DNA of 62,256 bases from a virus, in the IMG/VR virus record IMGVR_UViG_3300035701_000029, positions 1 to 62,256 of that record; one strand, written 5' to 3'. Numbering within the stretch: the stretch's first letter is position 1; every line of letters starts with the position of its first letter. The notes beneath the pieces are model-generated. The model was not told the DNA's origin and ran no database searches. It was given only the letters and a program-made list of their open reading frames with translations. The translations under genes were made by a program, and so were the position numbers. Shown in pieces: positions 1 to 62,256 of this stretch.

Positions 1-2260
1 GTGGAACAACTACTTCATTAGTGCTTTGATGCGGTGGACCGCTATCATTATATCCTCTAGTGTAAGTAGTATACCAATAGGCTACTGGTTGCTTATATGT
101 TATTTGTCCCGTCTTATTTAAGTCTCCTATTTTAATTGCCCCGGTATCTAAATATAACCAGAAACTATACCAAACTCTTTTCTTGTCAGTTCCTGACCAC
201 TGTTGATATACTCCGGATCCTCCTGCATCTACAGTTCCCCAGTATATCGCTAGGGCAGTATTGCCATAAACAGCAGTGCTAGCTGGATAAGTAAGAGGTA
301 CTGGGTCAGAGCCAATAGTGAATCTATCCCAACTAATAGGCTTCTGGTTATATCCACTTCCTCCCCAAGCTTTAAACCCACCGTTTAGAGCCCTATTGAC
401 TGCTGCTGCGCCAACTTCTATACCCTGTGCAAACTTAGCCCAATGAGCGGAGCTTCTATATAGCTCTGGCCCAAATGCCGTTGTGCTATGTCCCCATAGG
501 ACTTCTCTTTTCCTATGCCCTGGATGCGCTATCCCGCTTCCCCTAAGAGGCAATCTCAGTATTGAGTATGCGGTATGCTCTATGGAAGTCAATCGCTCTC
601 TAGAGATTGCGACAGTACCAGGTGAAGAATAGGAATCATAAGTAAAAGATTGTCCAGAGTCTACTTGAATAGATGCTCCGTCAAAAAAGAAAACTCCTGG
701 AGCAGAATGGTTATGATGCATTTTGAATTTTATATCTGCATAGGTGCAATCAGAAGGGATAACAAAATGAGATAGCGCAGAAGCCCCAATCACTCTGTTG
801 GGGTTTACACTAGCCTCATACATGGTGCTATAAATATGTTTATCATAGCGTGTCCAACTATTGTATGTCCCGCCATAATTCATTCCATATATTTGATATG
901 GGGTTGAAACACAAGCAGTCCTAGTGATACTAGAATAGTAGTTTATTTGCACTGCCGATACGCTTTTAGAGCTACCAGTTACATACTCTGGCTTAACATG
1001 CCATGCTAAGTTGTAGTCTTTAAACTTATTGATCGGAAAAGAACTACTTTGTATCACCATATTAAATTTAGAGGCACCACTATAGCTAGCGGAAGACTTA
1101 ACACAACGCGGGGGGGTCCACGGTTGAAAAATAACTGCTCTTATCCCATCGTCTGCGGCTGGTCCACCATCTTCAAATCTCCAATTTGCGGTATTGTAGA
1201 AAAACCCCCCATTAACAATAAGATTTTTCTGATAAGGTTCTTCTCTAAGAAAAGAAAAACTATTGGTGAATGCGGGCAAAGCAGTATCATTATATGCGGT
1301 GGATGTATATACTCTCCCTAAGTCTATTCTCCCCGCTGTCGTAGCAAAGATAATTTCACTGCCTAGACTTCCACTAGCTGGTCCTGCAACCACATCTGTG
1401 CGGGTACGTCTTGTAGCTCTATAGATTCCTACTCCTAACCAATCTGACTCAGTTGGGGTCTTTATGGTTAGTATGTTTTTGCAATCACCCAATGACTCAT
1501 TGATATAATCAGACTGTAGGGGTGTTGGCCCCCAAGAAGGCGGACTTGGAGGAGTCCTATCTACAAACTGCGAAGAGTCAAAATGGTACACAATACCTTT
1601 AAACAGTTCTCTTACATTAATAGCGAATGGGAACCCTAAATAGATATAAAAAGCTAAGGTCGTCCAAGTTCCTCCTGGGAACCTCACATATAGTCCTTGA
1701 TTCATAGACCTGCTGTTGGATATTTGGTAGTAAAAAGAGATATGGCTTTTAGTCCAAAGAGTATCGGTATCGGGCTTAACCCCAACAGCAAACATACAGG
1801 CACTATCATACCATCCAATAGGATGGGGCTTATCTAAAAATATAGAAGCATCCAATATGAGTTTTGTGGTAAAAATTCTTTCTGAAGCAGTGTATATCTT
1901 AGTCTTAAAAACCTGAGTAACTCCCTTACTCGCTACGTTTGGATCTAACATACCTGCCGATAGAGTTGTATTAATTCCACCTTCAAGTTGCCCGGGCTCT
2001 AAGGTAACTGTTCTATTAGCCGAAATTGAATAGTTCAATGAGGCCAACACATCTGACAATGCGGGATTAGCTCCAGATACTCCCAAGGGAAAGTTATAAG
2101 TCTCTTTTCTCCACATTAGAGTGGGGGCGCTTATCTGAGAAGATAGATCAGGTACGCCAAAAGAAGCAGTCCTTGCGGTTTCTACTGTTTTAACCCGCCC
2201 TAATTCTTCACGAACGGCACGCTGTATTTGTTCTTGTATTGTGCGGTCAAGTTTCTGCAT
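1..2260 (-). CDS. Large tail or baseplate-associated protein, 3' end outside the window
   Basis: The minus-strand frame is open from an ATG at 2260 to the window edge, at least 753 codons with no stop. Its A overlaps the stop of the preceding tail-tip gene (TAATG), so the two are translationally coupled. The first 25 residues are charged and helical (MQKLDRTIQEQIQRAVREEL). The rest is rich in Tyr, Trp, Ser, Thr and Gly with alternating beta-type patterns, as in carbohydrate-binding or fibre-like tail proteins. A stretch around residues 355-375 (LIVNGGFFYNTANWRFEDGG) resembles the opening of carbohydrate-binding beta-sandwich modules. Position after the tail hub supports a distal tail, receptor-binding or glycan-binding role. 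The exact family is not recognised. Confidence 0.75.
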   Translation of the reverse strand, partial: MQKLDRTIQEQIQRAVREELGRVKTVETARTASFGVPDLSSQISAPTLMWRKETYNFPLGVSGANPALSDVLASLNYSISANRTVTLEPGQLEGGINTTLSAGMLDPNVASKGVTQVFKTKIYTASERIFTTKLILDASIFLDKPHPIGWYDSACMFAVGVKPDTDTLWTKSHISFYYQISNSRSMNQGLYVRFPGGTWTTLAFYIYLGFPFAINVRELFKGIVYHFDSSQFVDRTPPSPPSWGPTPLQSDYINESLGDCKNILTIKTPTESDWLGVGIYRATRRTRTDVVAGPASGSLGSEIIFATTAGRIDLGRVYTSTAYNDTALPAFTNSFSFLREEPYQKNLIVNGGFFYNTANWRFEDGGPAADDGIRAVIFQPWTPPRCVKSSASYSGASKFNMVIQSSSFPINKFKDYNLAWHVKPEYVTGSSKSVSAVQINYYSSITRTACVSTPYQIYGMNYGGTYNSWTRYDKHIYSTMYEASVNPNRVIGASALSHFVIPSDCTYADIKFKMHHNHSAPGVFFFDGASIQVDSGQSFTYDSYSSPGTVAISRERLTSIEHTAYSILRLPLRGSGIAHPGHRKREVLWGHSTTAFGPELYRSSAHWAKFAQGIEVGAAAVNRALNGGFKAWGGSGYNQKPISWDRFTIGSDPVPLTYPASTAVYGNTALAIYWGTVDAGGSGVYQQWSGTDKKRVWYSFWLYLDTGAIKIGDLNKTGQITYKQPVAYWYTTYTRGYNDSGPPHQSTNEVVVP

Positions 2261-5200
2261 TATATATTTCCATCTCTTTTATAAAGCCACATAAAAATAG
2301 GGCCAGGGGCAAGAGGAGGCCAATATTGTTGAAGAGGTTCAGCATCAACTGTAAAGGCGGAAGGAGGAGTAAGAACTAAATTTGGCAAATTGTTTATGTT
2401 GTTGTTGGCCATCTGTCTACCAAAAGAAAAATCTACATATCCTACCACACGAGGCCTATCGCTCTCATCATATCTATAGCTAGTAGAATTATCGTTTGCC
2501 TTCTTAACCATTGAGTTAAACCCTTCAGCGTGGATACTATCTGGGTTTTTAAATATGTCTCCTAGAGTAATAGGCACTCTACCAGAGTTATCTAAAAATT
2601 CCCCGTGGAAAGCTACATAATTATAAAAATACATGGCCTTACTATCTCGACCCATATCTACATTTCCATCTTTGTTAATGTCAAGATATGGGCTAGGACT
2701 ACGGCTAATGTCAGTTTTCCCATCCCAAAATCCCTTAATAGCATCTCCAATTGGTGGAAAATGATATGTATTTTCGCCAGTTAGATTTTTGGGGTTGAAG
2801 TAAAATGTTCGACCCTTACCATCATTATAAAAATCCCACGTAATACTTTCATCTACTATAAAATCGCCATCGGTTTTTTCATGCATATATTGGTCGCGTG
2901 CGTAGTACGCTATAAAGGGGTCATCATAACGTCCTCCGCTAGCAAAGGGTCGAAGATACCCCAATATCCTAATCCACCACCATGGTTGGTCGCTGTTTTC
3001 AGACCATTGAATATTGCACATCACATTTCTTCTAAATTTTAGTCCTATAGAGTAATGACGCCTATAGTCTGAGTCTAGCTTTTCTTGTACTCTGTTATCT
3101 CCATCGGGGAATATGCCGGGCTTCTCGTTATATAAATTACCACCAGAACGAATTATGAATTTTAATCCTTTACTGGCATTTGAAGTAGAGGTAAAATGCA
3201 CCATTGGGCATTTTCTAGTTTTTTCAACATCAGATAGCCAAACATACTTCATGTTGGAATATCCGCCACTATCAGTTCTATAGGAAATATTTTTCGTACC
3301 ATCATTGTGATAACGTAAGTAGGCTCTAGGGTATTGGGTAATCTCATCAACCCCTATGTAATGTGTAGACCAACTTGTAGAATTAATATAATAATATCTG
3401 TTACCATTCCAAGCAGTAGAAAAAGCAGCAAAGGATCTACCAGCGTAAAAAGCGGGATGAGATGTAGCGAAACTCATAAGCCCCATAGGAGCACCTATCC
3501 CATTAGAATATATGGGGTACCAACATCCATCATACTGAATATGGGCATTAATCTTACCAATTGGCCCTCTTCTGGTGACTATAGAAGCTGTTGAAACAAA
3601 CCTATTATATTCTTTAGAACGATACCCCCATATATTACCAGAGTTATCTCTGAATTGGAAATCAAGGTAGAATTGAGAATACTGAGGCTTATTGCTTTTG
3701 TCTTTCGGCTCAGCAACATAATATCCAGCACCACCTTTTAGGTCTTCTTGATGGTCTGTATCATGAAAATATTGATTCCATTTTCCAATAGCATCTCTAC
3801 AGTCCCAGGTATATATTTGGTTAGCTCCCCATTCTATCCCATCATAAGACTCATAAGGCCATTCATCACTTCCTATCCCGGTAAGAGTATTGACATGTTC
3901 TGAGGTTTGATTTAAATCTCCCATAATTCTAAGATGAATTTTACCAGATACTAAGCTATCAAATTTTATAGTGGGTACAATCCCAGTTCCTTCTTGCATA
4001 TATGGATCATATGCCCCTATAACATTTTGACCTGAACTCCAAGCTGCATTAGAGCTATATTGAAGACCTCTAGTAAGAGTTTTAATATAGCCGGGGTTAG
4101 TTCCATCTGGATCTCTGGATTCATACTTAATGATCTCATAGACTTTTTGTCCACTAGATTGCATTTGTAGATAAATATATCCCTTAGGAGGTAGCCCAGT
4201 TACAGTAGTAAGCTGTATTTGGTTGACGGTAGTTTTAGTAAGTGCCGCATTAAGCCTAGCTATTACTCCCCTATTTTCTATCCTAAGATTTAATAAGGGA
4301 ACTCCACCAAATTGGCCTGCAATATCTGGCTGGGGCTTAGGGAAATATGACCCAATTGGTCGGAAACTTGTAACATCATATTTAGTTGTATAGGTCTCAT
4401 CGAACTGAGAATCAACACTTTTCACCCAAAAAGAATTTGAACTATCGACTGCTTGTGAATATTCATCCATTATAACAATTTTGTCATTAACTTCAACTAG
4501 AGGATTACCTAAAGAACCAAAATCAATATTTTTGCCAGGGTTTGCGTATTGTTTCACAATGTTATAAGAAAGATAATCTGCCTGACTCTGAGAGCCAATT
4601 GAGGGGTCTTGTACTAAAATCCTACGTGGCATCCCAACAAAATTAGAAGCAGTAGATTTAAATATGCTATTCAAATCTCTAGTAACTGAAGTAATATATT
4701 GCCCCACGGGGTTACTTGGGTTCACTATACTTGTCTGAGATTTATTATCTTGGCTACCAGATTGATCGGCACTTAGGTCATATTGATAGCTAACAAATTT
4801 CCCTAGTACATAAGCTTCATTTCTTAAGTCTTCTCCGGTATCAACCGTGCGTAAATCAGTTACTTGCCCTGGGGCATATTGATCGCTAGTTCTAAAGTTT
4901 ACCTTAGTCCCATCAAGGTCTTCATCATAGAATAAAAATCCTGCAAATTGAAGTTCCTTCCCGGTATTGTTGTGTCTCCATAAATGCACAGTATAAGTAT
5001 CGTATGTAAGATTTCTTCCTATTTCTAACACACAAGGATTAAATCCAAAACCTGGGTATACTCCATTATATAGATGCCACGCGGTTGCTAGGTATGTGTT
5101 ATACCAACAATTAGTACCATCTACCTTAACTCCACCCTTGCGAATTTCTGCAAAAATAGTAGCATTTTGTCCTGCTGTTGCTCCGCTAACATTATTTCCA

Positions 5201-6924
5201 CCATTTGGGTGATATGCAACGATAGCTTCACATCTACTCCCAGTAAAGGTGGCAACCACCGAAGACCACACGGTTTGAGCAGAGCTATAAACTGCCCTAA
5301 AAGAATCAATGTCTTTGCCCACATGAGTCCACGTTCCAGAATAAGTAAGTTTTGTAACATCTCTTGCGTCAGCATAAGTTCTAGGGGCACCTAAAACCTT
5401 CAAATATGGATACCCATATCTATTTACTCCCCAGTCCATTCCATATAGAGAAGTTATTTTTGTAATGGCGTCTTGATAATATTCTCCAAAACCAACTTCA
5501 TATAAATATGGGGCATCTGGAGGTAATGTAGCTCCCTTAATAGCAGAAGTTGGGTTCATCCCCATTGGGTTACCATATTTAATGGGGTCTCTATCTAAAT
5601 AAATTTGATATCCTAATCCATATGGCTCTACATTGTAGTTTGCGTATATGGTATTTCCACTAGCGTTTGACTTTTTCTGCCTGAGCATCATATGATAGGG
5701 GTCTAGATAAGAATTCATAGCCATGATACTAAAGGCTTTATGCAGTTCCCAGCCATCAAAACATGGAGGCTTGGTTTTCCCATTAACATGCCCAATAGTT
5801 TCTTCTAGATACCCAGCAGCCATATAGTCTATTGGGTTGGGAGCATCTACATTAAACTGTTCCCTAGCAAAAGTAGAATAATCGTTACACACTACTTCTA
5901 GGGTATCTTGCCCATCTGAATTTAAATTGACGTTGAAATCTCTAATTTGGCCTGAAAACTTTTGCACAAGCTCGTCATTACCGGAAGGGTTAACATACCC
6001 CTCGTAATAATTTATCTGTCTGTACTTCTTTAGTTGTAGTCCTGGATATCCAGTTTTATCAACGTGAAAATAAGATTCACTTATAGGGTCATAGAAAAAT
6101 CCAGCACTAGAAACCTTAGGGGCGGCCGAAGACATAAACGGAACTTCGAAAGTAAAAACAGACCCTTGTTTTTCATTAACATTTAAATTAACTTTAGAAT
6201 AATCTGGTAAGGCAGTATCCGCTATAGACTCTCCCCATTGAGCAGGAACTCCAATACCCCAAGGGCAAGTAACTGCTGCTGATAATACAACCTTGTCTGG
6301 GGTGGCGATTGCATTATCTGTCTTCCATAGGCCTACAATTCCAGTATTCATTTTTTCTGAGGCAATATACTTAGTAAAGCGGACTTCTAAAGACTTCCAA
6401 TTACCTGGAGTAACTACATTGTATGCCTTGGTCGTAGCAAGGGCAGTTGAAGCAATATGAAGGGTTTTTTCTTGAGTAGAGCCATTAGCCGAAAGATAGT
6501 TAGTCCCATCTACCCAAAATCCCGATAGTGCCCCTTCTCCACCAAAATAGAAAGTATAGTTACCAACATAGTCAAAGCGCATGTACCCCTTAAAAGTAAC
6601 ACCCCAGCTAGAACGGGGTAACTGCTGCCTTGTTAACATTGGGGGGAGACCGTTCCCCCACCAATATTTCATGATAGGCGTAGTGCCAGCATACGCCGTG
6701 CTGCGAGCGTTCCCTCCTGATACCTGAGAGTTAGAAGTGTTTGTATACCACCAAGAACTAAGGCCATTATTCCTGGCTGTATATACAGTATCAGCGTAGC
6801 GTATTTTATTAGTAGGAGTAACCCACTTAGATATGGTGGGAGAATATCCACCAACTGCGGTGAATGTTGCTAATGTCGTGGGGACATCTAGCCGTAGGAT
6901 CACAGTAGTTTCCTTTTCTTCCAA
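2260..6924 (-). CDS. Tail-tip / hub-like protein with PA14 domain
   Basis: This 1554-residue protein follows the distal-tail gene, where siphoviruses encode the tail hub. Residues about 107-202 look like a PA14 domain (GYMRFDYVGNYTFYFGG, then FWVDG), a sugar-binding beta-barrel. A central segment resembles the baseplate-hub fold by pattern (KSVDSQFDETYTTKYDV). Near residue 1415 there is an EF-hand or dockerin-like calcium loop, DINKDGNVD. The only start codon is TTG at 6924 and it has no clear ribosome site. A well-placed GGAG precedes an ATG at 6941 that lies in another frame, so the true start or a frameshift is uncertain. Likely role: host surface recognition and tail-tip assembly. Confidence 0.8.
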   Translation of the reverse strand: MEEKETTVILRLDVPTTLATFTAVGGYSPTISKWVTPTNKIRYADTVYTARNNGLSSWWYTNTSNSQVSGGNARSTAYAGTTPIMKYWWGNGLPPMLTRQQLPRSSWGVTFKGYMRFDYVGNYTFYFGGEGALSGFWVDGTNYLSANGSTQEKTLHIASTALATTKAYNVVTPGNWKSLEVRFTKYIASEKMNTGIVGLWKTDNAIATPDKVVLSAAVTCPWGIGVPAQWGESIADTALPDYSKVNLNVNEKQGSVFTFEVPFMSSAAPKVSSAGFFYDPISESYFHVDKTGYPGLQLKKYRQINYYEGYVNPSGNDELVQKFSGQIRDFNVNLNSDGQDTLEVVCNDYSTFAREQFNVDAPNPIDYMAAGYLEETIGHVNGKTKPPCFDGWELHKAFSIMAMNSYLDPYHMMLRQKKSNASGNTIYANYNVEPYGLGYQIYLDRDPIKYGNPMGMNPTSAIKGATLPPDAPYLYEVGFGEYYQDAITKITSLYGMDWGVNRYGYPYLKVLGAPRTYADARDVTKLTYSGTWTHVGKDIDSFRAVYSSAQTVWSSVVATFTGSRCEAIVAYHPNGGNNVSGATAGQNATIFAEIRKGGVKVDGTNCWYNTYLATAWHLYNGVYPGFGFNPCVLEIGRNLTYDTYTVHLWRHNNTGKELQFAGFLFYDEDLDGTKVNFRTSDQYAPGQVTDLRTVDTGEDLRNEAYVLGKFVSYQYDLSADQSGSQDNKSQTSIVNPSNPVGQYITSVTRDLNSIFKSTASNFVGMPRRILVQDPSIGSQSQADYLSYNIVKQYANPGKNIDFGSLGNPLVEVNDKIVIMDEYSQAVDSSNSFWVKSVDSQFDETYTTKYDVTSFRPIGSYFPKPQPDIAGQFGGVPLLNLRIENRGVIARLNAALTKTTVNQIQLTTVTGLPPKGYIYLQMQSSGQKVYEIIKYESRDPDGTNPGYIKTLTRGLQYSSNAAWSSGQNVIGAYDPYMQEGTGIVPTIKFDSLVSGKIHLRIMGDLNQTSEHVNTLTGIGSDEWPYESYDGIEWGANQIYTWDCRDAIGKWNQYFHDTDHQEDLKGGAGYYVAEPKDKSNKPQYSQFYLDFQFRDNSGNIWGYRSKEYNRFVSTASIVTRRGPIGKINAHIQYDGCWYPIYSNGIGAPMGLMSFATSHPAFYAGRSFAAFSTAWNGNRYYYINSTSWSTHYIGVDEITQYPRAYLRYHNDGTKNISYRTDSGGYSNMKYVWLSDVEKTRKCPMVHFTSTSNASKGLKFIIRSGGNLYNEKPGIFPDGDNRVQEKLDSDYRRHYSIGLKFRRNVMCNIQWSENSDQPWWWIRILGYLRPFASGGRYDDPFIAYYARDQYMHEKTDGDFIVDESITWDFYNDGKGRTFYFNPKNLTGENTYHFPPIGDAIKGFWDGKTDISRSPSPYLDINKDGNVDMGRDSKAMYFYNYVAFHGEFLDNSGRVPITLGDIFKNPDSIHAEGFNSMVKKANDNSTSYRYDESDRPRVVGYVDFSFGRQMANNNINNLPNLVLTPPSAFTVDAEPLQQYWPPLAPGPIFMWLYKRDGNI

Positions 6925-6941
6925 TATTCTAGCATGGCCAT

Positions 6942-7364
6942 CTAGTTCTCCGGTTGGAGAACAAGCTCTACTGTATCGTACCTCAAGTTACCCGCACCTT
7001 TCCTTACTTGTGCTACTAAGTTTATTACCCTTGCCTTGTTCCAGTTCGTATTGTTAGGCCAGTTTGTATTAATACGAGCTAGATTTTGAAAGTTAAAATA
7101 TCTTACGGTGCCAACCCAAGCTCTCATAGTAGTAACCATTCTAGAGTCTGTAGCAGGGTTAGCAGTAGTAACCGCTCCAACATTATACCATGTAAGACTT
7201 CTTGGCCTAGAGTCCCATTTCTTCTTATGCCAAGCTGGTGCTCCATGTAAAATATCTATGGAAGCTGCATCAAAACTATCTTGTCCATCGTATTCTGCTG
7301 GGTTACGAGGGAACTCATAGGGGTTTACACCACTAGACGCTGCTGTACTTTGAATTCTGGCCAT
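6942..7364 (-). CDS. Distal tail-like protein
   Basis: This 140-residue protein is coded directly downstream of the tape measure and upstream of the large tail-tip protein. The N-terminal segment (NPYEFPRNP, then DSRPRSLTWYN) matches the style of small siphovirus distal-tail or minor tail proteins that join the tube to the tip. No signal peptide or membrane segment is visible. The ATG at 7364 follows the tape-measure stop codon region with no gap. The assignment rests on synteny plus the WDSRPR-type motif. Confidence 0.65.
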   Translation of the reverse strand: MARIQSTAASSGVNPYEFPRNPAEYDGQDSFDAASIDILHGAPAWHKKKWDSRPRSLTWYNVGAVTTANPATDSRMVTTMRAWVGTVRYFNFQNLARINTNWPNNTNWNKARVINLVAQVRKGAGNLRYDTVELVLQPEN

Positions 7365-10300
7365 TTAGAACCCGTTTCTCCTAGTCGTCCCTGTACGCAG
7401 ACCTCTTTCATACTGAGTTTGTATACGGTCAATAACAAGATTAGCTATTTGATTAGCATTACCAGTCCCATTAACCGTGATACTACCAATACTAACAGCA
7501 GGGCCTTGAGCAGCAGGGATAAATCCTGGTAAGTTAAAATTGCTCGGAGCATTAATGACTTGTTTCTGTAGCTGTTCAATAGCTAGGGTATTTTGAGTTA
7601 ACGCATCAGTGTTAGCCTGTATAGAGGGGACATATTCCTTCATTTCTTTCTTACCACCGAAGAACCCGCCGATTATTCCACCAAGAACACTACCGGCTAT
7701 TGCTCCAATAGGCCCACCTAAAGTCCCGAGCTTAGCTCCTAATGCCATACCAGCAGCACTACCTAGCTGTCCACCAGCCGCAGCAGCTTGACTTCCACCG
7801 CCAACTGAAGCTCCAATAGCTGCTCCTAAAGCATTAACCAATACGCCGAATCCAGCGTTTAAAACGTCTTTGAGCTTCGTTGTAGAGCCCTGGATGTTCT
7901 GATCTAGAGAAACGATATACTCTTCGCCTATCTTCTCATAAGTCACTCTGAGGCGTCCTATGGCGTCTTCTGTGCTAACCAAGTAGGCCAACATGCGCTC
8001 ATTAGCGTTCTTAACTTCTTCTCGTTGGTTCTCAAGTGTTTGGCCAACTGGGTCTAGCCCTTCTCCAAAGACCTTACCCCAATTCTCTGCGCTATCTCTG
8101 ACTGCTTTAACTTCATCCGCACTATATTCTTTTGTGGCCTTAAGCAACCTTGTAGATACATCACCAAAATCTTCACCAGGAGCAGCTCCACCTCTTGCTA
8201 ATGGAATACTAGGTTCTTGCTTCTGAGCCATTAGTTCAATCATTTGCCTGAACATATCGGTATGAACTGTGCTTTCTGTATATATATCTGGAAGCGGGCT
8301 TAAACTTTCCACAACTGGGCTAGAAGTTTCTTCTGCTGTTGGTATGTCAGGAGGCTTTTGTTTTGATATGAGGTCAGATACTTCCTTTAATGCACTGGTG
8401 GTAGCTTTACTTTCCGAGTAAATATCTGAAAGAGGATCAAATCCCCTTATAATAGGATCAGAAAAATCGTCTGCTGTAGGAATTTCTGGGGGCTTCTGTT
8501 TAGATATTTGGTCAGATATCTTCCCCATTTCCTTAGTTGAAGACTTGTTTTCCGAATATATATCTGAAAGCGGTCTAAGTCCTTTAACTATCGGAATAGA
8601 GGTATCGGCTGCTCTTGAGATATCTGGAGGCTTTTGATTAGCTATCTGTTCAGATACCTTAGATATAGCACTAGTTGTGTCTTTCCCTATAAGCCCATAT
8701 TCTTTCCTAAGCTCTGTAGATACCTTAGCTAAAGCAGACCTGTTATCAAACTGAGCTTTTACAACAGCACTTTCAACTGCATCCATTTCTGAAAGTTGTG
8801 TTCCATCTTGTTTAAGTTGTGCAGCTAAATATGCTAGAACCCTATCATTGTGCTTCCTAACTTCTTTTGATACTCCTTCAATTCCTCCAGCTTGATTAAC
8901 TCTGCCTGGACCCATATTGTATCCGGCAATCGCCGCTTTTAAATCTCCGCCCTTAACGGTGTCTATGCTCTCTCTGAGAATTTGCGCAGCTAATGTAAGA
9001 TTTACACCAGCGTCAGTTAGTTCGCTAGCCGAAACTCCTAAGGAATCCGCAGTTTTAGTGTTGACTTGGGCAAATCCAATATCACGCGAAACTACGTTTC
9101 CGTTAGCGTCTTTGTTTTTGTTGACTGCAAACTGATTTACACCGGATTCTGCTGCTACAATAGCTGCTAATAATCTGGGGTCTAGTTGAAATTTTTCTGC
9201 TGCGGAGTTTAGTTCTGTTCCAAAATCTTTCTTAAAGGCATCAAGTTTGCCTAATACATCTGAATTAACTAAGCCTAAGTCAGCGCCCTCTATTGCTGCC
9301 TGAATGTTATCAGCGCCCTTAGCAATAAAATCTTCTGCATTTAAAGAAAGAGGTTCTCCATGAATAGCTTCCCCTATCTTTTGTGCTCCATGTTCAAAAA
9401 CACCTTCTAGGTTCATTATGAACTTGTTAAAAATAACCTCTTCTTGACCATACAGAGCAGTAAAGTTTCCCTCACTTGTAGTAAAAGAATCACTAAGGTT
9501 ACTAACAAACGACTCGAAATTTTTCATTTCGGCGTTTTCTCGACCAGCTAACATCCCTTCGAGATCACGCAAATATTGTTTGTTAAGTCCGCCTAAAGCA
9601 GTTGCAAGAGACCTAGCAACCTGATCTCCTAATGTAGAGCCCTTAAATTCAAGCTCTACAACCTGTTGGGCAAACTTCTCGCTAACGAATTTATTAATAG
9701 ATGACCCGAGACCTTCAATAAGAGTTTTTCCAACCTCTTTAATCTCGAAAACCAACGCCCTTGTATCATGGAGTTCTTTATTAAGATCCTTAAGCCTCTT
9801 CTTGGCCTCTGTTACAGCTTGTGCGTTACCCTCTGAAACAGCCTCCTGAAGAGAAACTTCTGCTTCTTTGATTTGTTGAGTTAGTTCAAATCTCTTATCC
9901 ATCCCTGCTACAATAACAGATGGAATGGAAGCCACCGCACTAGATATAGAATTTTGGATATCTCCTATAAGGGAAACTATTCTTTCAGATTCTTTCGCAA
10001 GCTGCTCTAAACTGATCTCTCTAGCATTCTTGCGAAGGTCGATCATAAGCCCACCAAGCTCTTCAACCAGCTTAGCTTGTGTCTCTGTGTCTTTCGTCTG
10101 TAGGATTTGGTCTACGCGCATACGCGCTATGGTCTTTAATCTGTCGCGCTCAATCCTAAGAACAAGCTCTTGGCGTGTGCCAACAAGTTGTGCAAACTTA
10201 GCCTGTTTTTCATAGAAATCTTCGACGTCCCTTATCCTTAATTCCCTGGCCGCTTCCTCTTTACTAAGCTGAGCCATCGTCCTAAGCTCTTCAGTAACCA

Positions 10301-13300
10301 AAGCAACCAAAGTTTTTCTGACTTGGACGGAATCGGTTTGAATCTTGAGTTGTTCAAATTCTAGCCTATTTATCTTTCCTTGAATTTGTCTAATCTCTTC
10401 ATTCAATTTTTCTTCTGTACCAGTAGCTTCAGCCGCAATTCGTTTTTCTTTAGATTGTGCCCTAGCTAAAGATTCTTGGTTAGCTACTAGTTCACCCTGT
10501 AGAGATGAATTAAGATTTTGTAGTTCTTTTAATTGCTGTAAATAAAATCCCTGTAGGGCCTGAGCAGTGCGCTTAGCGTCTTTCTCTATCCCCTCAAAAG
10601 CCAATTGTTCCTGAATATCTTTTCTGGCGCTTATAACTCCTCTAACAATATGGTCGAATTCTTTTAGAAACTTAACCGAAAAATCAAAATCTTCAAAAGT
10701 GTGAATAACCCCTTCTACCTCATCGGCCAAGTATCCTAGAGCTTTAGCCCCTGCTCTAGCATCTGATAACGTAAGGATGTTGGACTCTGACTCTAATGAC
10801 CCTAAACTTTCTGTTATACCGTTGATAACTCTATCAAGGTTAATACTTGGTATTCTTTGTACGTCTAAAAACAACTTATTTATTCTGCCTGATAGGTTAT
10901 TTAAATCTGTAGTTAGTTTAGTAGGGTCAATTCCACTCTGAAGATTTTTTCTAAACTCACTATAGGCTTTTTCAATAGATTCTAATGTGGCTATTGCGTT
11001 TAACCTACTGTTTTGAAGAGTAGCAATAAATTCTTTTCTAATGGGCTCTGGAAGCTCCTTATCTAAATTATGGCCTAAGGTATCATAAGAAGATTCAAGG
11101 TCTTCGAATAAGGATTTTGCTTCTGAAATAATACTACCCAATTGAGATAGGTTAAGCTTTTTGGCTAAATCAATTGGTTCTAGGTTTTCTAAACCAGACG
11201 GTGGCGTTAGCTGTTTAATTGGGACTAAATTAAACTTTTCACTTGCCAAGCCTGCTTCATTTAGCCTACCAACTAGTGCTTCTAATTTTTTATTTGGCTC
11301 TGAAAACAGTTGATCGCTATTTTTTTCTACCTCAGTAACAGAATCTCTAACTCTAGACAAGGTGCCGATTTGTTCTTCAAGGGCATCTGTGTTTTTCTTT
11401 AACCTTTGGAATAAAGAATCTTCTTTATTAATCCTAGAATTAAGAAGATTAACTTGTTCTACAGTTCCTAGCGCTAACTGTTTCTGGGCCTTAAGTTGTT
11501 CATCAAAAGATAAAGATTGAAGTCGTGCTAATTCCTGTGAGGTTGTAATCTTTTCTTTCTCTAATACTTGGTTAGCCTGTAAAAGTTTATTTCTCTGAGA
11601 GGCTTTTTGTTCTTCTACCGCGTCACTACTATCCTGTTTTTCTAGTGCAATAAGAGATTTTAATGCCTCTCTCCTATTTTTGAGTGCCTTATTAAGTTCA
11701 TTCTGTCTGGTCATTAACGCCGCTACAGTAGAAAATATTGCCCTAGCTTGTTCTTCTGAGGTAACCGCAGTATCGTCCGCTACCCCTTCGTATTCTTTTT
11801 GCCTGAACATAAGAAGGGTTAGCGCTACAAAAGCAGCATCTAGCGCAATCACCCAAAGATTGAAGCTTTTAAGAAGAGCCCCCATTCCTAGAATGCGGGC
11901 TTTTGTAACAGACATTTGAACTTTCTGTGCCGCGGCATTTTTCAATTCTGCCGCAGTAAGTCTATTCATCATAGCTACAGTAAGCTTCATCAGCCCAAAT
12001 CGTTTAATCAATTTTTCATCAAGACCAAGAAGGCTCTTACCTATAGTGACATTAATAAAGCTATAGGCTTTGCTGGCAGTAATAGCTATAGCTAAGATAC
12101 CGACAAAAGCAGTGAAACCAGCAATCGCCTTAGTAAGAACTCCTCCTATTGACGTTAGGGCTTGTCCTAGAATATTGAACGCCCCTAAAAGTGCTTGAAC
12201 AGGCTTTATAAGTTCCCCGCCAATTGAATTTCTAACTGCGGATAGAGTTGCTCTTGTTCTATCTAAAACGGCTTGGAAAGTATTTAGCTGAGTACCAGCA
12301 GCAAAAATAGCCCTACCACTAGAATCTAAACTCGTAGCCACCGCGTTTTGCACAGTAGCAAAGTTATCAATTAAGGCGGTGAAGTCTACATATCGTCTAA
12401 TGCCGCTAGCAGTTAGGGCAATATTCTTTTTCTGGGCTTCTGATAAATCTGCCCACTTACCAGAAAGGTCTTCAACTATATCTAAGAATGGTCTAAATCT
12501 TCCTTTAGCGTCTAATACTGCTACACCAATATCTTGGAAGGCTTGTATTGTCTCTTCTCTTGGGAGTCTAGCTAAAATAGTTTTAAGAGATTGGGCAATT
12601 TCTTTACCAGTTTTTCTAGTAACTGCCCCAACGCCAGCAACAATACCGTTTAGTTCATCTATGGTAACTCTGAAGTCTTTAGCAACAATGCCAATTGCCT
12701 CAAGGCTTTCCATTAAGTCTTTTGCAGTAACGGGGAAATCTGCTTGGACAGCTATCCACTTATTTACAATGTCGGTTGTTTCGGACGCAGTCATCCCATA
12801 TGAAAAGATCGCACTAGTAAGAGCTTCCACTACATCTGTGGCCGCTACATTGGTAGCATTAGAAGCTAAGAGCGCTGCTTGGGTGGCTTTTATAATTTCA
12901 TTGGAACGCAACCCAACTTGTGCCCATTGGGTAAAAACATCAATGACTTCTTTTACGCCTTTAGCATACGTTTGGGCAAAATTAAACGCCTGCGCTTTCA
13001 TATCGCCCATAGTATCTACTACAGGTCTTAACACTTTTTGAAGTTGGGCAAATGAGTTTTGGATATCTGCAAACTCTTTAACAGAATCTCTAACTTCATC
13101 CATTGTGCCACGGATCAAGAAGAAAGCTACGCGATATCTTAACAGCTTGCCAATAGCAATACCTATGCGCTCATTAAGCTTGTCTTGTTCCAACCGCATA
13201 TTTTTAGTAGCATCTGCTGCCCTAAGAGTAGCGGCTTGCTGTGCTTTAAGATGGGTAACCTGTTTTTGAGATGCGTCTCCTACTTTCTTCAAAGAGGTTA

Positions 13301-13766
13301 CAGTCCCCTCAATGATTTTACCAAAAGCATCCCAATCTGTGCCACCCTTTTGTGGGAAAGCCTCTTTCATTAACCTAAGTTTTTTAATGACGGCAGTGAC
13401 TATTTTGCCTAAATCATTTAGCCCACCAACTTGATCTTTAAAATCAAGTCCTTTTTGTTTGGCTATATCAGCCCAATTTTTTTCTAGTAAATCAAGGGCT
13501 CTAGCTGCGGCTATGATTTCATCTGTCATGCCTTTTAGCTTGCCAGTTTTCATTCCCGCATCCATTTTGGATTTAAATCCAGTTAGGAATGAAGTGGTGC
13601 CCTGCATGATACCCTGCATGGTATCATTTACTTTTTCTGTCTCTTTGGTTGAACCAGCTACAGTAATTTTTTGGGCACGAACAACCGAATTGACTTTGCC
13701 TATTGCATCAGCTAATGCGTTTTGTGTTGCCCCAGCAGTTTTAGCAACATCTACATTCTCCTTCAT
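7365..13766 (-). CDS. Tail tape-measure protein with lytic transglycosylase domain
   Basis: From the ATG at 13766 the protein has 2133 residues; length sets tail length, so a long tail is expected. Coiled-coil segments dominate residues 600-1450. Hydrophobic stretches lie near 515-560. An SLT-type transglycosylase domain occupies about 1525-1650 (LLAAIVAAESGVNQ, GFAQVN, AIAGYNMGPGRV), including the expected catalytic Glu in AAESG; it would cut peptidoglycan during DNA entry. Residues 1690-1855 hold three to four tandem units of about 39 residues with PLSDIY and KQKPP motifs. A Gly/Ala-rich hydrophobic segment lies near 1970-2040. Coding signal continues about 99 codons upstream of this ATG (see the next entry), so the real N-terminus is probably longer. 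Confidence 0.92.
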   Translation of the reverse strand: MKENVDVAKTAGATQNALADAIGKVNSVVRAQKITVAGSTKETEKVNDTMQGIMQGTTSFLTGFKSKMDAGMKTGKLKGMTDEIIAAARALDLLEKNWADIAKQKGLDFKDQVGGLNDLGKIVTAVIKKLRLMKEAFPQKGGTDWDAFGKIIEGTVTSLKKVGDASQKQVTHLKAQQAATLRAADATKNMRLEQDKLNERIGIAIGKLLRYRVAFFLIRGTMDEVRDSVKEFADIQNSFAQLQKVLRPVVDTMGDMKAQAFNFAQTYAKGVKEVIDVFTQWAQVGLRSNEIIKATQAALLASNATNVAATDVVEALTSAIFSYGMTASETTDIVNKWIAVQADFPVTAKDLMESLEAIGIVAKDFRVTIDELNGIVAGVGAVTRKTGKEIAQSLKTILARLPREETIQAFQDIGVAVLDAKGRFRPFLDIVEDLSGKWADLSEAQKKNIALTASGIRRYVDFTALIDNFATVQNAVATSLDSSGRAIFAAGTQLNTFQAVLDRTRATLSAVRNSIGGELIKPVQALLGAFNILGQALTSIGGVLTKAIAGFTAFVGILAIAITASKAYSFINVTIGKSLLGLDEKLIKRFGLMKLTVAMMNRLTAAELKNAAAQKVQMSVTKARILGMGALLKSFNLWVIALDAAFVALTLLMFRQKEYEGVADDTAVTSEEQARAIFSTVAALMTRQNELNKALKNRREALKSLIALEKQDSSDAVEEQKASQRNKLLQANQVLEKEKITTSQELARLQSLSFDEQLKAQKQLALGTVEQVNLLNSRINKEDSLFQRLKKNTDALEEQIGTLSRVRDSVTEVEKNSDQLFSEPNKKLEALVGRLNEAGLASEKFNLVPIKQLTPPSGLENLEPIDLAKKLNLSQLGSIISEAKSLFEDLESSYDTLGHNLDKELPEPIRKEFIATLQNSRLNAIATLESIEKAYSEFRKNLQSGIDPTKLTTDLNNLSGRINKLFLDVQRIPSINLDRVINGITESLGSLESESNILTLSDARAGAKALGYLADEVEGVIHTFEDFDFSVKFLKEFDHIVRGVISARKDIQEQLAFEGIEKDAKRTAQALQGFYLQQLKELQNLNSSLQGELVANQESLARAQSKEKRIAAEATGTEEKLNEEIRQIQGKINRLEFEQLKIQTDSVQVRKTLVALVTEELRTMAQLSKEEAARELRIRDVEDFYEKQAKFAQLVGTRQELVLRIERDRLKTIARMRVDQILQTKDTETQAKLVEELGGLMIDLRKNAREISLEQLAKESERIVSLIGDIQNSISSAVASIPSVIVAGMDKRFELTQQIKEAEVSLQEAVSEGNAQAVTEAKKRLKDLNKELHDTRALVFEIKEVGKTLIEGLGSSINKFVSEKFAQQVVELEFKGSTLGDQVARSLATALGGLNKQYLRDLEGMLAGRENAEMKNFESFVSNLSDSFTTSEGNFTALYGQEEVIFNKFIMNLEGVFEHGAQKIGEAIHGEPLSLNAEDFIAKGADNIQAAIEGADLGLVNSDVLGKLDAFKKDFGTELNSAAEKFQLDPRLLAAIVAAESGVNQFAVNKNKDANGNVVSRDIGFAQVNTKTADSLGVSASELTDAGVNLTLAAQILRESIDTVKGGDLKAAIAGYNMGPGRVNQAGGIEGVSKEVRKHNDRVLAYLAAQLKQDGTQLSEMDAVESAVVKAQFDNRSALAKVSTELRKEYGLIGKDTTSAISKVSEQIANQKPPDISRAADTSIPIVKGLRPLSDIYSENKSSTKEMGKISDQISKQKPPEIPTADDFSDPIIRGFDPLSDIYSESKATTSALKEVSDLISKQKPPDIPTAEETSSPVVESLSPLPDIYTESTVHTDMFRQMIELMAQKQEPSIPLARGGAAPGEDFGDVSTRLLKATKEYSADEVKAVRDSAENWGKVFGEGLDPVGQTLENQREEVKNANERMLAYLVSTEDAIGRLRVTYEKIGEEYIVSLDQNIQGSTTKLKDVLNAGFGVLVNALGAAIGASVGGGSQAAAAGGQLGSAAGMALGAKLGTLGGPIGAIAGSVLGGIIGGFFGGKKEMKEYVPSIQANTDALTQNTLAIEQLQKQVINAPSNFNLPGFIPAAQGPAVSIGSITVNGTGNANQIANLVIDRIQTQYERGLRTGTTRRNGF

Positions 13767-14063
13767 GACGGTATTGACGCCTCTTATACCGCCTGTCAGA
13801 GATTCACTAGCGCTATTTAATCCCCCTGTAGCTGTTTCTAACTGTTTGATTACATCAGCTAAAGCTTTAGAACTAGCAGGATCTAGTTTACCCAGAATTT
13901 CATTGAGGATGCCTTTTTTGTCAACAGCACGACCAAGAATAGATTGGACATTTCTGATCTCACGCCCAACATTAAAGAAGAGTTTTTTGTATTGCTCTAG
14001 GACCGAATTAGCATTAAGAATCCTAAGCTGTATATTATGTTCTGTGGTATCTACAGCGATAGG
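13767..14063 (-). other. In-frame upstream extension of the tape measure without a standard start codon
   Basis: The tape-measure frame stays open for 99 codons above its first ATG, back to a TGA at 14066-14064. The encoded peptide (AVDTTEHNIQLRILNANSVL and onward) looks like genuine tape-measure sequence. There is no in-frame ATG, GTG or TTG. An ATC at 14060 lies 9 nt after GGAG (14073-14070), which is the normal spacing. The only ATG there (14067) is in another frame and ends after 10 codons. Options are an unusual AUC start, a frameshift from the ATG, or a sequence indel. Confidence 0.6.
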
Positions 14064-14066
14064 TCA

Positions 14067-14267
14067 TCACTCCATTCTAAAATGATCTCGGTCACCGCGT
14101 TTGTTCTTTTTGCGATCACGTTCTTTTCTTCTTTCAAGATCGTCGAGCCAGTCTTCTAGCAATATATCATACGGAACTATATCGTCTGGGGGACGTTCAT
14201 CTTCCAAAGTGCTGTAGACTCTATATTGATAGAATCGAAGCCAGTTTGTAAAAAGCACTTTGTTCAC
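14067..14267 (-). CDS. Tail assembly chaperone, downstream (GT-like) segment
   Basis: This is a short frame of 66 codons from GTG 14267, rich in Asp, Glu, Arg and Lys, between the first chaperone gene and the tape measure. No convincing ribosome site precedes the GTG. The same frame is open up to 14384 and overlaps the end of the upstream gene in the -1 frame, so it is probably made as a frameshift extension of that gene, as in lambda gpG-GT. It shares its frame with the tape measure, separated by tandem stops TGATGA. Confidence 0.6.
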   Translation of the reverse strand: MNKVLFTNWLRFYQYRVYSTLEDERPPDDIVPYDILLEDWLDDLERRKERDRKKNKRGDRDHFRME

Positions 14268-14329
14268 ATCCCAGTCAACAATTTCGCCCGGGAATAGATT
14301 TGTGTGTAGATCAGAAGCCAGACTGAATT

Positions 14330-15046
14330 TTAACTTCCAGATTGGCTCTCTTGCGACTGCTCTAAGGGTGGCTCCCCAATGAAATCATCATCAGGGAGCA
14401 CAGAAAGAACCCCCTGAGGAAGTCCGGCCCAAAATACCATCGCTTCCTGCAGGAGCTTAAAGATCGCCAAACGATTAGATTCTTTCTTGAACTCAGCATA
14501 GTCAGTCCACAAAGATTTCCCGTCTAAGTCAAAAATACAATGAAATAATTTGCATTTCAGAGACTCAATCTCGGCTACTCCTTCAACGGTATTCTGCATG
14601 AAGTTATTCTTCCGAGTGAGCAAATCAGTTTTATCTTTCTTAACGCCACTATATTCTTTCTTGAGTTCTTCAAGGCGCACTTTATTAACACGTTTCTTGG
14701 AATGCATTGTCTGGCCTTCGCGCATTAGATCGCTAAGCCTTAGATCAAGCTCTTCCATCTTTCCTTCTTCCGCCTTAGTCCAAATACCCCTCTCGGCAAG
14801 AAGCTTTTCCATCTCACTCTCAGTTAGAACTTTCTTTTCTGAGGTGAGTAGTTCGTTCAGCTTAGTCATATAGGCATGGCTAGCTTGAGAATCAGCTTCT
14901 ACACTTGGGAAGGTAATCTTGATTTGCTTGTTTTGTTCGCCGTGAAATTCTTCTAGGGTTGTAAGTCTAAACCCCTGGCGAATTTCTTTCTCTGCGGTCT
15001 TAAGAGACTCGACAGAAAAAGCCTCTCCTAAATCTGTAAACGACAT
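14330..15046 (-). CDS. Tail assembly chaperone, upstream (G-like) protein
   Basis: This 238-residue soluble protein is coded between the tail tube and the tape measure, the conserved place for the tail assembly chaperone. The middle third (about residues 85-150) is strongly charged and predicted coiled coil. The C-terminus ends in an acidic, Gln/Ser-rich tail (EPPLEQSQESQ). Such proteins coat the tape measure during tube polymerisation and are absent from the virion. A strong site (GGAAAGG) precedes the ATG. Its 3' end overlaps a -1 open frame. Confidence 0.7.
   Translation of the reverse strand: MSFTDLGEAFSVESLKTAEKEIRQGFRLTTLEEFHGEQNKQIKITFPSVEADSQASHAYMTKLNELLTSEKKVLTESEMEKLLAERGIWTKAEEGKMEELDLRLSDLMREGQTMHSKKRVNKVRLEELKKEYSGVKKDKTDLLTRKNNFMQNTVEGVAEIESLKCKLFHCIFDLDGKSLWTDYAEFKKESNRLAIFKLLQEAMVFWAGLPQGVLSVLPDDDFIGEPPLEQSQESQSGS
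14333..14384 (-). other. Probable -1 frameshift window of tail assembly chaperones
   Basis: In this 52-nt overlap both the upstream chaperone frame and the -1 frame are open: the -1 frame opens after a TGA at 14387-14385, and frame 0 stops at 14332-14330. A -1 slip here would fuse the 238-residue protein to about 90-100 residues ending at 14067. I see no textbook X XXY YYZ heptamer; runs such as GGGGAG and CACCCTTA are the only candidates. Confidence 0.5.
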
Positions 15047-15072
15047 ATAGCCCTTTCCTTTCCTGCAATGAA

Positions 15073-15091
15073 GGGGGGATTAGCTCCCCCC
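15073..15091 (-). terminator. GC hairpin between tail tube and chaperone genes
   Basis: Six G and six C bases form a 6-bp stem with a 7-nt loop directly after the tail-tube stop codon. The following transcript has no long U run, so it may attenuate transcription or block RNA decay rather than terminate fully. The sequence CCGTAAAATAT just upstream (15092-15102) resembles the late promoter motif seen elsewhere. Confidence 0.5.
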
Positions 15092-15096
15092 ATATT

Positions 15097-16578
15097 TTAC
15101 GGAGCGACGCCAGAACCAGTGAGGGTCAAGTTATCTGCAAGGAATGTAACTTCCTGTGCTGCGTTTCCGCCAACTGAGACACTATAAGAATCTCCGCTTA
15201 CAGTCATATTGGTGACCGTAATCGTCTCCAACAGAATGTTCTTGGCACGATCCTTATAGACCTCAATTCTAAGCTGATTCGATCCATTGAATAGCCCAGT
15301 ATAGAGTTCACCAGCAACGGCCGATTCAAAGTCTCTTCCTGCGAGACGTCCCCACATATCAATATCGCTATCGTTAGCGGTTACCGTTACAGTAACCTCT
15401 GCCGGAGGAATACGAACAACCCCGTAGTACTGAAAGGTCCCCAGTTCCTCAAGGTTCTCCGAAGTCAACGACACATCAACTGCAACTGTCTGCAAACGAA
15501 GTGCCTTACCAGCAAGAGTATAAGTGGTTTCACCTACAGTGACCGAATTCCAAAGCCATGCAGTAATATATCCCTTACCAACACCACCATAACTTCCAGC
15601 GGTGCTAACAAGTGCATACCCTGGGTCTGCGCTATCTAAAGCATTACCAGACCACGTTTGGCTAGCTTGCGGTCTATAGACTAAGTAAACATCGTCTCCT
15701 TCTCTACAGAGAGGAGTTGAAGCCCACTTAGGCCAAGTGCTAGTAGCAATCGTGACCACACCTCTCATGTTTCGAGAAGTACTGAAATAGAAATCTCCAT
15801 AGCCCTTAACATAGGGAGATGTAGGAGAATACGCCGAACGGTATACTTCATTACCGGCAATTAAGGCAACTGGCAAAATATCAAAGTCAAAAGTTTGGTT
15901 AGGATAAGTGCTAGCGCCAATTGCAGAGCCCAAACGCCCAAATGCCTGGCAAGTACCTTTAACAACGCCGTCTCTGTTATTCATCATATAGGTTCTAGTA
16001 GCAGTTACAGTATGCCCTATATGCCAGTCGGTCAGCTTAAACAAGCGTACATCACCAAGGACACCAAAATACCAGTTCTTCTCAAATGAAGAAAGCGTGA
16101 AGTTTTCACTGGCAAGTCCACCGACATCAAAATTTAAACTGTATCCTGTAAGAGCAGCGCGCGGTAGAATCATTGCTCTAGCTACGCTAGTGCTCCCCTC
16201 AAGAATGGGAACCGCAATACTACAATACGCATCAAGCATATTGAGTGCAGTAACCGTCCTATAGGAAGGATTGGATGTTGCAAGCTTCTGTGAATAAAAT
16301 CCGCGCCTGCGATCTGCATAATTGCTGATAGCTGCACGTTCAATTACCATATTCGAAATAAGAGCCGCATTGTCCACACACCCATAAAGGTTAGTGTCAA
16401 TTGTCACCGACACAGTAGGACTCTGATCTACATAATCCACGATGCCGCTATTAGCTAATTCCAGAATTCGCTCCTGGGGGATATCAGAATCCGCGCTAAA
16501 ATTCTGCACCCTCTTGAGTTGAACTCCGTCCACTAATATCGCTGCTCCAGAATATCTAACTTTTTCTGGCTTAGCCAT
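15097..16578 (-). CDS. Major tail tube-like protein
   Basis: This 493-residue, beta-rich protein starts MAKPEKVRYSGAAILVDGVQL. It lies after the tail-terminator-like gene and before the chaperones, where siphoviruses place the tail tube. It is longer than a minimal tube protein (about 200-250), suggesting extra surface domains; residues near 395-490 resemble a second beta domain (PPAEVTVTVTANDSD). A strong GGAGGCAG ribosome site precedes the ATG. Identity rests mainly on gene order. Confidence 0.65.
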   Translation of the reverse strand: MAKPEKVRYSGAAILVDGVQLKRVQNFSADSDIPQERILELANSGIVDYVDQSPTVSVTIDTNLYGCVDNAALISNMVIERAAISNYADRRRGFYSQKLATSNPSYRTVTALNMLDAYCSIAVPILEGSTSVARAMILPRAALTGYSLNFDVGGLASENFTLSSFEKNWYFGVLGDVRLFKLTDWHIGHTVTATRTYMMNNRDGVVKGTCQAFGRLGSAIGASTYPNQTFDFDILPVALIAGNEVYRSAYSPTSPYVKGYGDFYFSTSRNMRGVVTIATSTWPKWASTPLCREGDDVYLVYRPQASQTWSGNALDSADPGYALVSTAGSYGGVGKGYITAWLWNSVTVGETTYTLAGKALRLQTVAVDVSLTSENLEELGTFQYYGVVRIPPAEVTVTVTANDSDIDMWGRLAGRDFESAVAGELYTGLFNGSNQLRIEVYKDRAKNILLETITVTNMTVSGDSYSVSVGGNAAQEVTFLADNLTLTGSGVAP

Positions 16579-16587
16579 TTCTGCCTC

Positions 16588-17079
16588 CTAATCTACGCTC
16601 AAATAACCGGTTATTACTATCAAAGCGTGATGCTTTTCAGCTTCAATATTTGTAAAATTTTCTGGTGTAAGAACTACCATTGTACCTGGACTAAAAGTAA
16701 TTGTTCCATAAGTTGCTATTCCGCTATAATCTCCCAAAACTGTAGGGAACCCACCTGAGTCAAAGTTGTAGTAAACAATGCTGTTCTCACTTAGGGCATC
16801 CCATATTGCATAGGCTATATCGTCCCTCTGCCCATCTCTGTGTGCTAAAACGTCTAATTCCCACGTTATATTCAGGGCCGACCTGGACCCTAATTGCACA
16901 GGTAGAGCACCACCTACACTACTTTGTACGGTGACTACTGGAAAAACTGTAATTTCATCTAAGTTATCGGGATAGCCGTCCATTACAGTATATGAGCCAC
17001 TGGTAAACTTAAGGATATTTTCCATAATTTCTCGGACTTTATAAATTAGGGAAATGTCAGCGGCTCTAAATTTTAACAT
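16588..17079 (-). CDS. Tail terminator-like protein
   Basis: This is a 163-residue protein upstream of the tail tube. It has a short N-terminal helix (SLIYKVREIMENIL) followed by a beta domain with a phrase typical of tail completion proteins (ALNITWELDVLAHRDGQRDD). Such proteins cap the tube and join it to the head. It lies 4 nt from the gp10-like neck gene. The call rests on synteny and fold pattern. Confidence 0.55.
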   Translation of the reverse strand: MLKFRAADISLIYKVREIMENILKFTSGSYTVMDGYPDNLDEITVFPVVTVQSSVGGALPVQLGSRSALNITWELDVLAHRDGQRDDIAYAIWDALSENSIVYYNFDSGGFPTVLGDYSGIATYGTITFSPGTMVVLTPENFTNIEAEKHHALIVITGYLSVD

Positions 17080-17083
17080 AATT

Positions 17084-17851
17084 TCACCTAAGTATCTTTA
17101 AAGTTTTATAGTTAGCGTCGAAGTTGGCCCGCGCCATAACTTCTTTAAATTCTTGCGCAAAGTACTGTGAGCCATTAGCTTCAAGCCAACCTAATCCAGC
17201 AGCAAAGAACTTCCTAGGCTGTATTCCTGGATGTTCAAACTCAATGGTTACTTTATTTTTAATCCTGGACAAATATGATGCCTTCTTAGAAACAAGCTTG
17301 ATTTTCTTTTTACCAAAGAAGCTCTGAATCTCTGCTTTTCTTTGACCCGAATCTTTGCTTGCGGGCATTGTCATATAACTATTGGCTATATTAGCCGTAT
17401 CTTGGGTGGTGGTGAAAGTCACATTATGCTGTGCTTTCCCCCCTCCAACATTCACTCCAACTACCATGTATTCTTGTTTTCTAGTAGTAGGCTTAATCCC
17501 ATATTCTTGGAAAGCCCAGTACTTAGGCAGTTGCCCCCCTATAAGAACCGTTACATCTCCTGAATTATCCATGAAGGGTCCTAGGCGTCTTATAGAAGCT
17601 CTTAACCTACCCGTTTGTCTAGCTGAGTTCTTGTTACTCCTGGTTGCGTCAAACCTAGAAATGACTGATTCTAAAACCTTATCACCCATGCGCTTAGCTA
17701 TACCATATGTGCTATAATAGCCCCGATCTTTAATTCTAGCCGCAAGGGCTTCGGCAAAAGCAGTTAGCTTCCCATCTTCCACAAGATCCCACTGCATTTG
17801 GGCTGCTATCTGTAAAGCCGGAGTCCAGTCAATGTTAAACGTGCTACTCAT
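17084..17851 (-). CDS. HK97 gp10-like neck/tail completion protein
   Basis: This 255-residue protein carries features of the HK97 gp10 family: TGRLRASIRRL near residue 80, YWAFQEYGIKP near 110, and HPGIQPRKFFAAG near 205, the usual family ending. It has a basic insertion around 170-195. These proteins sit at the head-tail joint. The ATG overlaps the end of the preceding 71-residue gene by 8 nt, implying coupled translation. Confidence 0.75.
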   Translation of the reverse strand: MSSTFNIDWTPALQIAAQMQWDLVEDGKLTAFAEALAARIKDRGYYSTYGIAKRMGDKVLESVISRFDATRSNKNSARQTGRLRASIRRLGPFMDNSGDVTVLIGGQLPKYWAFQEYGIKPTTRKQEYMVVGVNVGGGKAQHNVTFTTTQDTANIANSYMTMPASKDSGQRKAEIQSFFGKKKIKLVSKKASYLSRIKNKVTIEFEHPGIQPRKFFAAGLGWLEANGSQYFAQEFKEVMARANFDANYKTLKILR

Positions 17852-18059
17852 CTTTTTCTATTGTAGTGTTTTTAAAATATTCCACGAAATCTCTTCTCAT
17901 CTCGTTAAGCTCATCGACAATTACTTTCCTAATCTTGGCTTTGTCTTCGCTATGAAGATTTGCCATATCTAAAACTGCTAAAACTTTTTTAAGTCCCTGA
18001 TTCGTGCGCCTAATTGTCAATTCTTCTAATGGAGAGTAAAACTCTACTACAAATTTCAC
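17844..18059 (-). CDS. Small helical protein in the neck module
   Basis: This 71-residue, mostly helical and charged protein has a GTG start that overlaps the previous stop (GTGA), and its 3' end overlaps the gp10-like gene. Tight packing within the neck genes suggests a role in connector assembly. No family was recognised. Confidence 0.6.
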   Translation of the reverse strand: MKFVVEFYSPLEELTIRRTNQGLKKVLAVLDMANLHSEDKAKIRKVIVDELNEMRRDFVEYFKNTTIEKDE

Positions 18060-18559
18060 GGGTCTGATTTCTCCCTAATCCGAACAAGTGTCACCTCAAT
18101 TATGGATAGGTCATCTATTCCAAATCTTTTTTCATCTTTTGGTTTATAGTAAGTACCGTCTACTACAACACGTTGAGCCCCTTTAAACATACTAGCTGAA
18201 GTAGAAACCCATGGATTCACAAGAACATCTGGTAGCTTCATTGTAATTCTAGCATCACCGTCTGGGGCTACTTGGTACAACGTATTTCCATCTTTGTAAT
18301 AACTAAGAGACCCAATTCTTTTATCTACAAAAGCCTTAATGAATGTTTCAGTATGGCTATAAACTCTCCCTGTACCATCGCAAGTAGAACATGAGGGGTT
18401 TGTAGCTTCTTTATTTATAGGGTCCCAATCGCATGAGGGGCAAGCTGTATCCGTTCTATAGAATATAGAGATATTACGGCCATAAGCATCAATCATATGG
18501 TATAGATTGCGCTTGTATAGCCGATCGTATAGTTTTCTAGTTCTGTCCCATCTAGCCAT
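18056..18559 (-). CDS. Neck protein with CxxC zinc-knuckle
   Basis: This 167-residue protein contains two CxxC pairs (CPSC near residue 39 and CSTCDGTG near 57), typical of a zinc ribbon and of some phage head-closure proteins that begin with a basic segment (RWDRTRKLYDRLYKRN). It is followed by a beta-rich region. It starts with TAATG overlap after the connector gene. Probable structural role at the head-tail interface; a purely regulatory zinc protein is less likely in this context. Confidence 0.6.
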   Translation of the reverse strand: MARWDRTRKLYDRLYKRNLYHMIDAYGRNISIFYRTDTACPSCDWDPINKEATNPSCSTCDGTGRVYSHTETFIKAFVDKRIGSLSYYKDGNTLYQVAPDGDARITMKLPDVLVNPWVSTSASMFKGAQRVVVDGTYYKPKDEKRFGIDDLSIIEVTLVRIREKSDP

Positions 18560-19365
18560 TAGTATTCACTTACCTCTAAGTCAGCAATAGAATAATTATT
18601 TATCAGGACACCACTCGCCCCATTTATCTTAAGGTCGAATTCTAACTTATTAAGGTCTTCATTTAGAAGTTTAAGGTATTCTGTTTGTGCTCTTAAGCCA
18701 GTAGCTAAATTAAAATTGATATCGCCAGCGTTAATGTTCCCAGTACCAAAAACATTCAGTCGGACTTGAGCTTCCATAATCATCTTTACCGTATTTGCCA
18801 AATACCAATTGCGAGCCGCAACAAGCAAGTCGGCATTCTGTCCACCATATTGAAAGTCTATTCTACCGCTTCTATCGTTACCGGCTGTGCTGATTACGAC
18901 ATTGTACCCAAAATCATAAACAGAATTAGCTCTGCCAACTCCGTCCTGTACATAGTAATTAATATCTTCTGTTGCAATTAGATAGGCGTCTTCATAGGTA
19001 TCACCTATTGCGTTTCTAACTGAGCGGACAAAAGACCTTCCTACAGAAGTTGAAGAATATATGATGGGTATGTCTATGACATCAAAATAGACAGGATCGT
19101 CCATAGTGATAAGAGCACCGTTGATGTACCCCTCGAACCAAGCTTGATACACACCGCGTTCTGTTGCATAAGCAGTAGATGCGGTAAAATTGTAGAAGTA
19201 GACCCCTACGGCCTCAAAAGTACATGCAGCACTAGAGACCACTTGTTCACCCAGGGGGTTGTAGACTACTACTCTCGGGTTTGTAGGGTCTACGAGCTTA
19301 TTGTCAACATCTCGAAATTCCACATAGATTCGTTCTTGTTGACCACTAAGAATTTTCTTACCCAT
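18559..19365 (-). CDS. Putative head-tail connector protein
   Basis: This 268-residue protein has an N-terminal Ig-like beta region (residues 1-100) and a C-terminal helical part with NYYVQDGVGRAN and NWYLANTVKMIMEAQ, similar in layout to head-tail adaptor proteins. It lies between the two secreted-type proteins and the zinc-knuckle neck protein. The start immediately follows the previous stop (TAAATG). Function is inferred from position. Confidence 0.5.
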   Translation of the reverse strand: MGKKILSGQQERIYVEFRDVDNKLVDPTNPRVVVYNPLGEQVVSSAACTFEAVGVYFYNFTASTAYATERGVYQAWFEGYINGALITMDDPVYFDVIDIPIIYSSTSVGRSFVRSVRNAIGDTYEDAYLIATEDINYYVQDGVGRANSVYDFGYNVVISTAGNDRSGRIDFQYGGQNADLLVAARNWYLANTVKMIMEAQVRLNVFGTGNINAGDINFNLATGLRAQTEYLKLLNEDLNKLEFDLKINGASGVLINNYSIADLEVSEY

Positions 19366-20574
19366 TTAGTTTCCCCCTTCGACACCATTTGAAATCAAAA
19401 CTCCATCTAAAACAGGAGATGGTCCTACTAAAGACCTTGGTCCACTGCTGCTAGAAGTATATCTAGCATATAGACTATATTTGCGAGATTCACTGGCACT
19501 TGCAACAAATGGATCAGGACAAGTTGAACCAACACTTGTATGTACTTTTGTATCATTTGTCCCGGCCGCATCATAACGGAAGTTAACGAATTCTGATATT
19601 GTGGTAGCTCCTTGTGCAACGCAATAAGTAGTTCCACCTGTAAGATTTTGCGTAACAGCCGCTGAGCTATCCCAACCAGTTTGACCTATATCAATATCTG
19701 TAATATTCACACATGCCGATAATTGAGCATCTGGGTCACTACCTCCTACAACATACACGGCTGCTTTTATATTCATATTTTCCGCATCGTCAGAAGCGGC
19801 TGCCGCAAAAAATTTAGTTACTTGATCGCCACCTGAAGCGACTATACGCATAGAAGTTAAGGTACCACCATAGTTTGCGTACATATTAGCGCCTACGTCT
19901 GAATTAAGAGACCCGCCTTCTGTAGTATATCCAAAATCAGGGTCAACATAAATTGGGTAAGCAGAAGCATCTAAAAATTCAGATGGTATAGATATAGTAA
20001 AAACTCCATTTGTGGTGTCAATGAACATCTCACACCAAGCTTCTATACCCCTAGCATCCCAAGCTTTTGGGCGATACACATGTGCGAATTTGCCAGCACG
20101 ATACTGTTCATAAGTATTATCGTATTGCATATCGTTAGCGCAAGAGTTATGGTAAAGAGCATATGATCCAACAACTGAATCTGGTCTTCCGTTTATTTCT
20201 CCTGGCTGATACAACCAATCTATCCCCCAGCTATATATGGGGTAGCTAAATACATTGGTTTTAGGCCTAGCGTCAAGCCAAAAGCCCCATTCAGTATAGC
20301 TATCATGGGGAACAACATTATGCTGCTCATTATCTACTGGTTTTAAATCTAATATAAACCCACATTCTTGTCCCCAACCATTCATTTCAAAAACTCTGCC
20401 ATCCCAATTTATCTGTAGGTTTCTGTTAAACAGCCCGATTTTTGGGGGGTCTGCTAAATCAGACCAAGATTGCTTACCAACAAATTGTGTCCTCTGCGTA
20501 TCTAAATTTTGGATAGCAAGAGCCGATCCCAAAAAAATCAAAGAAATTAAGCCAGCATAAAGAAATTTATTCAT
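19366..20574 (-). CDS. Signal-peptide protein in the structural module
   Basis: This 402-residue protein begins with a clear Sec signal peptide (MNKFLYAGLISLIFLGSALA, cleavage predicted after ALA). A domain with YPIYVDPDFGYTTEG near residue 205 follows, then a Ser/Thr/Gly-rich beta region to the C-terminus with scattered cysteines. The YPIYVDP phrase occurs in large surface or fibre proteins. Export during infection is unusual for a gene placed among neck genes; it could alter the host surface or form a secreted adhesin. AGGAACTCT precedes the ATG. Confidence 0.7.
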   Translation of the reverse strand: MNKFLYAGLISLIFLGSALAIQNLDTQRTQFVGKQSWSDLADPPKIGLFNRNLQINWDGRVFEMNGWGQECGFILDLKPVDNEQHNVVPHDSYTEWGFWLDARPKTNVFSYPIYSWGIDWLYQPGEINGRPDSVVGSYALYHNSCANDMQYDNTYEQYRAGKFAHVYRPKAWDARGIEAWCEMFIDTTNGVFTISIPSEFLDASAYPIYVDPDFGYTTEGGSLNSDVGANMYANYGGTLTSMRIVASGGDQVTKFFAAAASDDAENMNIKAAVYVVGGSDPDAQLSACVNITDIDIGQTGWDSSAAVTQNLTGGTTYCVAQGATTISEFVNFRYDAAGTNDTKVHTSVGSTCPDPFVASASESRKYSLYARYTSSSSGPRSLVGPSPVLDGVLISNGVEGGN

Positions 20575-20581
20575 AGAGTTC

Positions 20582-21253
20582 CTATGGATTAATGTAATGA
20601 TAAATGACCTTAGAGCTATCCAAAACAGCCTGATTATTGTGATGGTAAAAATACTGTGTAGCTACAAACAATGTATCCCCAGTGTTTAAAGAAGCGCTTC
20701 CATTAAAATCTGCAATCCTGTAATATTGAACTGAGTCTTTTGGCGTAACCCCTGACGGTGGGTATAAAACCCTATAGGTGTACTTATCTGCTCCTAAAAA
20801 GTACTGTAAGTCATACAGAGCATCCCACCCGTTACCCCTAACAACTCGATAAGTAAACTCTTTGCTACTGGTATTTGCGTTATATGCCACCCTAATATAG
20901 ACCGCGATTTGTCCAAGACTATCTTCCCCCGTCTTAACAAGACCATCTATGCTGGCTCTAAACTTAATATAATATCGTCCAGACCCAGATTCTCCAAGAG
21001 CATCTACTTGAGCATGATCCGCTCCTCTAGTTCCAGCACTCTTAAGAGAGTCAAATTTTACTCCTCTGTAATATCGGACAACTACAATAGTGTCCATATC
21101 TTTTACTCTAAGTCCAGTGCTATCATGGCAAGAAAGATAGAGCCCAACAGTATCTAATGGGGAGTAAAGCTGACCGAATATGCCTTCAAACTCCGCCTTA
21201 GCGACTTGCGGAATAGCTAGTATCATAAGCACCAAAAACAACCATTTCTTCAT
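20582..21253 (-). CDS. Second signal-peptide protein, function unknown
   Basis: This 223-residue protein has an N-terminal signal peptide (MKKWLFLVLMILAIPQVAKA) followed by a beta-rich domain with many Tyr and Asp residues. It is the first gene after a probable late promoter (21277-21287) and has a strong AAGGAGA site. It is paired with the other exported protein 7 nt downstream, suggesting a shared extracytoplasmic role. Confidence 0.7.
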   Translation of the reverse strand: MKKWLFLVLMILAIPQVAKAEFEGIFGQLYSPLDTVGLYLSCHDSTGLRVKDMDTIVVVRYYRGVKFDSLKSAGTRGADHAQVDALGESGSGRYYIKFRASIDGLVKTGEDSLGQIAVYIRVAYNANTSSKEFTYRVVRGNGWDALYDLQYFLGADKYTYRVLYPPSGVTPKDSVQYYRIADFNGSASLNTGDTLFVATQYFYHHNNQAVLDSSKVIYHYINP

Positions 21254-21276
21254 AGGTATCTCCTTGTTTCCTCTAT

Positions 21277-21287
21277 ATTTATACGGT
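21277..21287 (-). promoter_or_regulatory. Putative late promoter, ACCGTATAAAT type
   Basis: The minus strand reads ACCGTATAAATA, containing the octamer TATAAATA that defines T4 late promoters. There is no -35 element. It overlaps the stop codon of the repeat protein gene and lies 24 nt before the ATG of the exported protein. It differs by one base from two identical copies at 31193 and 36106. Confidence 0.6.
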
Positions 21288-23485
21288 TAGCTAAGCCCTG
21301 GCTCTGTTAAAGCCTTGATAGTCCCAGCCTTTGCTCTTTCTTTAATAGTGGGCCTTGCTCCACCCTCTCTGCTTGTAATAGTCGGCTTCTTACTTCTGTC
21401 AATAATCCTCCCACGTCCAATTAGTCCTGAAGGTTGAGCAAAGACATAAATTTGCCTAACCATATCTGCCCTATAGGCACCGCTAATATGGAGTTCTTTC
21501 TTAAGATATCCAAACTCAACGCCTCTTATGAAAATTTCTTTATAGAAAGACTGTGGGCTTGAACCAAAAATGTATAGTTGCTTGTAAGCTTGGCCTATTT
21601 CTAGCCCTTGGATATAGACCTGTTTCGACTGACTATCAACCGCCTGCCCAGTAATATATATCTGTTTATAGACTTGGCCAAAAGAACTACCGGGGATAAA
21701 TATCTGCTTATAAGCTTGCCCATAAGAAAGACCTTGTATGTAAACTTCTCTTATGTAGCTATTTAGGTCAGCACCACTTATATAGATTTGTTTGTAGATA
21801 TCTCTTAGGTCCTGCCCGCCTACAAAGATTTCTTTGTATGTAGCCCCAGAAGCAACGCCCCAAACATAAATCTGCCTTAGACAGATGTTCTCAGAAGGGA
21901 TATTCCCCAAGATATACAGTTGCTTGTAAGTTTGAGATATGTCAGCGCCAGAGACATAAATTTGTTTACTGGTGTAATCTAACGATAGACCACCTACAAA
22001 AAGCTGTTTATATTGTGCAGATGTGTCTATGCCCTTAATGTATATCTGTTTGGATAACTCTCTAAAATCATTGCCCTGAACAAATATTTGTTTGTAGATA
22101 GAGGAATAATCTAGCCCTTGTATGAATATTGGTCTAGTAACTGGATTTGCGGATTCATACTGACCAGTGATAACAATTGGCCTATAGGTTGACCCAATCT
22201 CATTAATTAAGATAAAAAGTTGTTTGTAAGCACTGGCAATTTCTAGCCCTGGCACAAATACTGGTCGGTACTGATAGTCTAGCGATAACCCCTGAACAAA
22301 GATTTGTTTGCTATGGGAACCTACAGATAAGCCCTGTACGAAAATTTGTTTATACGCATCAGTAAGCGATACGCCTTGGATAAACAGTTCGCGCTTGTGC
22401 GAAGAAAGATCAGCACCGCCAATATATATTTGCTTACTAATTTCGCTAAAAGACTGACCAGTAATAACTATTTCTTTGTATGTAGCCCCTAGCGAAACAC
22501 CCCAAACATAAAGAGGTCTTACTACTGGGTTTGCAGATTCATACTGACCGGTAATAGAAAGCTGCTTATATGTAGAGGATATATCTTGAGCAGAAAGATA
22601 AATTTGTTTGTAGGTATCAGAGAGAGAATATCCCCAAACATAAATCTGACGGTAACTATCAGAATAGGCTAAGCCATCTATATAAATTTGACGATATGTG
22701 CTAGCCTCTGATACACCACCTATGAAAATCTGCTTGGATAGGCCAGAATATGACTGCCCGCCTATGTAGATTTGCTTATAATTTTGGTCTAAAGAAAGAC
22801 CTTGTACAAATATTTGCTTGTAGGCTTGGTCAACTGCTAATCCCCAAACGTATAGGGGTCTATAAACAGCATTGATGTCTAAACCTTGTATGAAGATTTG
22901 CTTATACTGGGAATCAAAAGACACACCCTGTATAAAAATCTGCTTGTAAGAAGAACCAACTGATTCTCCTCGAATATACAATGGCCTATAAATAGCGTTA
23001 GTATCTAGCCCCTGGATAAAGATTTGTTTATAGATACTCCCAGTATCAAGCCCTTGTATAAAAACTTGTTTTGAATGGTAAGAGACCTGGCTTCCGCCAC
23101 CTACGCCTTCAATATAAAGCTGTCTGACTAGTGTTGCAATTGGGCCACTACTTTGAAATTCGAGGTCTTCTATCTGCCCTAAAAACGCATCGTCTCCATA
23201 AATCCAATAATTATTTACATATAAATGACCCTTAATATAAAGTTCTCTGTATACAGTGCCAGTTACAATATAAGATAGCCCATCAATAAATATCTGCCTA
23301 TAGGTGGATACAGAATCTTGGGCAGAAAGATAGATTTGTTTATAGGTTTGCCCTAGAGAAAAGCCTTGAATAAATATGGGGCGATAATCTTGGCTTACAT
23401 TAACTTCAATTAATAGGACACCACTACCATCTTCTAGCTGGTAGCCGTCAGTAGCGCTTGTCTCTATTAAATAGCGGTCTGCCAT
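21287..23485 (-). CDS. Tandem 14-residue repeat protein, probable fibre or solenoid
   Basis: This 732-residue protein is almost entirely about 45 tandem copies of a 14-residue unit with consensus YKQIFIQGLSxxxx, from residue 34 to 689. Tyr or Ser starts each unit, Lys/Arg follows, and a four-residue beta strand (IFIQ, IYIG, LYVW) precedes Gly. The regularity suggests a beta-solenoid or beta-stack rod. A 27-residue insertion interrupts it near residue 100. A basic tail (residues 690-732) follows. It lies between the paralogous surface proteins and the exported proteins; a side fibre or tail fibre shaft is likely. Confidence 0.8.
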   Translation of the reverse strand: MADRYLIETSATDGYQLEDGSGVLLIEVNVSQDYRPIFIQGFSLGQTYKQIYLSAQDSVSTYRQIFIDGLSYIVTGTVYRELYIKGHLYVNNYWIYGDDAFLGQIEDLEFQSSGPIATLVRQLYIEGVGGGSQVSYHSKQVFIQGLDTGSIYKQIFIQGLDTNAIYRPLYIRGESVGSSYKQIFIQGVSFDSQYKQIFIQGLDINAVYRPLYVWGLAVDQAYKQIFVQGLSLDQNYKQIYIGGQSYSGLSKQIFIGGVSEASTYRQIYIDGLAYSDSYRQIYVWGYSLSDTYKQIYLSAQDISSTYKQLSITGQYESANPVVRPLYVWGVSLGATYKEIVITGQSFSEISKQIYIGGADLSSHKRELFIQGVSLTDAYKQIFVQGLSVGSHSKQIFVQGLSLDYQYRPVFVPGLEIASAYKQLFILINEIGSTYRPIVITGQYESANPVTRPIFIQGLDYSSIYKQIFVQGNDFRELSKQIYIKGIDTSAQYKQLFVGGLSLDYTSKQIYVSGADISQTYKQLYILGNIPSENICLRQIYVWGVASGATYKEIFVGGQDLRDIYKQIYISGADLNSYIREVYIQGLSYGQAYKQIFIPGSSFGQVYKQIYITGQAVDSQSKQVYIQGLEIGQAYKQLYIFGSSPQSFYKEIFIRGVEFGYLKKELHISGAYRADMVRQIYVFAQPSGLIGRGRIIDRSKKPTITSREGGARPTIKERAKAGTIKALTEPGLS
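21419..23386 (-). repeat. About 45 tandem 42-bp coding repeats
   Basis: The DNA repeats every 42 bases, encoding the 14-residue units. Codons vary at third positions (for example ATATATATT, ATTTGTTT and similar alternatives), so units have diverged at DNA level while the protein pattern is kept. This points to old duplication with selection on the fold. Confidence 0.85.
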
Positions 23486-23486
23486 T

Positions 23487-24107
23487 TTATGCTATTTTCT
23501 GTATCCATACAGATGTAGGAGTACTTAAAGTTTGAGTACCGGTAGTGGCAACTTCCGACCCATAATATAATTGCAAGTCACCAGAAACAGTAACAACTAA
23601 TAGCCCTCGAATTACTATTAGGCAATCACCATCTGCTACGTCAGTTGCAGATACTCTAATAATATCAACTGTAGTACTAGGGGCTCTTACAGTCCCACCT
23701 GTTTTCATTCTAAACCCAGGTTCTGCTGTTACAGTTCCTAAATAAGAAAAATTACCAGTATTTGCGGAAGAACAGGACATAGTGGCTTCAACATTAAATG
23801 CAGTTTGTGTTCCAGAAAAATTAACACCAAACTTCATACCATTGGTTGAATCGGTTGTTCTGAAAACTACTCTGTATTCAAAATCCCAAGTACCTGTTTC
23901 AAGAGTTTTATCTAACCCTGTAGCTTTAACCATTGTAGTACTAGTAGTATTTAAATTAGAACCTAACTGCCCACGGATAGTCCCTAAAAAAGTTTCTACT
24001 TGACTAAGAGAAGCCTTTTTAGTTGTGCCGGCCTCGTTAACGGCAAATGTTTCAGTACCAGTAATACTAGCATCTGTGCCCAATGCTGAAATTTTTCTGT
24101 CTGCCAT
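23487..24107 (-). CDS. Paralogous surface/fibre-like protein, copy 3
   Basis: This 206-residue protein is the third of three tandem relatives. It starts MADRKISALGTD with the ATG at 24107 overlapping the previous stop (TAATG); a GTG 18 nt earlier is less likely. Shared blocks are the MADxKISAL start, a TKKASLSQ-like segment near residue 30, FGVNFSGTQT near 100, and a SGDLQLYYGSEV ending. It looks like a small trimerising virion surface protein followed by a beta domain. Confidence 0.7.
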   Translation of the reverse strand: MADRKISALGTDASITGTETFAVNEAGTTKKASLSQVETFLGTIRGQLGSNLNTTSTTMVKATGLDKTLETGTWDFEYRVVFRTTDSTNGMKFGVNFSGTQTAFNVEATMSCSSANTGNFSYLGTVTAEPGFRMKTGGTVRAPSTTVDIIRVSATDVADGDCLIVIRGLLVVTVSGDLQLYYGSEVATTGTQTLSTPTSVWIQKIA

Positions 24108-24727
24108 TACGCCACCTTCCAACACAGTAGAGAAGTTGGGGCTTTAACTATTTGGTTTCCAGCCGCGTCTACCTCTGATCCATAATAAAGTTGTAAATCT
24201 CCAGATACAGTAACTACTACAATTCCTTTAATGCAAAATAGAATATCGACGTTAATGGTATCAACTGATGTTGACCCTCCTATAGAAGCAGTGGTACTAG
24301 GAGAACGACCGGCTCCACCTGATCTTAGTCCTGTTGTACCAGAAACTACATCTTGATCTACCGCACCAGTTGAAGCTAGGGTTGTTGCTTCAAATTGAGT
24401 TCCCTCAACTATAAATGTAGTCTGCGTCCCGCTAAAATTTACACCAAAAGACATACCTGTTCCAGCAGTGTCCGACCTGTAAACTATCTTATATTCAAAT
24501 AGCCATGTGCCCGTATCTAGGGTTTGATCTATATTTGTTGCTTTAACTTTCGTGGTGCTAGAAATAGTTGCAGTATCAGACCCAAGGCTTTTTACAATAA
24601 GGCCTAAGTAAGTCTTAAACTGTGTTAATGTGGCTTTTTTACTGGCGCCAGATTCATTAACCGGAAATTCATTAGCTCCTGCTGCTGCACTAACAGCACT
24701 AAGCGCAGATATTTTAGTATCAGCCAT
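24107..24727 (-). CDS. Paralogous surface/fibre-like protein, copy 2
   Basis: This 206-residue protein is closely related to its two neighbours. It carries GMSFGVNFSGTQTTFIVEGTQ near residue 95 and VSGDLQLYYGSEV near 175. It is coupled by TAATG overlaps on both sides. It shares long blocks with copy 1, including the SPSTTASIGGSTSVDTINVD segment, so this pair is the more recent duplication. Confidence 0.7.
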   Translation of the reverse strand: MADTKISALSAVSAAAGANEFPVNESGASKKATLTQFKTYLGLIVKSLGSDTATISSTTKVKATNIDQTLDTGTWLFEYKIVYRSDTAGTGMSFGVNFSGTQTTFIVEGTQFEATTLASTGAVDQDVVSGTTGLRSGGAGRSPSTTASIGGSTSVDTINVDILFCIKGIVVVTVSGDLQLYYGSEVDAAGNQIVKAPTSLLCWKVA

Positions 24728-25338
24728 TATGCAACCTTTCTACAAATTAATGAACTAGGAGCTTTAACTATTTGGTTTCCAGCCGCGCCTACCTCAGAAG
24801 AATAATAAAGTTGGAGATCGCCAGAAACAGTTACAACAATAACTCCCTTAATCCAAAACATCATATCTACGTTAATGGTATCAACTGATGTTGACCCTCC
24901 TATAGAAGCAGTGGTACTAGGGGATCTTATAGCGCCTCCAGATTTTAAACCAAAAGTACCATGAAGTTGATCTGCTGCACCAGTTGAAGCAGAAGTGGTG
25001 GCTTCTGTTTGAGTTCCTTCTGCTATAAAAGTAGTTTTGGTTCCACTAAAATTAACCCCGAAGACCATACCGGTAGTAAGAGTGTCCGATCTATAAACTA
25101 TACAATAATCAAACATCCAAGTGCCTGTAGTTAAAGTTTGGTCAAGATTGGTTGCTTTAACTTTCGTAGCACTAGAAATAGTACCAGTATCAGATCCCAA
25201 TGTTTTTCGTACATACCCTAAAAAGGTCTGTATATCGGCTAGAGTTATTTTTTTGCTTATTCCATCGTTAACTGCGGTTTCATGTGTCCCAACCGCTGCG
25301 GCTACCGCAGTAAGTGCCGAAATCTTAGTATCAGCCAT
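24727..25338 (-). CDS. Paralogous surface/fibre-like protein, copy 1
   Basis: This 203-residue protein is the first of three tandem relatives in transcription order, preceded by a terminator-like hairpin whose U tract runs into its GGAG ribosome site. It begins MADTKISALTAV and contains the FGVNFSGTKT and SGDLQLYYSSEV blocks. A head fibre, tail decoration or trimeric spike is plausible; no enzymatic motif is seen. Confidence 0.7.
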   Translation of the reverse strand: MADTKISALTAVAAAVGTHETAVNDGISKKITLADIQTFLGYVRKTLGSDTGTISSATKVKATNLDQTLTTGTWMFDYCIVYRSDTLTTGMVFGVNFSGTKTTFIAEGTQTEATTSASTGAADQLHGTFGLKSGGAIRSPSTTASIGGSTSVDTINVDMMFWIKGVIVVTVSGDLQLYYSSEVGAAGNQIVKAPSSLICRKVA

Positions 25339-25347
25339 CTTCGCTCC

Positions 25348-25377
25348 AAAAATTAAAAAGGGTAGCCACAGCTACCC
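25348..25377 (-). terminator. Rho-independent terminator
   Basis: The minus strand forms GGGTAGC-TGTG-GCTACCC, a perfect 7-bp stem, followed by TTTTTAATTTTT. It separates the 150-residue gene from the paralog cluster, though the cluster's ribosome site begins right in the U tract, so it probably allows partial read-through. Confidence 0.8.
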
Positions 25378-25408
25378 CATTAGTTTTAGTCCCTTATCAT
25401 AAGGTATT

Positions 25409-25861
25409 TTATGGCTCACATAAATCACCTAACCCAGTAGGCGCTTCTTCATAGAACTTATCAATATACTCTTCAGTAGAACCGCCAGCCCCACGAATTT
25501 CAATCCAACTAATGGGCTCTATATCCCCTGTTTTGATCCAAAGAGTTGTTCGTATGTCTCTTGTTTTCCATGATAAACCTATGAAGCTAATCGCCAAACC
25601 CTGAAGGGGAAGAAATCTTTCCCTATATTGCACCCAAAATTTTTCTGGCTTTACAGTTGAATTGAAGTTTCCGCGAGTCCCGGTTGATGGGGTATTATAT
25701 CTTACTCCGTTAACCGTAGCGGTAATTGCAGTAATTGTTAAGTTGTTCTTAACACAATGCTTAACAAGTTTTTTAAAGGGGAGTTCTTCGTCCTGCACGA
25801 AGAGGTCTTTTTCGTTGATAGACCTTCCGTCGCTTAAATAAGCGACCCATTCTGTAGACAT
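25409..25861 (-). CDS. Unknown protein of the structural module
   Basis: The ATG at 25861 has a strong AGGAGGTTAC site, giving 150 residues; an upstream start would add 16 residues without a site. It starts MSTEWVAYLSDGRSINEKD and includes WIKTGDIEPISWIEIRG near residue 115. It is soluble and has no recognisable family. It sits between two hairpins, so its RNA may be processed or expressed separately. Confidence 0.65.
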   Translation of the reverse strand: MSTEWVAYLSDGRSINEKDLFVQDEELPFKKLVKHCVKNNLTITAITATVNGVRYNTPSTGTRGNFNSTVKPEKFWVQYRERFLPLQGLAISFIGLSWKTRDIRTTLWIKTGDIEPISWIEIRGAGGSTEEYIDKFYEEAPTGLGDLCEP

Positions 25862-25899
25862 GTAACCTCCTGGCCCGTAAACGTGCCATTGAAAATGAA

Positions 25900-25919
25900 G
25901 GGCTACCATAAGGTAGCCC
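25900..25919 (-). terminator. Hairpin terminator
   Basis: The minus strand reads GGGCTACC-TTAT-GGTAGCCC, an 8-bp perfect stem with a 4-nt loop, then TTCATTTTC. The stem shares GGTAGC with the hairpin at 25360-25377. It follows the gene ending at 25947. Confidence 0.65.
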
Positions 25920-25946
25920 CAACTGTTTGTGCCTTAGGCACATCAA

Positions 25947-26615
25947 TTAGCTGTAAGTAATGTCGATAGCTACTGCTCCACCCTTTTTGCCTGCCGAAAT
26001 TGGATTAGCCGAGAATGCTAAGAACCAATGTGCAGCGCTAGTGTTATTGTAGTTATTCATTGCCCTAGAGCCAGAATTAATTAACAAGTCCATCTTTAGT
26101 GAATCTTTAGTATCTCTCACCCAGGGCTTAGAACTATGCAACTGCTTAATCGCTAAAATAAAGCCTGCGTTAGCTGAATTGCCAGTGACTTGCTGAGAAG
26201 CATTTAGCACACCATACCAAGCTGATGCCTGAGTAAAGGAAACTGGGGCGCCAGTACTAAACATGAATCGAACTCCATAAGAAGGCTTCGGAGTTGCCCA
26301 TTCATTATTGGCAGTTAGACGATTGTAGTATTCTACTCCCGAACCCATTGTAGAAGTACTAACTGCAAACCCAGTAGCAGTAAGATAGCGAACATTGTTT
26401 ACATAGCGTGTGATAGTAGGAGTGGCAGTGCTATAAACTAACGCACTTCTAGTCTGCCAACTACCAACAGTGACAGGTTGCCCTCCCTGAGTGAAAAATC
26501 CCAAGGCTGTATTGGTGGCAGGCCAAGCAGTGGAAATACCAAATCCATTGCCGCCTAGCACCGAATAAGAAGTTCCAGTGGAACTACTTCTCTGAAGATA
26601 TACTTTCCATCCCAT
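25947..26615 (-). CDS. Unknown virion-module protein
   Basis: This 222-residue, Ser/Thr/Gly/Asn-rich protein has beta-type patterning and an MGWKVYLQRSSSTG start. It contains SKPWVRDTKDSLKMDLLINSGSRAM near 165-190. It is coded just after the capsid genes and before the fibre-like genes, so a head surface or decoration protein is plausible. No family recognised. Confidence 0.6.
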   Translation of the reverse strand: MGWKVYLQRSSSTGTSYSVLGGNGFGISTAWPATNTALGFFTQGGQPVTVGSWQTRSALVYSTATPTITRYVNNVRYLTATGFAVSTSTMGSGVEYYNRLTANNEWATPKPSYGVRFMFSTGAPVSFTQASAWYGVLNASQQVTGNSANAGFILAIKQLHSSKPWVRDTKDSLKMDLLINSGSRAMNNYNNTSAAHWFLAFSANPISAGKKGGAVAIDITYS

Positions 26616-26636
26616 TTTATGCTACCTCCCTTGGGA

Positions 26637-27185
26637 CTAATCCGTTTCAACAGGGACTAGATTTTCTTCCTGATACTTTTGCTTAAGTTCTTTAGCCCTA
26701 CTGTCAGCATAGCTAGCTAGATGCGCTGGCAAATTATGCTCTACAATGCGCTTTCTTACCCTATCAAGAGTAAAAATGGAGTCCACTGATAAAATATAGT
26801 CTTTAATTTCATCGTTGTCTAAAAGAAGAACCTTATCAATCTGCTTATCGGTTACCGAATTAGGATTGATGATATCTTCCAAATCCTCATTCATAATTTC
26901 AACCACATACCCCATCTTATAAAACTGAGACTGCAAAATTACTTCTCTCTCGCCATCAGAAATATCATCTCTAGTCTCAAGAGGCTTAATGGCCTTAGTC
27001 TCTTTTCCATTCTTAGGAGTCAAAAAATACATAGAATTACTAATGTTTTTGAATCTATACCTAGCTGTTTCTGTAACTAGCTGAAGGGGCTGTGTGTTGC
27101 CTTGATTCTTAGCAACAAACTGAACTTCTTCTCGGACCATTCTTTTACTAGTTTGGTCGTTCTTACTGCCTTTAGGCCGTCCCAT
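26637..27185 (-). CDS. Head-module protein with AT-hook-like N-terminus
   Basis: The ATG at 27185 has AAGGAG six bases upstream, giving 182 residues beginning MGRPKGSKNDQTSKR, an AT-hook-like minor-groove binding motif. A central beta segment (TARYRFKNISNSMYFLTP) is followed by a charged helical C-terminus. It lies directly after the major capsid gene. It may bind DNA inside the head or be a capsid accessory protein. Confidence 0.6.
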   Translation of the reverse strand: MGRPKGSKNDQTSKRMVREEVQFVAKNQGNTQPLQLVTETARYRFKNISNSMYFLTPKNGKETKAIKPLETRDDISDGEREVILQSQFYKMGYVVEIMNEDLEDIINPNSVTDKQIDKVLLLDNDEIKDYILSVDSIFTLDRVRKRIVEHNLPAHLASYADSRAKELKQKYQEENLVPVETD

Positions 27186-27203
27186 TTTATACTCCTTCAT
27201 GAA

Positions 27204-27219
27204 GGGCGCCTAAGCGCCC
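27204..27219 (-). terminator. Hairpin after the major capsid gene
   Basis: GGGCGC-TTAG-GCGCCC forms a 6-bp stem with a 4-nt loop just after the capsid stop. The downstream bases TTCATG are a poor U tract, so it may stabilise capsid mRNA or only partly terminate. Confidence 0.5.
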
Positions 27220-27228
27220 CAGTTGTTA

Positions 27229-28143
27229 TTAGTCGATATAGATGCGGAAGTTTCTCTCGGGGAACCACACTGCGCATCCAACCCTGGTCCACATATGAAT
27301 GTGCCAGATCAGAGCATCAATGTCAACTGCGTCCAAAGAATCAAGATTCTGTTGGACAACAAATTTCCCAGAGCCTCCACCCATAACCATAACATCTTGG
27401 TTAGTGATCGTGTTGCGTCCGTTTGCATCAACCCACTGCATGAGCGGAATTAACGGTACACCACGATATACACCGATAGCACCAGTACGTACGACCTGAT
27501 CCTTTACAGAATCAGAAAATACGCCGCTGTCTACGTTAGACACGCTGCCGAAATCCATAATGGCATTCAGCAAATGTCTGCGGGCAACGATAGCCTTAGC
27601 TCCGCCGCCAGCCTGGTCATTACACCAATTAAGAGCAAAATCAAGAGAGGCCTTAGTTAAAACGCCACCCGTATCATTTGCGTAATTGGGGCCTGCGCTG
27701 GTAATAGAACCAACCACAGTTGACCAAGTCTTAGCATTGATAGCTCCCAGAATAGCATCACGTGCCATCCCAGTTTGTTCAGCAATTGTGCCATAACGTC
27801 CAGCGCGAAGCTGGTTCAATTCATACTCCGGATGTGCAGAAAGCATTTCCGTACTCAACGTGAATACTTTCTGGAAGATAGCTGTACGCGGAGCATACGA
27901 ACCAGGCTCATGCCAGTAGACGCGCATCTTCGAAGGAAGCGTCCATTCTACGTTCGTTCCCAGAGGGATAAACTCTTTGTCTAGCAAGAATCCAGAAAGG
28001 TCACGTTGTTCAATGTCATTCTGCAACTTCTCGGTAATCTTCTTAGCCAAAGCCGCACGAAGCTTAGGATCATTGCTGTCAAATGCCTTAGACATTTCTT
28101 CAGCTAGAGCTTTTTGGACTTCAGCACTTGCAAAATTCTCCAT
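27229..28143 (-). CDS. Major capsid protein (HK97-like fold)
   Basis: This 304-residue protein lies downstream of protease and scaffold genes. It has an N-terminal helical region with extended arm (residues 1-60), P-domain-like segments (SKMRVYWHEPGSYAPR), an axial part with AGRYGTIAEQTGMARDAI, and a late DVMVMGGGSGKFVVQQ beta stretch. These fit HK97-type capsids. It has a strong GGGAGGTTG ribosome site. This should be the most abundant virion protein. Confidence 0.82.
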   Translation of the reverse strand: MENFASAEVQKALAEEMSKAFDSNDPKLRAALAKKITEKLQNDIEQRDLSGFLLDKEFIPLGTNVEWTLPSKMRVYWHEPGSYAPRTAIFQKVFTLSTEMLSAHPEYELNQLRAGRYGTIAEQTGMARDAILGAINAKTWSTVVGSITSAGPNYANDTGGVLTKASLDFALNWCNDQAGGGAKAIVARRHLLNAIMDFGSVSNVDSGVFSDSVKDQVVRTGAIGVYRGVPLIPLMQWVDANGRNTITNQDVMVMGGGSGKFVVQQNLDSLDAVDIDALIWHIHMWTRVGCAVWFPERNFRIYID

Positions 28144-28169
28144 AGAACAACCTCCCTATCTTATATTAA

Positions 28170-28793
28170 TTAAAACGATTCGCCAACATACCCAGGAACA
28201 ATCTTGAAGCGAAGCTTCAAAGCCGTTCCATACTTGTTTGCAAATACTCTGCTCCACTGAGCAGCGCTGGCCAAGTAAATTTCGATCATACGAAACTTCT
28301 TAACAGCCGGAGGCGCTCCAGCAGAACCAACCGCAGTAGCGGTCAACATACCACGATGCAAATGCGACCAATTTACATACAATCCAGTATTGGGAAGAAC
28401 ACTGTGCATCATAATGTTCTGAACCTGGTAAAATCCAGCAGACAAACCACGAGACTCAGCAGTAGCAGCCGGAATTGCATAGCCCAAAGAGAAGGAGTTA
28501 CGAGAGAACTTATCAGTCCAGAACTCGCCACCCTCATAATAGACTACGCGGGAACCCTTAGGAAGCTTGTCAACAGCATCGGAGGTATCGCTAAGGTCTT
28601 CCTCCATACGGTATTTCTTAACCGGATAATAACACTTCGCGGACTGTGCCGAATCATAGGGGCAGCTTAAAAGGATGGTTCCTTCTGCGTCTACGCCCTT
28701 GATATAGGTGATATAGCCCTGATATGCAGAGGCATAATCCATCTTGGCTTCGCCTTGGCGAACGTGATCCGGTGCATTAATTACTTCTAACAT
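28170..28793 (-). CDS. Capsid-associated (decoration-like) protein
   Basis: This 207-residue beta-rich protein is coded between the scaffold and the capsid gene, a usual place for decoration or cement proteins. It begins MLEVINAPDHVRQGEAKMDYASAYQGY and includes MHSVLPNTGLYVNWSHLHRG near 130. No membrane segment. The role is inferred from position. Confidence 0.55.
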   Translation of the reverse strand: MLEVINAPDHVRQGEAKMDYASAYQGYITYIKGVDAEGTILLSCPYDSAQSAKCYYPVKKYRMEEDLSDTSDAVDKLPKGSRVVYYEGGEFWTDKFSRNSFSLGYAIPAATAESRGLSAGFYQVQNIMMHSVLPNTGLYVNWSHLHRGMLTATAVGSAGAPPAVKKFRMIEIYLASAAQWSRVFANKYGTALKLRFKIVPGYVGESF

Positions 28794-28802
28794 TTTATCC
28801 TC

Positions 28803-29636
28803 CTAGATTTTTGATAAAACAGAGTTAAAAGTCTTAAACGGATCTTCGTCAATTTCACCATTCGGCAAGGAGCCCTCTGCCTTTGATTCAGCAACGATAT
28901 CAGTTGAAGCCTTAGACTTGTTTTTTTCCTTGTCTTTCTTCTTCTTCTCTTCCTCAAGCAACATTTTCTTCTTTTCTTCTTCGGTCATCATAGCGGCGTT
29001 CTGCGTGATTACCTCAGCAAGTTGTTTCTTATAAAGAGAAAAGGCTTTGTCTGACATCTCGGCTACCGCTTCTTCGGTTTCTTTCTTAGTTTCCTCATCA
29101 GCAAACTTCAATCCAATCTCAGCAAGCGACAACATCCTTTCACGGACACGGTCGGTTGCCTCTACCTGGTCACGATATTCCTTGAAGCTCTGTTCAATCT
29201 TTTCTTTCTCAGCTTGAATGACTTCATTTTCTTTCGTGGCCTTAGTAAGAATTTCATTAGCAGAGGCAAGCTGGATCTTAAGCTCTTCAATAGCTTTGGC
29301 TCTCTTGTCCTTATCGACAAAATCAGCCATAATAAGGTCAACTTTCTTCTGCACTTCGTCACGAAATTCCTGGCTATTAATATCAATCATTTTTTTGCCT
29401 CCCGTGGATTCTTCTAAATTCAATTCCACTTCAAATTCTTCCGCAGCCTTACAAATCTTGTCTAATACATAGAGATAATCGGCTGTATCGTAAATTTTAT
29501 ACGGCATAAGACCAAAATTATCAAAAGATTGGGTCACTGCTACCGCATCGTCGATAGGAAACAGCCTATTAACATCGTCTGCAAAAGCCTCGTTAGGAAG
29601 ATCGCTATCGGTGAGATTCTGCAAATCTTCCGTCAT
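28803..29636 (-). CDS. Capsid scaffold protein
   Basis: This 277-residue, highly charged protein has a long coiled coil from about residues 85 to 235 (repeated EEL, KEKIEQ, KKKDKEKNK). It sits between the head protease and the capsid genes, the classical scaffold location. It would guide prohead assembly and be cleaved by the neighbouring protease. The ATG follows the protease stop with a one-base gap. Confidence 0.75.
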   Translation of the reverse strand: MTEDLQNLTDSDLPNEAFADDVNRLFPIDDAVAVTQSFDNFGLMPYKIYDTADYLYVLDKICKAAEEFEVELNLEESTGGKKMIDINSQEFRDEVQKKVDLIMADFVDKDKRAKAIEELKIQLASANEILTKATKENEVIQAEKEKIEQSFKEYRDQVEATDRVRERMLSLAEIGLKFADEETKKETEEAVAEMSDKAFSLYKKQLAEVITQNAAMMTEEEKKKMLLEEEKKKKDKEKNKSKASTDIVAESKAEGSLPNGEIDEDPFKTFNSVLSKI

Positions 29637-29637
29637 T

Positions 29638-30735
29638 TCAATTTTCTTCAGCAGAGGTGTTCCCCCCTCTCATTTGTAAAAATTTAACCCAATCCGATAT
29701 AGATGGGTCTAACTTAAAGTGACCAATGGCTTTAGCTAACATGCCAAAGTTATGCTGGCGAGAAGCTATGGCCAAACCAACTGACTTTACATCCGCTGGA
29801 TTTCTAACTACTCCTGCTCCTACAAAATTTAAACCAAGCAGCCAGCGAGTTGTTCCAGCGTTTACTTGCATCCTGTTGTTTAGATGATCGCAATAGTCTA
29901 GAGACGAGGAAAAGGTCTCTTCACATACCGAGCATTTAGCTGACTGAAAATAAGTCTCCATAGAAAAGAACAAGCCACTATCTGCATATCTCTCCGAAAC
30001 AACCCTAGCTCTCTCTGGATGTTTGTGTTTCCAAACAGCAGCTTTTGCTATAATGGTCGCTTCGTTGTCTTTTTCCACGTATTCGGTATCATAGATAACG
30101 CCAATATTTTCAGTAGTGTGCTCCCAGTTTAGAGGTTTCTTTCTTGCTGTCTCATGACCCTGTTTCATCTCTTCATTAACAAACCCATCATGGTTCTTGT
30201 TTGCCCCTGTATGGCAAAGTTCAAATTTAACGTGCATCAAGTCTTTATTTTGGTCTCCGGCTTTTGCTTGATCTGAATCGGTAGGGTCGAAAACAGTCCC
30301 TTTAACGAGAATATCTACATAGTTTTCCATAGTGCCCTTCCCACCGTTTCTCTTGGCGTGCATTTTCCTATGGCAACTCCTACACATATACCTTAGATTA
30401 GACCTGTTATTGTTTTTTCTATTTCCATCTTTATGGTCTATATCTAGCTGCCCGCTCTTAGTTCCACACTTAGCGCATTTCTTCTCTAGAGGTTTGAACT
30501 TCTTATCACCTTTGTTATGCTTCCTGTCTGGAGCAAAACGATTGTGGTAAGTATCATCTCCCTTAGATTTTTGCTTATCTTGATATTTGAACCAATTGAC
30601 TTGTTTTTCTCTTTTCTTGGCTTCTTCTTCACTATCGAAAGTACCTAGATGCTTACCCGTATGGCTATAGAGCCCCCACTTGCTGCCCTCTTTTTTTATA
30701 ATAGCCTCAACGAGTTGCTCCGCCAATTTAGACAT
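29638..30735 (-). CDS. Head maturation protease with embedded HNH nuclease domain
   Basis: Starting at ATG 30735, the protein has 365 residues. Residues 20-55 hold the common head-protein opening (WGLYSHTGKHLGTFDS, AKKREKQVNWFK). Residues 87-125 form an HNH domain with zinc pair (CAKCG, DIDHKDGNRKNNNRSN, CRSCH). Residues 138-265 look like a prohead protease: HTGANKNHDGF near 175, NWEH near 203, and SMET near 258, offering His and Ser for a U35-type dyad. A CxxC plus H follows at 268-285. The domain order suggests an HNH insertion into a protease gene, either a homing element or a functional fusion. Confidence 0.7.
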   Translation of the reverse strand: MSKLAEQLVEAIIKKEGSKWGLYSHTGKHLGTFDSEEEAKKREKQVNWFKYQDKQKSKGDDTYHNRFAPDRKHNKGDKKFKPLEKKCAKCGTKSGQLDIDHKDGNRKNNNRSNLRYMCRSCHRKMHAKRNGGKGTMENYVDILVKGTVFDPTDSDQAKAGDQNKDLMHVKFELCHTGANKNHDGFVNEEMKQGHETARKKPLNWEHTTENIGVIYDTEYVEKDNEATIIAKAAVWKHKHPERARVVSERYADSGLFFSMETYFQSAKCSVCEETFSSSLDYCDHLNNRMQVNAGTTRWLLGLNFVGAGVVRNPADVKSVGLAIASRQHNFGMLAKAIGHFKLDPSISDWVKFLQMRGGNTSAEEN

Positions 30736-31171
30736 CTCCCTCACCTTTACCTATAACCCAAATAGAATAGGTGGCTCTTGCAGTTGCACCAGCAACGCCT
30801 TGAGCAAGCCAATGATTAATCTTAACATTTCCGTAACCATATTGGCTAATATTAAAAGGATAGTAGTTAGTTGCATACCCGCTTAAAGTGCAGAGCGGCA
30901 ACGTACTAGCAGTAATAGGCTTAGAAAGAGCCCATCTCCCTTTGGTGTCTTTTATAAGTTTGTCTGGGTTATCGCCAGAAGTTTGTATGCTAAAACCAAT
31001 TTTTGGCATTCTAGAATTATAGTGCGGATGGGAAGAAGCCACATAGGCAACCAAATAGCATTCTTTATAATTTCCTAAAGAAAAATGGGCTCCAACTGTA
31101 GCTAAACCGTTAGCTCCGGCTACGGTACCCCTCATTGCATATTCGGCTACTGGAAATTTATTTCTATACAT
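30728..31171 (-). CDS. Unknown virion-type protein
   Basis: This 147-residue Tyr/Gly/Ala-rich beta protein is coded just after a late promoter motif. It overlaps the protease start by 8 nt (ATGTCTAA). The content (MRGTVAGANGLATVGAHFSL, then a C-terminal ATYSIWVIGKGEG) suggests a small beta-sandwich, perhaps a head fibre or stabilising protein. No family recognised. Confidence 0.55.
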   Translation of the reverse strand: MYRNKFPVAEYAMRGTVAGANGLATVGAHFSLGNYKECYLVAYVASSHPHYNSRMPKIGFSIQTSGDNPDKLIKDTKGRWALSKPITASTLPLCTLSGYATNYYPFNISQYGYGNVKINHWLAQGVAGATARATYSIWVIGKGEGDV

Positions 31172-31192
31172 TGTCCACCTCTATCTCATTAC

Positions 31193-31203
31193 ATTTCTAC
31201 GGT
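31193..31203 (-). promoter_or_regulatory. Putative late promoter, ACCGTAGAAAT type
   Basis: ACCGTAGAAAT on the minus strand lies 22 nt before the ATG at 31171. It is identical over 11 bases to the copy at 36106-36116 and continues GTAATGAGATA, similar to that copy. No -35 box is visible upstream, which is A-rich. Confidence 0.6.
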
Positions 31204-31209
31204 TTCTGC

Positions 31210-31620
31210 CTAATTTGTTTTTTTTCTGAAATCCCATAGGGTGTCAACTAAAAGATTAGGCTTACTTAATGAATCTAGGGTAACTACATACTGCACACCA
31301 ACATCTAAGCTTTCTGTAATTTGAGCCCATGGAACATTTGGAACAATCACCCCAGAAGAATCAGTTTGAGGTTCTTTAGGATATCTAGACCATGTTTGTG
31401 CTTTAGTAGGATCAATCCCCATAGCTATTAAAAAACCTTCTAGTTTTCCGCTATCATTCTGTACAGAAGCAGTAAGTAAAACAATAGCCTTTTCTACAGA
31501 GCTTATCTTTCGTTCATGACTTTCAGCTAAGGCATAAGTACTATACATGAAAAAAGCACAAATAGCGGCGCTTATACCAATAGCCATCATTTCTTTATAT
31601 TTCTTAAGGGTTTCTAGCAT
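31210..31620 (-). CDS. Membrane-anchored protein, possible lysis component
   Basis: The ATG at 31620 with GGAGAGAG upstream gives 136 residues. One transmembrane helix lies at about residues 10-32 (IGISAAICAFFMYSTYALA), followed by a charged soluble domain. Together with the next upstream gene, also single-pass with a coiled coil, it resembles holin or spanin-like pairs, but motif evidence is lacking. Confidence 0.5.
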   Translation of the reverse strand: MLETLKKYKEMMAIGISAAICAFFMYSTYALAESHERKISSVEKAIVLLTASVQNDSGKLEGFLIAMGIDPTKAQTWSRYPKEPQTDSSGVIVPNVPWAQITESLDVGVQYVVTLDSLSKPNLLVDTLWDFRKKTN

Positions 31621-31978
31621 TTGCTCTCTCCGCAAGTATTTTTAGGACCTGATCTATCTTGGCATCTAGTTTGTCATAATTTTTGTCTGTCTTGTTAATT
31701 TGCATCTGAAGCCCAGAAATATCTCTATCGTGGTTAAATCTTATATTTTGATGCTCTTTGTTATTGTATTCTTCTATAGGCCCTATGGTAGACTGCATTG
31801 CGGCCCGTAACTCTGAATTGTTTATGTAGTGCTTGGGCTCACCCCACATATTGTCAACTAAAGAAAACCCGGCATTAATAGTTAACATAAATGCTAAAAT
31901 AACTCCAATAAAAACTTGCCACCTACTTAAATTAATGGTGACACTTTCGCCATTAGATTTTGTTCCATTAACTACCAT
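31604..31978 (-). CDS. Single-pass membrane protein with coiled coil
   Basis: This 124-residue protein has a hydrophobic helix at residues 22-42 (VFIGVILAFMLTINAGFSLV) and a C-terminal coiled-coil segment (ISGLQMQINKTDKNYDKLDA). Topology resembles haemolysin-XhlA-like or holin-associated phage proteins. The ATG overlaps the end of the portal gene by 11 nt. Confidence 0.55.
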   Translation of the reverse strand: MVVNGTKSNGESVTINLSRWQVFIGVILAFMLTINAGFSLVDNMWGEPKHYINNSELRAAMQSTIGPIEEYNNKEHQNIRFNHDRDISGLQMQINKTDKNYDKLDAKIDQVLKILAERANARNP

Positions 31979-33509
31979 CTATAGTTACCTCACTAACTTC
32001 TGCTTTAGCTTTAGGGCTAGCGGGTTTCTTCTGAACCTTTTGATCCACGGCAGGTTTTGTCCCTATTTTCTTATCAGCTTTATCTTTAGGGCTTCCCTTT
32101 TTTGGCCTACCCTTTTCGCCAGGTTTTTCATTAGGGCCACCAAAAGGAAGTTGGGGCGGTACAAACAATGCGTCTTCTCCACTTCTCTGATGGCGTTTCT
32201 TTTTGTTAAGTACACTGTCATAATCATAGTTAGCTTCTTCTAAGGCAGTCTCGGCATCAATCAAGCCTCTATCATAGAACTGCATAATGAGATTTTTAAT
32301 TGCCTGATCGTTTGACAAGTTCATCCTTTCCCATTTTACCTTTGGATACAAGTCTGGATACCCATTTTCTACGGCAATTTGATGATAGACATCCTCAATC
32401 CAGTTCCCAACCATATCTCTAAATTTTTGTAGCCTCTCTGTCAATACTATAACTGAAGCCCATGGGTCTTGACCCTTTGCTAAACTGGGGTCTATTAAGA
32501 TCGCAGGAATACCTAAAGCCCTTAGGAGTTCCTGACGAGGTTCGACGTACTTCTTTTCAAATGCTAGAATTTTGCTATCAGGAGCAACTTGTATGGTCTC
32601 TACATCGTGTGCCCAAACTAATGTTGAAGTAGGAGTGTTATGCTTCAAAAGTTGAGAAAACGCAATTAGCCTACCCTGAGAAGCAGGGTGATCTTTATCG
32701 CCAATCTTATATATAGTGGTATAGTTAGCAAGACCTTCAGTTGTTGCATCATCTAGTCTGCGCAATCTCCTTATAGAAGCAACAGAAGAAAAAGCTCTAG
32801 TTAAATATGGTAGCCCCCAAGCTTCATAGTCTCTGCCTTTTCTTTTTAGGTGTGATATGAATTTAGGATTAAGCGGATAGCCATCATTTTCTCTAGTCTT
32901 TTTCATAATGCCTAGGTCTTTAAGGTCTTTGACTCCGGGATTGCTTCGTCCGTCTTGTCTAGATAATGCCTCTAGTTCATAACTGGGCCTAAGAAATAGT
33001 CTAGCATGACCAAATGATTGGTAGCTTTTAGGGATATTTACAAGCTGTGGGTTAAGACAAACAATCCTCATCGGGAGCTTCATAGAAGCAGGTGCCCCAG
33101 GAACATCTGTGTTGTACCAGCTAGTATAGGGGAACCCATTCCCCTTAACCCAAAAATCTAAGCCAAGCTTACTGACAACTTCTTGCAACCCCCTAATAGT
33201 AGAGGTTACATTTTGATTAACTTGCTTGTTAAAAAACTGTATAGCTAAGTCTATGTCTTTCTTTCCAGTTTCTTCTGCTCCAATTACCGTTACTGCAAAT
33301 TCCACAAAAATATCTATCGCGTTACCGCAAGTCCCTTCATAGCGATAAAGCTTGTCACAAAGATCCATTACTTCATAGATTTCTTTATCTGGGGTAGAGA
33401 TATAGTCACGGACACGGTTCAATAAAAAATCTTGAGCATTCTCTACAGTTGTAGGAACTCTTATCCCTTGGGCCATGTCTAATGTAGCTATGCTCTTGTT
33501 AATCTTCAT
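31968..33509 (-). CDS. Portal protein
   Basis: This 513-residue protein immediately follows the large terminase, the conserved portal position. It contains portal-like features: NCxxK-type core segments, MRIVCLNPQLVNIPKSYQS near 150, and PEPRQELLRALGIPAILID-like text (QELLRALGIPAILIDPS) near 325, typical for portals. The C-terminus is Lys/Pro-rich (about 430-513), likely disordered. It has AGGAGG before the ATG. It would form the DNA-entry dodecamer. Confidence 0.82.
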   Translation of the reverse strand: MKINKSIATLDMAQGIRVPTTVENAQDFLLNRVRDYISTPDKEIYEVMDLCDKLYRYEGTCGNAIDIFVEFAVTVIGAEETGKKDIDLAIQFFNKQVNQNVTSTIRGLQEVVSKLGLDFWVKGNGFPYTSWYNTDVPGAPASMKLPMRIVCLNPQLVNIPKSYQSFGHARLFLRPSYELEALSRQDGRSNPGVKDLKDLGIMKKTRENDGYPLNPKFISHLKRKGRDYEAWGLPYLTRAFSSVASIRRLRRLDDATTEGLANYTTIYKIGDKDHPASQGRLIAFSQLLKHNTPTSTLVWAHDVETIQVAPDSKILAFEKKYVEPRQELLRALGIPAILIDPSLAKGQDPWASVIVLTERLQKFRDMVGNWIEDVYHQIAVENGYPDLYPKVKWERMNLSNDQAIKNLIMQFYDRGLIDAETALEEANYDYDSVLNKKKRHQRSGEDALFVPPQLPFGGPNEKPGEKGRPKKGSPKDKADKKIGTKPAVDQKVQKKPASPKAKAEVSEVTIDGS

Positions 33510-33517
33510 AAGTCCTC

Positions 33518-35107
33518 CTAGACCCAGAACCCAACACCAATTGGGTCTTCAATTTGCTGAGGGACCGTCAATATCTCGTTAACCCCCATATTGGCAAGCG
33601 CTAAGGCAGTAGCCCTATCCTTCTTTTTTCCTTGTGGAACTGTAAACTTAAAGAAATTGCCCATTGCTTCCGCCTGCAATAACATCAATTCTTGTTTCGT
33701 AGCGATTAAATCCCACCCTGCGCGCTCCAATCTACTATCTGGATGCCTTCTTATGTCTAGGGCAAATGAAAATCTAGTATGCTGCATGTCTGCCTTAAGA
33801 CTGCTATACATATGATTTACGGTAGGTTGAGTAAAGGGTATCATTCTAAGAGTACGCAATCCGTAAGCTTCCGGGGGAATGTTTTTATCATCCATATCGA
33901 ATATGGGAAGTGCTACTTCCCCAGTTGCAGGATGGCGCCAAGCCTCTGTAAGTAAGTCTTTAAAAGTTGTTCCTCCACCAGCAGGATCCATCATGATCCG
34001 TTTAGTCCCAGGGAACCGAAATAATGTCATTCTAATTTCTGATAACATTTGCTGATAAGTAGCGCCATTCATTGCTCTAGAATAAACAAGAGCCCGATTC
34101 ATTCCACCGGTCATTTTAAGCATCGCTATAGCAAAGTTATCTCCTCCCGCAATACGAGCAGAGTCAACCCCCATTACATATGTGCCTTCGGGATCTTCAA
34201 GCGCTATTTCTATCCCACCATCCCTCTTAGAAGAACAAGTTTCTATAAGTTTAGCAGGGAAGAATCCTTTAGTTTCAATTGGGAATATAGCCAGATTTTC
34301 CATAGCAAAAGCTTCTTCTGTCATATCAGCTTTTTGCATACGAAGAACATCTTCGGCTATCCTATATGGAGAATTTGGTATGCGAAGGATATCTTGGTAA
34401 TTATAATTATGAACCGCATATTTATCTGGTTGTCTTTCCTGCATTACGTTGTAAAGCAAGAATTGGATATATAGATGATTGAAGGCATAGTAGGCCGAAG
34501 AACTAATAATCATTTTGTTTGGCCGACCTTCATTTTGAATATTCATCATTGGGCGAAGAACTAGTTGGATGATCTCTTCGTCAAGCTGAGCGTATTCATC
34601 CGGAAGAAGTACATTATATCTGCGACCACGAACTTTATTTCCGTCACCTAATGGTAGGGCTTCCACAAAAGACCCATTGTTAAACCTGATTAATTCTTTT
34701 TGATATGTTCTATGTAGCCCCTTCCCCCTCGGAGAACTCTTTCTAACTGATGCTCTTAAAAAAGGAGACTTGTCATAAAACTCCTCAATGTAGTCAAACA
34801 CATACCCAGCTTGTCTAAACACCGGAGCAATGACTCCTATTTTAGTACCTGGCCACAACATAGCATACAAGACAGCAAACAAGGCTAACATCCATGTCTT
34901 ACCAACACCGCGACCTAAAACCATCATGACGTAGTTCTTAAAGAACATGTCATTAAGCATTTCGCGCTGAAGCCAAATTAAATCAACACCAATTATTTCT
35001 TTGGCTGCTATAACAGGGAAATTTCGATAATACCAAACTAACTGTTCATTAGCAGTTAATTTGTACTGTTCGGATTTTGTTAGCCTAGTTGCTATCTGAG
35101 TCTTCAC
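33518..35107 (-). CDS. terL: Large terminase subunit
   Basis: This 529-residue packaging motor has Walker A GRGVGKT at 65-71 and Walker B LLPDE at 167-171, followed by the nuclease domain with MGVDSARIAGGDN near residue 314 and another acidic motif, MMDPAGGG, near 365. Length is typical. The GTG start at 35107 overlaps the end of the upstream gene; the ribosome site is weak, so the exact start is less certain. Confidence 0.93.
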   Translation of the reverse strand: MKTQIATRLTKSEQYKLTANEQLVWYYRNFPVIAAKEIIGVDLIWLQREMLNDMFFKNYVMMVLGRGVGKTWMLALFAVLYAMLWPGTKIGVIAPVFRQAGYVFDYIEEFYDKSPFLRASVRKSSPRGKGLHRTYQKELIRFNNGSFVEALPLGDGNKVRGRRYNVLLPDEYAQLDEEIIQLVLRPMMNIQNEGRPNKMIISSSAYYAFNHLYIQFLLYNVMQERQPDKYAVHNYNYQDILRIPNSPYRIAEDVLRMQKADMTEEAFAMENLAIFPIETKGFFPAKLIETCSSKRDGGIEIALEDPEGTYVMGVDSARIAGGDNFAIAMLKMTGGMNRALVYSRAMNGATYQQMLSEIRMTLFRFPGTKRIMMDPAGGGTTFKDLLTEAWRHPATGEVALPIFDMDDKNIPPEAYGLRTLRMIPFTQPTVNHMYSSLKADMQHTRFSFALDIRRHPDSRLERAGWDLIATKQELMLLQAEAMGNFFKFTVPQGKKKDRATALALANMGVNEILTVPQQIEDPIGVGFWV

Positions 35108-36083
35108 GGGAAACTATTGTTCCTGTTATGGTTTCTTCGGTTTCGGTCGAGGTTTCTTCAGTTGTTCCTTCTTCGTCTGTTCTTTCTTCCTCTGATCCTG
35201 CTTCCAACTCGGTTCGCTCTTCTTCGAGGACTTCATCATGTATCCTTTCTGCTTCTTGCATTATTTGGTCCATCTCTTTTGTGTCTAAGACATGGCCTAT
35301 GTTTCCCTCTGCGTCCAACCCCAAGAGAGCTTCGATTTTCTCAAATGGAGGCAATGGATTTAGGGGGCCGTTTTGATTTCTGAGAAATTTCTGCTTTTGA
35401 GCTTCTTTTTCCCATTCTTTTACTTTATCTCTAGCTGTTGCAATCTTTCTATCAACATCGAGAGAAAGGCTAGCTACATCCCCAGACCTATTCTCTATTA
35501 GATCAGCCCGCTGCTCTCTCGTTATACCAAGTTTAACCTGAGTATCTTGTAATCTTTTAAGGCTCTCAGTCATGAACTTACTAAATGTGTCTGCGTTTTG
35601 AGGATTAGACAAAATCATTCCAGCAACCCTGCGCTGGGTCAACTCTTCTACTAAAAGCTGAAATAACAGAGGTACGTCCGAACTCTTATTAAATTCGAAC
35701 TCTCCTTCATACTCCGCCTTACGTTGGTTAAACCACTTTTGCTCTTCTGTGCTTAGATGGTTTTCTAGTTGAAAAAGCTCTTGGATAGTTTTCTTAATTT
35801 TTTCTTTGTGATTTATTACATTAGGGATACTGTCTGCATTTGGTCTTAAATTATTATGAGAAGCCCATTGATAGCCTGACTTCATTTTGATTCTAGTTTC
35901 TATATCTCTAGGAGCGCGTGGCCAACCAACCTGCGCTTCATCTAAAATACCCTTAACTTTCTCTGGTACTTCTGATGGAGCTAAACCGTTCTTAGCTTGA
36001 AAAAACTCGGATAGCTTTGTATACCAAGTATTATATTGTACTTGAGACAAATCAATTTTTTTTGGCTTAGAAGGTCTACGCAT
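35085..36083 (-). CDS. Putative small terminase / packaging accessory protein
   Basis: The ATG at 36083 with GGAG upstream gives 332 residues; a longer start at 36104 would lie inside the promoter motif. The protein is helical and charged, with QRRVAGMILSNPQNADTF near 160 and a long acidic Glu/Thr-rich tail (residues 285-332). Position directly before the large terminase suggests the small subunit, though it is longer than usual. Confidence 0.5.
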   Translation of the reverse strand: MRRPSKPKKIDLSQVQYNTWYTKLSEFFQAKNGLAPSEVPEKVKGILDEAQVGWPRAPRDIETRIKMKSGYQWASHNNLRPNADSIPNVINHKEKIKKTIQELFQLENHLSTEEQKWFNQRKAEYEGEFEFNKSSDVPLLFQLLVEELTQRRVAGMILSNPQNADTFSKFMTESLKRLQDTQVKLGITREQRADLIENRSGDVASLSLDVDRKIATARDKVKEWEKEAQKQKFLRNQNGPLNPLPPFEKIEALLGLDAEGNIGHVLDTKEMDQIMQEAERIHDEVLEEERTELEAGSEEERTDEEGTTEETSTETEETITGTIVSREDSDSN

Positions 36084-36105
36084 AGGTTCTCCACTTATCT
36101 TCATA

Positions 36106-36116
36106 ATTTCTACGGT
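36106..36116 (-). promoter_or_regulatory. Putative late promoter for the packaging genes
   Basis: ACCGTAGAAAT on the minus strand, identical to 31193-31203, lies in the 69-bp gap between the sigma factor gene and the putative small terminase. It has no -35 box. It would be the first promoter of the virion module. Confidence 0.6.
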
Positions 36117-36152
36117 ATTAGGCAGATACAGAGAAGATATAACGAAAGAAAA

Positions 36153-36707
36153 TTAGGTATTATATAGGTCTGTGAAGATTTCTTTAACTTTTCTGCGGAC
36201 TGAAAGAAGAATAAGCTCTACTTCTTTTTTGGATATTTTAAGTTCTTTAGCTACTCTAGATGGCTTAAAGCCACCTTCTCCCTTAAGCATGAAATTGTAA
36301 ACTGCTCTCTCTGAATGAGTTAGAGCGAGTTCAATTCTACTTTCGAACTCTTTAAATTTCTGTTCTGTTGTGGATTTAAGCTTGTCAATTTCACAAGCTA
36401 TGTTTAGGAAGTAGGTATCGCTTGTATAGTGTTGGTTATGGTAGTAGTCTGAACCTATGATAGCTTTTTCAAAAACTTCTTGCTTCAAAACATCAAAACG
36501 TAATTTCCTAGCATGGAGTTGTAGAGTTTGATAAACCCATGTAGAAAGTTTTCCTCTAGATGGGTCATAATGACTCTTGTAGGCCATCCATAGCCGAGTC
36601 CTCAGATTTTGTTGAAAGTCTTGTAGGTCTCGCTTATCCCTACAATACTTATACGCAAATGTCTTTACATGAGGATCAAATTTTTTAATAAACTCATTAT
36701 CATCCAT
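36153..36707 (-). CDS. Sigma-70 family (ECF-like) RNA polymerase sigma factor
   Basis: This 184-residue protein has a region 2-like domain at about 15-75 (RDLQDFQQNLRTRLWMAYKSH, then GKLSTWVYQTLQ) and a region 4 helix-turn-helix at about 130-178 (LTHSERAVYNFML, SRVAKELKISKKEVELILL). It lacks region 1 and 3, as in ECF sigmas. The ATG overlaps the sliding clamp stop (TAATG), coupling their synthesis. It probably directs the host polymerase to phage late promoters. Confidence 0.85.
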   Translation of the reverse strand: MDDNEFIKKFDPHVKTFAYKYCRDKRDLQDFQQNLRTRLWMAYKSHYDPSRGKLSTWVYQTLQLHARKLRFDVLKQEVFEKAIIGSDYYHNQHYTSDTYFLNIACEIDKLKSTTEQKFKEFESRIELALTHSERAVYNFMLKGEGGFKPSRVAKELKISKKEVELILLSVRRKVKEIFTDLYNT

Positions 36708-37807
36708 TAATCATCAACTAGCCCAACAAAAAACTTTAACAAGTACCCGTCAGTTATAAACTGAGTTAGATCAGAAGTTGTAAAGCTCCAACTCACTGGT
36801 CCCTCAAATTCTTTTAGTATCCCAAGCATGTAATTACCATCAACTAAAATAGAGTATTCAAAATCAACCGGTTCTGTTAGGTCCACATACTCTTTACCAG
36901 AGTATCCAGGTCCTTCTACTAAGAGTTCCATTTCGCTGTTCTTAATATTAATTCTAACGGCATGGGTTTTATCGTCTGCAACCACTCCAATCCTATGAAG
37001 CGCTTCATACAAATGGGCCTTATTAAAAGTGAAAGATTTGTCCGCATCTTTAGACTCATCAATACAGTTTTTTAGTTCCGCCCAAGGATAAGAACAATTA
37101 GGAGTGCGATACCCAAATCTAAATTTCCCAGCGCATCCGAAATAGTATCCATTCTCTTCTTTATACTCCAAGTACCTAAGGTCGGATAGCCTCATAATAA
37201 AATCTATAAGAAACTTTGGCAAAATTCCTTCTGGCATATCAATCAGGTCTTTGCGCCTAACATGCGCCCCCAGTTGAATGTCTGAGCACGTTAAAGAATC
37301 ATAAGTATCGCTGTGCGCTACATAAACGCCCGACAACGCTTCGTGTTCTTTGTCAGCAGAAGAGTAAATGCAAGAGAGAGCTTCTTTTAGCTGCTTTAAA
37401 TCAACCTTATGAACCTTGCTATCAATTTCTTTAATTTCTGTAAGTGGTTCGAACTCTTGTAGGGGATAATCTGGAATCTTATATTCAGAGCGCCCCGAAG
37501 ATACCACTAAAACATTATGAGTTCCAGACTTTGCCTGGACGCTACCAATCTGGATATTACCTGCAAACTTACTGACCAAACCTATAAGAGAAAACACATC
37601 CACACAAATCTTACCGGTTTCTTTAATATCTGTAGTAACTGTAGCCGACATCATTGCATATTCATTGACTGTCTTTAGCAACATCCCATCTTCTGAAACA
37701 TTGACAAGAACCTGCCTTCTGAGCAATTCGGTATTTTTAGGATTAATGATCGAACTAACTATCTGAAGACAACCAGTAAGTTCCTTCGCATCTACATTAA
37801 CTAGCAT
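36707..37807 (-). CDS. dnaN: DNA polymerase III beta-type sliding clamp
   Basis: The ATG at 37807 with GAGAGGGAAGAA upstream gives 366 residues, the classical bacterial clamp length. Opening MLVNVDAKELTGCLQIVSSI and the three-domain beta-clamp pattern are visible (PDYPLQEF near 110, CSDIQLGAHVRR near 175). The C-terminus lacks the usual MPMRL ending. It would tether polymerase, and in this setting perhaps activate late transcription as T4 gp45 does. Confidence 0.85.
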   Translation of the reverse strand: MLVNVDAKELTGCLQIVSSIINPKNTELLRRQVLVNVSEDGMLLKTVNEYAMMSATVTTDIKETGKICVDVFSLIGLVSKFAGNIQIGSVQAKSGTHNVLVVSSGRSEYKIPDYPLQEFEPLTEIKEIDSKVHKVDLKQLKEALSCIYSSADKEHEALSGVYVAHSDTYDSLTCSDIQLGAHVRRKDLIDMPEGILPKFLIDFIMRLSDLRYLEYKEENGYYFGCAGKFRFGYRTPNCSYPWAELKNCIDESKDADKSFTFNKAHLYEALHRIGVVADDKTHAVRINIKNSEMELLVEGPGYSGKEYVDLTEPVDFEYSILVDGNYMLGILKEFEGPVSWSFTTSDLTQFITDGYLLKFFVGLVDD

Positions 37808-38151
37808 TTCTTCCCTCTCTTTGTTAACTCCCCTATAACTTCTTTCCATCTAAACCACTCTGGTACGGGGTGCGACTCATACTTATTAATCAGCCATTCC
37901 GTCAAATCGAAAGTACCATCATGCAAATTCCTATGATGAGAGAAACATAAGGTAATCAAATTATGGAGGCTATCGTCTCCGCCTAGGCTTTTGTTGATAA
38001 TATGATGAGTGCCTATTTCTTGCGTACTTCCACATATACGGCACATGTATTGATCTAGTTCTTTACTTTTGGTAATATTTTTTGGAGACTTGACCTTCTT
38101 CTTCTTGAAGAAACTTTTTCTGCTGGAATGTGCTTTCCAAAACAATAGCAT
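37801..38151 (-). CDS. HNH endonuclease
   Basis: This 116-residue protein has a full HNH motif: CRICG near 37, GTHHIINKSLGGDDS near 48, NLITLCFSHHRNLHDG near 65. The basic N-terminus could bind DNA. It is compact like free-standing phage HNH nucleases, either homing type or packaging-associated. It overlaps both neighbours, and the SD (AGGAGG) is very close to the ATG, so a TTG at 38145 is an alternative. Confidence 0.8.
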   Translation of the reverse strand: MLLFWKAHSSRKSFFKKKKVKSPKNITKSKELDQYMCRICGSTQEIGTHHIINKSLGGDDSLHNLITLCFSHHRNLHDGTFDLTEWLINKYESHPVPEWFRWKEVIGELTKRGKKC

Positions 38152-38494
38152 CCCCCTCCTTCTTAGAGGTCTTTTCTAGCATAAGCCCATAAATAAGAGA
38201 TGAATAATTAGATATGTCTAAGCAGGTGTCTCGAATACTTTCGTCTTTGACTTGGGCTTCATACCCTGGCTGGATAAGAGTGCTTAAGCGTGAAATCTTG
38301 TCTAGCAGTCTAATAAAAGCCCCTACTTCAGCCGAAACTCTAAGTTTGTCGTATGTCTCACAGGTCTTAAAGTTAGCAAACGCATCGGCGTCTTCATTTC
38401 CACCTGTAGCATAGTCTGAATTCTTTTTTTGGGAAAGATCGTGCGCATCGTCGTAGAATTTCTTTTGGAGTTCTCTAAATTGTGATCTGGTCAT
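38063..38494 (-). CDS. Nucleotide modification associated domain 1 (DUF1599-like) protein
   Basis: This 143-residue protein carries KNSDYATGG near 23, DAFANFKTC near 37, VSAEVGAFIRLLDKISRLSTL near 53 and DESIRDTCLDISNYSSLIYG near 85. This is the pattern of the DUF1599 family predicted to act with hypermodified-base pathways in phages. The ATG overlaps the HD protein gene by 20 nt. Confidence 0.7.
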   Translation of the reverse strand: MTRSQFRELQKKFYDDAHDLSQKKNSDYATGGNEDADAFANFKTCETYDKLRVSAEVGAFIRLLDKISRLSTLIQPGYEAQVKDESIRDTCLDISNYSSLIYGLMLEKTSKKEGDAIVLESTFQQKKFLQEEEGQVSKKYYQK

Positions 38495-39176
38495 CGCCTT
38501 CTTCCTTTGAGTGATTATTTGGATCGTAGCTAATTTCTCCTATCATATGCCTCAGGGCATAAAGTGGCTCTAAATACTCCGACTTACCAGAAGATGCGAT
38601 TTTATCTGAGATAGCTAAGTCCACAAGAAGGCTAGCCAAATGATTGTACTTATCTACAAACTTCCTTACTGTATCATTACGCCAATTAGGCTGTCTTTGA
38701 TAATCTAGTGGGTGAGAATGAAACTGAACTAGCCTACAGATATCCCCAGAGTTTTTAATTTTCATCCTCTTTAAAATACCCTTAGATAGTTTAGCTCCTG
38801 TAAACTCATGGTTTCTGAAATTTAGAGTTCCATCAGAGTTGACCTTGTAGTATATCTTCCCAATATCATGCAAAAGAGCAGCCCACTTTAAAACCGGATT
38901 ATCTGGCACATTTTGAACTACTAAAACGCTATGGTGTAGAGCGTTTCTAGAGTTTTGCTTGTGTTGTGGGACTTTTTTTAAATCCGCTAGCTCTGGTATA
39001 ATTGCATCAAAAAAACCACAGTTATCTAAATTAAATAATAGCTCTTTGCAATTGGGGGCAAGAAGAATTTCTTGCAACTTGCCCCCAATTGTTTCTAATT
39101 CATCTCTAGTGTATTTAGACCAATGGTCTCTACGCTTGAGGTCTAAAAATGTAAGGCTACTGAGGCTTTTCGACAT
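38475..39176 (-). CDS. HD-domain phosphohydrolase
   Basis: From ATG 39176 this is 233 residues. The HD metal site is clear: HHSVLV at 81-86 and LLHDIGK at 101-107, then HEFTGAKLS near 122 and RLVQFHSHPLD near 148. It resembles the HD domain of tRNA nucleotidyltransferases and nucleotide phosphohydrolases. A role in nucleotide pool or RNA end metabolism fits the neighbours. An upstream start is possible but lacks a better site. Confidence 0.75.
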   Translation of the reverse strand: MSKSLSSLTFLDLKRRDHWSKYTRDELETIGGKLQEILLAPNCKELLFNLDNCGFFDAIIPELADLKKVPQHKQNSRNALHHSVLVVQNVPDNPVLKWAALLHDIGKIYYKVNSDGTLNFRNHEFTGAKLSKGILKRMKIKNSGDICRLVQFHSHPLDYQRQPNWRNDTVRKFVDKYNHLASLLVDLAISDKIASSGKSEYLEPLYALRHMIGEISYDPNNHSKEEGDDQITI

Positions 39177-39399
39177 TTTTCTTTTCTTGCCAAACTTCAG
39201 TACCTTTATATGCCACCTTAGCCCCAGCGTATATACCAAAACACCACTTCAAAAGGTCTACATAATTTTCTTGACTAAGAAACCCTAAAAATAGGGCACA
39301 ATGAAGGCCAACCAATATTAACCCAAATACAATAGTGGTTCTTAGTCCTTGTAGATTTTCAAACTTCAATAATTCTAGAACTTGTGCCAACAAAATCAC
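39157..39399 (-). CDS. Small two-helix membrane protein
   Basis: About 80 residues from GTG 39399 after AAGGGG, or shorter from a TTG. Two hydrophobic helices (about 22-42 and 50-66) and a basic C-terminus suggest an inner-membrane protein, possibly holin-like. It overlaps the HD gene by 20 nt. Confidence 0.6.
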   Translation of the reverse strand: MILLAQVLELLKFENLQGLRTTIVFGLILVGLHCALFLGFLSQENYVDLLKWCFGIYAGAKVAYKGTEVWQEKKNVEKPQ

Positions 39400-39404
39400 A
39401 CCCC

Positions 39405-39791
39405 TTAGTTTTCGAGTCTCCAGGTATCTCCAACATGACTATTTAAAGACTGTACTGCCATTGAAAGCAAAAGCTTAACAACATATTGATCCGCCCACTC
39501 TGCGTACCAAGGCATTTCAATAACATCGTCTAAAAACTTTACCGCCAGATCAAGCTTATTTTTGCCATCAGGCTCATCTACTCCCTCAAGAGTAGAAAAG
39601 TCAATAGCCGCTTTTTCTACGATAGTTACAACGTGGTCTAAAAAAGCTGCAATCAAATGAGCTTTCTTAAACATGGTTTTTTCATTAATCCCGCCAAAAG
39701 CTTCTTTTGCTTCCGCCTTTAGGGTTTCAATATCCGTATAGGACGAGAGCCAAGACTGAAGATACTTATAATCGAACTTTACTGTAGGCAT
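39405..39791 (-). CDS. Unknown helical protein
   Basis: This 128-residue protein is mostly helical, with MFKKAHLIAAFLDHVVTIVEKAA near 40 and VVKLLLSMAVQSLNSHVGDTWR near the end. It has a GGAGG site. It lies in the small-gene cluster next to ribonucleotide reductase; no family recognised. Confidence 0.6.
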   Translation of the reverse strand: MPTVKFDYKYLQSWLSSYTDIETLKAEAKEAFGGINEKTMFKKAHLIAAFLDHVVTIVEKAAIDFSTLEGVDEPDGKNKLDLAVKFLDDVIEMPWYAEWADQYVVKLLLSMAVQSLNSHVGDTWRLEN

Positions 39792-39799
39792 AAATCCTC

Positions 39800-40270
39800 C
39801 TAGCCATTAAGTCTGCTGATTTCTTCTTTATCCCACGATAAAACAGAGCGACCAAGGTCAATCGAGCTATTCAATTCACGTACCTTGTCTTTCCCTCTGT
39901 CTGCCACATATTTATACGATAAATACTTCTGTTCTTCGAGGTAAGGAGTAGTAGGATCACTATCTCCAGGAATCTTTACTTGAGTGTTTCTAGACAGCGC
40001 TTCTTTGCGAATAGAAGTAAACTTTCTATCTCCGGCATATGTGGACTCTACTACTTCTAGAGCGTGATCGCAAGCGAACTCCCATCTAGACTTAGCCATA
40101 TCTGCCCTGTAGGAAGCTATAGTGGCCATCTCTACAATTCGCCCCATTTCGTTTTCAAACTCTAACAGTTTATTCCTAATAGCCCCACCGTGTTCTTTAG
40201 GGTCTATAAAAAATGTCACTTCATCAAAAGGGGTCCTAAAGGGTGGCTTAAGGATATCACTTACTTTCAT
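39800..40270 (-). CDS. Unknown helical phage protein
   Basis: From ATG 40270 it has 156 residues; a GTG 12 nt upstream is possible. It is helical and charged (FENEMGRIVEMATIASYRADMAKSRWEF), with a conserved-looking GDSDPTTPYLEEQKYLSYKY. This resembles recombination-mediator or nuclease-accessory phage proteins in style, but I cannot assign it. Confidence 0.55.
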   Translation of the reverse strand: MKVSDILKPPFRTPFDEVTFFIDPKEHGGAIRNKLLEFENEMGRIVEMATIASYRADMAKSRWEFACDHALEVVESTYAGDRKFTSIRKEALSRNTQVKIPGDSDPTTPYLEEQKYLSYKYVADRGKDKVRELNSSIDLGRSVLSWDKEEISRLNG

Positions 40271-40361
40271 TTTCCCATCCACAAATGCTACACCAGTCTA
40301 CTGGGTCCTCTCCTATGCAAATAAGCTCACTTCCGCACCTAGGGCATGCCAGATAGCACAA
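40257..40361 (-). CDS. Zinc-ribbon microprotein
   Basis: Only 34 residues, from TTG 40361 with AAGGAAG six bases upstream. It is a bare zinc ribbon: CPRCG near residue 6 and CSICGW near 24. It overlaps the preceding 40-residue gene by 23 nt and the following gene by 14 nt, typical of coupled microgenes. Likely a DNA- or protein-binding accessory. Confidence 0.6.
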   Translation of the reverse strand: MCYLACPRCGSELICIGEDPVDWCSICGWENESK

Positions 40362-40461
40362 TATCGTCTTCCTTCATAATAAGCTCAAAGCACATCCGAT
40401 TTAGTTCTTTAAGGAGGGCTAACTCCTTGTCGTTTAGCGTAAGTTCTAGGCTACTTGGCAT
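40339..40461 (-). CDS. Small acidic/helical protein
   Basis: A 40-residue gene with the ATG at 40461 following GAGGGGGAT. It overlaps the end of ribonucleotide reductase by 16 nt. The product (MPSSLELTLNDKELALLKEL) is a single predicted amphipathic helix pair. No known function. Confidence 0.6.
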   Translation of the reverse strand: MPSSLELTLNDKELALLKELNRMCFELIMKEDDIVLSGMP

Positions 40462-42398
40462 TTATCCCCCTCGCAAAATTCTTTCGCCCCGTCTAAGTAA
40501 CTCTCTTTGTTGTTAACTCTGATTTCCTTCAATTTTGCAGATCGAGACTTATATTCCGCCTCAGATATAGGAACATACGGAGCCATATCATATCCATGTT
40601 CTTCATAGGGCAAAAAAGATATCCCCTTTAGGCGGCTCTCATATAGAGATAGGGCCTTAGCGATATCCGGAGCTTCATTTGAACGGAATTTGACAGTACA
40701 ACTCACTTGATTGTCTGCCCAATAATGCTGCATCTGTGCTGCAAGCTCTAGCTGCTCCCACATAGAGACTTGAGCTACAGAACGGGTGAAGTTTCGTTCT
40801 CTAACGGGAAAAGCGATCACAGAAGAAGTCTTAGAGTATGTGTCCTGATGTGTGACTTCATAGCCAGCTTCTTTAAGAATTTTTATAAGCGGAGAATCGG
40901 CGTCAATTCTCATATGCCTAATATAGTACTCAGATTCGGGGTAATGCACACCTGGAGGAACTCCAGGCAATAGAGATACAGTCCCAGATGGCTTTACAGA
41001 CGTTACTTTAATGCTTTGGGGGATACATAGCCATCTAGAATATACCTTGTCTAGCTGTCGGATATATTTATAGCCCTCTTCGCACCAACGCAAATGTTCT
41101 CTAATGCCACGCATAGCAATAGCTTCTGCTATTCCACTCTGAGAAGTCCCAATTCGCCTATTGCGAAGCATAACCGCATTGCTTCTAGGGTTATGTGTTG
41201 GAACAAGAGTAACTGTCTTGGCATATAAATAGGCATATTTGAGGACTCTCATGTATTCATCCAAATCTTTGCATCTAGATGGATATGTCTCAACTAAACA
41301 ACAAAGTTCAAAAGACTCTAGGCTTTGTTCAATGCAGGGGTTTGCCCCTTCAACAAGCGCGTCTATGCCCTCTTGAAATCCGTCTACCATCCTCCCATAG
41401 TTGCGCATGTTGTGGAGCCAAATAAACCCTGGTTCTCCATTCTTAGCAATTTGCTCGCCAAGTTTATTGTAATCCATTCCAATTTCTGCCAACACACTAT
41501 TATTGCTAGTCCATCTATGATCGTTGAGTTCTGCTAAGTATTTAGTTGGATCTTTTAAAGAAGTAAAACCTTCATCATTGGGGTCTCCAAACATTACCTC
41601 AGCAGTTCTGCGAACATTGCCAGAAATAACACATTTGCCGATAACATTAAATATATCTACTATGGCAGCCGAGGAAATTTTTTCCCCTTCAACCGGTGTG
41701 AGGATTGTTGAGATGTCCGCAACCAGGGTTTCAAGCGGTTTATAGCCTGACGCCGTTCCACCCAACCCCTTAATCCTGGAACCTTTTTTCCTAATTTTTG
41801 TATAATCAATCTCCCGTGGGAAAGAACTCTTTCCAACGTAGGAGTTAAGAATTGTCTCAATTAAATCGACCCAGCCCTCTCGCGTATCTGCAACTACATA
41901 AACAAAGTCGCCAATTTTTGGCTTTCTAATCGTTACTAAACCAGATCCTCTAGCGTCTCCTCCTACTCCTACTCCTAACATAGACATATCCATAAGAAAA
42001 GAAAATGGAGAGGTAAAATCTGTGCTAAGTTCCTTAGTAGAAACAAATGCACAGTTGTTAAGAGGGGCACCACCTTTTTCATCTATAATCGAAGCCCCCA
42101 TGTTTTGTAATCCGCGTCCAGGAGGAGACCATTTGAACTCCCAAGCTAAACGATACATTTCTTGGGCAGAGTTTTGTGCCTTGTATGAATTCCATGGAAC
42201 TTTAAGAAGCTCGCAATGGCGTCTTTGTATTGTATAGACCCCTTCAACTACTCGCCTTAGTGTTTCCCAAAACTCTTCGTGACCACCCTCTTCTTTTTCT
42301 CTAGCATATTTGGTTAAAAATGTAATATAGCCTATTGGTCCCCATTCTGGTTGTTTACCACGAAATTTGGCAATAAAATCCTCTTTAAGCTGAAACAT
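40446..42398 (-). CDS. nrdJ: Adenosylcobalamin-dependent (class II) ribonucleotide reductase
   Basis: This 650-residue enzyme makes deoxyribonucleotides with coenzyme B12 and needs no small subunit. It has the monomeric RTPR-type active site: NNCAF near residue 115, NPCIEQSLESFELC near 352-365, in which Cys-x-Glu and a second Cys 11 residues later match the thiyl radical and redox residues. A C-terminal CEGDKC pair (about 643-648) supplies the swinging thiols. Length is slightly under the Lactobacillus enzyme. AGGGG precedes the ATG. It supplies dNTPs when oxygen is limited and cobalamin is available. Confidence 0.93.
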   Translation of the reverse strand: MFQLKEDFIAKFRGKQPEWGPIGYITFLTKYAREKEEGGHEEFWETLRRVVEGVYTIQRRHCELLKVPWNSYKAQNSAQEMYRLAWEFKWSPPGRGLQNMGASIIDEKGGAPLNNCAFVSTKELSTDFTSPFSFLMDMSMLGVGVGGDARGSGLVTIRKPKIGDFVYVVADTREGWVDLIETILNSYVGKSSFPREIDYTKIRKKGSRIKGLGGTASGYKPLETLVADISTILTPVEGEKISSAAIVDIFNVIGKCVISGNVRRTAEVMFGDPNDEGFTSLKDPTKYLAELNDHRWTSNNSVLAEIGMDYNKLGEQIAKNGEPGFIWLHNMRNYGRMVDGFQEGIDALVEGANPCIEQSLESFELCCLVETYPSRCKDLDEYMRVLKYAYLYAKTVTLVPTHNPRSNAVMLRNRRIGTSQSGIAEAIAMRGIREHLRWCEEGYKYIRQLDKVYSRWLCIPQSIKVTSVKPSGTVSLLPGVPPGVHYPESEYYIRHMRIDADSPLIKILKEAGYEVTHQDTYSKTSSVIAFPVRERNFTRSVAQVSMWEQLELAAQMQHYWADNQVSCTVKFRSNEAPDIAKALSLYESRLKGISFLPYEEHGYDMAPYVPISEAEYKSRSAKLKEIRVNNKESYLDGAKEFCEGDKCQVA

Positions 42399-42418
42399 TA
42401 AACCACCCCTTTATATAT

Positions 42419-43027
42419 CTATATACGATTTTGAAAATAGCAGGACCAGTCCGCTGTTTCTAAAACAACGTAGCCCCTTTTAAATACTGGAAGGAAAACT
42501 ACTGTAGTATCTAGGAACATAAAAGAAGACCAAGTATTAAACCCATAGCCCCCCACAAAAACATATCTAAAAGACCTAGAATTAAGAAGGGCAAATAAAT
42601 CATCGTGAAAATCTAAACTACCGCTTTTTGCTAACTTACCAGGAACATTATGAAGTAGTAAAATATCCGCATCTTTAGGAGTATTAAACAAGTCATACTT
42701 CCTCATGTGTTTAATCGGTACTGATGCGCTTTCATAAAAATTAGGACTATATGTACCGGATACTCCAGCAACCTTTATCCTGTAGTCTAAGAGAATTTCT
42801 TTATTAACAAAACGCCAAGGCATTGCATCATCTTCAATGATTCTCTTCACCATGCCAAAATCTTCGTGTTTGCCCGCTATAAAATAAGTATCTACAGGAG
42901 GAACAAAACTCCTTTCTGTAATGCCAGTATTTCCAGCTATAAGGATAGAATCAGCATCAACAAAAGAAGCATCCTTAGCAAGGGCACGAAAATCTCCGAA
43001 TACTCCGGCGGTTACCAATAGTTTCAT
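42419..43027 (-). CDS. Calcineurin-like metallophosphoesterase
   Basis: 202 residues. Motifs resemble the lariat-debranching branch of the superfamily: VFGDF near 9, IAGNTG near 30, FIAGKHED near 50, SGTYSPN near 90, LLLHNVPG near 125. Several canonical metal ligands are shifted (GK rather than GN in the NHE motif), so activity may differ. Placed between ribonucleotide reductase and glycosyltransferases. Confidence 0.6.
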   Translation of the reverse strand: MKLLVTAGVFGDFRALAKDASFVDADSILIAGNTGITERSFVPPVDTYFIAGKHEDFGMVKRIIEDDAMPWRFVNKEILLDYRIKVAGVSGTYSPNFYESASVPIKHMRKYDLFNTPKDADILLLHNVPGKLAKSGSLDFHDDLFALLNSRSFRYVFVGGYGFNTWSSFMFLDTTVVFLPVFKRGYVVLETADWSCYFQNRI

Positions 43028-43028
43028 A

Positions 43029-43997
43029 TTAAGACATCTTTATTTTTGGGGTCATTAGTTCTTCAATACGAGGAATGACTTTATTGAAATCATAAGTATC
43101 AATAATGAACTGGCGGTTTGCCGCCTGTACTTTCCTCTTCTCTTCTAGACCGAGCGATTCAAACTCTTCAATAAGATTGACGCACTCTTGTACGGTATTC
43201 CAGGTATGAATATTGGGGTATGCCAAATCTGAGCCTAACCAATTTCTAACCAATGGGATAGCCCCGGTCAGCATAGACTCAGCAATCCCGTAATTGAATG
43301 ACTCAAATAGGGATGTGTTAAGCGAGTATTTCTTGTCTTTCAGCCACAAATTTACCTCTTTTTGATGGCCGTCAAAAACAATGTTGGGCGGAGAAACAGT
43401 CTCCATATATCTATCAAACATAACCTTGTATCTAAGGTCTTGATGTTCTCCGGCAGAGAATAACCGATGGGGTAGTTTCCTTTCCAACACTTTCTCCATA
43501 ATGGGGAAAATTAAGCTAGAGTCCTTCTTGTAATTAATATGCCCCAAGTATGCAATCTTATCTCTCTTTTCTAAAATATCGGCTAAGTCATAATCTTCTG
43601 TTTTAACTAGGTTTGGAATAATATGGGTCTCACAAGAATTTTGAATCTTATCCCAAAACCCCATAGTCCTTAAAATATCTTTAACCGATTCGTTGACTAA
43701 AATAAGATGGTCAACCTTACTCCAATCAGGCTGTCCGGGCATATCGGTAAATGCCTCATAGCTATGTAAGCGACAAATGACCTTGGCATGCCTAGTGGGG
43801 AAGTTAGCCAAAGCATACAACATCAGTTCGTTACACCATTCAAACCAAAGAATATCAGAAGTTTGAACACATTGAGCAAACTTAGCTTCATCCCCTCTGA
43901 TAAAGACATTGACGGACCCTTCACCGTGAATATCAGCAAAATGTTTTGCTATATCCGGAATGAAAGAGGGAGGATTGGCAAAAAACGTAATTTTCAT
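43029..43997 (-). CDS. GT4-like glycosyltransferase
   Basis: This 322-residue GT-B enzyme has a nucleotide-sugar-binding C-terminal half: IAYLGHINYKKDSSLIFPIM near 152, LNTSLFESFNYGIAESMLTGAIPLV near 240 with the E-x7-E style Glu pair. The N-terminal Rossmann half begins MKITFFANPPSF. It starts by ATGA overlap with its neighbour. Acceptor unknown. Confidence 0.75.
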   Translation of the reverse strand: MKITFFANPPSFIPDIAKHFADIHGEGSVNVFIRGDEAKFAQCVQTSDILWFEWCNELMLYALANFPTRHAKVICRLHSYEAFTDMPGQPDWSKVDHLILVNESVKDILRTMGFWDKIQNSCETHIIPNLVKTEDYDLADILEKRDKIAYLGHINYKKDSSLIFPIMEKVLERKLPHRLFSAGEHQDLRYKVMFDRYMETVSPPNIVFDGHQKEVNLWLKDKKYSLNTSLFESFNYGIAESMLTGAIPLVRNWLGSDLAYPNIHTWNTVQECVNLIEEFESLGLEEKRKVQAANRQFIIDTYDFNKVIPRIEELMTPKIKMS

Positions 43998-44833
43998 GAC
44001 TCTTTCCTTTCGTATTTTTGTATTGCATAAGCAGGACGTATAATATTCTTGTTTTCAGAAAACACTTCTAAAATTGCTGGAATTATTTCTTCTTCCATAT
44101 AAGAATAGCCCAAAGCTCTGGTGGGAATAAACTGATGTGCGCAAGCTATGACTACAAACCGAGGGTGATAGAATGTAATTTGGTCTTTAATATAGTTTAG
44201 AGTAAGATACCTCGTGCTTGTTAAAACTAAGCAATCTGGGTCCTTTCTTACTATATTTAATCCATTCATTTCGAAGTTATCTGTGATTAGGTTTTGATAA
44301 TCTTCAGAAATAGCAATTCTCTTGTTCCCAGCAGAAAGCTTCCTAATCATATTAATAACCTTTTTGTAATACTCACTTTCCCCAAATCTTAATAGGTCTT
44401 TACTAGGATCTACTTCTCCGCACATAGCTTCATAATATTCCACAGCAACTTCTTTAGAATAGCGAATGAATGGCTCATAGTTATGGATGTAGTTTAAATA
44501 GGGATGGTCAGATTGTTTAAACGTATAGCTATTTACTTCTGCGGGTTCAAATTTAGGTATGTTCCAAATAAGCCTAGGACTGAATAGGTCGTATGCAGCC
44601 CTAGCTAAATGAGCTTCAGAGTCTCCGAAGTCGAATCCATGTAGGAAAGTGAATTCGTCATTTTCGTATTCGCCCTTCTTGTCTTGCAATAGCTTACTAA
44701 GACTGTCTCTCGCAACGTCTAGCGTACTACTCTTGACTTGAAACGCTTTAATTGATCTGTTGAAGGGAGACAAAAAAAATGTCTTAACTGCTTCTTCCCC
44801 ATCGGTATCTAAAGAAGTTATAATCACTTCCAT
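43994..44833 (-). CDS. Unknown protein of the glycosylation cluster
   Basis: 279 residues, no recognised family. It has HGFDFGDSEAHLARAAYDLFSPRLIWNIP near 65-90, a FIRYSKEVAVEYYEAM stretch, and FVVIACAHQFIPTRALGYSY near 230. It is tightly overlapped with GT and HAD genes, so it probably takes part in sugar precursor handling or N-acetyl chemistry. Confidence 0.6.
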   Translation of the reverse strand: MEVIITSLDTDGEEAVKTFFLSPFNRSIKAFQVKSSTLDVARDSLSKLLQDKKGEYENDEFTFLHGFDFGDSEAHLARAAYDLFSPRLIWNIPKFEPAEVNSYTFKQSDHPYLNYIHNYEPFIRYSKEVAVEYYEAMCGEVDPSKDLLRFGESEYYKKVINMIRKLSAGNKRIAISEDYQNLITDNFEMNGLNIVRKDPDCLVLTSTRYLTLNYIKDQITFYHPRFVVIACAHQFIPTRALGYSYMEEEIIPAILEVFSENKNIIRPAYAIQKYERKES

Positions 44834-45258
44834 TCCTTTCCACTATGCTTTAAGATCGAAGTAAAAATTGATTCCCAAGATGCCTCAGAGGCATCTTCAA
44901 GAAAAGAAAATGCTCGATCATCAACAAAGTATTTACATGGTGGTTTGGCATAGCCAAGATAAATTTCGTCAAACGGAAAATCATAGTCCTCTAGCCACTT
45001 AAGCATGGTGTGCATTAAAGTTCCATGCTTAAGATTAAATTCATTTTTAGTATAGGTATCTACTCTGCTAGTCCAAATAACTATATAATATCCCAGTTCT
45101 CTTAGATTAGACAGAACTCCCTCTGCTCCAGGCAATGGGGGGCCAATAATTCTTAGGTCGGTAGCAATAGGGGCACAGCAACCATCAAAATCAACTGCAA
45201 TCCTTCTATTAAACCCTCTTCCACAAACCAAAGATTTGTTTTTAGTATATAGCTTCAA
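44824..45258 (-). CDS. HAD-like phosphatase
   Basis: A TTG at 45258 lies seven bases after GGAGG, giving 144 residues. The HAD motif I is DFDGCC (residues 23-28, both Asp present), motif II TSR near 65, and motif IV VDDRA near 115. Members remove phosphate from sugars or polynucleotide ends. It overlaps the methyltransferase stop; longer starts lack a better ribosome site. Confidence 0.7.
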   Translation of the reverse strand: MKLYTKNKSLVCGRGFNRRIAVDFDGCCAPIATDLRIIGPPLPGAEGVLSNLRELGYYIVIWTSRVDTYTKNEFNLKHGTLMHTMLKWLEDYDFPFDEIYLGYAKPPCKYFVDDRAFSFLEDASEASWESIFTSILKHSGKEWK

Positions 45259-45877
45259 AATCAATCCTCCACTGAATATCATTGACGTTTGTTCTATCTG
45301 TATACGCCAATAAAACAGCATACTTTGCCCCACGAGGAGAGGGATGGTCACCGAAATCTATTTTATAGTAAGGATTTATCTTTTTTAGGTTTTCTATAAT
45401 TGTTTCTAAGCTAATGTCTTGCCAACACTTACCCTTAGCTTTCCATTCCGGGTTAGGAGCAACTCCAGCTTGGTTAATGTCGTCAATAAGAATGCTATGA
45501 GTTTTAATGGGATGGTTTCTAATCGCGGCTAGCTCTTCAATAATAGGAACTTCAACTCTACCCACAGTATACCCAGGTTCCCAGTGACCATCTAGCCAAA
45601 AAGTAATAGGTTTTTCAATTTTCTCAATTATCGACCATAAAACATCTGCACTATCCCCTAAATGCAAATGGACATTCTTATTTTCTTTATACCTCTCTTT
45701 AGCCATATCATAAAAATAAGAGTCTATTTCTATACTATGTATTTCCTTAAAGCCGCACTGCAAAGCCGTTAGTATCCCCTGCCCCTTAAAAGTGCCGGTT
45801 TCGATAAAGACATCATTACGGAATTGTAATAACAAATCCCATCTTAATGTGGTGTTTTCAAAAAATAAACTGGACAT
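45242..45877 (-). CDS. SAM-dependent methyltransferase, sugar-cluster type
   Basis: 211 residues from ATG 45877 (AGGGG upstream; TAATG overlap). The SAM loop is FIETGTFKGQG near 24, acidic second strand IEIDSYFYDMA near 50, then LHLGDSADVLW near 72 and a metal-type DGHWEPGY near 97. The fold resembles O-methyltransferases acting on sugars or small molecules. Confidence 0.75.
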   Translation of the reverse strand: MSSLFFENTTLRWDLLLQFRNDVFIETGTFKGQGILTALQCGFKEIHSIEIDSYFYDMAKERYKENKNVHLHLGDSADVLWSIIEKIEKPITFWLDGHWEPGYTVGRVEVPIIEELAAIRNHPIKTHSILIDDINQAGVAPNPEWKAKGKCWQDISLETIIENLKKINPYYKIDFGDHPSPRGAKYAVLLAYTDRTNVNDIQWRIDFEAIY

Positions 45878-46905
45878 TAAGAAGCCCCTTTCATTTTTAA
45901 GCACTCTTGGAATAAGGCTTCATATTGTTTACTAACAGCCTCTGGACTGTACAAGGCTTTAACCTTGTTTATTGCACCACGAGAAAAAATCTCGTATTCT
46001 TTTGGGTTGTTTATTAGAAAATGAACGGCACTTGCCAAATGAAACAATTCTTTTCTACAAATAATCCCTGCCCCTTGCGCTGCTTCTGGTCCAGCGCTAT
46101 CTTGCCATGTTATTATGGGAATACCTTGAGACATGGCTTCTACAATACAATATTCAAATCCCGCTTCCCATGTTGGGTTAATGCATATATCGAGTCTGTT
46201 AAGCGCGGCAAGTTTATCTTTTTGTTCTCCCTCTACAACAAAATAATTTGGTATTTCAACCTTTTTCATCTCTTCATAATATTGTCGGTTAAATTCATGC
46301 CCCATTAGTAAAAACTTAAGAAAATGCCGATATTCTGCCATAATTTTGGCTACCCCATATATAACATGGTGGAGCTTATCAATTTCATACCTAGCAAGCC
46401 TTCCTACAACAATCTGTCTGTGTTCTTCACTAGGGAATTGCCTTGGCTCTGCTATCGGCAATGTGCATATATTAGGGATAACTAAAACCTTCCTATCCTT
46501 ACTCTTGCTAGCGGTGTATTCACTTTGCCCAACCGTAAAAGCACACATATCTTTGGGAATATGAGAAGGTCTCGGGCAATGAAGATTTTCTATGACGGGA
46601 ATCTTTTTGACATAGGCTTCCGTTACCCAATTGGGATTATCTCCACCCCCCGTCTGCTTCACAATTATGTCGATTTTATGATAATTCAGAAGCGCGCTAA
46701 AACCTGGATAATTTTCATTCTCGGCTATAATGCTGTCGCAACCAGCAGCTTCAAATTCTTTTTTAATGTCGGTATCTAACCAACAGTACCCAATAGCATA
46801 ATGCTTATACTGTGGAGTAGTAGCCTTAACTAGTTCTAGGGTGGCTTGAGCTATGCCTCCAAGAGCCCACCCATTAATGACATGTAATATCCTTGGCCTA
46901 AACAA
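45877..46905 (-). CDS. GT4 glycosyltransferase
   Basis: TTG at 46905 after GGAGG with 7-nt spacing gives 342 residues. Opening FRPRILHVINGWALGGIAQATLEL is the classical donor-retaining GT-B N-terminus; the C-terminal domain contains NPTWEAGFEYCIVEAMSQGIPII near 255 with the expected Glu. Overlaps the upstream GT by 8 nt. Confidence 0.85.
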   Translation of the reverse strand: MFRPRILHVINGWALGGIAQATLELVKATTPQYKHYAIGYCWLDTDIKKEFEAAGCDSIIAENENYPGFSALLNYHKIDIIVKQTGGGDNPNWVTEAYVKKIPVIENLHCPRPSHIPKDMCAFTVGQSEYTASKSKDRKVLVIPNICTLPIAEPRQFPSEEHRQIVVGRLARYEIDKLHHVIYGVAKIMAEYRHFLKFLLMGHEFNRQYYEEMKKVEIPNYFVVEGEQKDKLAALNRLDICINPTWEAGFEYCIVEAMSQGIPIITWQDSAGPEAAQGAGIICRKELFHLASAVHFLINNPKEYEIFSRGAINKVKALYSPEAVSKQYEALFQECLKMKGAS

Positions 46906-47917
46906 TGTTTTCCCTCCGTAAGAACTCATACAGTTCAAGCGCCCATCTTTCATTGCTCCTATACTTAGCACAAAAGTCCCGAGAACCTTCAGTATATATA
47001 TTAATAAATTGCGGCAATTCGAATATCATTTCAATCTTGCGGCTGAGATCATATACATTAAAAGGTTCTGCATATATGCCAAAATCTCCATATATGCGTC
47101 TAGCTTCTGGCCAATCTGCTGCTATGACCGGTTTTCCAATTGATATCCCCTCAAGACCACATTGAGATACAATCCTAGGGTTATCGGGGAAAGTAATAAT
47201 TGCAGAAGACTCATGGTAGTGCTTATATTTATCCATTTCTGAACAATTTGGTATTTGTTCGTAGGGGACCTTAAGAAATGAAGCAAGCGAACTCAAATCT
47301 GGTCCAACTCCCAAAACTAGAAGCTTAATTGAGGTGTCGGCCATTGAAATGGCCTCTAAGATCATATGCACCCCTTTATCTGGACGAACTATCCCCGAAT
47401 AACAAAGCTGTTTCTTAATTTGGAAATCTCTTGGGTTAAGATTGAGTGTGTTAACAGGGTGAAACAACGGACATGTAGGAATTGACAACCCCTGAAGCTC
47501 GTCTATATCAATTTTCTTCCATGAAGTCAAGAAATCTAAATAAGATAGTACTCCCCCATATTGCGACCACATTTTTTGAATATGTGGTAAGTAGTTTCTT
47601 GTTTTAGGGATAAAAGTATGGGAAGGTAAATCTAAGATGTTGCATCCAACTTTTTTTCCAGTGTGATCTTTGAGATGCAACAAAAGCGGAATTGCAGAAA
47701 TATCAAATCCAAAGAAAATATCATATTTTGAGATATCGGCTGTATCCGATGTTATAATATTCACTTTCGGTAGATCAATCTCAAACGGTATAGTTGGATT
47801 CCCCTCAAATAGGTAGGCTACATCTATGTCGAAGTATTCTTCTAGAGCCTTTGCTACTGGATAGACCTGCCCTGGAAAAGCAGCAAAAAACAAGCACATT
47901 TTTAACCGTTCGGCCAT
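46898..47917 (-). CDS. GT-B glycosyltransferase
   Basis: 339 residues. Donor-site features: CYSGIVRPDKGVHMILEAI near 180, LLVLGVGPDLSSL near 205, SQCGLEGISIGKPVIAAD near 270. The N-terminal half includes an unusual FFGFDISAIPLLLHLKDHTG. Overlaps its neighbours by 8 and 16 nt; AAGGA before the ATG. Confidence 0.78.
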   Translation of the reverse strand: MAERLKMCLFFAAFPGQVYPVAKALEEYFDIDVAYLFEGNPTIPFEIDLPKVNIITSDTADISKYDIFFGFDISAIPLLLHLKDHTGKKVGCNILDLPSHTFIPKTRNYLPHIQKMWSQYGGVLSYLDFLTSWKKIDIDELQGLSIPTCPLFHPVNTLNLNPRDFQIKKQLCYSGIVRPDKGVHMILEAISMADTSIKLLVLGVGPDLSSLASFLKVPYEQIPNCSEMDKYKHYHESSAIITFPDNPRIVSQCGLEGISIGKPVIAADWPEARRIYGDFGIYAEPFNVYDLSRKIEMIFELPQFINIYTEGSRDFCAKYRSNERWALELYEFLRRENIV

Positions 47918-48984
47918 ATGATCTTCCTTAGTGATTGAACAAAAACTTGTTTGCTGTACCTGCTATTAAGAAACTCTTTCATTTCAACTATGTCTGTTTC
48001 AAATGTAAGAGCCTTCTTCATTTGGGCAGTAAATTCTTCGGGAGTCCTAGCAAACAGTATGTGTTTGTCTAGGTACATCTCTCTGTTAAGCGGATTATCC
48101 CATACTACTGAAGTCTTTCCACACCACATGCACTCAGCTATAGTTCCAGAGCCACAATATGACCCTCTTTCGCCAGAAATACCAAATTTAGCCCCAGCGA
48201 TAAAGTTATACTTCTCTGTTTCGGTTATCTCTGACAAGATTCTTAAAGTGATGCCATGTTTAGCTGCTAGATTCTTGCATTTTACTTCATCTGGGCCACT
48301 ACCTACAAAATATAGGTCTAGTTCATCTTTAAGGTCTTTGAACATCTCGATAATTTCAGCTTGGCCCTTATGTTCATTAATACTGGCACACGAAATAGCG
48401 TAGTCCCTAGCCCCCTTATATGGTTTTGTGGGTTCTTCAAAAAATACTGGGTAGAAGACTTTACCGACTGGCATCTTATTAAGGTAAAAATAACTATTGT
48501 AATAGGTAGGTGTCTTAACTGCTATAAGATCCCAGTTCCCCCTACTTAGCTCTCGTTTGATCGTATCCCAGCTAGCTATATAATCGGAATAGTAATGATG
48601 CTTGCCACTATAGTAGTCCATAGGGATATCTAACAACATTACGTACTTCCTAATATTATCTATCTTAGATGCTATGGCTCTATACACATTTTCAGCAGAA
48701 GTTAAAACTGTGTGGTCTGTCGCCAACAAAACAACGTCTTTACCCTTACATCTTTCTATAAGATCCGGACTAACTACTAAATTACCGCTCTGTGAATCTA
48801 TCCTATTAAAAATGATTTCATCAGAAAGGCTTTCTGATGTTTTTAATTTCCGAAAAGAAAGCCTCGCTGGGAAAAGACAAATAGGGACAGTTTCAATGTC
48901 CATTTGTTTTTTAATTTCTTCTGATACAAGAAGGACAAAGTGTTCGGTTATTTTTGTAACCAAGATAATTACTTTATTGGGCAT
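47902..48984 (-). CDS. GT-B glycosyltransferase
   Basis: 360 residues with clear C-terminal GT4-like domain: SCASINEHKGQAEIIEMFKDL near 205, YFVGSGPDEVKC near 230, GSGTIAECMWCGKTSVVWD near 280. Overlaps the aminotransferase gene by 11 nt. A cytoplasmic enzyme working with the neighbouring sugar enzymes. Confidence 0.78.
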   Translation of the reverse strand: MPNKVIILVTKITEHFVLLVSEEIKKQMDIETVPICLFPARLSFRKLKTSESLSDEIIFNRIDSQSGNLVVSPDLIERCKGKDVVLLATDHTVLTSAENVYRAIASKIDNIRKYVMLLDIPMDYYSGKHHYYSDYIASWDTIKRELSRGNWDLIAVKTPTYYNSYFYLNKMPVGKVFYPVFFEEPTKPYKGARDYAISCASINEHKGQAEIIEMFKDLKDELDLYFVGSGPDEVKCKNLAAKHGITLRILSEITETEKYNFIAGAKFGISGERGSYCGSGTIAECMWCGKTSVVWDNPLNREMYLDKHILFARTPEEFTAQMKKALTFETDIVEMKEFLNSRYSKQVFVQSLRKIIWPNG

Positions 48985-50059
48985 CGTTGACTACCTTGCA
49001 AATTAAGTTAATATGCTCTTTTGTTAGAGAAATTGAAGATGGTAAACAAATGGTACGTTGGAATAAAGATATTGCATTTCCTTGACCAACTGTTTGTAGA
49101 TGTTTAGTAAACGGCAAGCTACTCATCGGTTTAAAAATGTACCTATAATCAATAAGATTGAGATCAAGTGCCCTCATAGCATCATCTCTTTTGTGCTTAT
49201 TAGGAAAAGTAAATGCATTTAACCAAAAATTAGGCTTTGCTCCAAGGACATGGGCCTGTGGATATGCTGGCGGGTTGATCCCTATCTCGTAAGACTTTCT
49301 GATTGTTGTTTTGTACTGTAGGAAGAATTCAATCTTTTTCAACTGTGAACGCCCCAGCGCTGCGGACATATGAGTCATTCTGTAGTTATACCCAGCTTTT
49401 GCATGATCGTATTCTTTACCACCTGGATAATGACTGACTAAATTGTACGCCTCTTCGTACTGCCAATCTGGGACAACTAAAGCTCCGCCTTCACCCGTAG
49501 TAATGATCTTATTAGCGAAAAAACTGAAAACCCCGTAGTCTCCCCTTGTCCCACAAAATCTTCCTCTAGCATCTTTGCTTCCAAGAGACTCGGCTGCATC
49601 TTCAATGACCACAATGTTCTTAGATTTGACATACTGTTCGAAATTGTCCGAAAATTCAAATGGTGTGCCAAGCAAATCCACAGTAATAATATGAGAAATA
49701 TCTTTGTCTTTGAGATATTGCCAATTCATATTCCAATCAGAACTAGTAATATCACAAAGAACAATCTTGTTTGTTTCTTGGAACAAAGCATTAAGAGTTG
49801 CAGCAAAAGTTATATCTGGAATTGCAACATATTCGGCGTTTCTAACTCCCGACAGAACATAGGCGATATGAAGAGCGGCACTACCGCTCGAAGTTAAAAC
49901 AATTCGTTTGTTAAGCTGCGCAAGACCTAAATAGTCTTCCAGATCGTGAGCAAATCGTACATACTCTGGCCCATGATGCGAAACCCATCCCATTTTCAAC
50001 CCATCGGACACTGCTTTAACATCTTGTTCTGTAATACAGGGCTCTAGTACTTTAATCAT
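48974..50059 (-). CDS. DegT/DnrJ/EryC1/StrS sugar aminotransferase
   Basis: 361-residue PLP enzyme. Key parts: TSSGSAALHIAY near 57, IPDITFAAT near 81, EDAAESLGSK at 153-162, and Schiff-base Lys184 in FSFFANKIITTGEGGA. It would aminate a 3- or 4-keto nucleotide sugar. The product could be donated by the adjacent glycosyltransferases. No dehydratase or reductase partner is in view, so the keto-sugar is probably drawn from the host or encoded elsewhere. Coupled by ATGA overlap. Confidence 0.88.
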   Translation of the reverse strand: MIKVLEPCITEQDVKAVSDGLKMGWVSHHGPEYVRFAHDLEDYLGLAQLNKRIVLTSSGSAALHIAYVLSGVRNAEYVAIPDITFAATLNALFQETNKIVLCDITSSDWNMNWQYLKDKDISHIITVDLLGTPFEFSDNFEQYVKSKNIVVIEDAAESLGSKDARGRFCGTRGDYGVFSFFANKIITTGEGGALVVPDWQYEEAYNLVSHYPGGKEYDHAKAGYNYRMTHMSAALGRSQLKKIEFFLQYKTTIRKSYEIGINPPAYPQAHVLGAKPNFWLNAFTFPNKHKRDDAMRALDLNLIDYRYIFKPMSSLPFTKHLQTVGQGNAISLFQRTICLPSSISLTKEHINLICKVVNDAQ

Positions 50060-51123
50060 ACATACTCCTCAAAAATTTTAGTGAGTCTTTCGCCACTTGC
50101 CCTGGGGGAGAAATAATCGTCTACTCTTTTGTGCGCCCTGCGCCTTAAAGAAAAAAGATCAACCTCTCTATTAAGAACTTGAAGTATTTTAGCCTGTAGG
50201 TCTTCTACATCTTTAGGTTTTGCGTATATGGCACAATCCTCGTATTCTTCTCTATTGATAGGATAATCAAACACAACTGCCGGAACTCCCAAGGCCATAG
50301 CTTCTAGGGGAGCAATGGCTCCCATCCATGGGTTACATTGTGGGTAGCAAAGTAGCCTAGAGTTTTTAACAATTTCATGTTTCTTAAGTTCTGGCGCTTT
50401 GGGGAAATATTCAAATCGTTTGCCCAAATAAGATTTTGCTAAAGCTACTTGTTCCGCTTCCTGAGATCCACCAACTGCTACTGCTTTATAGCCAATATCA
50501 ATTCCATATAGGGCTTCTATTAAGTATCGACCCCCCTTAAATTCTTCAAACCTATGAGAAGAAGAGACATATGGCTCAACATCAACCATCTCCGAATTAT
50601 TTATTTTGTAAATCATGTCTAAAGTAGCAACTACGAAGAAAGACTTCTTAGCTGGCTTCTGAGTTCTCTTAGTATATTCTTCGGCAGCAACCGAACTAAT
50701 AAAAATCAAACTATCTAACTCTTCTCCAATTTTTAAATACCTATAAAACCTGTTAGAATAGTCTTGATTGTAGTTTGGTTGGCCTGGATCAATAACATGA
50801 ACTGGAAAATCTAAGAAAATACAAAATGCTGGAACTCCATAAAATTTTTTAAGTGACGCAACATATGGCACAACAGATTGATCTATTCCAATGATAACAT
50901 CTGGTTTTTCTATAGACTCGGGAATAGTAGTATAGACCCCATGAGGAACTTTTATAATGTCTTCGCTAATTAAGGGAGCTGGTATCCACCCGTTACAAAA
51001 AATTCCATGATCTATATCGTGAAGAATCTTCACTTCATGGCCCACTTCTTTTAACCCAGAAGCAATTGCTAATTCCTGATGGCCAACAAATAAAGTGCCG
51101 TTAGCTATGCACAGAACTTTCAT
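50056..51123 (-). CDS. GT-B glycosyltransferase, paralog of the next gene
   Basis: From ATG 51123, 355 residues beginning MKVLCIANGTLFVGHQEL. The C-terminal donor domain has LLCYPQCNPWMGAIAPLEAM near 265. It is closely related to the neighbouring protein through matching N-terminal (HQELxIAxGLK) and C-terminal segments, indicating local duplication. Acceptor unknown. Confidence 0.75.
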   Translation of the reverse strand: MKVLCIANGTLFVGHQELAIASGLKEVGHEVKILHDIDHGIFCNGWIPAPLISEDIIKVPHGVYTTIPESIEKPDVIIGIDQSVVPYVASLKKFYGVPAFCIFLDFPVHVIDPGQPNYNQDYSNRFYRYLKIGEELDSLIFISSVAAEEYTKRTQKPAKKSFFVVATLDMIYKINNSEMVDVEPYVSSSHRFEEFKGGRYLIEALYGIDIGYKAVAVGGSQEAEQVALAKSYLGKRFEYFPKAPELKKHEIVKNSRLLCYPQCNPWMGAIAPLEAMALGVPAVVFDYPINREEYEDCAIYAKPKDVEDLQAKILQVLNREVDLFSLRRRAHKRVDDYFSPRASGERLTKIFEEYV

Positions 51124-52183
51124 TACACACATGCTCCAAAATTTGAGTTAGCGCTTTTCCTGCTTGTTCTGGTGTAAACATCAATTGAACCCGTTCTTTG
51201 CCCCTAGCCTTTAGGGTTTCGAGATCAATTTCTTTGTTTAACACCAATAAAAGCTTTTCTTGTAAGTCGTCTATATTTTTAGGGGCTGTATATACAACAG
51301 AGTCACCAAAAAACTCTTTGTACAAAGGGAAGTCAGAGCAAACTACAGGAGTCCCCATATACAAGGCCTCAAGAACAGCCATCCCCCCTGACCATCCACA
51401 TAAATTGGGGTAGCAAAGAACTTTCGCACTTTTCAATAATCTCCACTTATTAGCTTCTGCAAGTTTTGGATATGGGTGGAATTTATCCGCAAGCATTCTT
51501 TGAGCAAACGCTATAACTTGGGGCTCAATAAACCCCCCTGCAAAAGCAGCGCAATAGTCTACCATCATTTCACTAAGAGCTTTAATAAGGTACTCTGTTC
51601 CATTGTAGCTAAAGAATTTATGAGTAGAAGCTATATAGGGAACGTCAATATCGAATTTTTTACCATCAATTGCATTTGTTGTGCAAAGAGGGTAGTAAAA
51701 ATAGTATGGGGGCTTGCGCAAGTTATTAGCAGCCCTAAGCGCCATGGTTTTACTGGTGAAAATTATACCTCCACTCATTTCGTTTGCGTAATTAATGGCG
51801 GTGTAGTAGTTAGCTGAATATTCTGGATCATAGTCCTGCGGAGACCCCTCATCAATCATATGACGTGGATAATCAAGCATAATGCAACTAGCAGGGCAAT
51901 GATACTCGCTCTCATATGCCCTAGTCAAAGCAGACACACTCTGGTCTAGCCCCAAACAGCAATCTACCCCCTTAATCCCCTTCTCAACTTCGAAATCTCC
52001 CGGCTTTTTAATTATGATCTCTTTAGATAAGAGAGGAGGGGGGATGTATCCCTTGTTAAATTCGCTACATTGTGGGTCATGAAGAATAACCACTTCGTTT
52101 CCAGCTTGCTTAAGCCCCGCTGCTATATGCAACTCTTGATGGGCCATTGATAAAAACCCATTACCAATTAATAGTACCTTCAT
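51101..52183 (-). CDS. GT-B glycosyltransferase, tandem paralog
   Basis: 360 residues starting MKVLLIGNGFLSMAHQEL. The C-terminal part carries VLCYPNLCGWSGGMAVLEAL near 250 and NIDDLQEKLLLVLNKEIDL near 305, parallel to the neighbour's sequence. Both have a conserved GLDQSV or GIDQSV phrase in the N-terminal half. ATGA overlap with the zinc protein gene. Confidence 0.75.
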   Translation of the reverse strand: MKVLLIGNGFLSMAHQELHIAAGLKQAGNEVVILHDPQCSEFNKGYIPPPLLSKEIIIKKPGDFEVEKGIKGVDCCLGLDQSVSALTRAYESEYHCPASCIMLDYPRHMIDEGSPQDYDPEYSANYYTAINYANEMSGGIIFTSKTMALRAANNLRKPPYYFYYPLCTTNAIDGKKFDIDVPYIASTHKFFSYNGTEYLIKALSEMMVDYCAAFAGGFIEPQVIAFAQRMLADKFHPYPKLAEANKWRLLKSAKVLCYPNLCGWSGGMAVLEALYMGTPVVCSDFPLYKEFFGDSVVYTAPKNIDDLQEKLLLVLNKEIDLETLKARGKERVQLMFTPEQAGKALTQILEHVCNESSVHS

Positions 52184-52404
52184 TTATCCACCCAAACAAT
52201 TCCCGAAAAGAACAACCATTCTATGTCTGATCTTTTAAGCTTTACCTTGCGGTTATCGGCGAAGTATAGAAAACATTCTAGGCAGAGTTTTTTTTCAACT
52301 AGGCTGGCCGGAACAGACATGGCCCAAATAATATCGTTGATCTTATAGCTTGCTCTCCTGATTTTCTTGCAATAGCTACAGCGTTTTTCCATATTCTCAT
52401 CCAC
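52180..52404 (-). CDS. Small zinc-binding protein
   Basis: 74 residues with CSYC near 9 and CLEC near 41, a probable zinc knuckle. It is embedded within the glycosyltransferase operon with TAGTG and ATGA overlaps and uses GTG as start. Could regulate or scaffold neighbouring enzymes; not assignable. Confidence 0.6.
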   Translation of the reverse strand: MDENMEKRCSYCKKIRRASYKINDIIWAMSVPASLVEKKLCLECFLYFADNRKVKLKRSDIEWLFFSGIVWVDK

Positions 52405-53363
52405 TAGGTTAGCTCCATGTGTTTAAAAATCTTTTCAAAGCTATGCTTAAAGGTAAAAGAAGATAAGACCGTGTTCATTCCCCTATCTGCAATCTTTTTC
52501 CTAAGATCCGGTTTGTCTCGGTAAAACTCTATTTTATCGGCACACTCTTCGTTAGAACTATATAGAATGATATTCCTTCCGTCTTGAAAGAAATCTGTAT
52601 GGCCCTTAATTCTGTTGGTTATTAAGAACCCACCAGCAGCCATAATTCTATAGTCCCTAGCGCTCCAAGAGTATTTAATATTTGGCCATCCGCTATGTCC
52701 AAGGTTTATAATGGAATTAGCAGAGACTACGTTGTTGCCCCAATTGCCAGTAATGCTTTCTCCAACGTGTCGGCCTTTCAGATCAACTGTCCCATAGATT
52801 TTTCCATAAATTTTAATAAGATCATCAAACTTTTCAACCAAGTACTTTAGCCAATCTGCCCTATCTAGGTGAACAAACCCTCTTTGTTTATACCATTGAG
52901 AATCTTCTACTATTTGGCCAACAAAAGTACACCCATAGTAGTTATTAGTCTTAATTGGATAGTGAGACCACGGATCGCAGCCTTCTGGAACCCAGTAACC
53001 TTTAGGAAAAGCCTTGGCGTGATCTGGGGAGATGGTGAAAAAGTAGTCTAGCTTATCTAACCCTGGGCGTAGAGAACTTACTGGAACTTCTACGCCGCCA
53101 AATGTAACATCGAAGATCCAACCGCATTTTATGGGGCACTCTATCCAATCAATGAAGTGTTCTAACTCATTAAGATATAGAATAAGACAAACATCTGGCT
53201 TTATTGTATTGATAAAATCTACGGTTCGCTCAATTGAATGATTCCGATGATCGGAGAATGAAAAATCTATTTCTAGGGCGTGTTCTCTGGCAAATTCATG
53301 TAGTCCGTTACGTAAAAAAATGTTAGACTGCCCATCATTGGGCATAGACAAATGAACTTTCAT
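52404..53363 (-). CDS. CgeB-like glycosyltransferase
   Basis: 319 residues. Features of the CgeB/Glyco_trans_1_2 group: CGWIFDVTFG near 84, GCTFVGQI near 148, SWSARDYRIMAAGGFLITNR near 232, and an ending with repeated DKIEFYRDKPDLRKKIADRG. It starts directly after the previous stop. Such proteins often modify polymers or phage structures. Confidence 0.75.
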   Translation of the reverse strand: MKVHLSMPNDGQSNIFLRNGLHEFAREHALEIDFSFSDHRNHSIERTVDFINTIKPDVCLILYLNELEHFIDWIECPIKCGWIFDVTFGGVEVPVSSLRPGLDKLDYFFTISPDHAKAFPKGYWVPEGCDPWSHYPIKTNNYYGCTFVGQIVEDSQWYKQRGFVHLDRADWLKYLVEKFDDLIKIYGKIYGTVDLKGRHVGESITGNWGNNVVSANSIINLGHSGWPNIKYSWSARDYRIMAAGGFLITNRIKGHTDFFQDGRNIILYSSNEECADKIEFYRDKPDLRKKIADRGMNTVLSSFTFKHSFEKIFKHMELT

Positions 53364-53615
53364 TTAAAATGACCTGTCATATTCTGCCCAACCAGCCGAT
53401 TCAAGCTCTTCCTTCAATTCTTGGGCTAGCTTCTTAATGTGGCTCCTTGTTGACGAAGTTACATCCATCCCACCCTGAAGCTTAACGATTTTGTCTTCTA
53501 GCCTACGATTTTTAGCCTCAAGGCCCTTAATTACTCGCTGAAGCTCTTGAATAGCTTCTTTGGCCATGTCGTCTAGTTGCTTGGGGTCAACAGAAACCTC
53601 AATTTTGGTTTTCAT
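53364..53615 (-). CDS. Small coiled-coil protein
   Basis: 83 residues from ATG 53615 (GGAG six bases upstream; ATGA overlap). Residues 15-50 are coiled coil (AIQELQRVIKGLEAKNRRLE), the rest charged. Perhaps an oligomerisation or scaffold factor. Confidence 0.6.
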   Translation of the reverse strand: MKTKIEVSVDPKQLDDMAKEAIQELQRVIKGLEAKNRRLEDKIVKLQGGMDVTSSTRSHIKKLAQELKEELESAGWAEYDRSF

Positions 53616-54568
53616 ATACAACTCCGTAAAACCCTATTACAGATTTCGTATCTAAGTTCCATTTCGGCCTTCGCAACATCTCTAAAATTTTGACCGTATT
53701 GTTCTTGACCTTGGTTAGACGCATGAATCTGTTCCGAAATCGAAGTTGCTATACTTCTTGGAGAGTCGTTTCTCTTAACACATAAGGAAGATGGGACCCA
53801 AGATAAACTATTGCTAACTAAACATGGTACATGACACATGGCATGTTCATAGGCCGCAATATTAAATGAGTCACTATAGGTAACCTGCAACCCCAATCTA
53901 GAACTAGCGACAATCCTTGTTTTTTCTTCTTCGGTAATTGAGGCAACAGAGTTAGACCAATTGTCAATACCAAACATTTTTTGAAAATAATCAAAGGGTT
54001 CATATGCCATCATATAGCTGTAAACTGGCTCTTTTACATGGAAGTCTCTTTGGGCAATTTTAATAGCGGCTAACTGGTTCATAAAGTTCCTATGAGCCCT
54101 AAGATTGTTCCCAATCAATAAAATCCCACTTCTCTTATGTATAGGGGTGTATATTCCTTCAAAATCTGAGACAACCGGTAGAAAAACAATTCTTTTGTCC
54201 GCAAAAGTCTCCGAAATTCCTTTATCGGAACAAAAAATATAATCTAGTTTGTGCGATCTGTCCTCCAACATAGACAAAAGGTGGCCAAATAATGAAATTT
54301 CGCCATTACATGATGCTTGCCCTAACGGAGAACAGAACAAATACCCAATTTTTACTCTAGATGGTAGGTTTTGTATCCACTCATAGACCTCTTGCGGTAA
54401 ATAATTGCCAAAAATCACTAAGTCGGCATGTTTGATCTCCTCATAAACATAATCCATTGAAGAGATACCACCAATTTTATGCTTTGTTAGGCCAGTTTTC
54501 TCCAAAGAGCGCATGGTGGTGTTCAACCCGTTGTGTGGATCACTAGATTTGTTTATGGTATAAATCAT
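53612..54568 (-). CDS. GT-B-like glycosyltransferase, divergent
   Basis: 318 residues. Only the C-terminal half is recognisable: GILLIGNNLRAHRNFMNQLA near 152 and LGLQVTYSDSFNIAAYEHAM near 224 with PCLVSN after it, which corresponds to a donor site. N-terminal half is divergent. Overlaps both neighbours by ATGA. Confidence 0.65.
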   Translation of the reverse strand: MIYTINKSSDPHNGLNTTMRSLEKTGLTKHKIGGISSMDYVYEEIKHADLVIFGNYLPQEVYEWIQNLPSRVKIGYLFCSPLGQASCNGEISLFGHLLSMLEDRSHKLDYIFCSDKGISETFADKRIVFLPVVSDFEGIYTPIHKRSGILLIGNNLRAHRNFMNQLAAIKIAQRDFHVKEPVYSYMMAYEPFDYFQKMFGIDNWSNSVASITEEEKTRIVASSRLGLQVTYSDSFNIAAYEHAMCHVPCLVSNSLSWVPSSLCVKRNDSPRSIATSISEQIHASNQGQEQYGQNFRDVAKAEMELRYEICNRVLRSCI

Positions 54569-54783
54569 TTGCTACTCTTTGATGGAAAAAACAATGAAGA
54601 AAGAAAGTAAATAGTGAGAAAAACACCAAATGCCTGGTACGGGGTGATTGCTTTTTGGCCAAACACCTCAACCATCACCCAATTCCACAGTGTATGTGTT
54701 ATCCAAGACCCCAATAATATATAAACTATGATAAAAATGGCAGCAGTAACTCCAATAAGAACCCATTCCCATATTTTAATCAT
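54565..54783 (-). CDS. Two-helix membrane protein
   Basis: 72 residues with hydrophobic helices at 5-26 and 47-64. A small integral membrane protein, perhaps anchoring the glycosylation enzymes or a holin-like accessory. Coupled by ATGA on both sides. Confidence 0.6.
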   Translation of the reverse strand: MIKIWEWVLIGVTAAIFIIVYILLGSWITHTLWNWVMVEVFGQKAITPYQAFGVFLTIYFLSSLFFPSKSSK

Positions 54784-55085
54784 ATTCTTCTCTTCCTTCG
54801 CTTCGGTGGAGCTATGCTAACTATGGTAGTTTTATCCACTTTAGGCCGTCCCCTCTTAGCCTTTGTAGTAACAGTGGTAGATTCTTCAATTTTAGCCATT
54901 TCATCAGGACCAAAATACCTCAAAATAGAGTTAAGAGACTGATGATCTAAAACTTGACCCTCTCTTATAATTGCTTCTATCTTTTCGTATTTTTTTCTAC
55001 AGGGAGTGCAAAGGTAAATGCCCTTCCATTTCTCAAGTAGATAAACCCGATGAACACATATCGGGCAGCACAACTGGTCGATCAT
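54780..55085 (-). CDS. Zinc-finger protein with AT-hook
   Basis: 101 residues: CCPIC near 6 and CTPC near 26 form a zinc knuckle, followed by KRGRPKVDK near 77, a strong AT-hook, and a basic end (PPKRRKRR). A DNA-binding regulator or nucleoid-type protein is likely. Confidence 0.7.
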   Translation of the reverse strand: MIDQLCCPICVHRVYLLEKWKGIYLCTPCRKKYEKIEAIIREGQVLDHQSLNSILRYFGPDEMAKIEESTTVTTKAKRGRPKVDKTTIVSIAPPKRRKRRI

Positions 55086-55318
55086 CTGATTTTAATAGTC
55101 AGTTGAATTGGAAGCTTGATGTTGGGGCTAATGTAGAATGTTTCTTTGGAGATACCATGAGCCTTACCATAATCGGTAAAACACTTAACCAATTCATTAT
55201 AAATGTTTGCTTCTGTAATCACTAACTCACCAACATATTGATCTGCGGAGTTAGTAAGGGTAAATGTGTTTTGGTCCATTGTCCCCGAAACCTTTATATG
55301 TCCTTTAAGGTCAATCAT
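55082..55318 (-). CDS. Unknown small protein
   Basis: 78 residues, beta then helix, beginning MIDLKGHIKVSGTMDQNTF. ATG overlaps the upstream zinc protein gene by 8 nt and its end overlaps the AT-hook gene by ATGA. No family recognised. Confidence 0.55.
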   Translation of the reverse strand: MIDLKGHIKVSGTMDQNTFTLTNSADQYVGELVITEANIYNELVKCFTDYGKAHGISKETFYISPNIKLPIQLTIKIR

Positions 55319-55460
55319 CTTCTTCCTCTTCTTCTTCGTCAGCAGTACTTTCTTCTATAAGCCCTTTTTCCGCTCCGCAGATTGGACATCCTTCTTCCCA
55401 TTCGAAAATAAATGGATAGGTGTCTATGTACGAACAAATAGTGCATTGGACTTTTTCCAT
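55311..55460 (-). CDS. Acidic zinc-ribbon microprotein
   Basis: 49 residues, ATG at 55460 after GGAGGGG. CTIC near 7 and CPICG near 25 form the ribbon; the C-terminus is a run of acidic residues. It is missed by usual size cut-offs. Might mimic nucleic acid or bind RNA polymerase. Confidence 0.65.
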   Translation of the reverse strand: MEKVQCTICSYIDTYPFIFEWEEGCPICGAEKGLIEESTADEEEEEEDD

Positions 55461-55480
55461 ACGAGCCCCTCCGCTCTAAA

Positions 55481-55501
55481 GGAAAAGCCCCTTTTTGGGG
55501 C
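55481..55501 (-). terminator. Rho-independent terminator
   Basis: Minus strand GCCCC-AAAAA-GGGGC followed by TTTTCC. It lies after the gene ending at 55531 and before the zinc-ribbon gene, dividing the operon. Confidence 0.75.
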
Positions 55502-55530
55502 ATTGTTAAGTTTTTCGAAAGTTCCAAATT

Positions 55531-55809
55531 TCACTGGTTAAAGTACTCCATAACGTCTCCGGACCTATGTATAAGAACTTGGCCTCCTGACGGAAAGTTC
55601 CCTGATCTAATATATATCTGTATCAACTCTTGCTCATACAGAAGTTTGAAGCGTTCAAGCTCTGACTGTGTGATAAAGATTTGTCTGCGATTGTTGTACT
55701 TGACTGCAAGTTCAGCAATAAACGACAGCACAGACAGCTTAACTTTGATGTTTGTAAACTTGGCTAGTTCCTCGGTAGTAGCATGAGCGAGTTTTCTAAA
55801 CCCCTTCAA
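55531..55809 (-). CDS. Unknown protein
   Basis: 92 residues from TTG 55809, close to AGGAG. Helical (ELAKFTNIKVKLSVLSFIAELA) with a basic centre. Overlaps the preceding gene by 14 nt. Not recognised. Confidence 0.55.
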   Translation of the reverse strand: MKGFRKLAHATTEELAKFTNIKVKLSVLSFIAELAVKYNNRRQIFITQSELERFKLLYEQELIQIYIRSGNFPSGGQVLIHRSGDVMEYFNQ

Positions 55810-56227
55810 AATCTCCTACCTCCCTTGGGAGAGCCTTACCCTTAATTGGAGATGTCATAATATAGTCCAAATAAGTTATTGGGTCCATCGTTAAATTATA
55901 GGCGTACTTAATCTCTCCATGATCGACAAATTTCTGTTCTTGGACATGATAATGGTCGTGGATAAAGCTAGAGTCATAAGGGTAGTGAACTTCTACGTCA
56001 CAAGTCACTTCTCCATCAATCATGGTATAATCAGGATCGTTTTCATACTCAATAGTAACAACACCACCAGAAGTACACATGAACGCAATAACCCCAGCAA
56101 AAAACTCCTTGTAGTACTCCTCGCAGTGGTCTACGTTTTCGCCAGAAGAATTTCTAAATTCATTAATTAAGGAAGAGATGTCTTTACCCAACTCCCTAGA
56201 CCGCTTTAAAAGCTGTTCTTTTGTCAT
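55796..56227 (-). CDS. Unknown acidic protein
   Basis: 143 residues with a GAGGGGG site. N-terminal helix, then beta-rich acidic segment (VTIEYENDPDYTMIDGEVTC, YPYDSSFIHDHYHV). Possibly an inhibitor or DNA mimic; no family match by eye. Confidence 0.6.
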   Translation of the reverse strand: MTKEQLLKRSRELGKDISSLINEFRNSSGENVDHCEEYYKEFFAGVIAFMCTSGGVVTIEYENDPDYTMIDGEVTCDVEVHYPYDSSFIHDHYHVQEQKFVDHGEIKYAYNLTMDPITYLDYIMTSPIKGKALPREVGDFEGV

Positions 56228-56292
56228 GTTCCCCCTCGAACGTGTTGACTGTCTAGCTGTTGACTCTGATATCTCTTATATCCTACACTCCT

Positions 56293-56451
56293 CTACGCAT
56301 CACCGGTGTCTTCTGCTTCCGACAACAATTCATCTACCCGCTTCAAAACCTCTTCTTTATCTAAAATAGCTTCGTTCTCATATTCATAGTTACCAGTCTT
56401 CATCCATTCCAACAAATAGCCTTTAGTTAAACAGCGAATTGCTAAATACAT
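56293..56451 (-). CDS. Small acidic helical protein
   Basis: 52 residues, ATG at 56451 following AGGGGGTGA. MYLAIRCLTKGYLLEWMKTG then an acidic helix. It is the first gene after a terminator and a late-type promoter motif, so it may be separately expressed. Confidence 0.6.
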   Translation of the reverse strand: MYLAIRCLTKGYLLEWMKTGNYEYENEAILDKEEVLKRVDELLSEAEDTGDA

Positions 56452-56470
56452 AGCGTCACCCCCTCTTAGT

Positions 56471-56481
56471 CTTAATACGGT
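56471..56481 (-). promoter_or_regulatory. Putative promoter motif, ACCGTATTAAG
   Basis: The minus strand reads ACCGTATTAAGACTAAGAGG, similar to the ACCGTA(G/T)AAAT motif. It sits between a strong terminator and the ATG at 56451, where a new promoter is expected. Confidence 0.45.
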
Positions 56482-56491
56482 TTAGCCAAAC

Positions 56492-56521
56492 AAAAAAAAG
56501 GAGCCGATTTTACTCGGCTCC
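56492..56521 (-). terminator. Strong rho-independent terminator
   Basis: Minus strand GGAGCCGA-GTAAAA-TCGGCTCC, an 8-bp perfect stem, followed by eight T. It ends the early operon that starts at 59,364. The following 130 bases (56,522-56,654) show no convincing gene on either strand. Confidence 0.85.
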
Positions 56522-56654
56522 CTGTCCCCTCCAACCCTAGCGGTGCGCGCTAGCGATTAGCTTTGAAAATAAAAAAGGGACGAGGGGCTCAGTAAATGCC
56601 CCCCGCCCCACCGAAAGGAGTGAGCAGATGAGATCGCTCACGCTTGAAATACAA

Positions 56655-56777
56655 TTAAACACTTTTCTTCTCAGAGTCAAGAGGAAGTCTTGTTTCTAAT
56701 GTTTTTCTAATGAGTTCAATTTCTTTAGTAGCTGCCTTAAGGATGTTTATTAATTCCCATTCGAAATCTCTACTCAT
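56655..56777 (-). CDS. Small helical protein
   Basis: 40 residues, ATG at 56777 overlapping the preceding stop by 8 nt. MSRDFEWELINILKAATKEIELIRKTL is a single amphipathic helix with a charged tail. Probable but unassigned. Confidence 0.55.
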   Translation of the reverse strand: MSRDFEWELINILKAATKEIELIRKTLETRLPLDSEKKSV

Positions 56778-56985
56778 TGTCTAATCCCAATCCTTTTAAA
56801 TAAGTCTGGCATAGATTGGCTAAAAATCCTACTTCTCTGGGAGTGAGCCAAATCTTTGTGCTATTATACAAGGGGTCGTCCTTATCGAAATATATGCAAA
56901 TATGGGCACTTAAATTCTTATCAAGCTCGAAGGTCAATTCTCCCTTGCCTTTTTCGTCGGTAAGGGCTAGTTGCATTGAACTCAT
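56770..56985 (-). CDS. Unknown small protein
   Basis: 71 residues with AAGGGGA upstream. Beta segments (KGELTFELDKNLSAHICIYF) then a helix (TPREVGFLANLCQTYL). Early-gene context. Not recognised. Confidence 0.55.
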   Translation of the reverse strand: MSSMQLALTDEKGKGELTFELDKNLSAHICIYFDKDDPLYNSTKIWLTPREVGFLANLCQTYLKGLGLDNE

Positions 56986-57056
56986 ACAGTCCCCTTCTTA
57001 AAAATCATCAACGCATACAGTTAATAGATAGAAGATCCCTTAGACCCCAAATTTTT

Positions 57057-57308
57057 TTAAATTAAAGAAGTTGTCCAAAATGGCGGAGCGTCTTCATCGT
57101 TTACTGGTTTAACAAATACAGCATAAAACACAGAATGGCATCTATCACAAGTGAATGGTGAATGTCTGTTGACATCACTAGTTACGTCTTTTTTAGCTTC
57201 GGTTAGATAGAATACTCGCATAGCCATATTTTCCGATCCCTTGCTTTGGGCACTATACAGCTTCCCGCATCTTGGGCAGGGGCAAAGAACTGTATCATAA
57301 ATTCCCAT
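57057..57308 (-). CDS. Zinc-finger protein
   Basis: 83 residues with CPRCG near 11 and CDRC near 54, spaced like a split zinc ribbon. AAAAGGAGG precedes the ATG. Follows the KAS III gene by 11 nt. Likely a small early regulator. Confidence 0.65.
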   Translation of the reverse strand: MGIYDTVLCPCPRCGKLYSAQSKGSENMAMRVFYLTEAKKDVTSDVNRHSPFTCDRCHSVFYAVFVKPVNDEDAPPFWTTSLI

Positions 57309-57319
57309 CTATCCTCCTT

Positions 57320-58231
57320 TTACCATTCCATCACTACGCTTGCAGAAGTCCATCCGGCCCCAACACCAGTAAGTAAGATTTTATCCCCTTCTACAATTCT
57401 CTGTTTGTCAAGAGCATCATTAAGGGCTATTGGAATACAAGCAGAACTTGTATTGGCATACCTATCCATAACAGTGTGAATTTTTTCAAACGGAATGCCC
57501 AAAGCTTTCGCGGCGTCTTTAAGCACTCCAATCCCAGGTTGATGAGGAATGACTAAATCAATATCATCTGCGGTCAAGTTTGCTCTTCTTAGACATTCAG
57601 TAGCACTCGCATAGATATGTTCCACTGCGAGTTGATAAACCCACTTCCCCTTCATGTGCCAAAAGTTATCTTTTTCGATAGTCCAAGCTTCGGCTCCGCT
57701 CCCATCTGATGCCCAATGTGTTGCTAGAATACCTCTACCATTAGATAAGACAACTGCTCCTGCTCCATCACCGAAGAAAACGCAGTTCCTATCTCCCCAA
57801 TCGGTATATTTAGATAGTGTATCTGCTCCGACCACTAAAATATTCCTATACCGTTTGCTCTCCATCATCTCACAAGAAGCGACTAGGGCATAGATAAAAC
57901 TAGCACACACCGCAGTCATATCAAACGCTGGTGGTCCGTTAAGCCCCAATGCGTCTTGAATGTAACAAGCTGTTGCAGGAGCACGTTTATCTGGGGTTGT
58001 CGTTCCAACAATAATTAAATCAATTTCGGTAGCCTTTGCTTCTATGATCGCTTTTGCCGCTGCGTTAAGAGCAAGGCTTCGAGTAGTTTCTTCCACACAA
58101 ATATGACGAGACTTGATGTTTAAAGTCTTCGCCGCCCAAGGAGGGTCAACATAGTGACCCAATTCTTTCAATTGCTCGTTAGAAACACTCCAAGCGGGGA
58201 CACACATCCCAACTCCCATGATTTTAGGCAT
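57320..58231 (-). CDS. Beta-ketoacyl-ACP synthase III-like enzyme
   Basis: 303-residue thiolase-fold enzyme with the full triad: Cys109 (TAVCASF), His230 (IPHQPG) and Asn260 (RYANTSSA). The C-terminal GVGAGWTSASVVMEW ending is canonical. KAS III condenses acyl-CoA with malonyl-ACP at the start of fatty acid synthesis; some relatives make other acyl products. It is rare in phages. Possibly acquired from a host to alter lipid synthesis. It begins right after the upstream stop (TAAATG). Confidence 0.9.
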   Translation of the reverse strand: MPKIMGVGMCVPAWSVSNEQLKELGHYVDPPWAAKTLNIKSRHICVEETTRSLALNAAAKAIIEAKATEIDLIIVGTTTPDKRAPATACYIQDALGLNGPPAFDMTAVCASFIYALVASCEMMESKRYRNILVVGADTLSKYTDWGDRNCVFFGDGAGAVVLSNGRGILATHWASDGSGAEAWTIEKDNFWHMKGKWVYQLAVEHIYASATECLRRANLTADDIDLVIPHQPGIGVLKDAAKALGIPFEKIHTVMDRYANTSSACIPIALNDALDKQRIVEGDKILLTGVGAGWTSASVVMEW

Positions 58232-58534
58232 TTACCACCATAAGTCTCTCCAATACTCACTAAAGGCTTTTATCCCCTTATCGTATCTTTTATGGTCTGC
58301 GGTATCCATTAACTCTTCGTTGGCAACTCTTTCCATAGCGAAAATGATGTCGTCAATCTTTTCATCCCACTTATCCGATGTTAGGCTAGGAGGATACCCG
58401 CAGTTCACCTCTTTGAATCGCTTAAGTCGCGGCAACAGCCACTTAGCTAAGTGTGCATCGAGACACCACGTCTCGGAGTCATCCCATCCACGAGTGAGCC
58501 GTTGCCAAAAGAACTTAACGCTTCTTATTAACAC
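58232..58534 (-). CDS. Conserved phage protein, DDxETWxLD type
   Basis: From GTG 58534 (GGGAGG upstream), 100 residues. Contains RGWDDSETWCLDAHLAKWLLPRL near 15-37 and WDEKIDDIIFAMERV near 70, a pattern I recognise in uncharacterised proteins of many phages. Function unknown. Confidence 0.7.
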   Translation of the reverse strand: MLIRSVKFFWQRLTRGWDDSETWCLDAHLAKWLLPRLKRFKEVNCGYPPSLTSDKWDEKIDDIIFAMERVANEELMDTADHKRYDKGIKAFSEYWRDLWW

Positions 58535-58736
58535 CGAACCTCCCAAGCCTAAATTCAATGTCAGCTAATAAACATTCTAGTCCGCAAGTACACCTCCCAC
58601 AGCCACAAACCAGAGAATCTCTAGAATGACAATATCTATTGTGCTCTAAATATTCTCTGGCTTTGCTGAGGAGAAGTCTTAGTTCGTTCTCGTTCTTACT
58701 CACGCTCTCAATAAGTGTACTTTCCTTTGCTCCCAT
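58515..58736 (-). CDS. Small cysteine-rich protein
   Basis: 73 residues. Helical N-terminus followed by a CGCGRCTCGLEC cluster near 44-55 and a basic end. A zinc or metal-binding early protein. Overlaps VWA gene end by 29 nt and next start by 20 nt. Confidence 0.6.
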   Translation of the reverse strand: MGAKESTLIESVSKNENELRLLLSKAREYLEHNRYCHSRDSLVCGCGRCTCGLECLLADIEFRLGRFGVNKKR

Positions 58737-59364
58737 TGATAAATCCAGGAGCGCTAGTAGAAATTATTCCGGCTTGGTAAACAGCACTAACCGCAAACTC
58801 TCCAGTCCCCCTATAAGTAGAAACAGAATTATCCACAGCTTCCCATAGTCTTGTCGTATGAATAGGGCTAGCAATATATCCAAAGCTATGTCGAATGCCA
58901 ATCATTGAGCCTTCTTTGATCGCATCCTGATTCGCGCCAAGATATACAAACTCCCACTTCAAGTCTTCAGCAGACTCATTAACCAAATCTAAAATTTGCT
59001 TCTTGGTGAATTTTCTAGAAGCGTTCTCTTCTCCATCAGTGATAATGACAAACACCACTTGGTCGATCTTCCTACGTTGTTTCAACAGACGATGTTTCGT
59101 TTTTCCGATGGTATCTCCAATAGCGTCTAAAAGCGGAGTGCCCCCTCTGGGCTCTAAAACTAAAGCAGGCACGCTCTTCACCGATAGCCCCTCATACACA
59201 GTATCAATTCCAACAGAATCGAATTGAACTAGTGTTAGACTGGCTCTCCCCGGCAATTTCTTCTGTCCTCGGACGAAAGTATTAAACCCCCCAATAGTGT
59301 CTTTCTTCACACCCTCCATAGACCCTGACCGATCAAGGAGGACGACAATCTCAGTGTTTTTCAT
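58708..59364 (-). CDS. von Willebrand factor A domain protein
   Basis: The ATG at 59364 with GAGAGGAG upstream gives 218 residues. The MIDAS site is complete: DRSGS at 11-15, Thr76 (RGGTPLLD) and Asp110 (ITDGEEN). It is cytoplasmic (no signal peptide). Phage and bacterial VWA proteins in this form often act with AAA ATPases or tellurite/stress proteins. It is the first gene of the main minus-strand transcription unit. Confidence 0.85.
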   Translation of the reverse strand: MKNTEIVVLLDRSGSMEGVKKDTIGGFNTFVRGQKKLPGRASLTLVQFDSVGIDTVYEGLSVKSVPALVLEPRGGTPLLDAIGDTIGKTKHRLLKQRRKIDQVVFVIITDGEENASRKFTKKQILDLVNESAEDLKWEFVYLGANQDAIKEGSMIGIRHSFGYIASPIHTTRLWEAVDNSVSTYRGTGEFAVSAVYQAGIISTSAPGFINGSKGKYTY

Positions 59365-59376
59365 GGTTTCTCCTCT

Positions 59377-59398
59377 CATTGAAGAATATTCTTCAATG
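59377..59398. promoter_or_regulatory. 22-bp perfect palindrome, probable operator
   Basis: Two perfect 11-bp half-sites (CATTGAAGAAT and its complement) with no spacer lie between the -10 box (59419-59424) and the VWA start codon. Likely a repressor dimer site or a strong hairpin in the 5' untranslated RNA. Confidence 0.75.
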
Positions 59399-59418
59399 GC
59401 TCTGTTAGAGCTTATTAC

Positions 59419-59447
59419 ATTATACGGCAAGGAGGAGCATTTTGTAA
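59419..59447 (-). promoter_or_regulatory. Consensus sigma-70 promoter for the minus-strand early operon
   Basis: TTACAA (59447-59442), a 17-bp spacer and TATAAT (59424-59419) on the minus strand. The start point should fall near 59412, about 48 nt before the VWA ATG. The overlapping palindrome just downstream suggests repression. Confidence 0.8.
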
Positions 59448-59672
59448 GATTTCCGTGCATGAATCACCTAGACGTTACCTTTTCTAGCTCCTGGGAAAAA
59501 TTTACCCAAGTAGGGTTAAATCCTAGACCCGAAATTGGGGATGACTAAGACACTCTCTACTGACTCGTTCGCTAACTCATTGTCTAGCAATAACGTAGTA
59601 TCTATTGTTCTAGAAATCTGTTGAGAGAAGCTGAGCTTTTCGCTCTGCTGAAGCTGAAAGTAGCTGTGAGCT

Positions 59673-59682
59673 TTACGAATAC
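59673..59682 (+). repeat. TTACGAATAC motif, copy 1
   Basis: One of four exact 10-bp copies within 2 kb. Here TCTATACT follows at once, which may act as a -10 box. Lies inside the GG/CC-free island. Confidence 0.6.
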
Positions 59683-59685
59683 TCT

Positions 59686-59745
59686 ATACTGCACATATGA
59701 GCAGATTGAAAGTAGTTTCTCAAGCAATACTGCACATTTGAACAG
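59686..59745 (+). repeat. Imperfect 19-bp direct repeats
   Basis: ATACTGCACATATGAGCAG (59686-59704) and ATACTGCACATTTGAACAG (59727-59745) match at 17 of 19 bases with a 41-bp period. Tandem sites like this may bind a regulator or replication factor. They lie upstream of the plus-strand promoter. Confidence 0.75.
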
Positions 59746-59760
59746 TATGCGAAAAAGCTG

Positions 59761-59789
59761 TTGACTCATGTGCTTCTGTTGTCGATAAT
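59761..59789 (+). promoter_or_regulatory. Sigma-70 promoter inside the GG/CC-free island
   Basis: TTGACT (59761-59766), 17-bp spacer, GATAAT (59784-59789). It obeys the no-GG/CC rule. The start point should lie near 59796, about 78 nt before the ATG at 59874. Confidence 0.7.
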
Positions 59790-59873
59790 GAGAGCAGAAG
59801 CAGAGAAGAGCAAGACGATAATGCACTCACTCATCTTGCTCACAATTCGAGAGTGCAGAGAAGAGCAAAGCAA

Positions 59874-60428
59874 ATGTCAAAGAAGCAAGCTGTAGAAGAG
59901 AAGCAAGTCGAACGCAAGAGCGTTTCGACGAAAGAGAATGCAGACGTTAGCAGATTAACTGCTTTCGTCGATTCTCTGAGCAGTGTCAAGTCTGCTGCTG
60001 CTGCTGTTGAGCAGTGCAGCAGTGAGCAAGAGATGTATCTGCTTGCTCTCGCAATAGTGCGAGAGAAATTGAGTGAGCGTTTTACATTCACTCAATTCGC
60101 TTCTGCTGTTAACGAAAGCGAAAAATGCAAAAAGCTTTCACTCACTGCTTATCTGTACAAGCAGAGAAAAGCAGCGAACGTGCTTTCGCTTCGTGAAAGC
60201 ACTCACTCTATCTGTGCAGACAGAGTCTTGCACAGAGAGAGAGTCGCACAGATTCACAAGTCTGCAAAGACTAGTAACAGCTTTTCAACAGTGCATGTCG
60301 CTTCTGCTTTGCTTGACAGAGCAAAGCACGAAACAGACAATCAAGCAAGAGCAAGAGAAGTGTTTCACTCACTCAACAGTAATGCGATTAGCTTGCTTGA
60401 ATCTATCGTCAAGATAGTGAGCAAGTAA
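59874..60428 (+). CDS. Unknown protein without Gly, Pro or Trp
   Basis: 184 residues from ATG 59874; a GTG at 59853 would add seven residues. The leader reads AGAGAAGAGCAAAGCAA, a GA-rich ribosome site without GG. The protein is rich in Lys, Gln, Glu, Ser, Ala and Leu, predicted almost wholly helical, basic at the N-terminus, with a coiled-coil-like start. No glycine, proline or tryptophan is present because their codons need GG or CC. No known family. Four cysteines are scattered through it. Confidence 0.75.
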   Translation: MSKKQAVEEKQVERKSVSTKENADVSRLTAFVDSLSSVKSAAAAVEQCSSEQEMYLLALAIVREKLSERFTFTQFASAVNESEKCKKLSLTAYLYKQRKAANVLSLRESTHSICADRVLHRERVAQIHKSAKTSNSFSTVHVASALLDRAKHETDNQARAREVFHSLNSNAISLLESIVKIVSK

Positions 60429-60436
60429 TTCAACAG

Positions 60437-60469
60437 AGAGAGAGCAGCAGAAATGTTGCTCTCTCTTTT
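60437..60469 (+). terminator. Rho-independent terminator without GG or CC
   Basis: AGAGAGAGCAGCA-GAAA-TGTTGCTCTCTCT forms a 13-bp stem with one G-U pair, a GAAA tetraloop, and a following TTT. It lies 9 nt after the stop codon. The stem is built from alternating bases only. Confidence 0.8.
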
Positions 60470-60498
60470 CTAATCACTCAATTGAAAGAGAGAAGCAA

Positions 60499-60699
60499 AT
60501 GACAGACAGAGAAGCGACAATTGAAGCTCTTGACAGAGCAATCAACAGAAATGACAGAGAAGCAGTGTATCAGCTTGTGCAATTGCTCAACAGACAGACA
60601 GAGCAAGAGCTAAGAGAGAAAGACAGATTCACGAATATCATACTCTTTGCTTGTGCTTGCGAATTAGCTGCTTGTCTGCTGCTTGTGCTATTCGCATAA
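60499..60699 (+). CDS. Small tail-anchored membrane protein without Gly, Pro or Trp
   Basis: 66 residues. GAAAGAGAGAAGCAA precedes the ATG, a GA-rich site matching the upstream gene's leader. Residues 1-45 are charged and helical (DREATIEALDRAINRNDREAVY); residues 46-65 form one hydrophobic helix (IILFACACELAACLLLVLF) at the C-terminus. It could anchor to the inner membrane. No known family. Confidence 0.75.
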   Translation: MTDREATIEALDRAINRNDREAVYQLVQLLNRQTEQELREKDRFTNIILFACACELAACLLLVLFA

Positions 60700-60702
60700 G
60701 AG

Positions 60703-60720
60703 AGCACTCGAAAGAGTGCT
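60703..60720 (+). terminator. GAAA-loop hairpin after the small membrane gene
   Basis: AGCACTC-GAAA-GAGTGCT is a 7-bp perfect stem with a GAAA loop, three bases after the stop codon. The U tract is weak (TTGAG), so it is a likely partial terminator or RNA-stability hairpin. Confidence 0.6.
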
Positions 60721-60792
60721 TGAGTAGAAAGCCTGAACCTGACCTTAATGTGATGACTGTACATCGACAGCCACATCCAGACCAGAACAAGC

Positions 60793-60802
60793 TTACGAAT
60801 AC
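60793..60802 (+). repeat. TTACGAATAC motif, copy 2
   Basis: Exact copy, followed by TCATGCC. It is 89 bp from copy 3. Confidence 0.6.
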
Positions 60803-60881
60803 TCATGCCTTACCGCTCTTATAAAGAAGTCTCCTGATCCATCATCTTATAGTCTTGTTACTCTTGTCTGGCTATGTCTTA

Positions 60882-60891
60882 TTACGAATAC
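60882..60891 (+). repeat. TTACGAATAC motif, copy 3
   Basis: Exact copy, followed by CTATTAAGC. Orientation agrees with all other copies. Confidence 0.6.
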
Positions 60892-61033
60892 CTATTAAGC
60901 TTGGGGTTTTGTTCTGGTGTGCTAATCTGAGCCTGAGCCCATAGAGTAAGAATGCATTGTATAGAGAGTACTGTGTGTTGGTAGTTTCGCCGAAACCGCT
61001 GTTAAACAATAACCTGTAGTGTTCGGAGGTAGT

Positions 61034-61312
61034 ATGTTGGAAATGGCAATCTGTGCGGATTGTGGTAGATCATGTCGTCTTGATATGATGACCACTCGTC
61101 TTTCACCACTCACTGATGACCCTACTAATGAAGCCTTAGCAGTCAGGCAGTTTGTGTGCGACTCCTGTGCTGACTGGTTTCATCACTTCGGCAACAGTAA
61201 GAGGGGTGAGTGTCACAAGTGTGGAGATAGTATGTGGAAGAAGCATGCGGTTCATGTAGCGGACGATGCATGGGGCTCGTTCGTATGCGGTCTGTGTAAG
61301 GAGGTAGTATGA
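61034..61312 (+). CDS. Zinc-binding early protein
   Basis: 92 residues from ATG 61034 with GGAGGT three bases upstream; a later in-frame ATG at 61043 is possible and has better spacing. Four CxxC-type pairs (CADC, CDSC, CHKC, CGLC) suggest two zinc ribbons. It is coupled by ATGA overlap to the next gene. Likely an early regulator. Confidence 0.75.
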   Translation: MLEMAICADCGRSCRLDMMTTRLSPLTDDPTNEALAVRQFVCDSCADWFHHFGNSKRGECHKCGDSMWKKHAVHVADDAWGSFVCGLCKEVV

Positions 61313-61467
61313 CGTGCGACAAATGCGGTGGGCCTCTAGATGAACAGAGCCACACGTTCATCGAGGACAATGTGCTCTACACCTCAGAAGTCAATATATG
61401 CCGGAAGTGTATCGACGGCATAGATCGGCTTATCAAATCAATCTTCAGCCAACAGAAAGGAGGTTAA
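61309..61467 (+). CDS. Zinc-ribbon microprotein
   Basis: 52 residues beginning MTCDKCGGPLDEQSHTF, with a second CRKC near 32. The start is an ATGA overlap and GGAGGTAGT lies upstream. It is followed by another AAGGAGG site. Probable DNA- or protein-binding early factor. Confidence 0.75.
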   Translation: MTCDKCGGPLDEQSHTFIEDNVLYTSEVNICRKCIDGIDRLIKSIFSQQKGG

Positions 61468-61468
61468 T

Positions 61469-61555
61469 ATGGGGCGTCAATCGTGGTTATACATACTGTT
61501 GATCTGGTTGAACTTAGCGGCTAAGTATATCGCGCTTCGTGACCTAATCCAGTGA
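61469..61555 (+). CDS. Single-pass membrane microprotein
   Basis: 28 residues (MGRQSWLYILLIWLNLAAKY then a basic end) after AAGGAGG. It is one hydrophobic helix, like small phage membrane toxins or holin modulators. It begins 2 bases after the previous stop. Confidence 0.55.
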   Translation: MGRQSWLYILLIWLNLAAKYIALRDLIQ

Positions 61556-61598
61556 CACGGGCTCGTTACGCCTGAGCCTGACCACAACCTTTCCACAA

Positions 61599-61643
61599 GG
61601 GGGCAGCCATATCTAGTCCTGGACCGCTAGATCAACTGCCCTT
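61599..61643 (+). terminator. Structured hairpin, possible terminator
   Basis: GGGCAG (61601-61606) pairs with CTGCCC (61636-61641), and inside it ATCTAG (61611-61616) pairs with CTAGAT (61627-61632). A short CTTCATTAT follows. It may end the small-gene transcript or be a folded regulatory RNA. Confidence 0.55.
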
Positions 61644-61674
61644 CATTATAGTAGAGTAGTCTCTAGTCACCAGA

Positions 61675-61684
61675 TTACGAATAC
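61675..61684 (+). repeat. TTACGAATAC motif, copy 4
   Basis: Exact copy, followed by GCCGCATTAAG and a GGGAGG. It is about 100 bp upstream of the TTGACA promoter. Confidence 0.6.
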
Positions 61685-61772
61685 GCCGCATTAAGGGAGG
61701 TTTGATACGATCTGGATCTAATTCCGGAACCACATTAAGAAGAAAGGAGGTTAACGCCACACAAAAAACCAC

Positions 61773-61802
61773 TTGACAAAGTTAAAGGACATGAGCTATC
61801 TT
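61773..61802 (+). promoter_or_regulatory. Strong sigma-70 promoter
   Basis: TTGACA (61773-61778), 18-bp spacer, TATCTT (61797-61802). It drives the gene at 61866, whose leader carries AAAGGAG. Confidence 0.75.
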
Positions 61803-61865
61803 GTACTCATGTTCGAGGAACAAAACGTCAACGCTGCTAAGGCAGCACACAAAAGGAGCTTTACA

Positions 61866-62256
61866 ATGTCTAACAAGAAGAACACCACCGAGAACGCGGT
61901 TGTCAAGACTGCGAAGGCTGAGAAGATCGAGAAGAAGCCTGTTGTCGTGGCCCCCGAAGCGAAAGCGGACATGGCTCAGTTGAAAGCAGTGTGTGAGGCC
62001 ATCGTGTCACGCGACAAGGGTGCTCGTCTCTCGGAGTCGGAGATGCTCGTCGCATCAGCGGCGATGAATCTCGACAGGTGGGGAACGAACGTCACGAAGG
62101 AGCAGATGCTCAAGGACGTGAACGAACGATGTGCTTTCGGTGCGTACTACTACAGGGACGCGGCGGAAGACAGAAAGGGCACGTTCAATCTCTATCGTGG
62201 CGTGCATCGGGACGTGTGTGCACATGACGGGAGCAAACTGGGACGTGGCACAAACG
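61866..62256 (+). CDS. Unknown early protein, cut by the window end
   Basis: Open from ATG 61866 to the edge (130 codons, no stop); AAGGAG is 8 bases upstream. N-terminus is Lys-rich, then helical (LSESEMLVASAAMNLDRWG). Codons end in G or C far more often than in the rest of the window, so it seems of different origin or an expression-optimised early gene. No family recognised. Confidence 0.7.
   Translation, partial: MSNKKNTTENAVVKTAKAEKIEKKPVVVAPEAKADMAQLKAVCEAIVSRDKGARLSESEMLVASAAMNLDRWGTNVTKEQMLKDVNERCAFGAYYYRDAAEDRKGTFNLYRGVHRDVCAHDGSKLGRGTN

Follow-up and report, generated by a model that had tools for sequence, protein, structure and literature searches.

The window analysed here is the whole of the IMG/VR virus record IMGVR_UViG_3300035701_000029, which is 62,256 bp long and classed as linear and probably incomplete. 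At a divergent junction of this uncultured tailed-phage genome lies a self-contained rightward transcription unit of two genes, and its extent coincides with an island of DNA that is free of GG and CC (Table 1). The island starts ~90 bp upstream of the predicted promoter of a leftward gene for a VWA-domain protein and ends ~10 bp past the hairpin that follows gene 2. For gene 1, the ATG at 59874 is a more likely start than the GTG at 59853. An Rfam search of 59000-61400 at E-values up to 1 gave a sub-threshold match only.

Table 1. Positions of the features in and around the island, in window coordinates.
Feature	Position	Strand	Remarks
Predicted leftward sigma-70-like promoter of the VWA-domain gene	59419..59448	-	outside the island; match to consensus only
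GG/CC-free island	59541..60731	.	0 GG and 0 CC; kept in the second record
TTACGAATAC motif	59673..59682	+	one of four exact copies; others at 60793, 60882 and 61675
Near-dyad TACTGCACATATGAGCAG (CTG-N10-CAG)	59687..59704	+	possible operator
Near-dyad TACTGCACATTTGAACAG	59728..59745	+	possible second operator, 41 bp downstream of the first
Predicted sigma-70-like promoter TTGACT-17-GATAAT	59761..59789	+	match to consensus only
Leader hairpin GAGCAAGA...TCTTGCTC	59808..59841	+	no better than shuffles
Gene 1 (184 aa)	59874..60428	+	RBS region AGAGAAGAGCAAAGCAA; predicted mainly helical; no Gly, Pro or Trp; no family
Allele patch in gene 1	59919..60077	+	all differences to 3300031772_000124 within 53853-60799
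15-bp hairpin followed by TTTT	60435..60468	+	stem GG/CC-free; z = -5.4
Gene 2 (66 aa)	60499..60699	+	RBS region AAAGAGAGAAGCAA; membrane-type, hydrophobic C-terminal segment; no family
8-bp hairpin, terminator-like	60702..60721	+	at the right edge of the island; z = -2.5
Weak paralogue of gene 1	61866..62256	+	truncated at the contig end; 57% G+C; blastp E 2e-4, phmmer 3e-4 (two-sequence comparison)

All four copies of TTACGAATAC are on the plus strand of the rightward arm, and none is present elsewhere in the window even at one mismatch. Since the unit shares this motif with its neighbours, it does not look like a recent stranger to the genome. Phage moron cassettes are likewise self-contained promoter-gene-terminator units of unlike composition; the island differs from them in carrying the phage's own TTACGAATAC and in its absolute dinucleotide ban.

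Across the 1191 bases of the island (A 386, T 292, G 276, C 237) a recount gave no GG and no CC on either strand, exactly as the initial annotation had stated, and its estimate that about a hundred would be expected was borne out by 500 base-shuffled copies, which contained a mean of 110.6 and never fewer than 89. The two dinucleotides are common elsewhere, with ~5,740 occurrences in the other 61 kb, or one per 10.6 bases, and the runner-up GG/CC-free run in the record is 161 bases long. Chance is an unlikely cause of such a desert. The G+C content is 43% in the island versus 40.6% in the record, and the dinucleotides GC, AG (1.64) and CT (1.69) are enriched instead. Both edges had been described as sharp, which is correct for the left one, where a GG ends at 59540, and at the right one for CC, which starts at 60732, but not for GG, because the GG-free run continues to 60870.

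Among 14 words tested, GATC and GCGC are also missing from the island (P ~0.007 and ~0.003, dinucleotide shuffles). The PAM-like words TTC, AAG, GTN, GRRT and GATT are not depleted. General palindrome avoidance was considered as a cause and rejected: the ratio of observed to expected 6-bp palindromes is 0.83 in the window, and comparable in Microcystis phage MaeS and Bacillus phage Stahl. As a separate observation, the DNA outside the island lacks several 6-bp palindromes (AGATCT, TGATCA, AACGTT and others) of which up to 17 copies would be expected.

With the proteins held fixed and codons chosen according to phage usage, 23.5 GG/CC would be expected in gene 1 and 10.1 in gene 2 (probability of none 8.7e-11 and 3.0e-5, respectively). 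The 435 noncoding bases of the island, for which the expectation is ~38, contain none, and this includes the DNA 5' of the predicted promoter. The stems of the hairpins between the genes and at the right edge are built without GG or CC, and the ribosome-binding sites of both island genes lack GG, whereas genes to the right carry GGAGG and AGGAG. Both proteins lack Gly, Pro and Trp altogether, which has a probability of ~1e-15 for 250 residues at phage amino-acid frequencies. Because synonymous codons, noncoding DNA, hairpins and ribosome-binding sites are all GG/CC-free, the ban acts on nucleic acid, on both strands. The strand-symmetric absence fits double-stranded DNA as the target.

For gene 1 we searched phages, plasmids, bacterial genomes and viral contigs for homologues, and for gene 2 viral contigs; both searches recovered only the near-identical copy in a second record. 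Neither protein had a trustworthy match among Pfam, PHROGs or PDB sequences, and neither resembles a known anti-CRISPR or antirestriction family in Pfam or PHROGs. The structure prediction for gene 1 was poor (pLDDT 46) and its fold matches were set aside. A search with the putative operator sequence returned the second record and one match without a desert.

The second record, IMGVR_UViG_3300031772_000124, which was also the closest relative found in terminase searches, matches 36.9 kb of the window at 99.9% identity and retains the desert. The two records differ in gene 1 by a patch with 25 changed positions in 17 codons, of which 11 are synonymous (for example AGC to TCT and AGA to CGT). 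The patch is GG/CC-free in the second record despite this divergence; the probability of such an outcome is 0.0035 with random bases at the changed positions and 0.07 with random codons for the observed residues. In our reading, the patch stems from recombination with an allele that diverged long ago, and the protein has been under purifying selection. The earlier claim that the constraint lies on nucleic acid and not on one protein, already supported by the synonymous sites, promoters, hairpins and ribosome-binding sites, also survives this allelic divergence. A quarter (25%) of all possible single-base changes in the island would create a GG or a CC, and drift would therefore soon fill an unguarded desert. 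It is well supported that strong and continuing selection holds the island free of both words.

Beyond the nearest 6.9 kb, the differences between the two records are located at 23.9-26.3 kb and 42-44.1 kb. Much of this remaining variation falls in MADTKIS-type genes at 24085-25207, where a stretch of ~500 bp is present in two copies that are 75-77% similar. The second record stops at window position 60799, inside the second TTACGAATAC copy, and this may mark a variable junction.

The weak paralogue at the right end of the window, 1.4 kb from the island, contains 32 GG. Since it uses GG freely, the ban would seem dispensable for proteins of this family. The expectation in the initial annotation that homologues would not use GG/CC freely is borne out by the near-identical allele, which keeps the desert, and not by this weak paralogue. 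A homologue search with the paralogue gave a doubtful match of 24 residues and nothing more. From 62000 onwards its coding strand lacks CC, although 9.3 would be expected from its own third-base usage and none of 5000 recodings reached zero; it also has only 5 TA versus 13.1 expected.

For comparison, we scanned phage DNA from other sources, 1.60 Mb in total, which took in MaeS and Stahl as well as 79 more contigs selected because they carry a related VWA gene. In no single run of this set did the GG/CC deficit exceed 15.9, a value reached in a coiled-coil gene of Stahl, as compared to 111 in the island; the largest deficit for any dinucleotide class was 21.5 (TA in G+C-rich DNA). No GG/CC desert was found in the 79 contigs, and none in MaeS. 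The terminase is ~30% identical to those of MaeS, Stahl and Bacillus phage Slash. In MaeS, a leftward block of genes meets a rightward block, and the second rightward gene codes for ArdA (E 2e-42).

Two other features of the genome were recorded. A gene for ketoacyl-ACP synthase III (57320-58231; Pfam E 2e-28) is present in this phage genome, and its relatives are 21-40% identical, mostly 30-40%, and come from bacteria scattered over many phyla. A glycosyltransferase cluster that includes a DegT-family aminotransferase is located at 45877-53363.

Several explanations that do not involve selection on DNA for its own sake were weighed. Helical proteins without Gly and Pro could yield GG/CC-poor genes through ordinary composition, as illustrated by GG/CC-free runs in the coiled-coil genes of Stahl (193-243 bases) and in A+T-rich DNA of L095 (412). 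The island falls short of expectation by seven times as much as any other run did for GG/CC, and we rejected this explanation, which is extremely improbable, on the grounds that synonymous and noncoding positions also obey the ban. An assembly artefact or synthetic DNA is hardly more credible: just two contigs are known and the independence of their sampling is uncheckable, but the second contig matches over 36.9 kb at 99.9% identity and contains a natural-looking diverged allele, and TTACGAATAC connects the island with the DNA around it. If a CC-specific deaminase had hyper-edited the DNA in the past, which the initial annotation had listed among its possible reasons, this would account for the enrichment of AG and CT, the products of CC-to-CT editing, and the 57% G+C of the paralogue also speaks for it. 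However, the island has a higher G+C content than the phage average and C has not been lost, the substitutions between the alleles are mixed with many transversions in place of a C-to-T/G-to-A pattern, TGG codons would turn into stops, and a zero count is not kept by mutation alone. We consider such editing very unlikely.

Other possibilities place the target on RNA, on modified DNA or within the unit itself. Transcripts of both strands could avoid GG/CC owing to an endoribonuclease or an RNA-pairing constraint, consistent with a rule that is obeyed by the whole transcript and its hairpins and with the lack of CC in the coding strand of the paralogue from 62000 on; the exclusion is nevertheless strand-symmetric and extends upstream of the promoter, which makes selection at the RNA level improbable. 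We assign a similarly low likelihood to the idea that the phage or its host modifies DNA at GG/CC in a context-dependent manner and that this modification has to be kept out of the unit, for instance so that the host RNA polymerase reads the unit first. This would agree with a rule that spans the whole unit on two strands, but among the phage genes scanned in this probably incomplete record none was recognisable as a modification gene. Somewhat less improbable, and still doubtful, is that one of the unit's own products acts on GG/CC-containing DNA by binding, nicking, modifying or silencing it and that the unit escapes by lacking the word. The desert coincides with a protein-encoding unit from promoter to terminator and the paralogue outside the island is not GG-free, which favours such an arrangement; on the other hand, the remaining phage DNA would be exposed to the same activity, and no DNA-binding or nuclease family was seen for gene 1 in family searches.

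The explanation that we tentatively regard as the best, and that agrees with the escape from a GG/CC-reading nuclease or CRISPR system suggested in the initial annotation, is local avoidance of GG/CC by an early unit that probably serves in counter-defence. A host defence would read the two-base word, which could for instance be a CRISPR PAM (CC in type I-F, NGG for Cas9) or the place where a nuclease or nickase acts. The unit would have to survive first, being among the first DNA exposed and/or because its products disable the defence, and once these products had acted, GG/CC elsewhere in the phage would be tolerated. The early expression of the unit, its function and the identity of the defence are all presumptive here.

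The bulk of T5-like genomes carries EcoRI sites outside the pre-early (first-step-transfer) region. Within that region, EcoRI sites are absent (PMC13250531). The likeness is that an early region lacks recognition sites, and the difference is that the site is 6 bp long in T5-like phages, whereas the island, which is early only by our reading, lacks a 2-bp word of which ~110 copies would be expected. New CRISPR spacers are derived mostly from the first-injected phage DNA (PMC6546361), and phages targeted by type I-F systems are depleted in CC (PMC12174588). The same dinucleotide is selected against in that case, but the depletion is genome-wide and partial as opposed to local and absolute, and a CRISPR link for the island is conjectural. 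The missing word does correspond in length to a known PAM (type I-F or NGG; PMC12174588), and other PAM-like words are at normal levels in the island. The loss of PAM motifs in Streptococcus and Vibrio phages has also been attributed to selection (Kupczok and Bollback 2014, PMC4246573), although this concerns genome-wide under-representation of other motifs and not a local, complete absence. Finally, the antirestriction gene ArdA of the distantly related MaeS is the second rightward gene at a divergent junction. By analogy, based only on position and a terminase of ~30% identity, the island occupies a place that could be that of an early counter-defence unit; the MaeS gene does not resemble either island gene in sequence and lacks a GG/CC desert. 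It is the combination of the missing sites in T5-like phages, the CC depletion under type I-F targeting, the capture of spacers from first-injected DNA and the position of ArdA in MaeS that makes local avoidance the best explanation. Against it are the ~5,740 GG/CC left in the rest of the genome, the GG/CC-bearing DNA that flanks the island on both sides, so that its first entry is conjectural, and the lack of resemblance of either protein to anti-defence families in Pfam or PHROGs. A further point against it is that we know of no restriction enzyme that cuts at GG/CC.

It is conceivable, though rather unlikely, that an undescribed activity, either a defence or a product of the operon itself, acts on any GG/CC and imposes an absolute ban, and that the unit has escaped it through changes at all levels, from protein and codons to promoter, ribosome-binding sites and terminators.

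By analogy with the pre-early region of T5, the island may be viewed as an extreme, two-base form of a known type of site avoidance. When phages avoid a motif, they usually do so only in part, and the word concerned is usually longer, whereas the island displays a total ban on a two-base word over a whole operon. The persistence of this ban through the divergence of gene 1 implies that selection is very strong at every position, and suggests a defence or phage activity of minimal sequence specificity. The two uncharacterised proteins of the island are candidate counter-defence factors, and local dinucleotide deserts may provide a simple signature for finding similar units.
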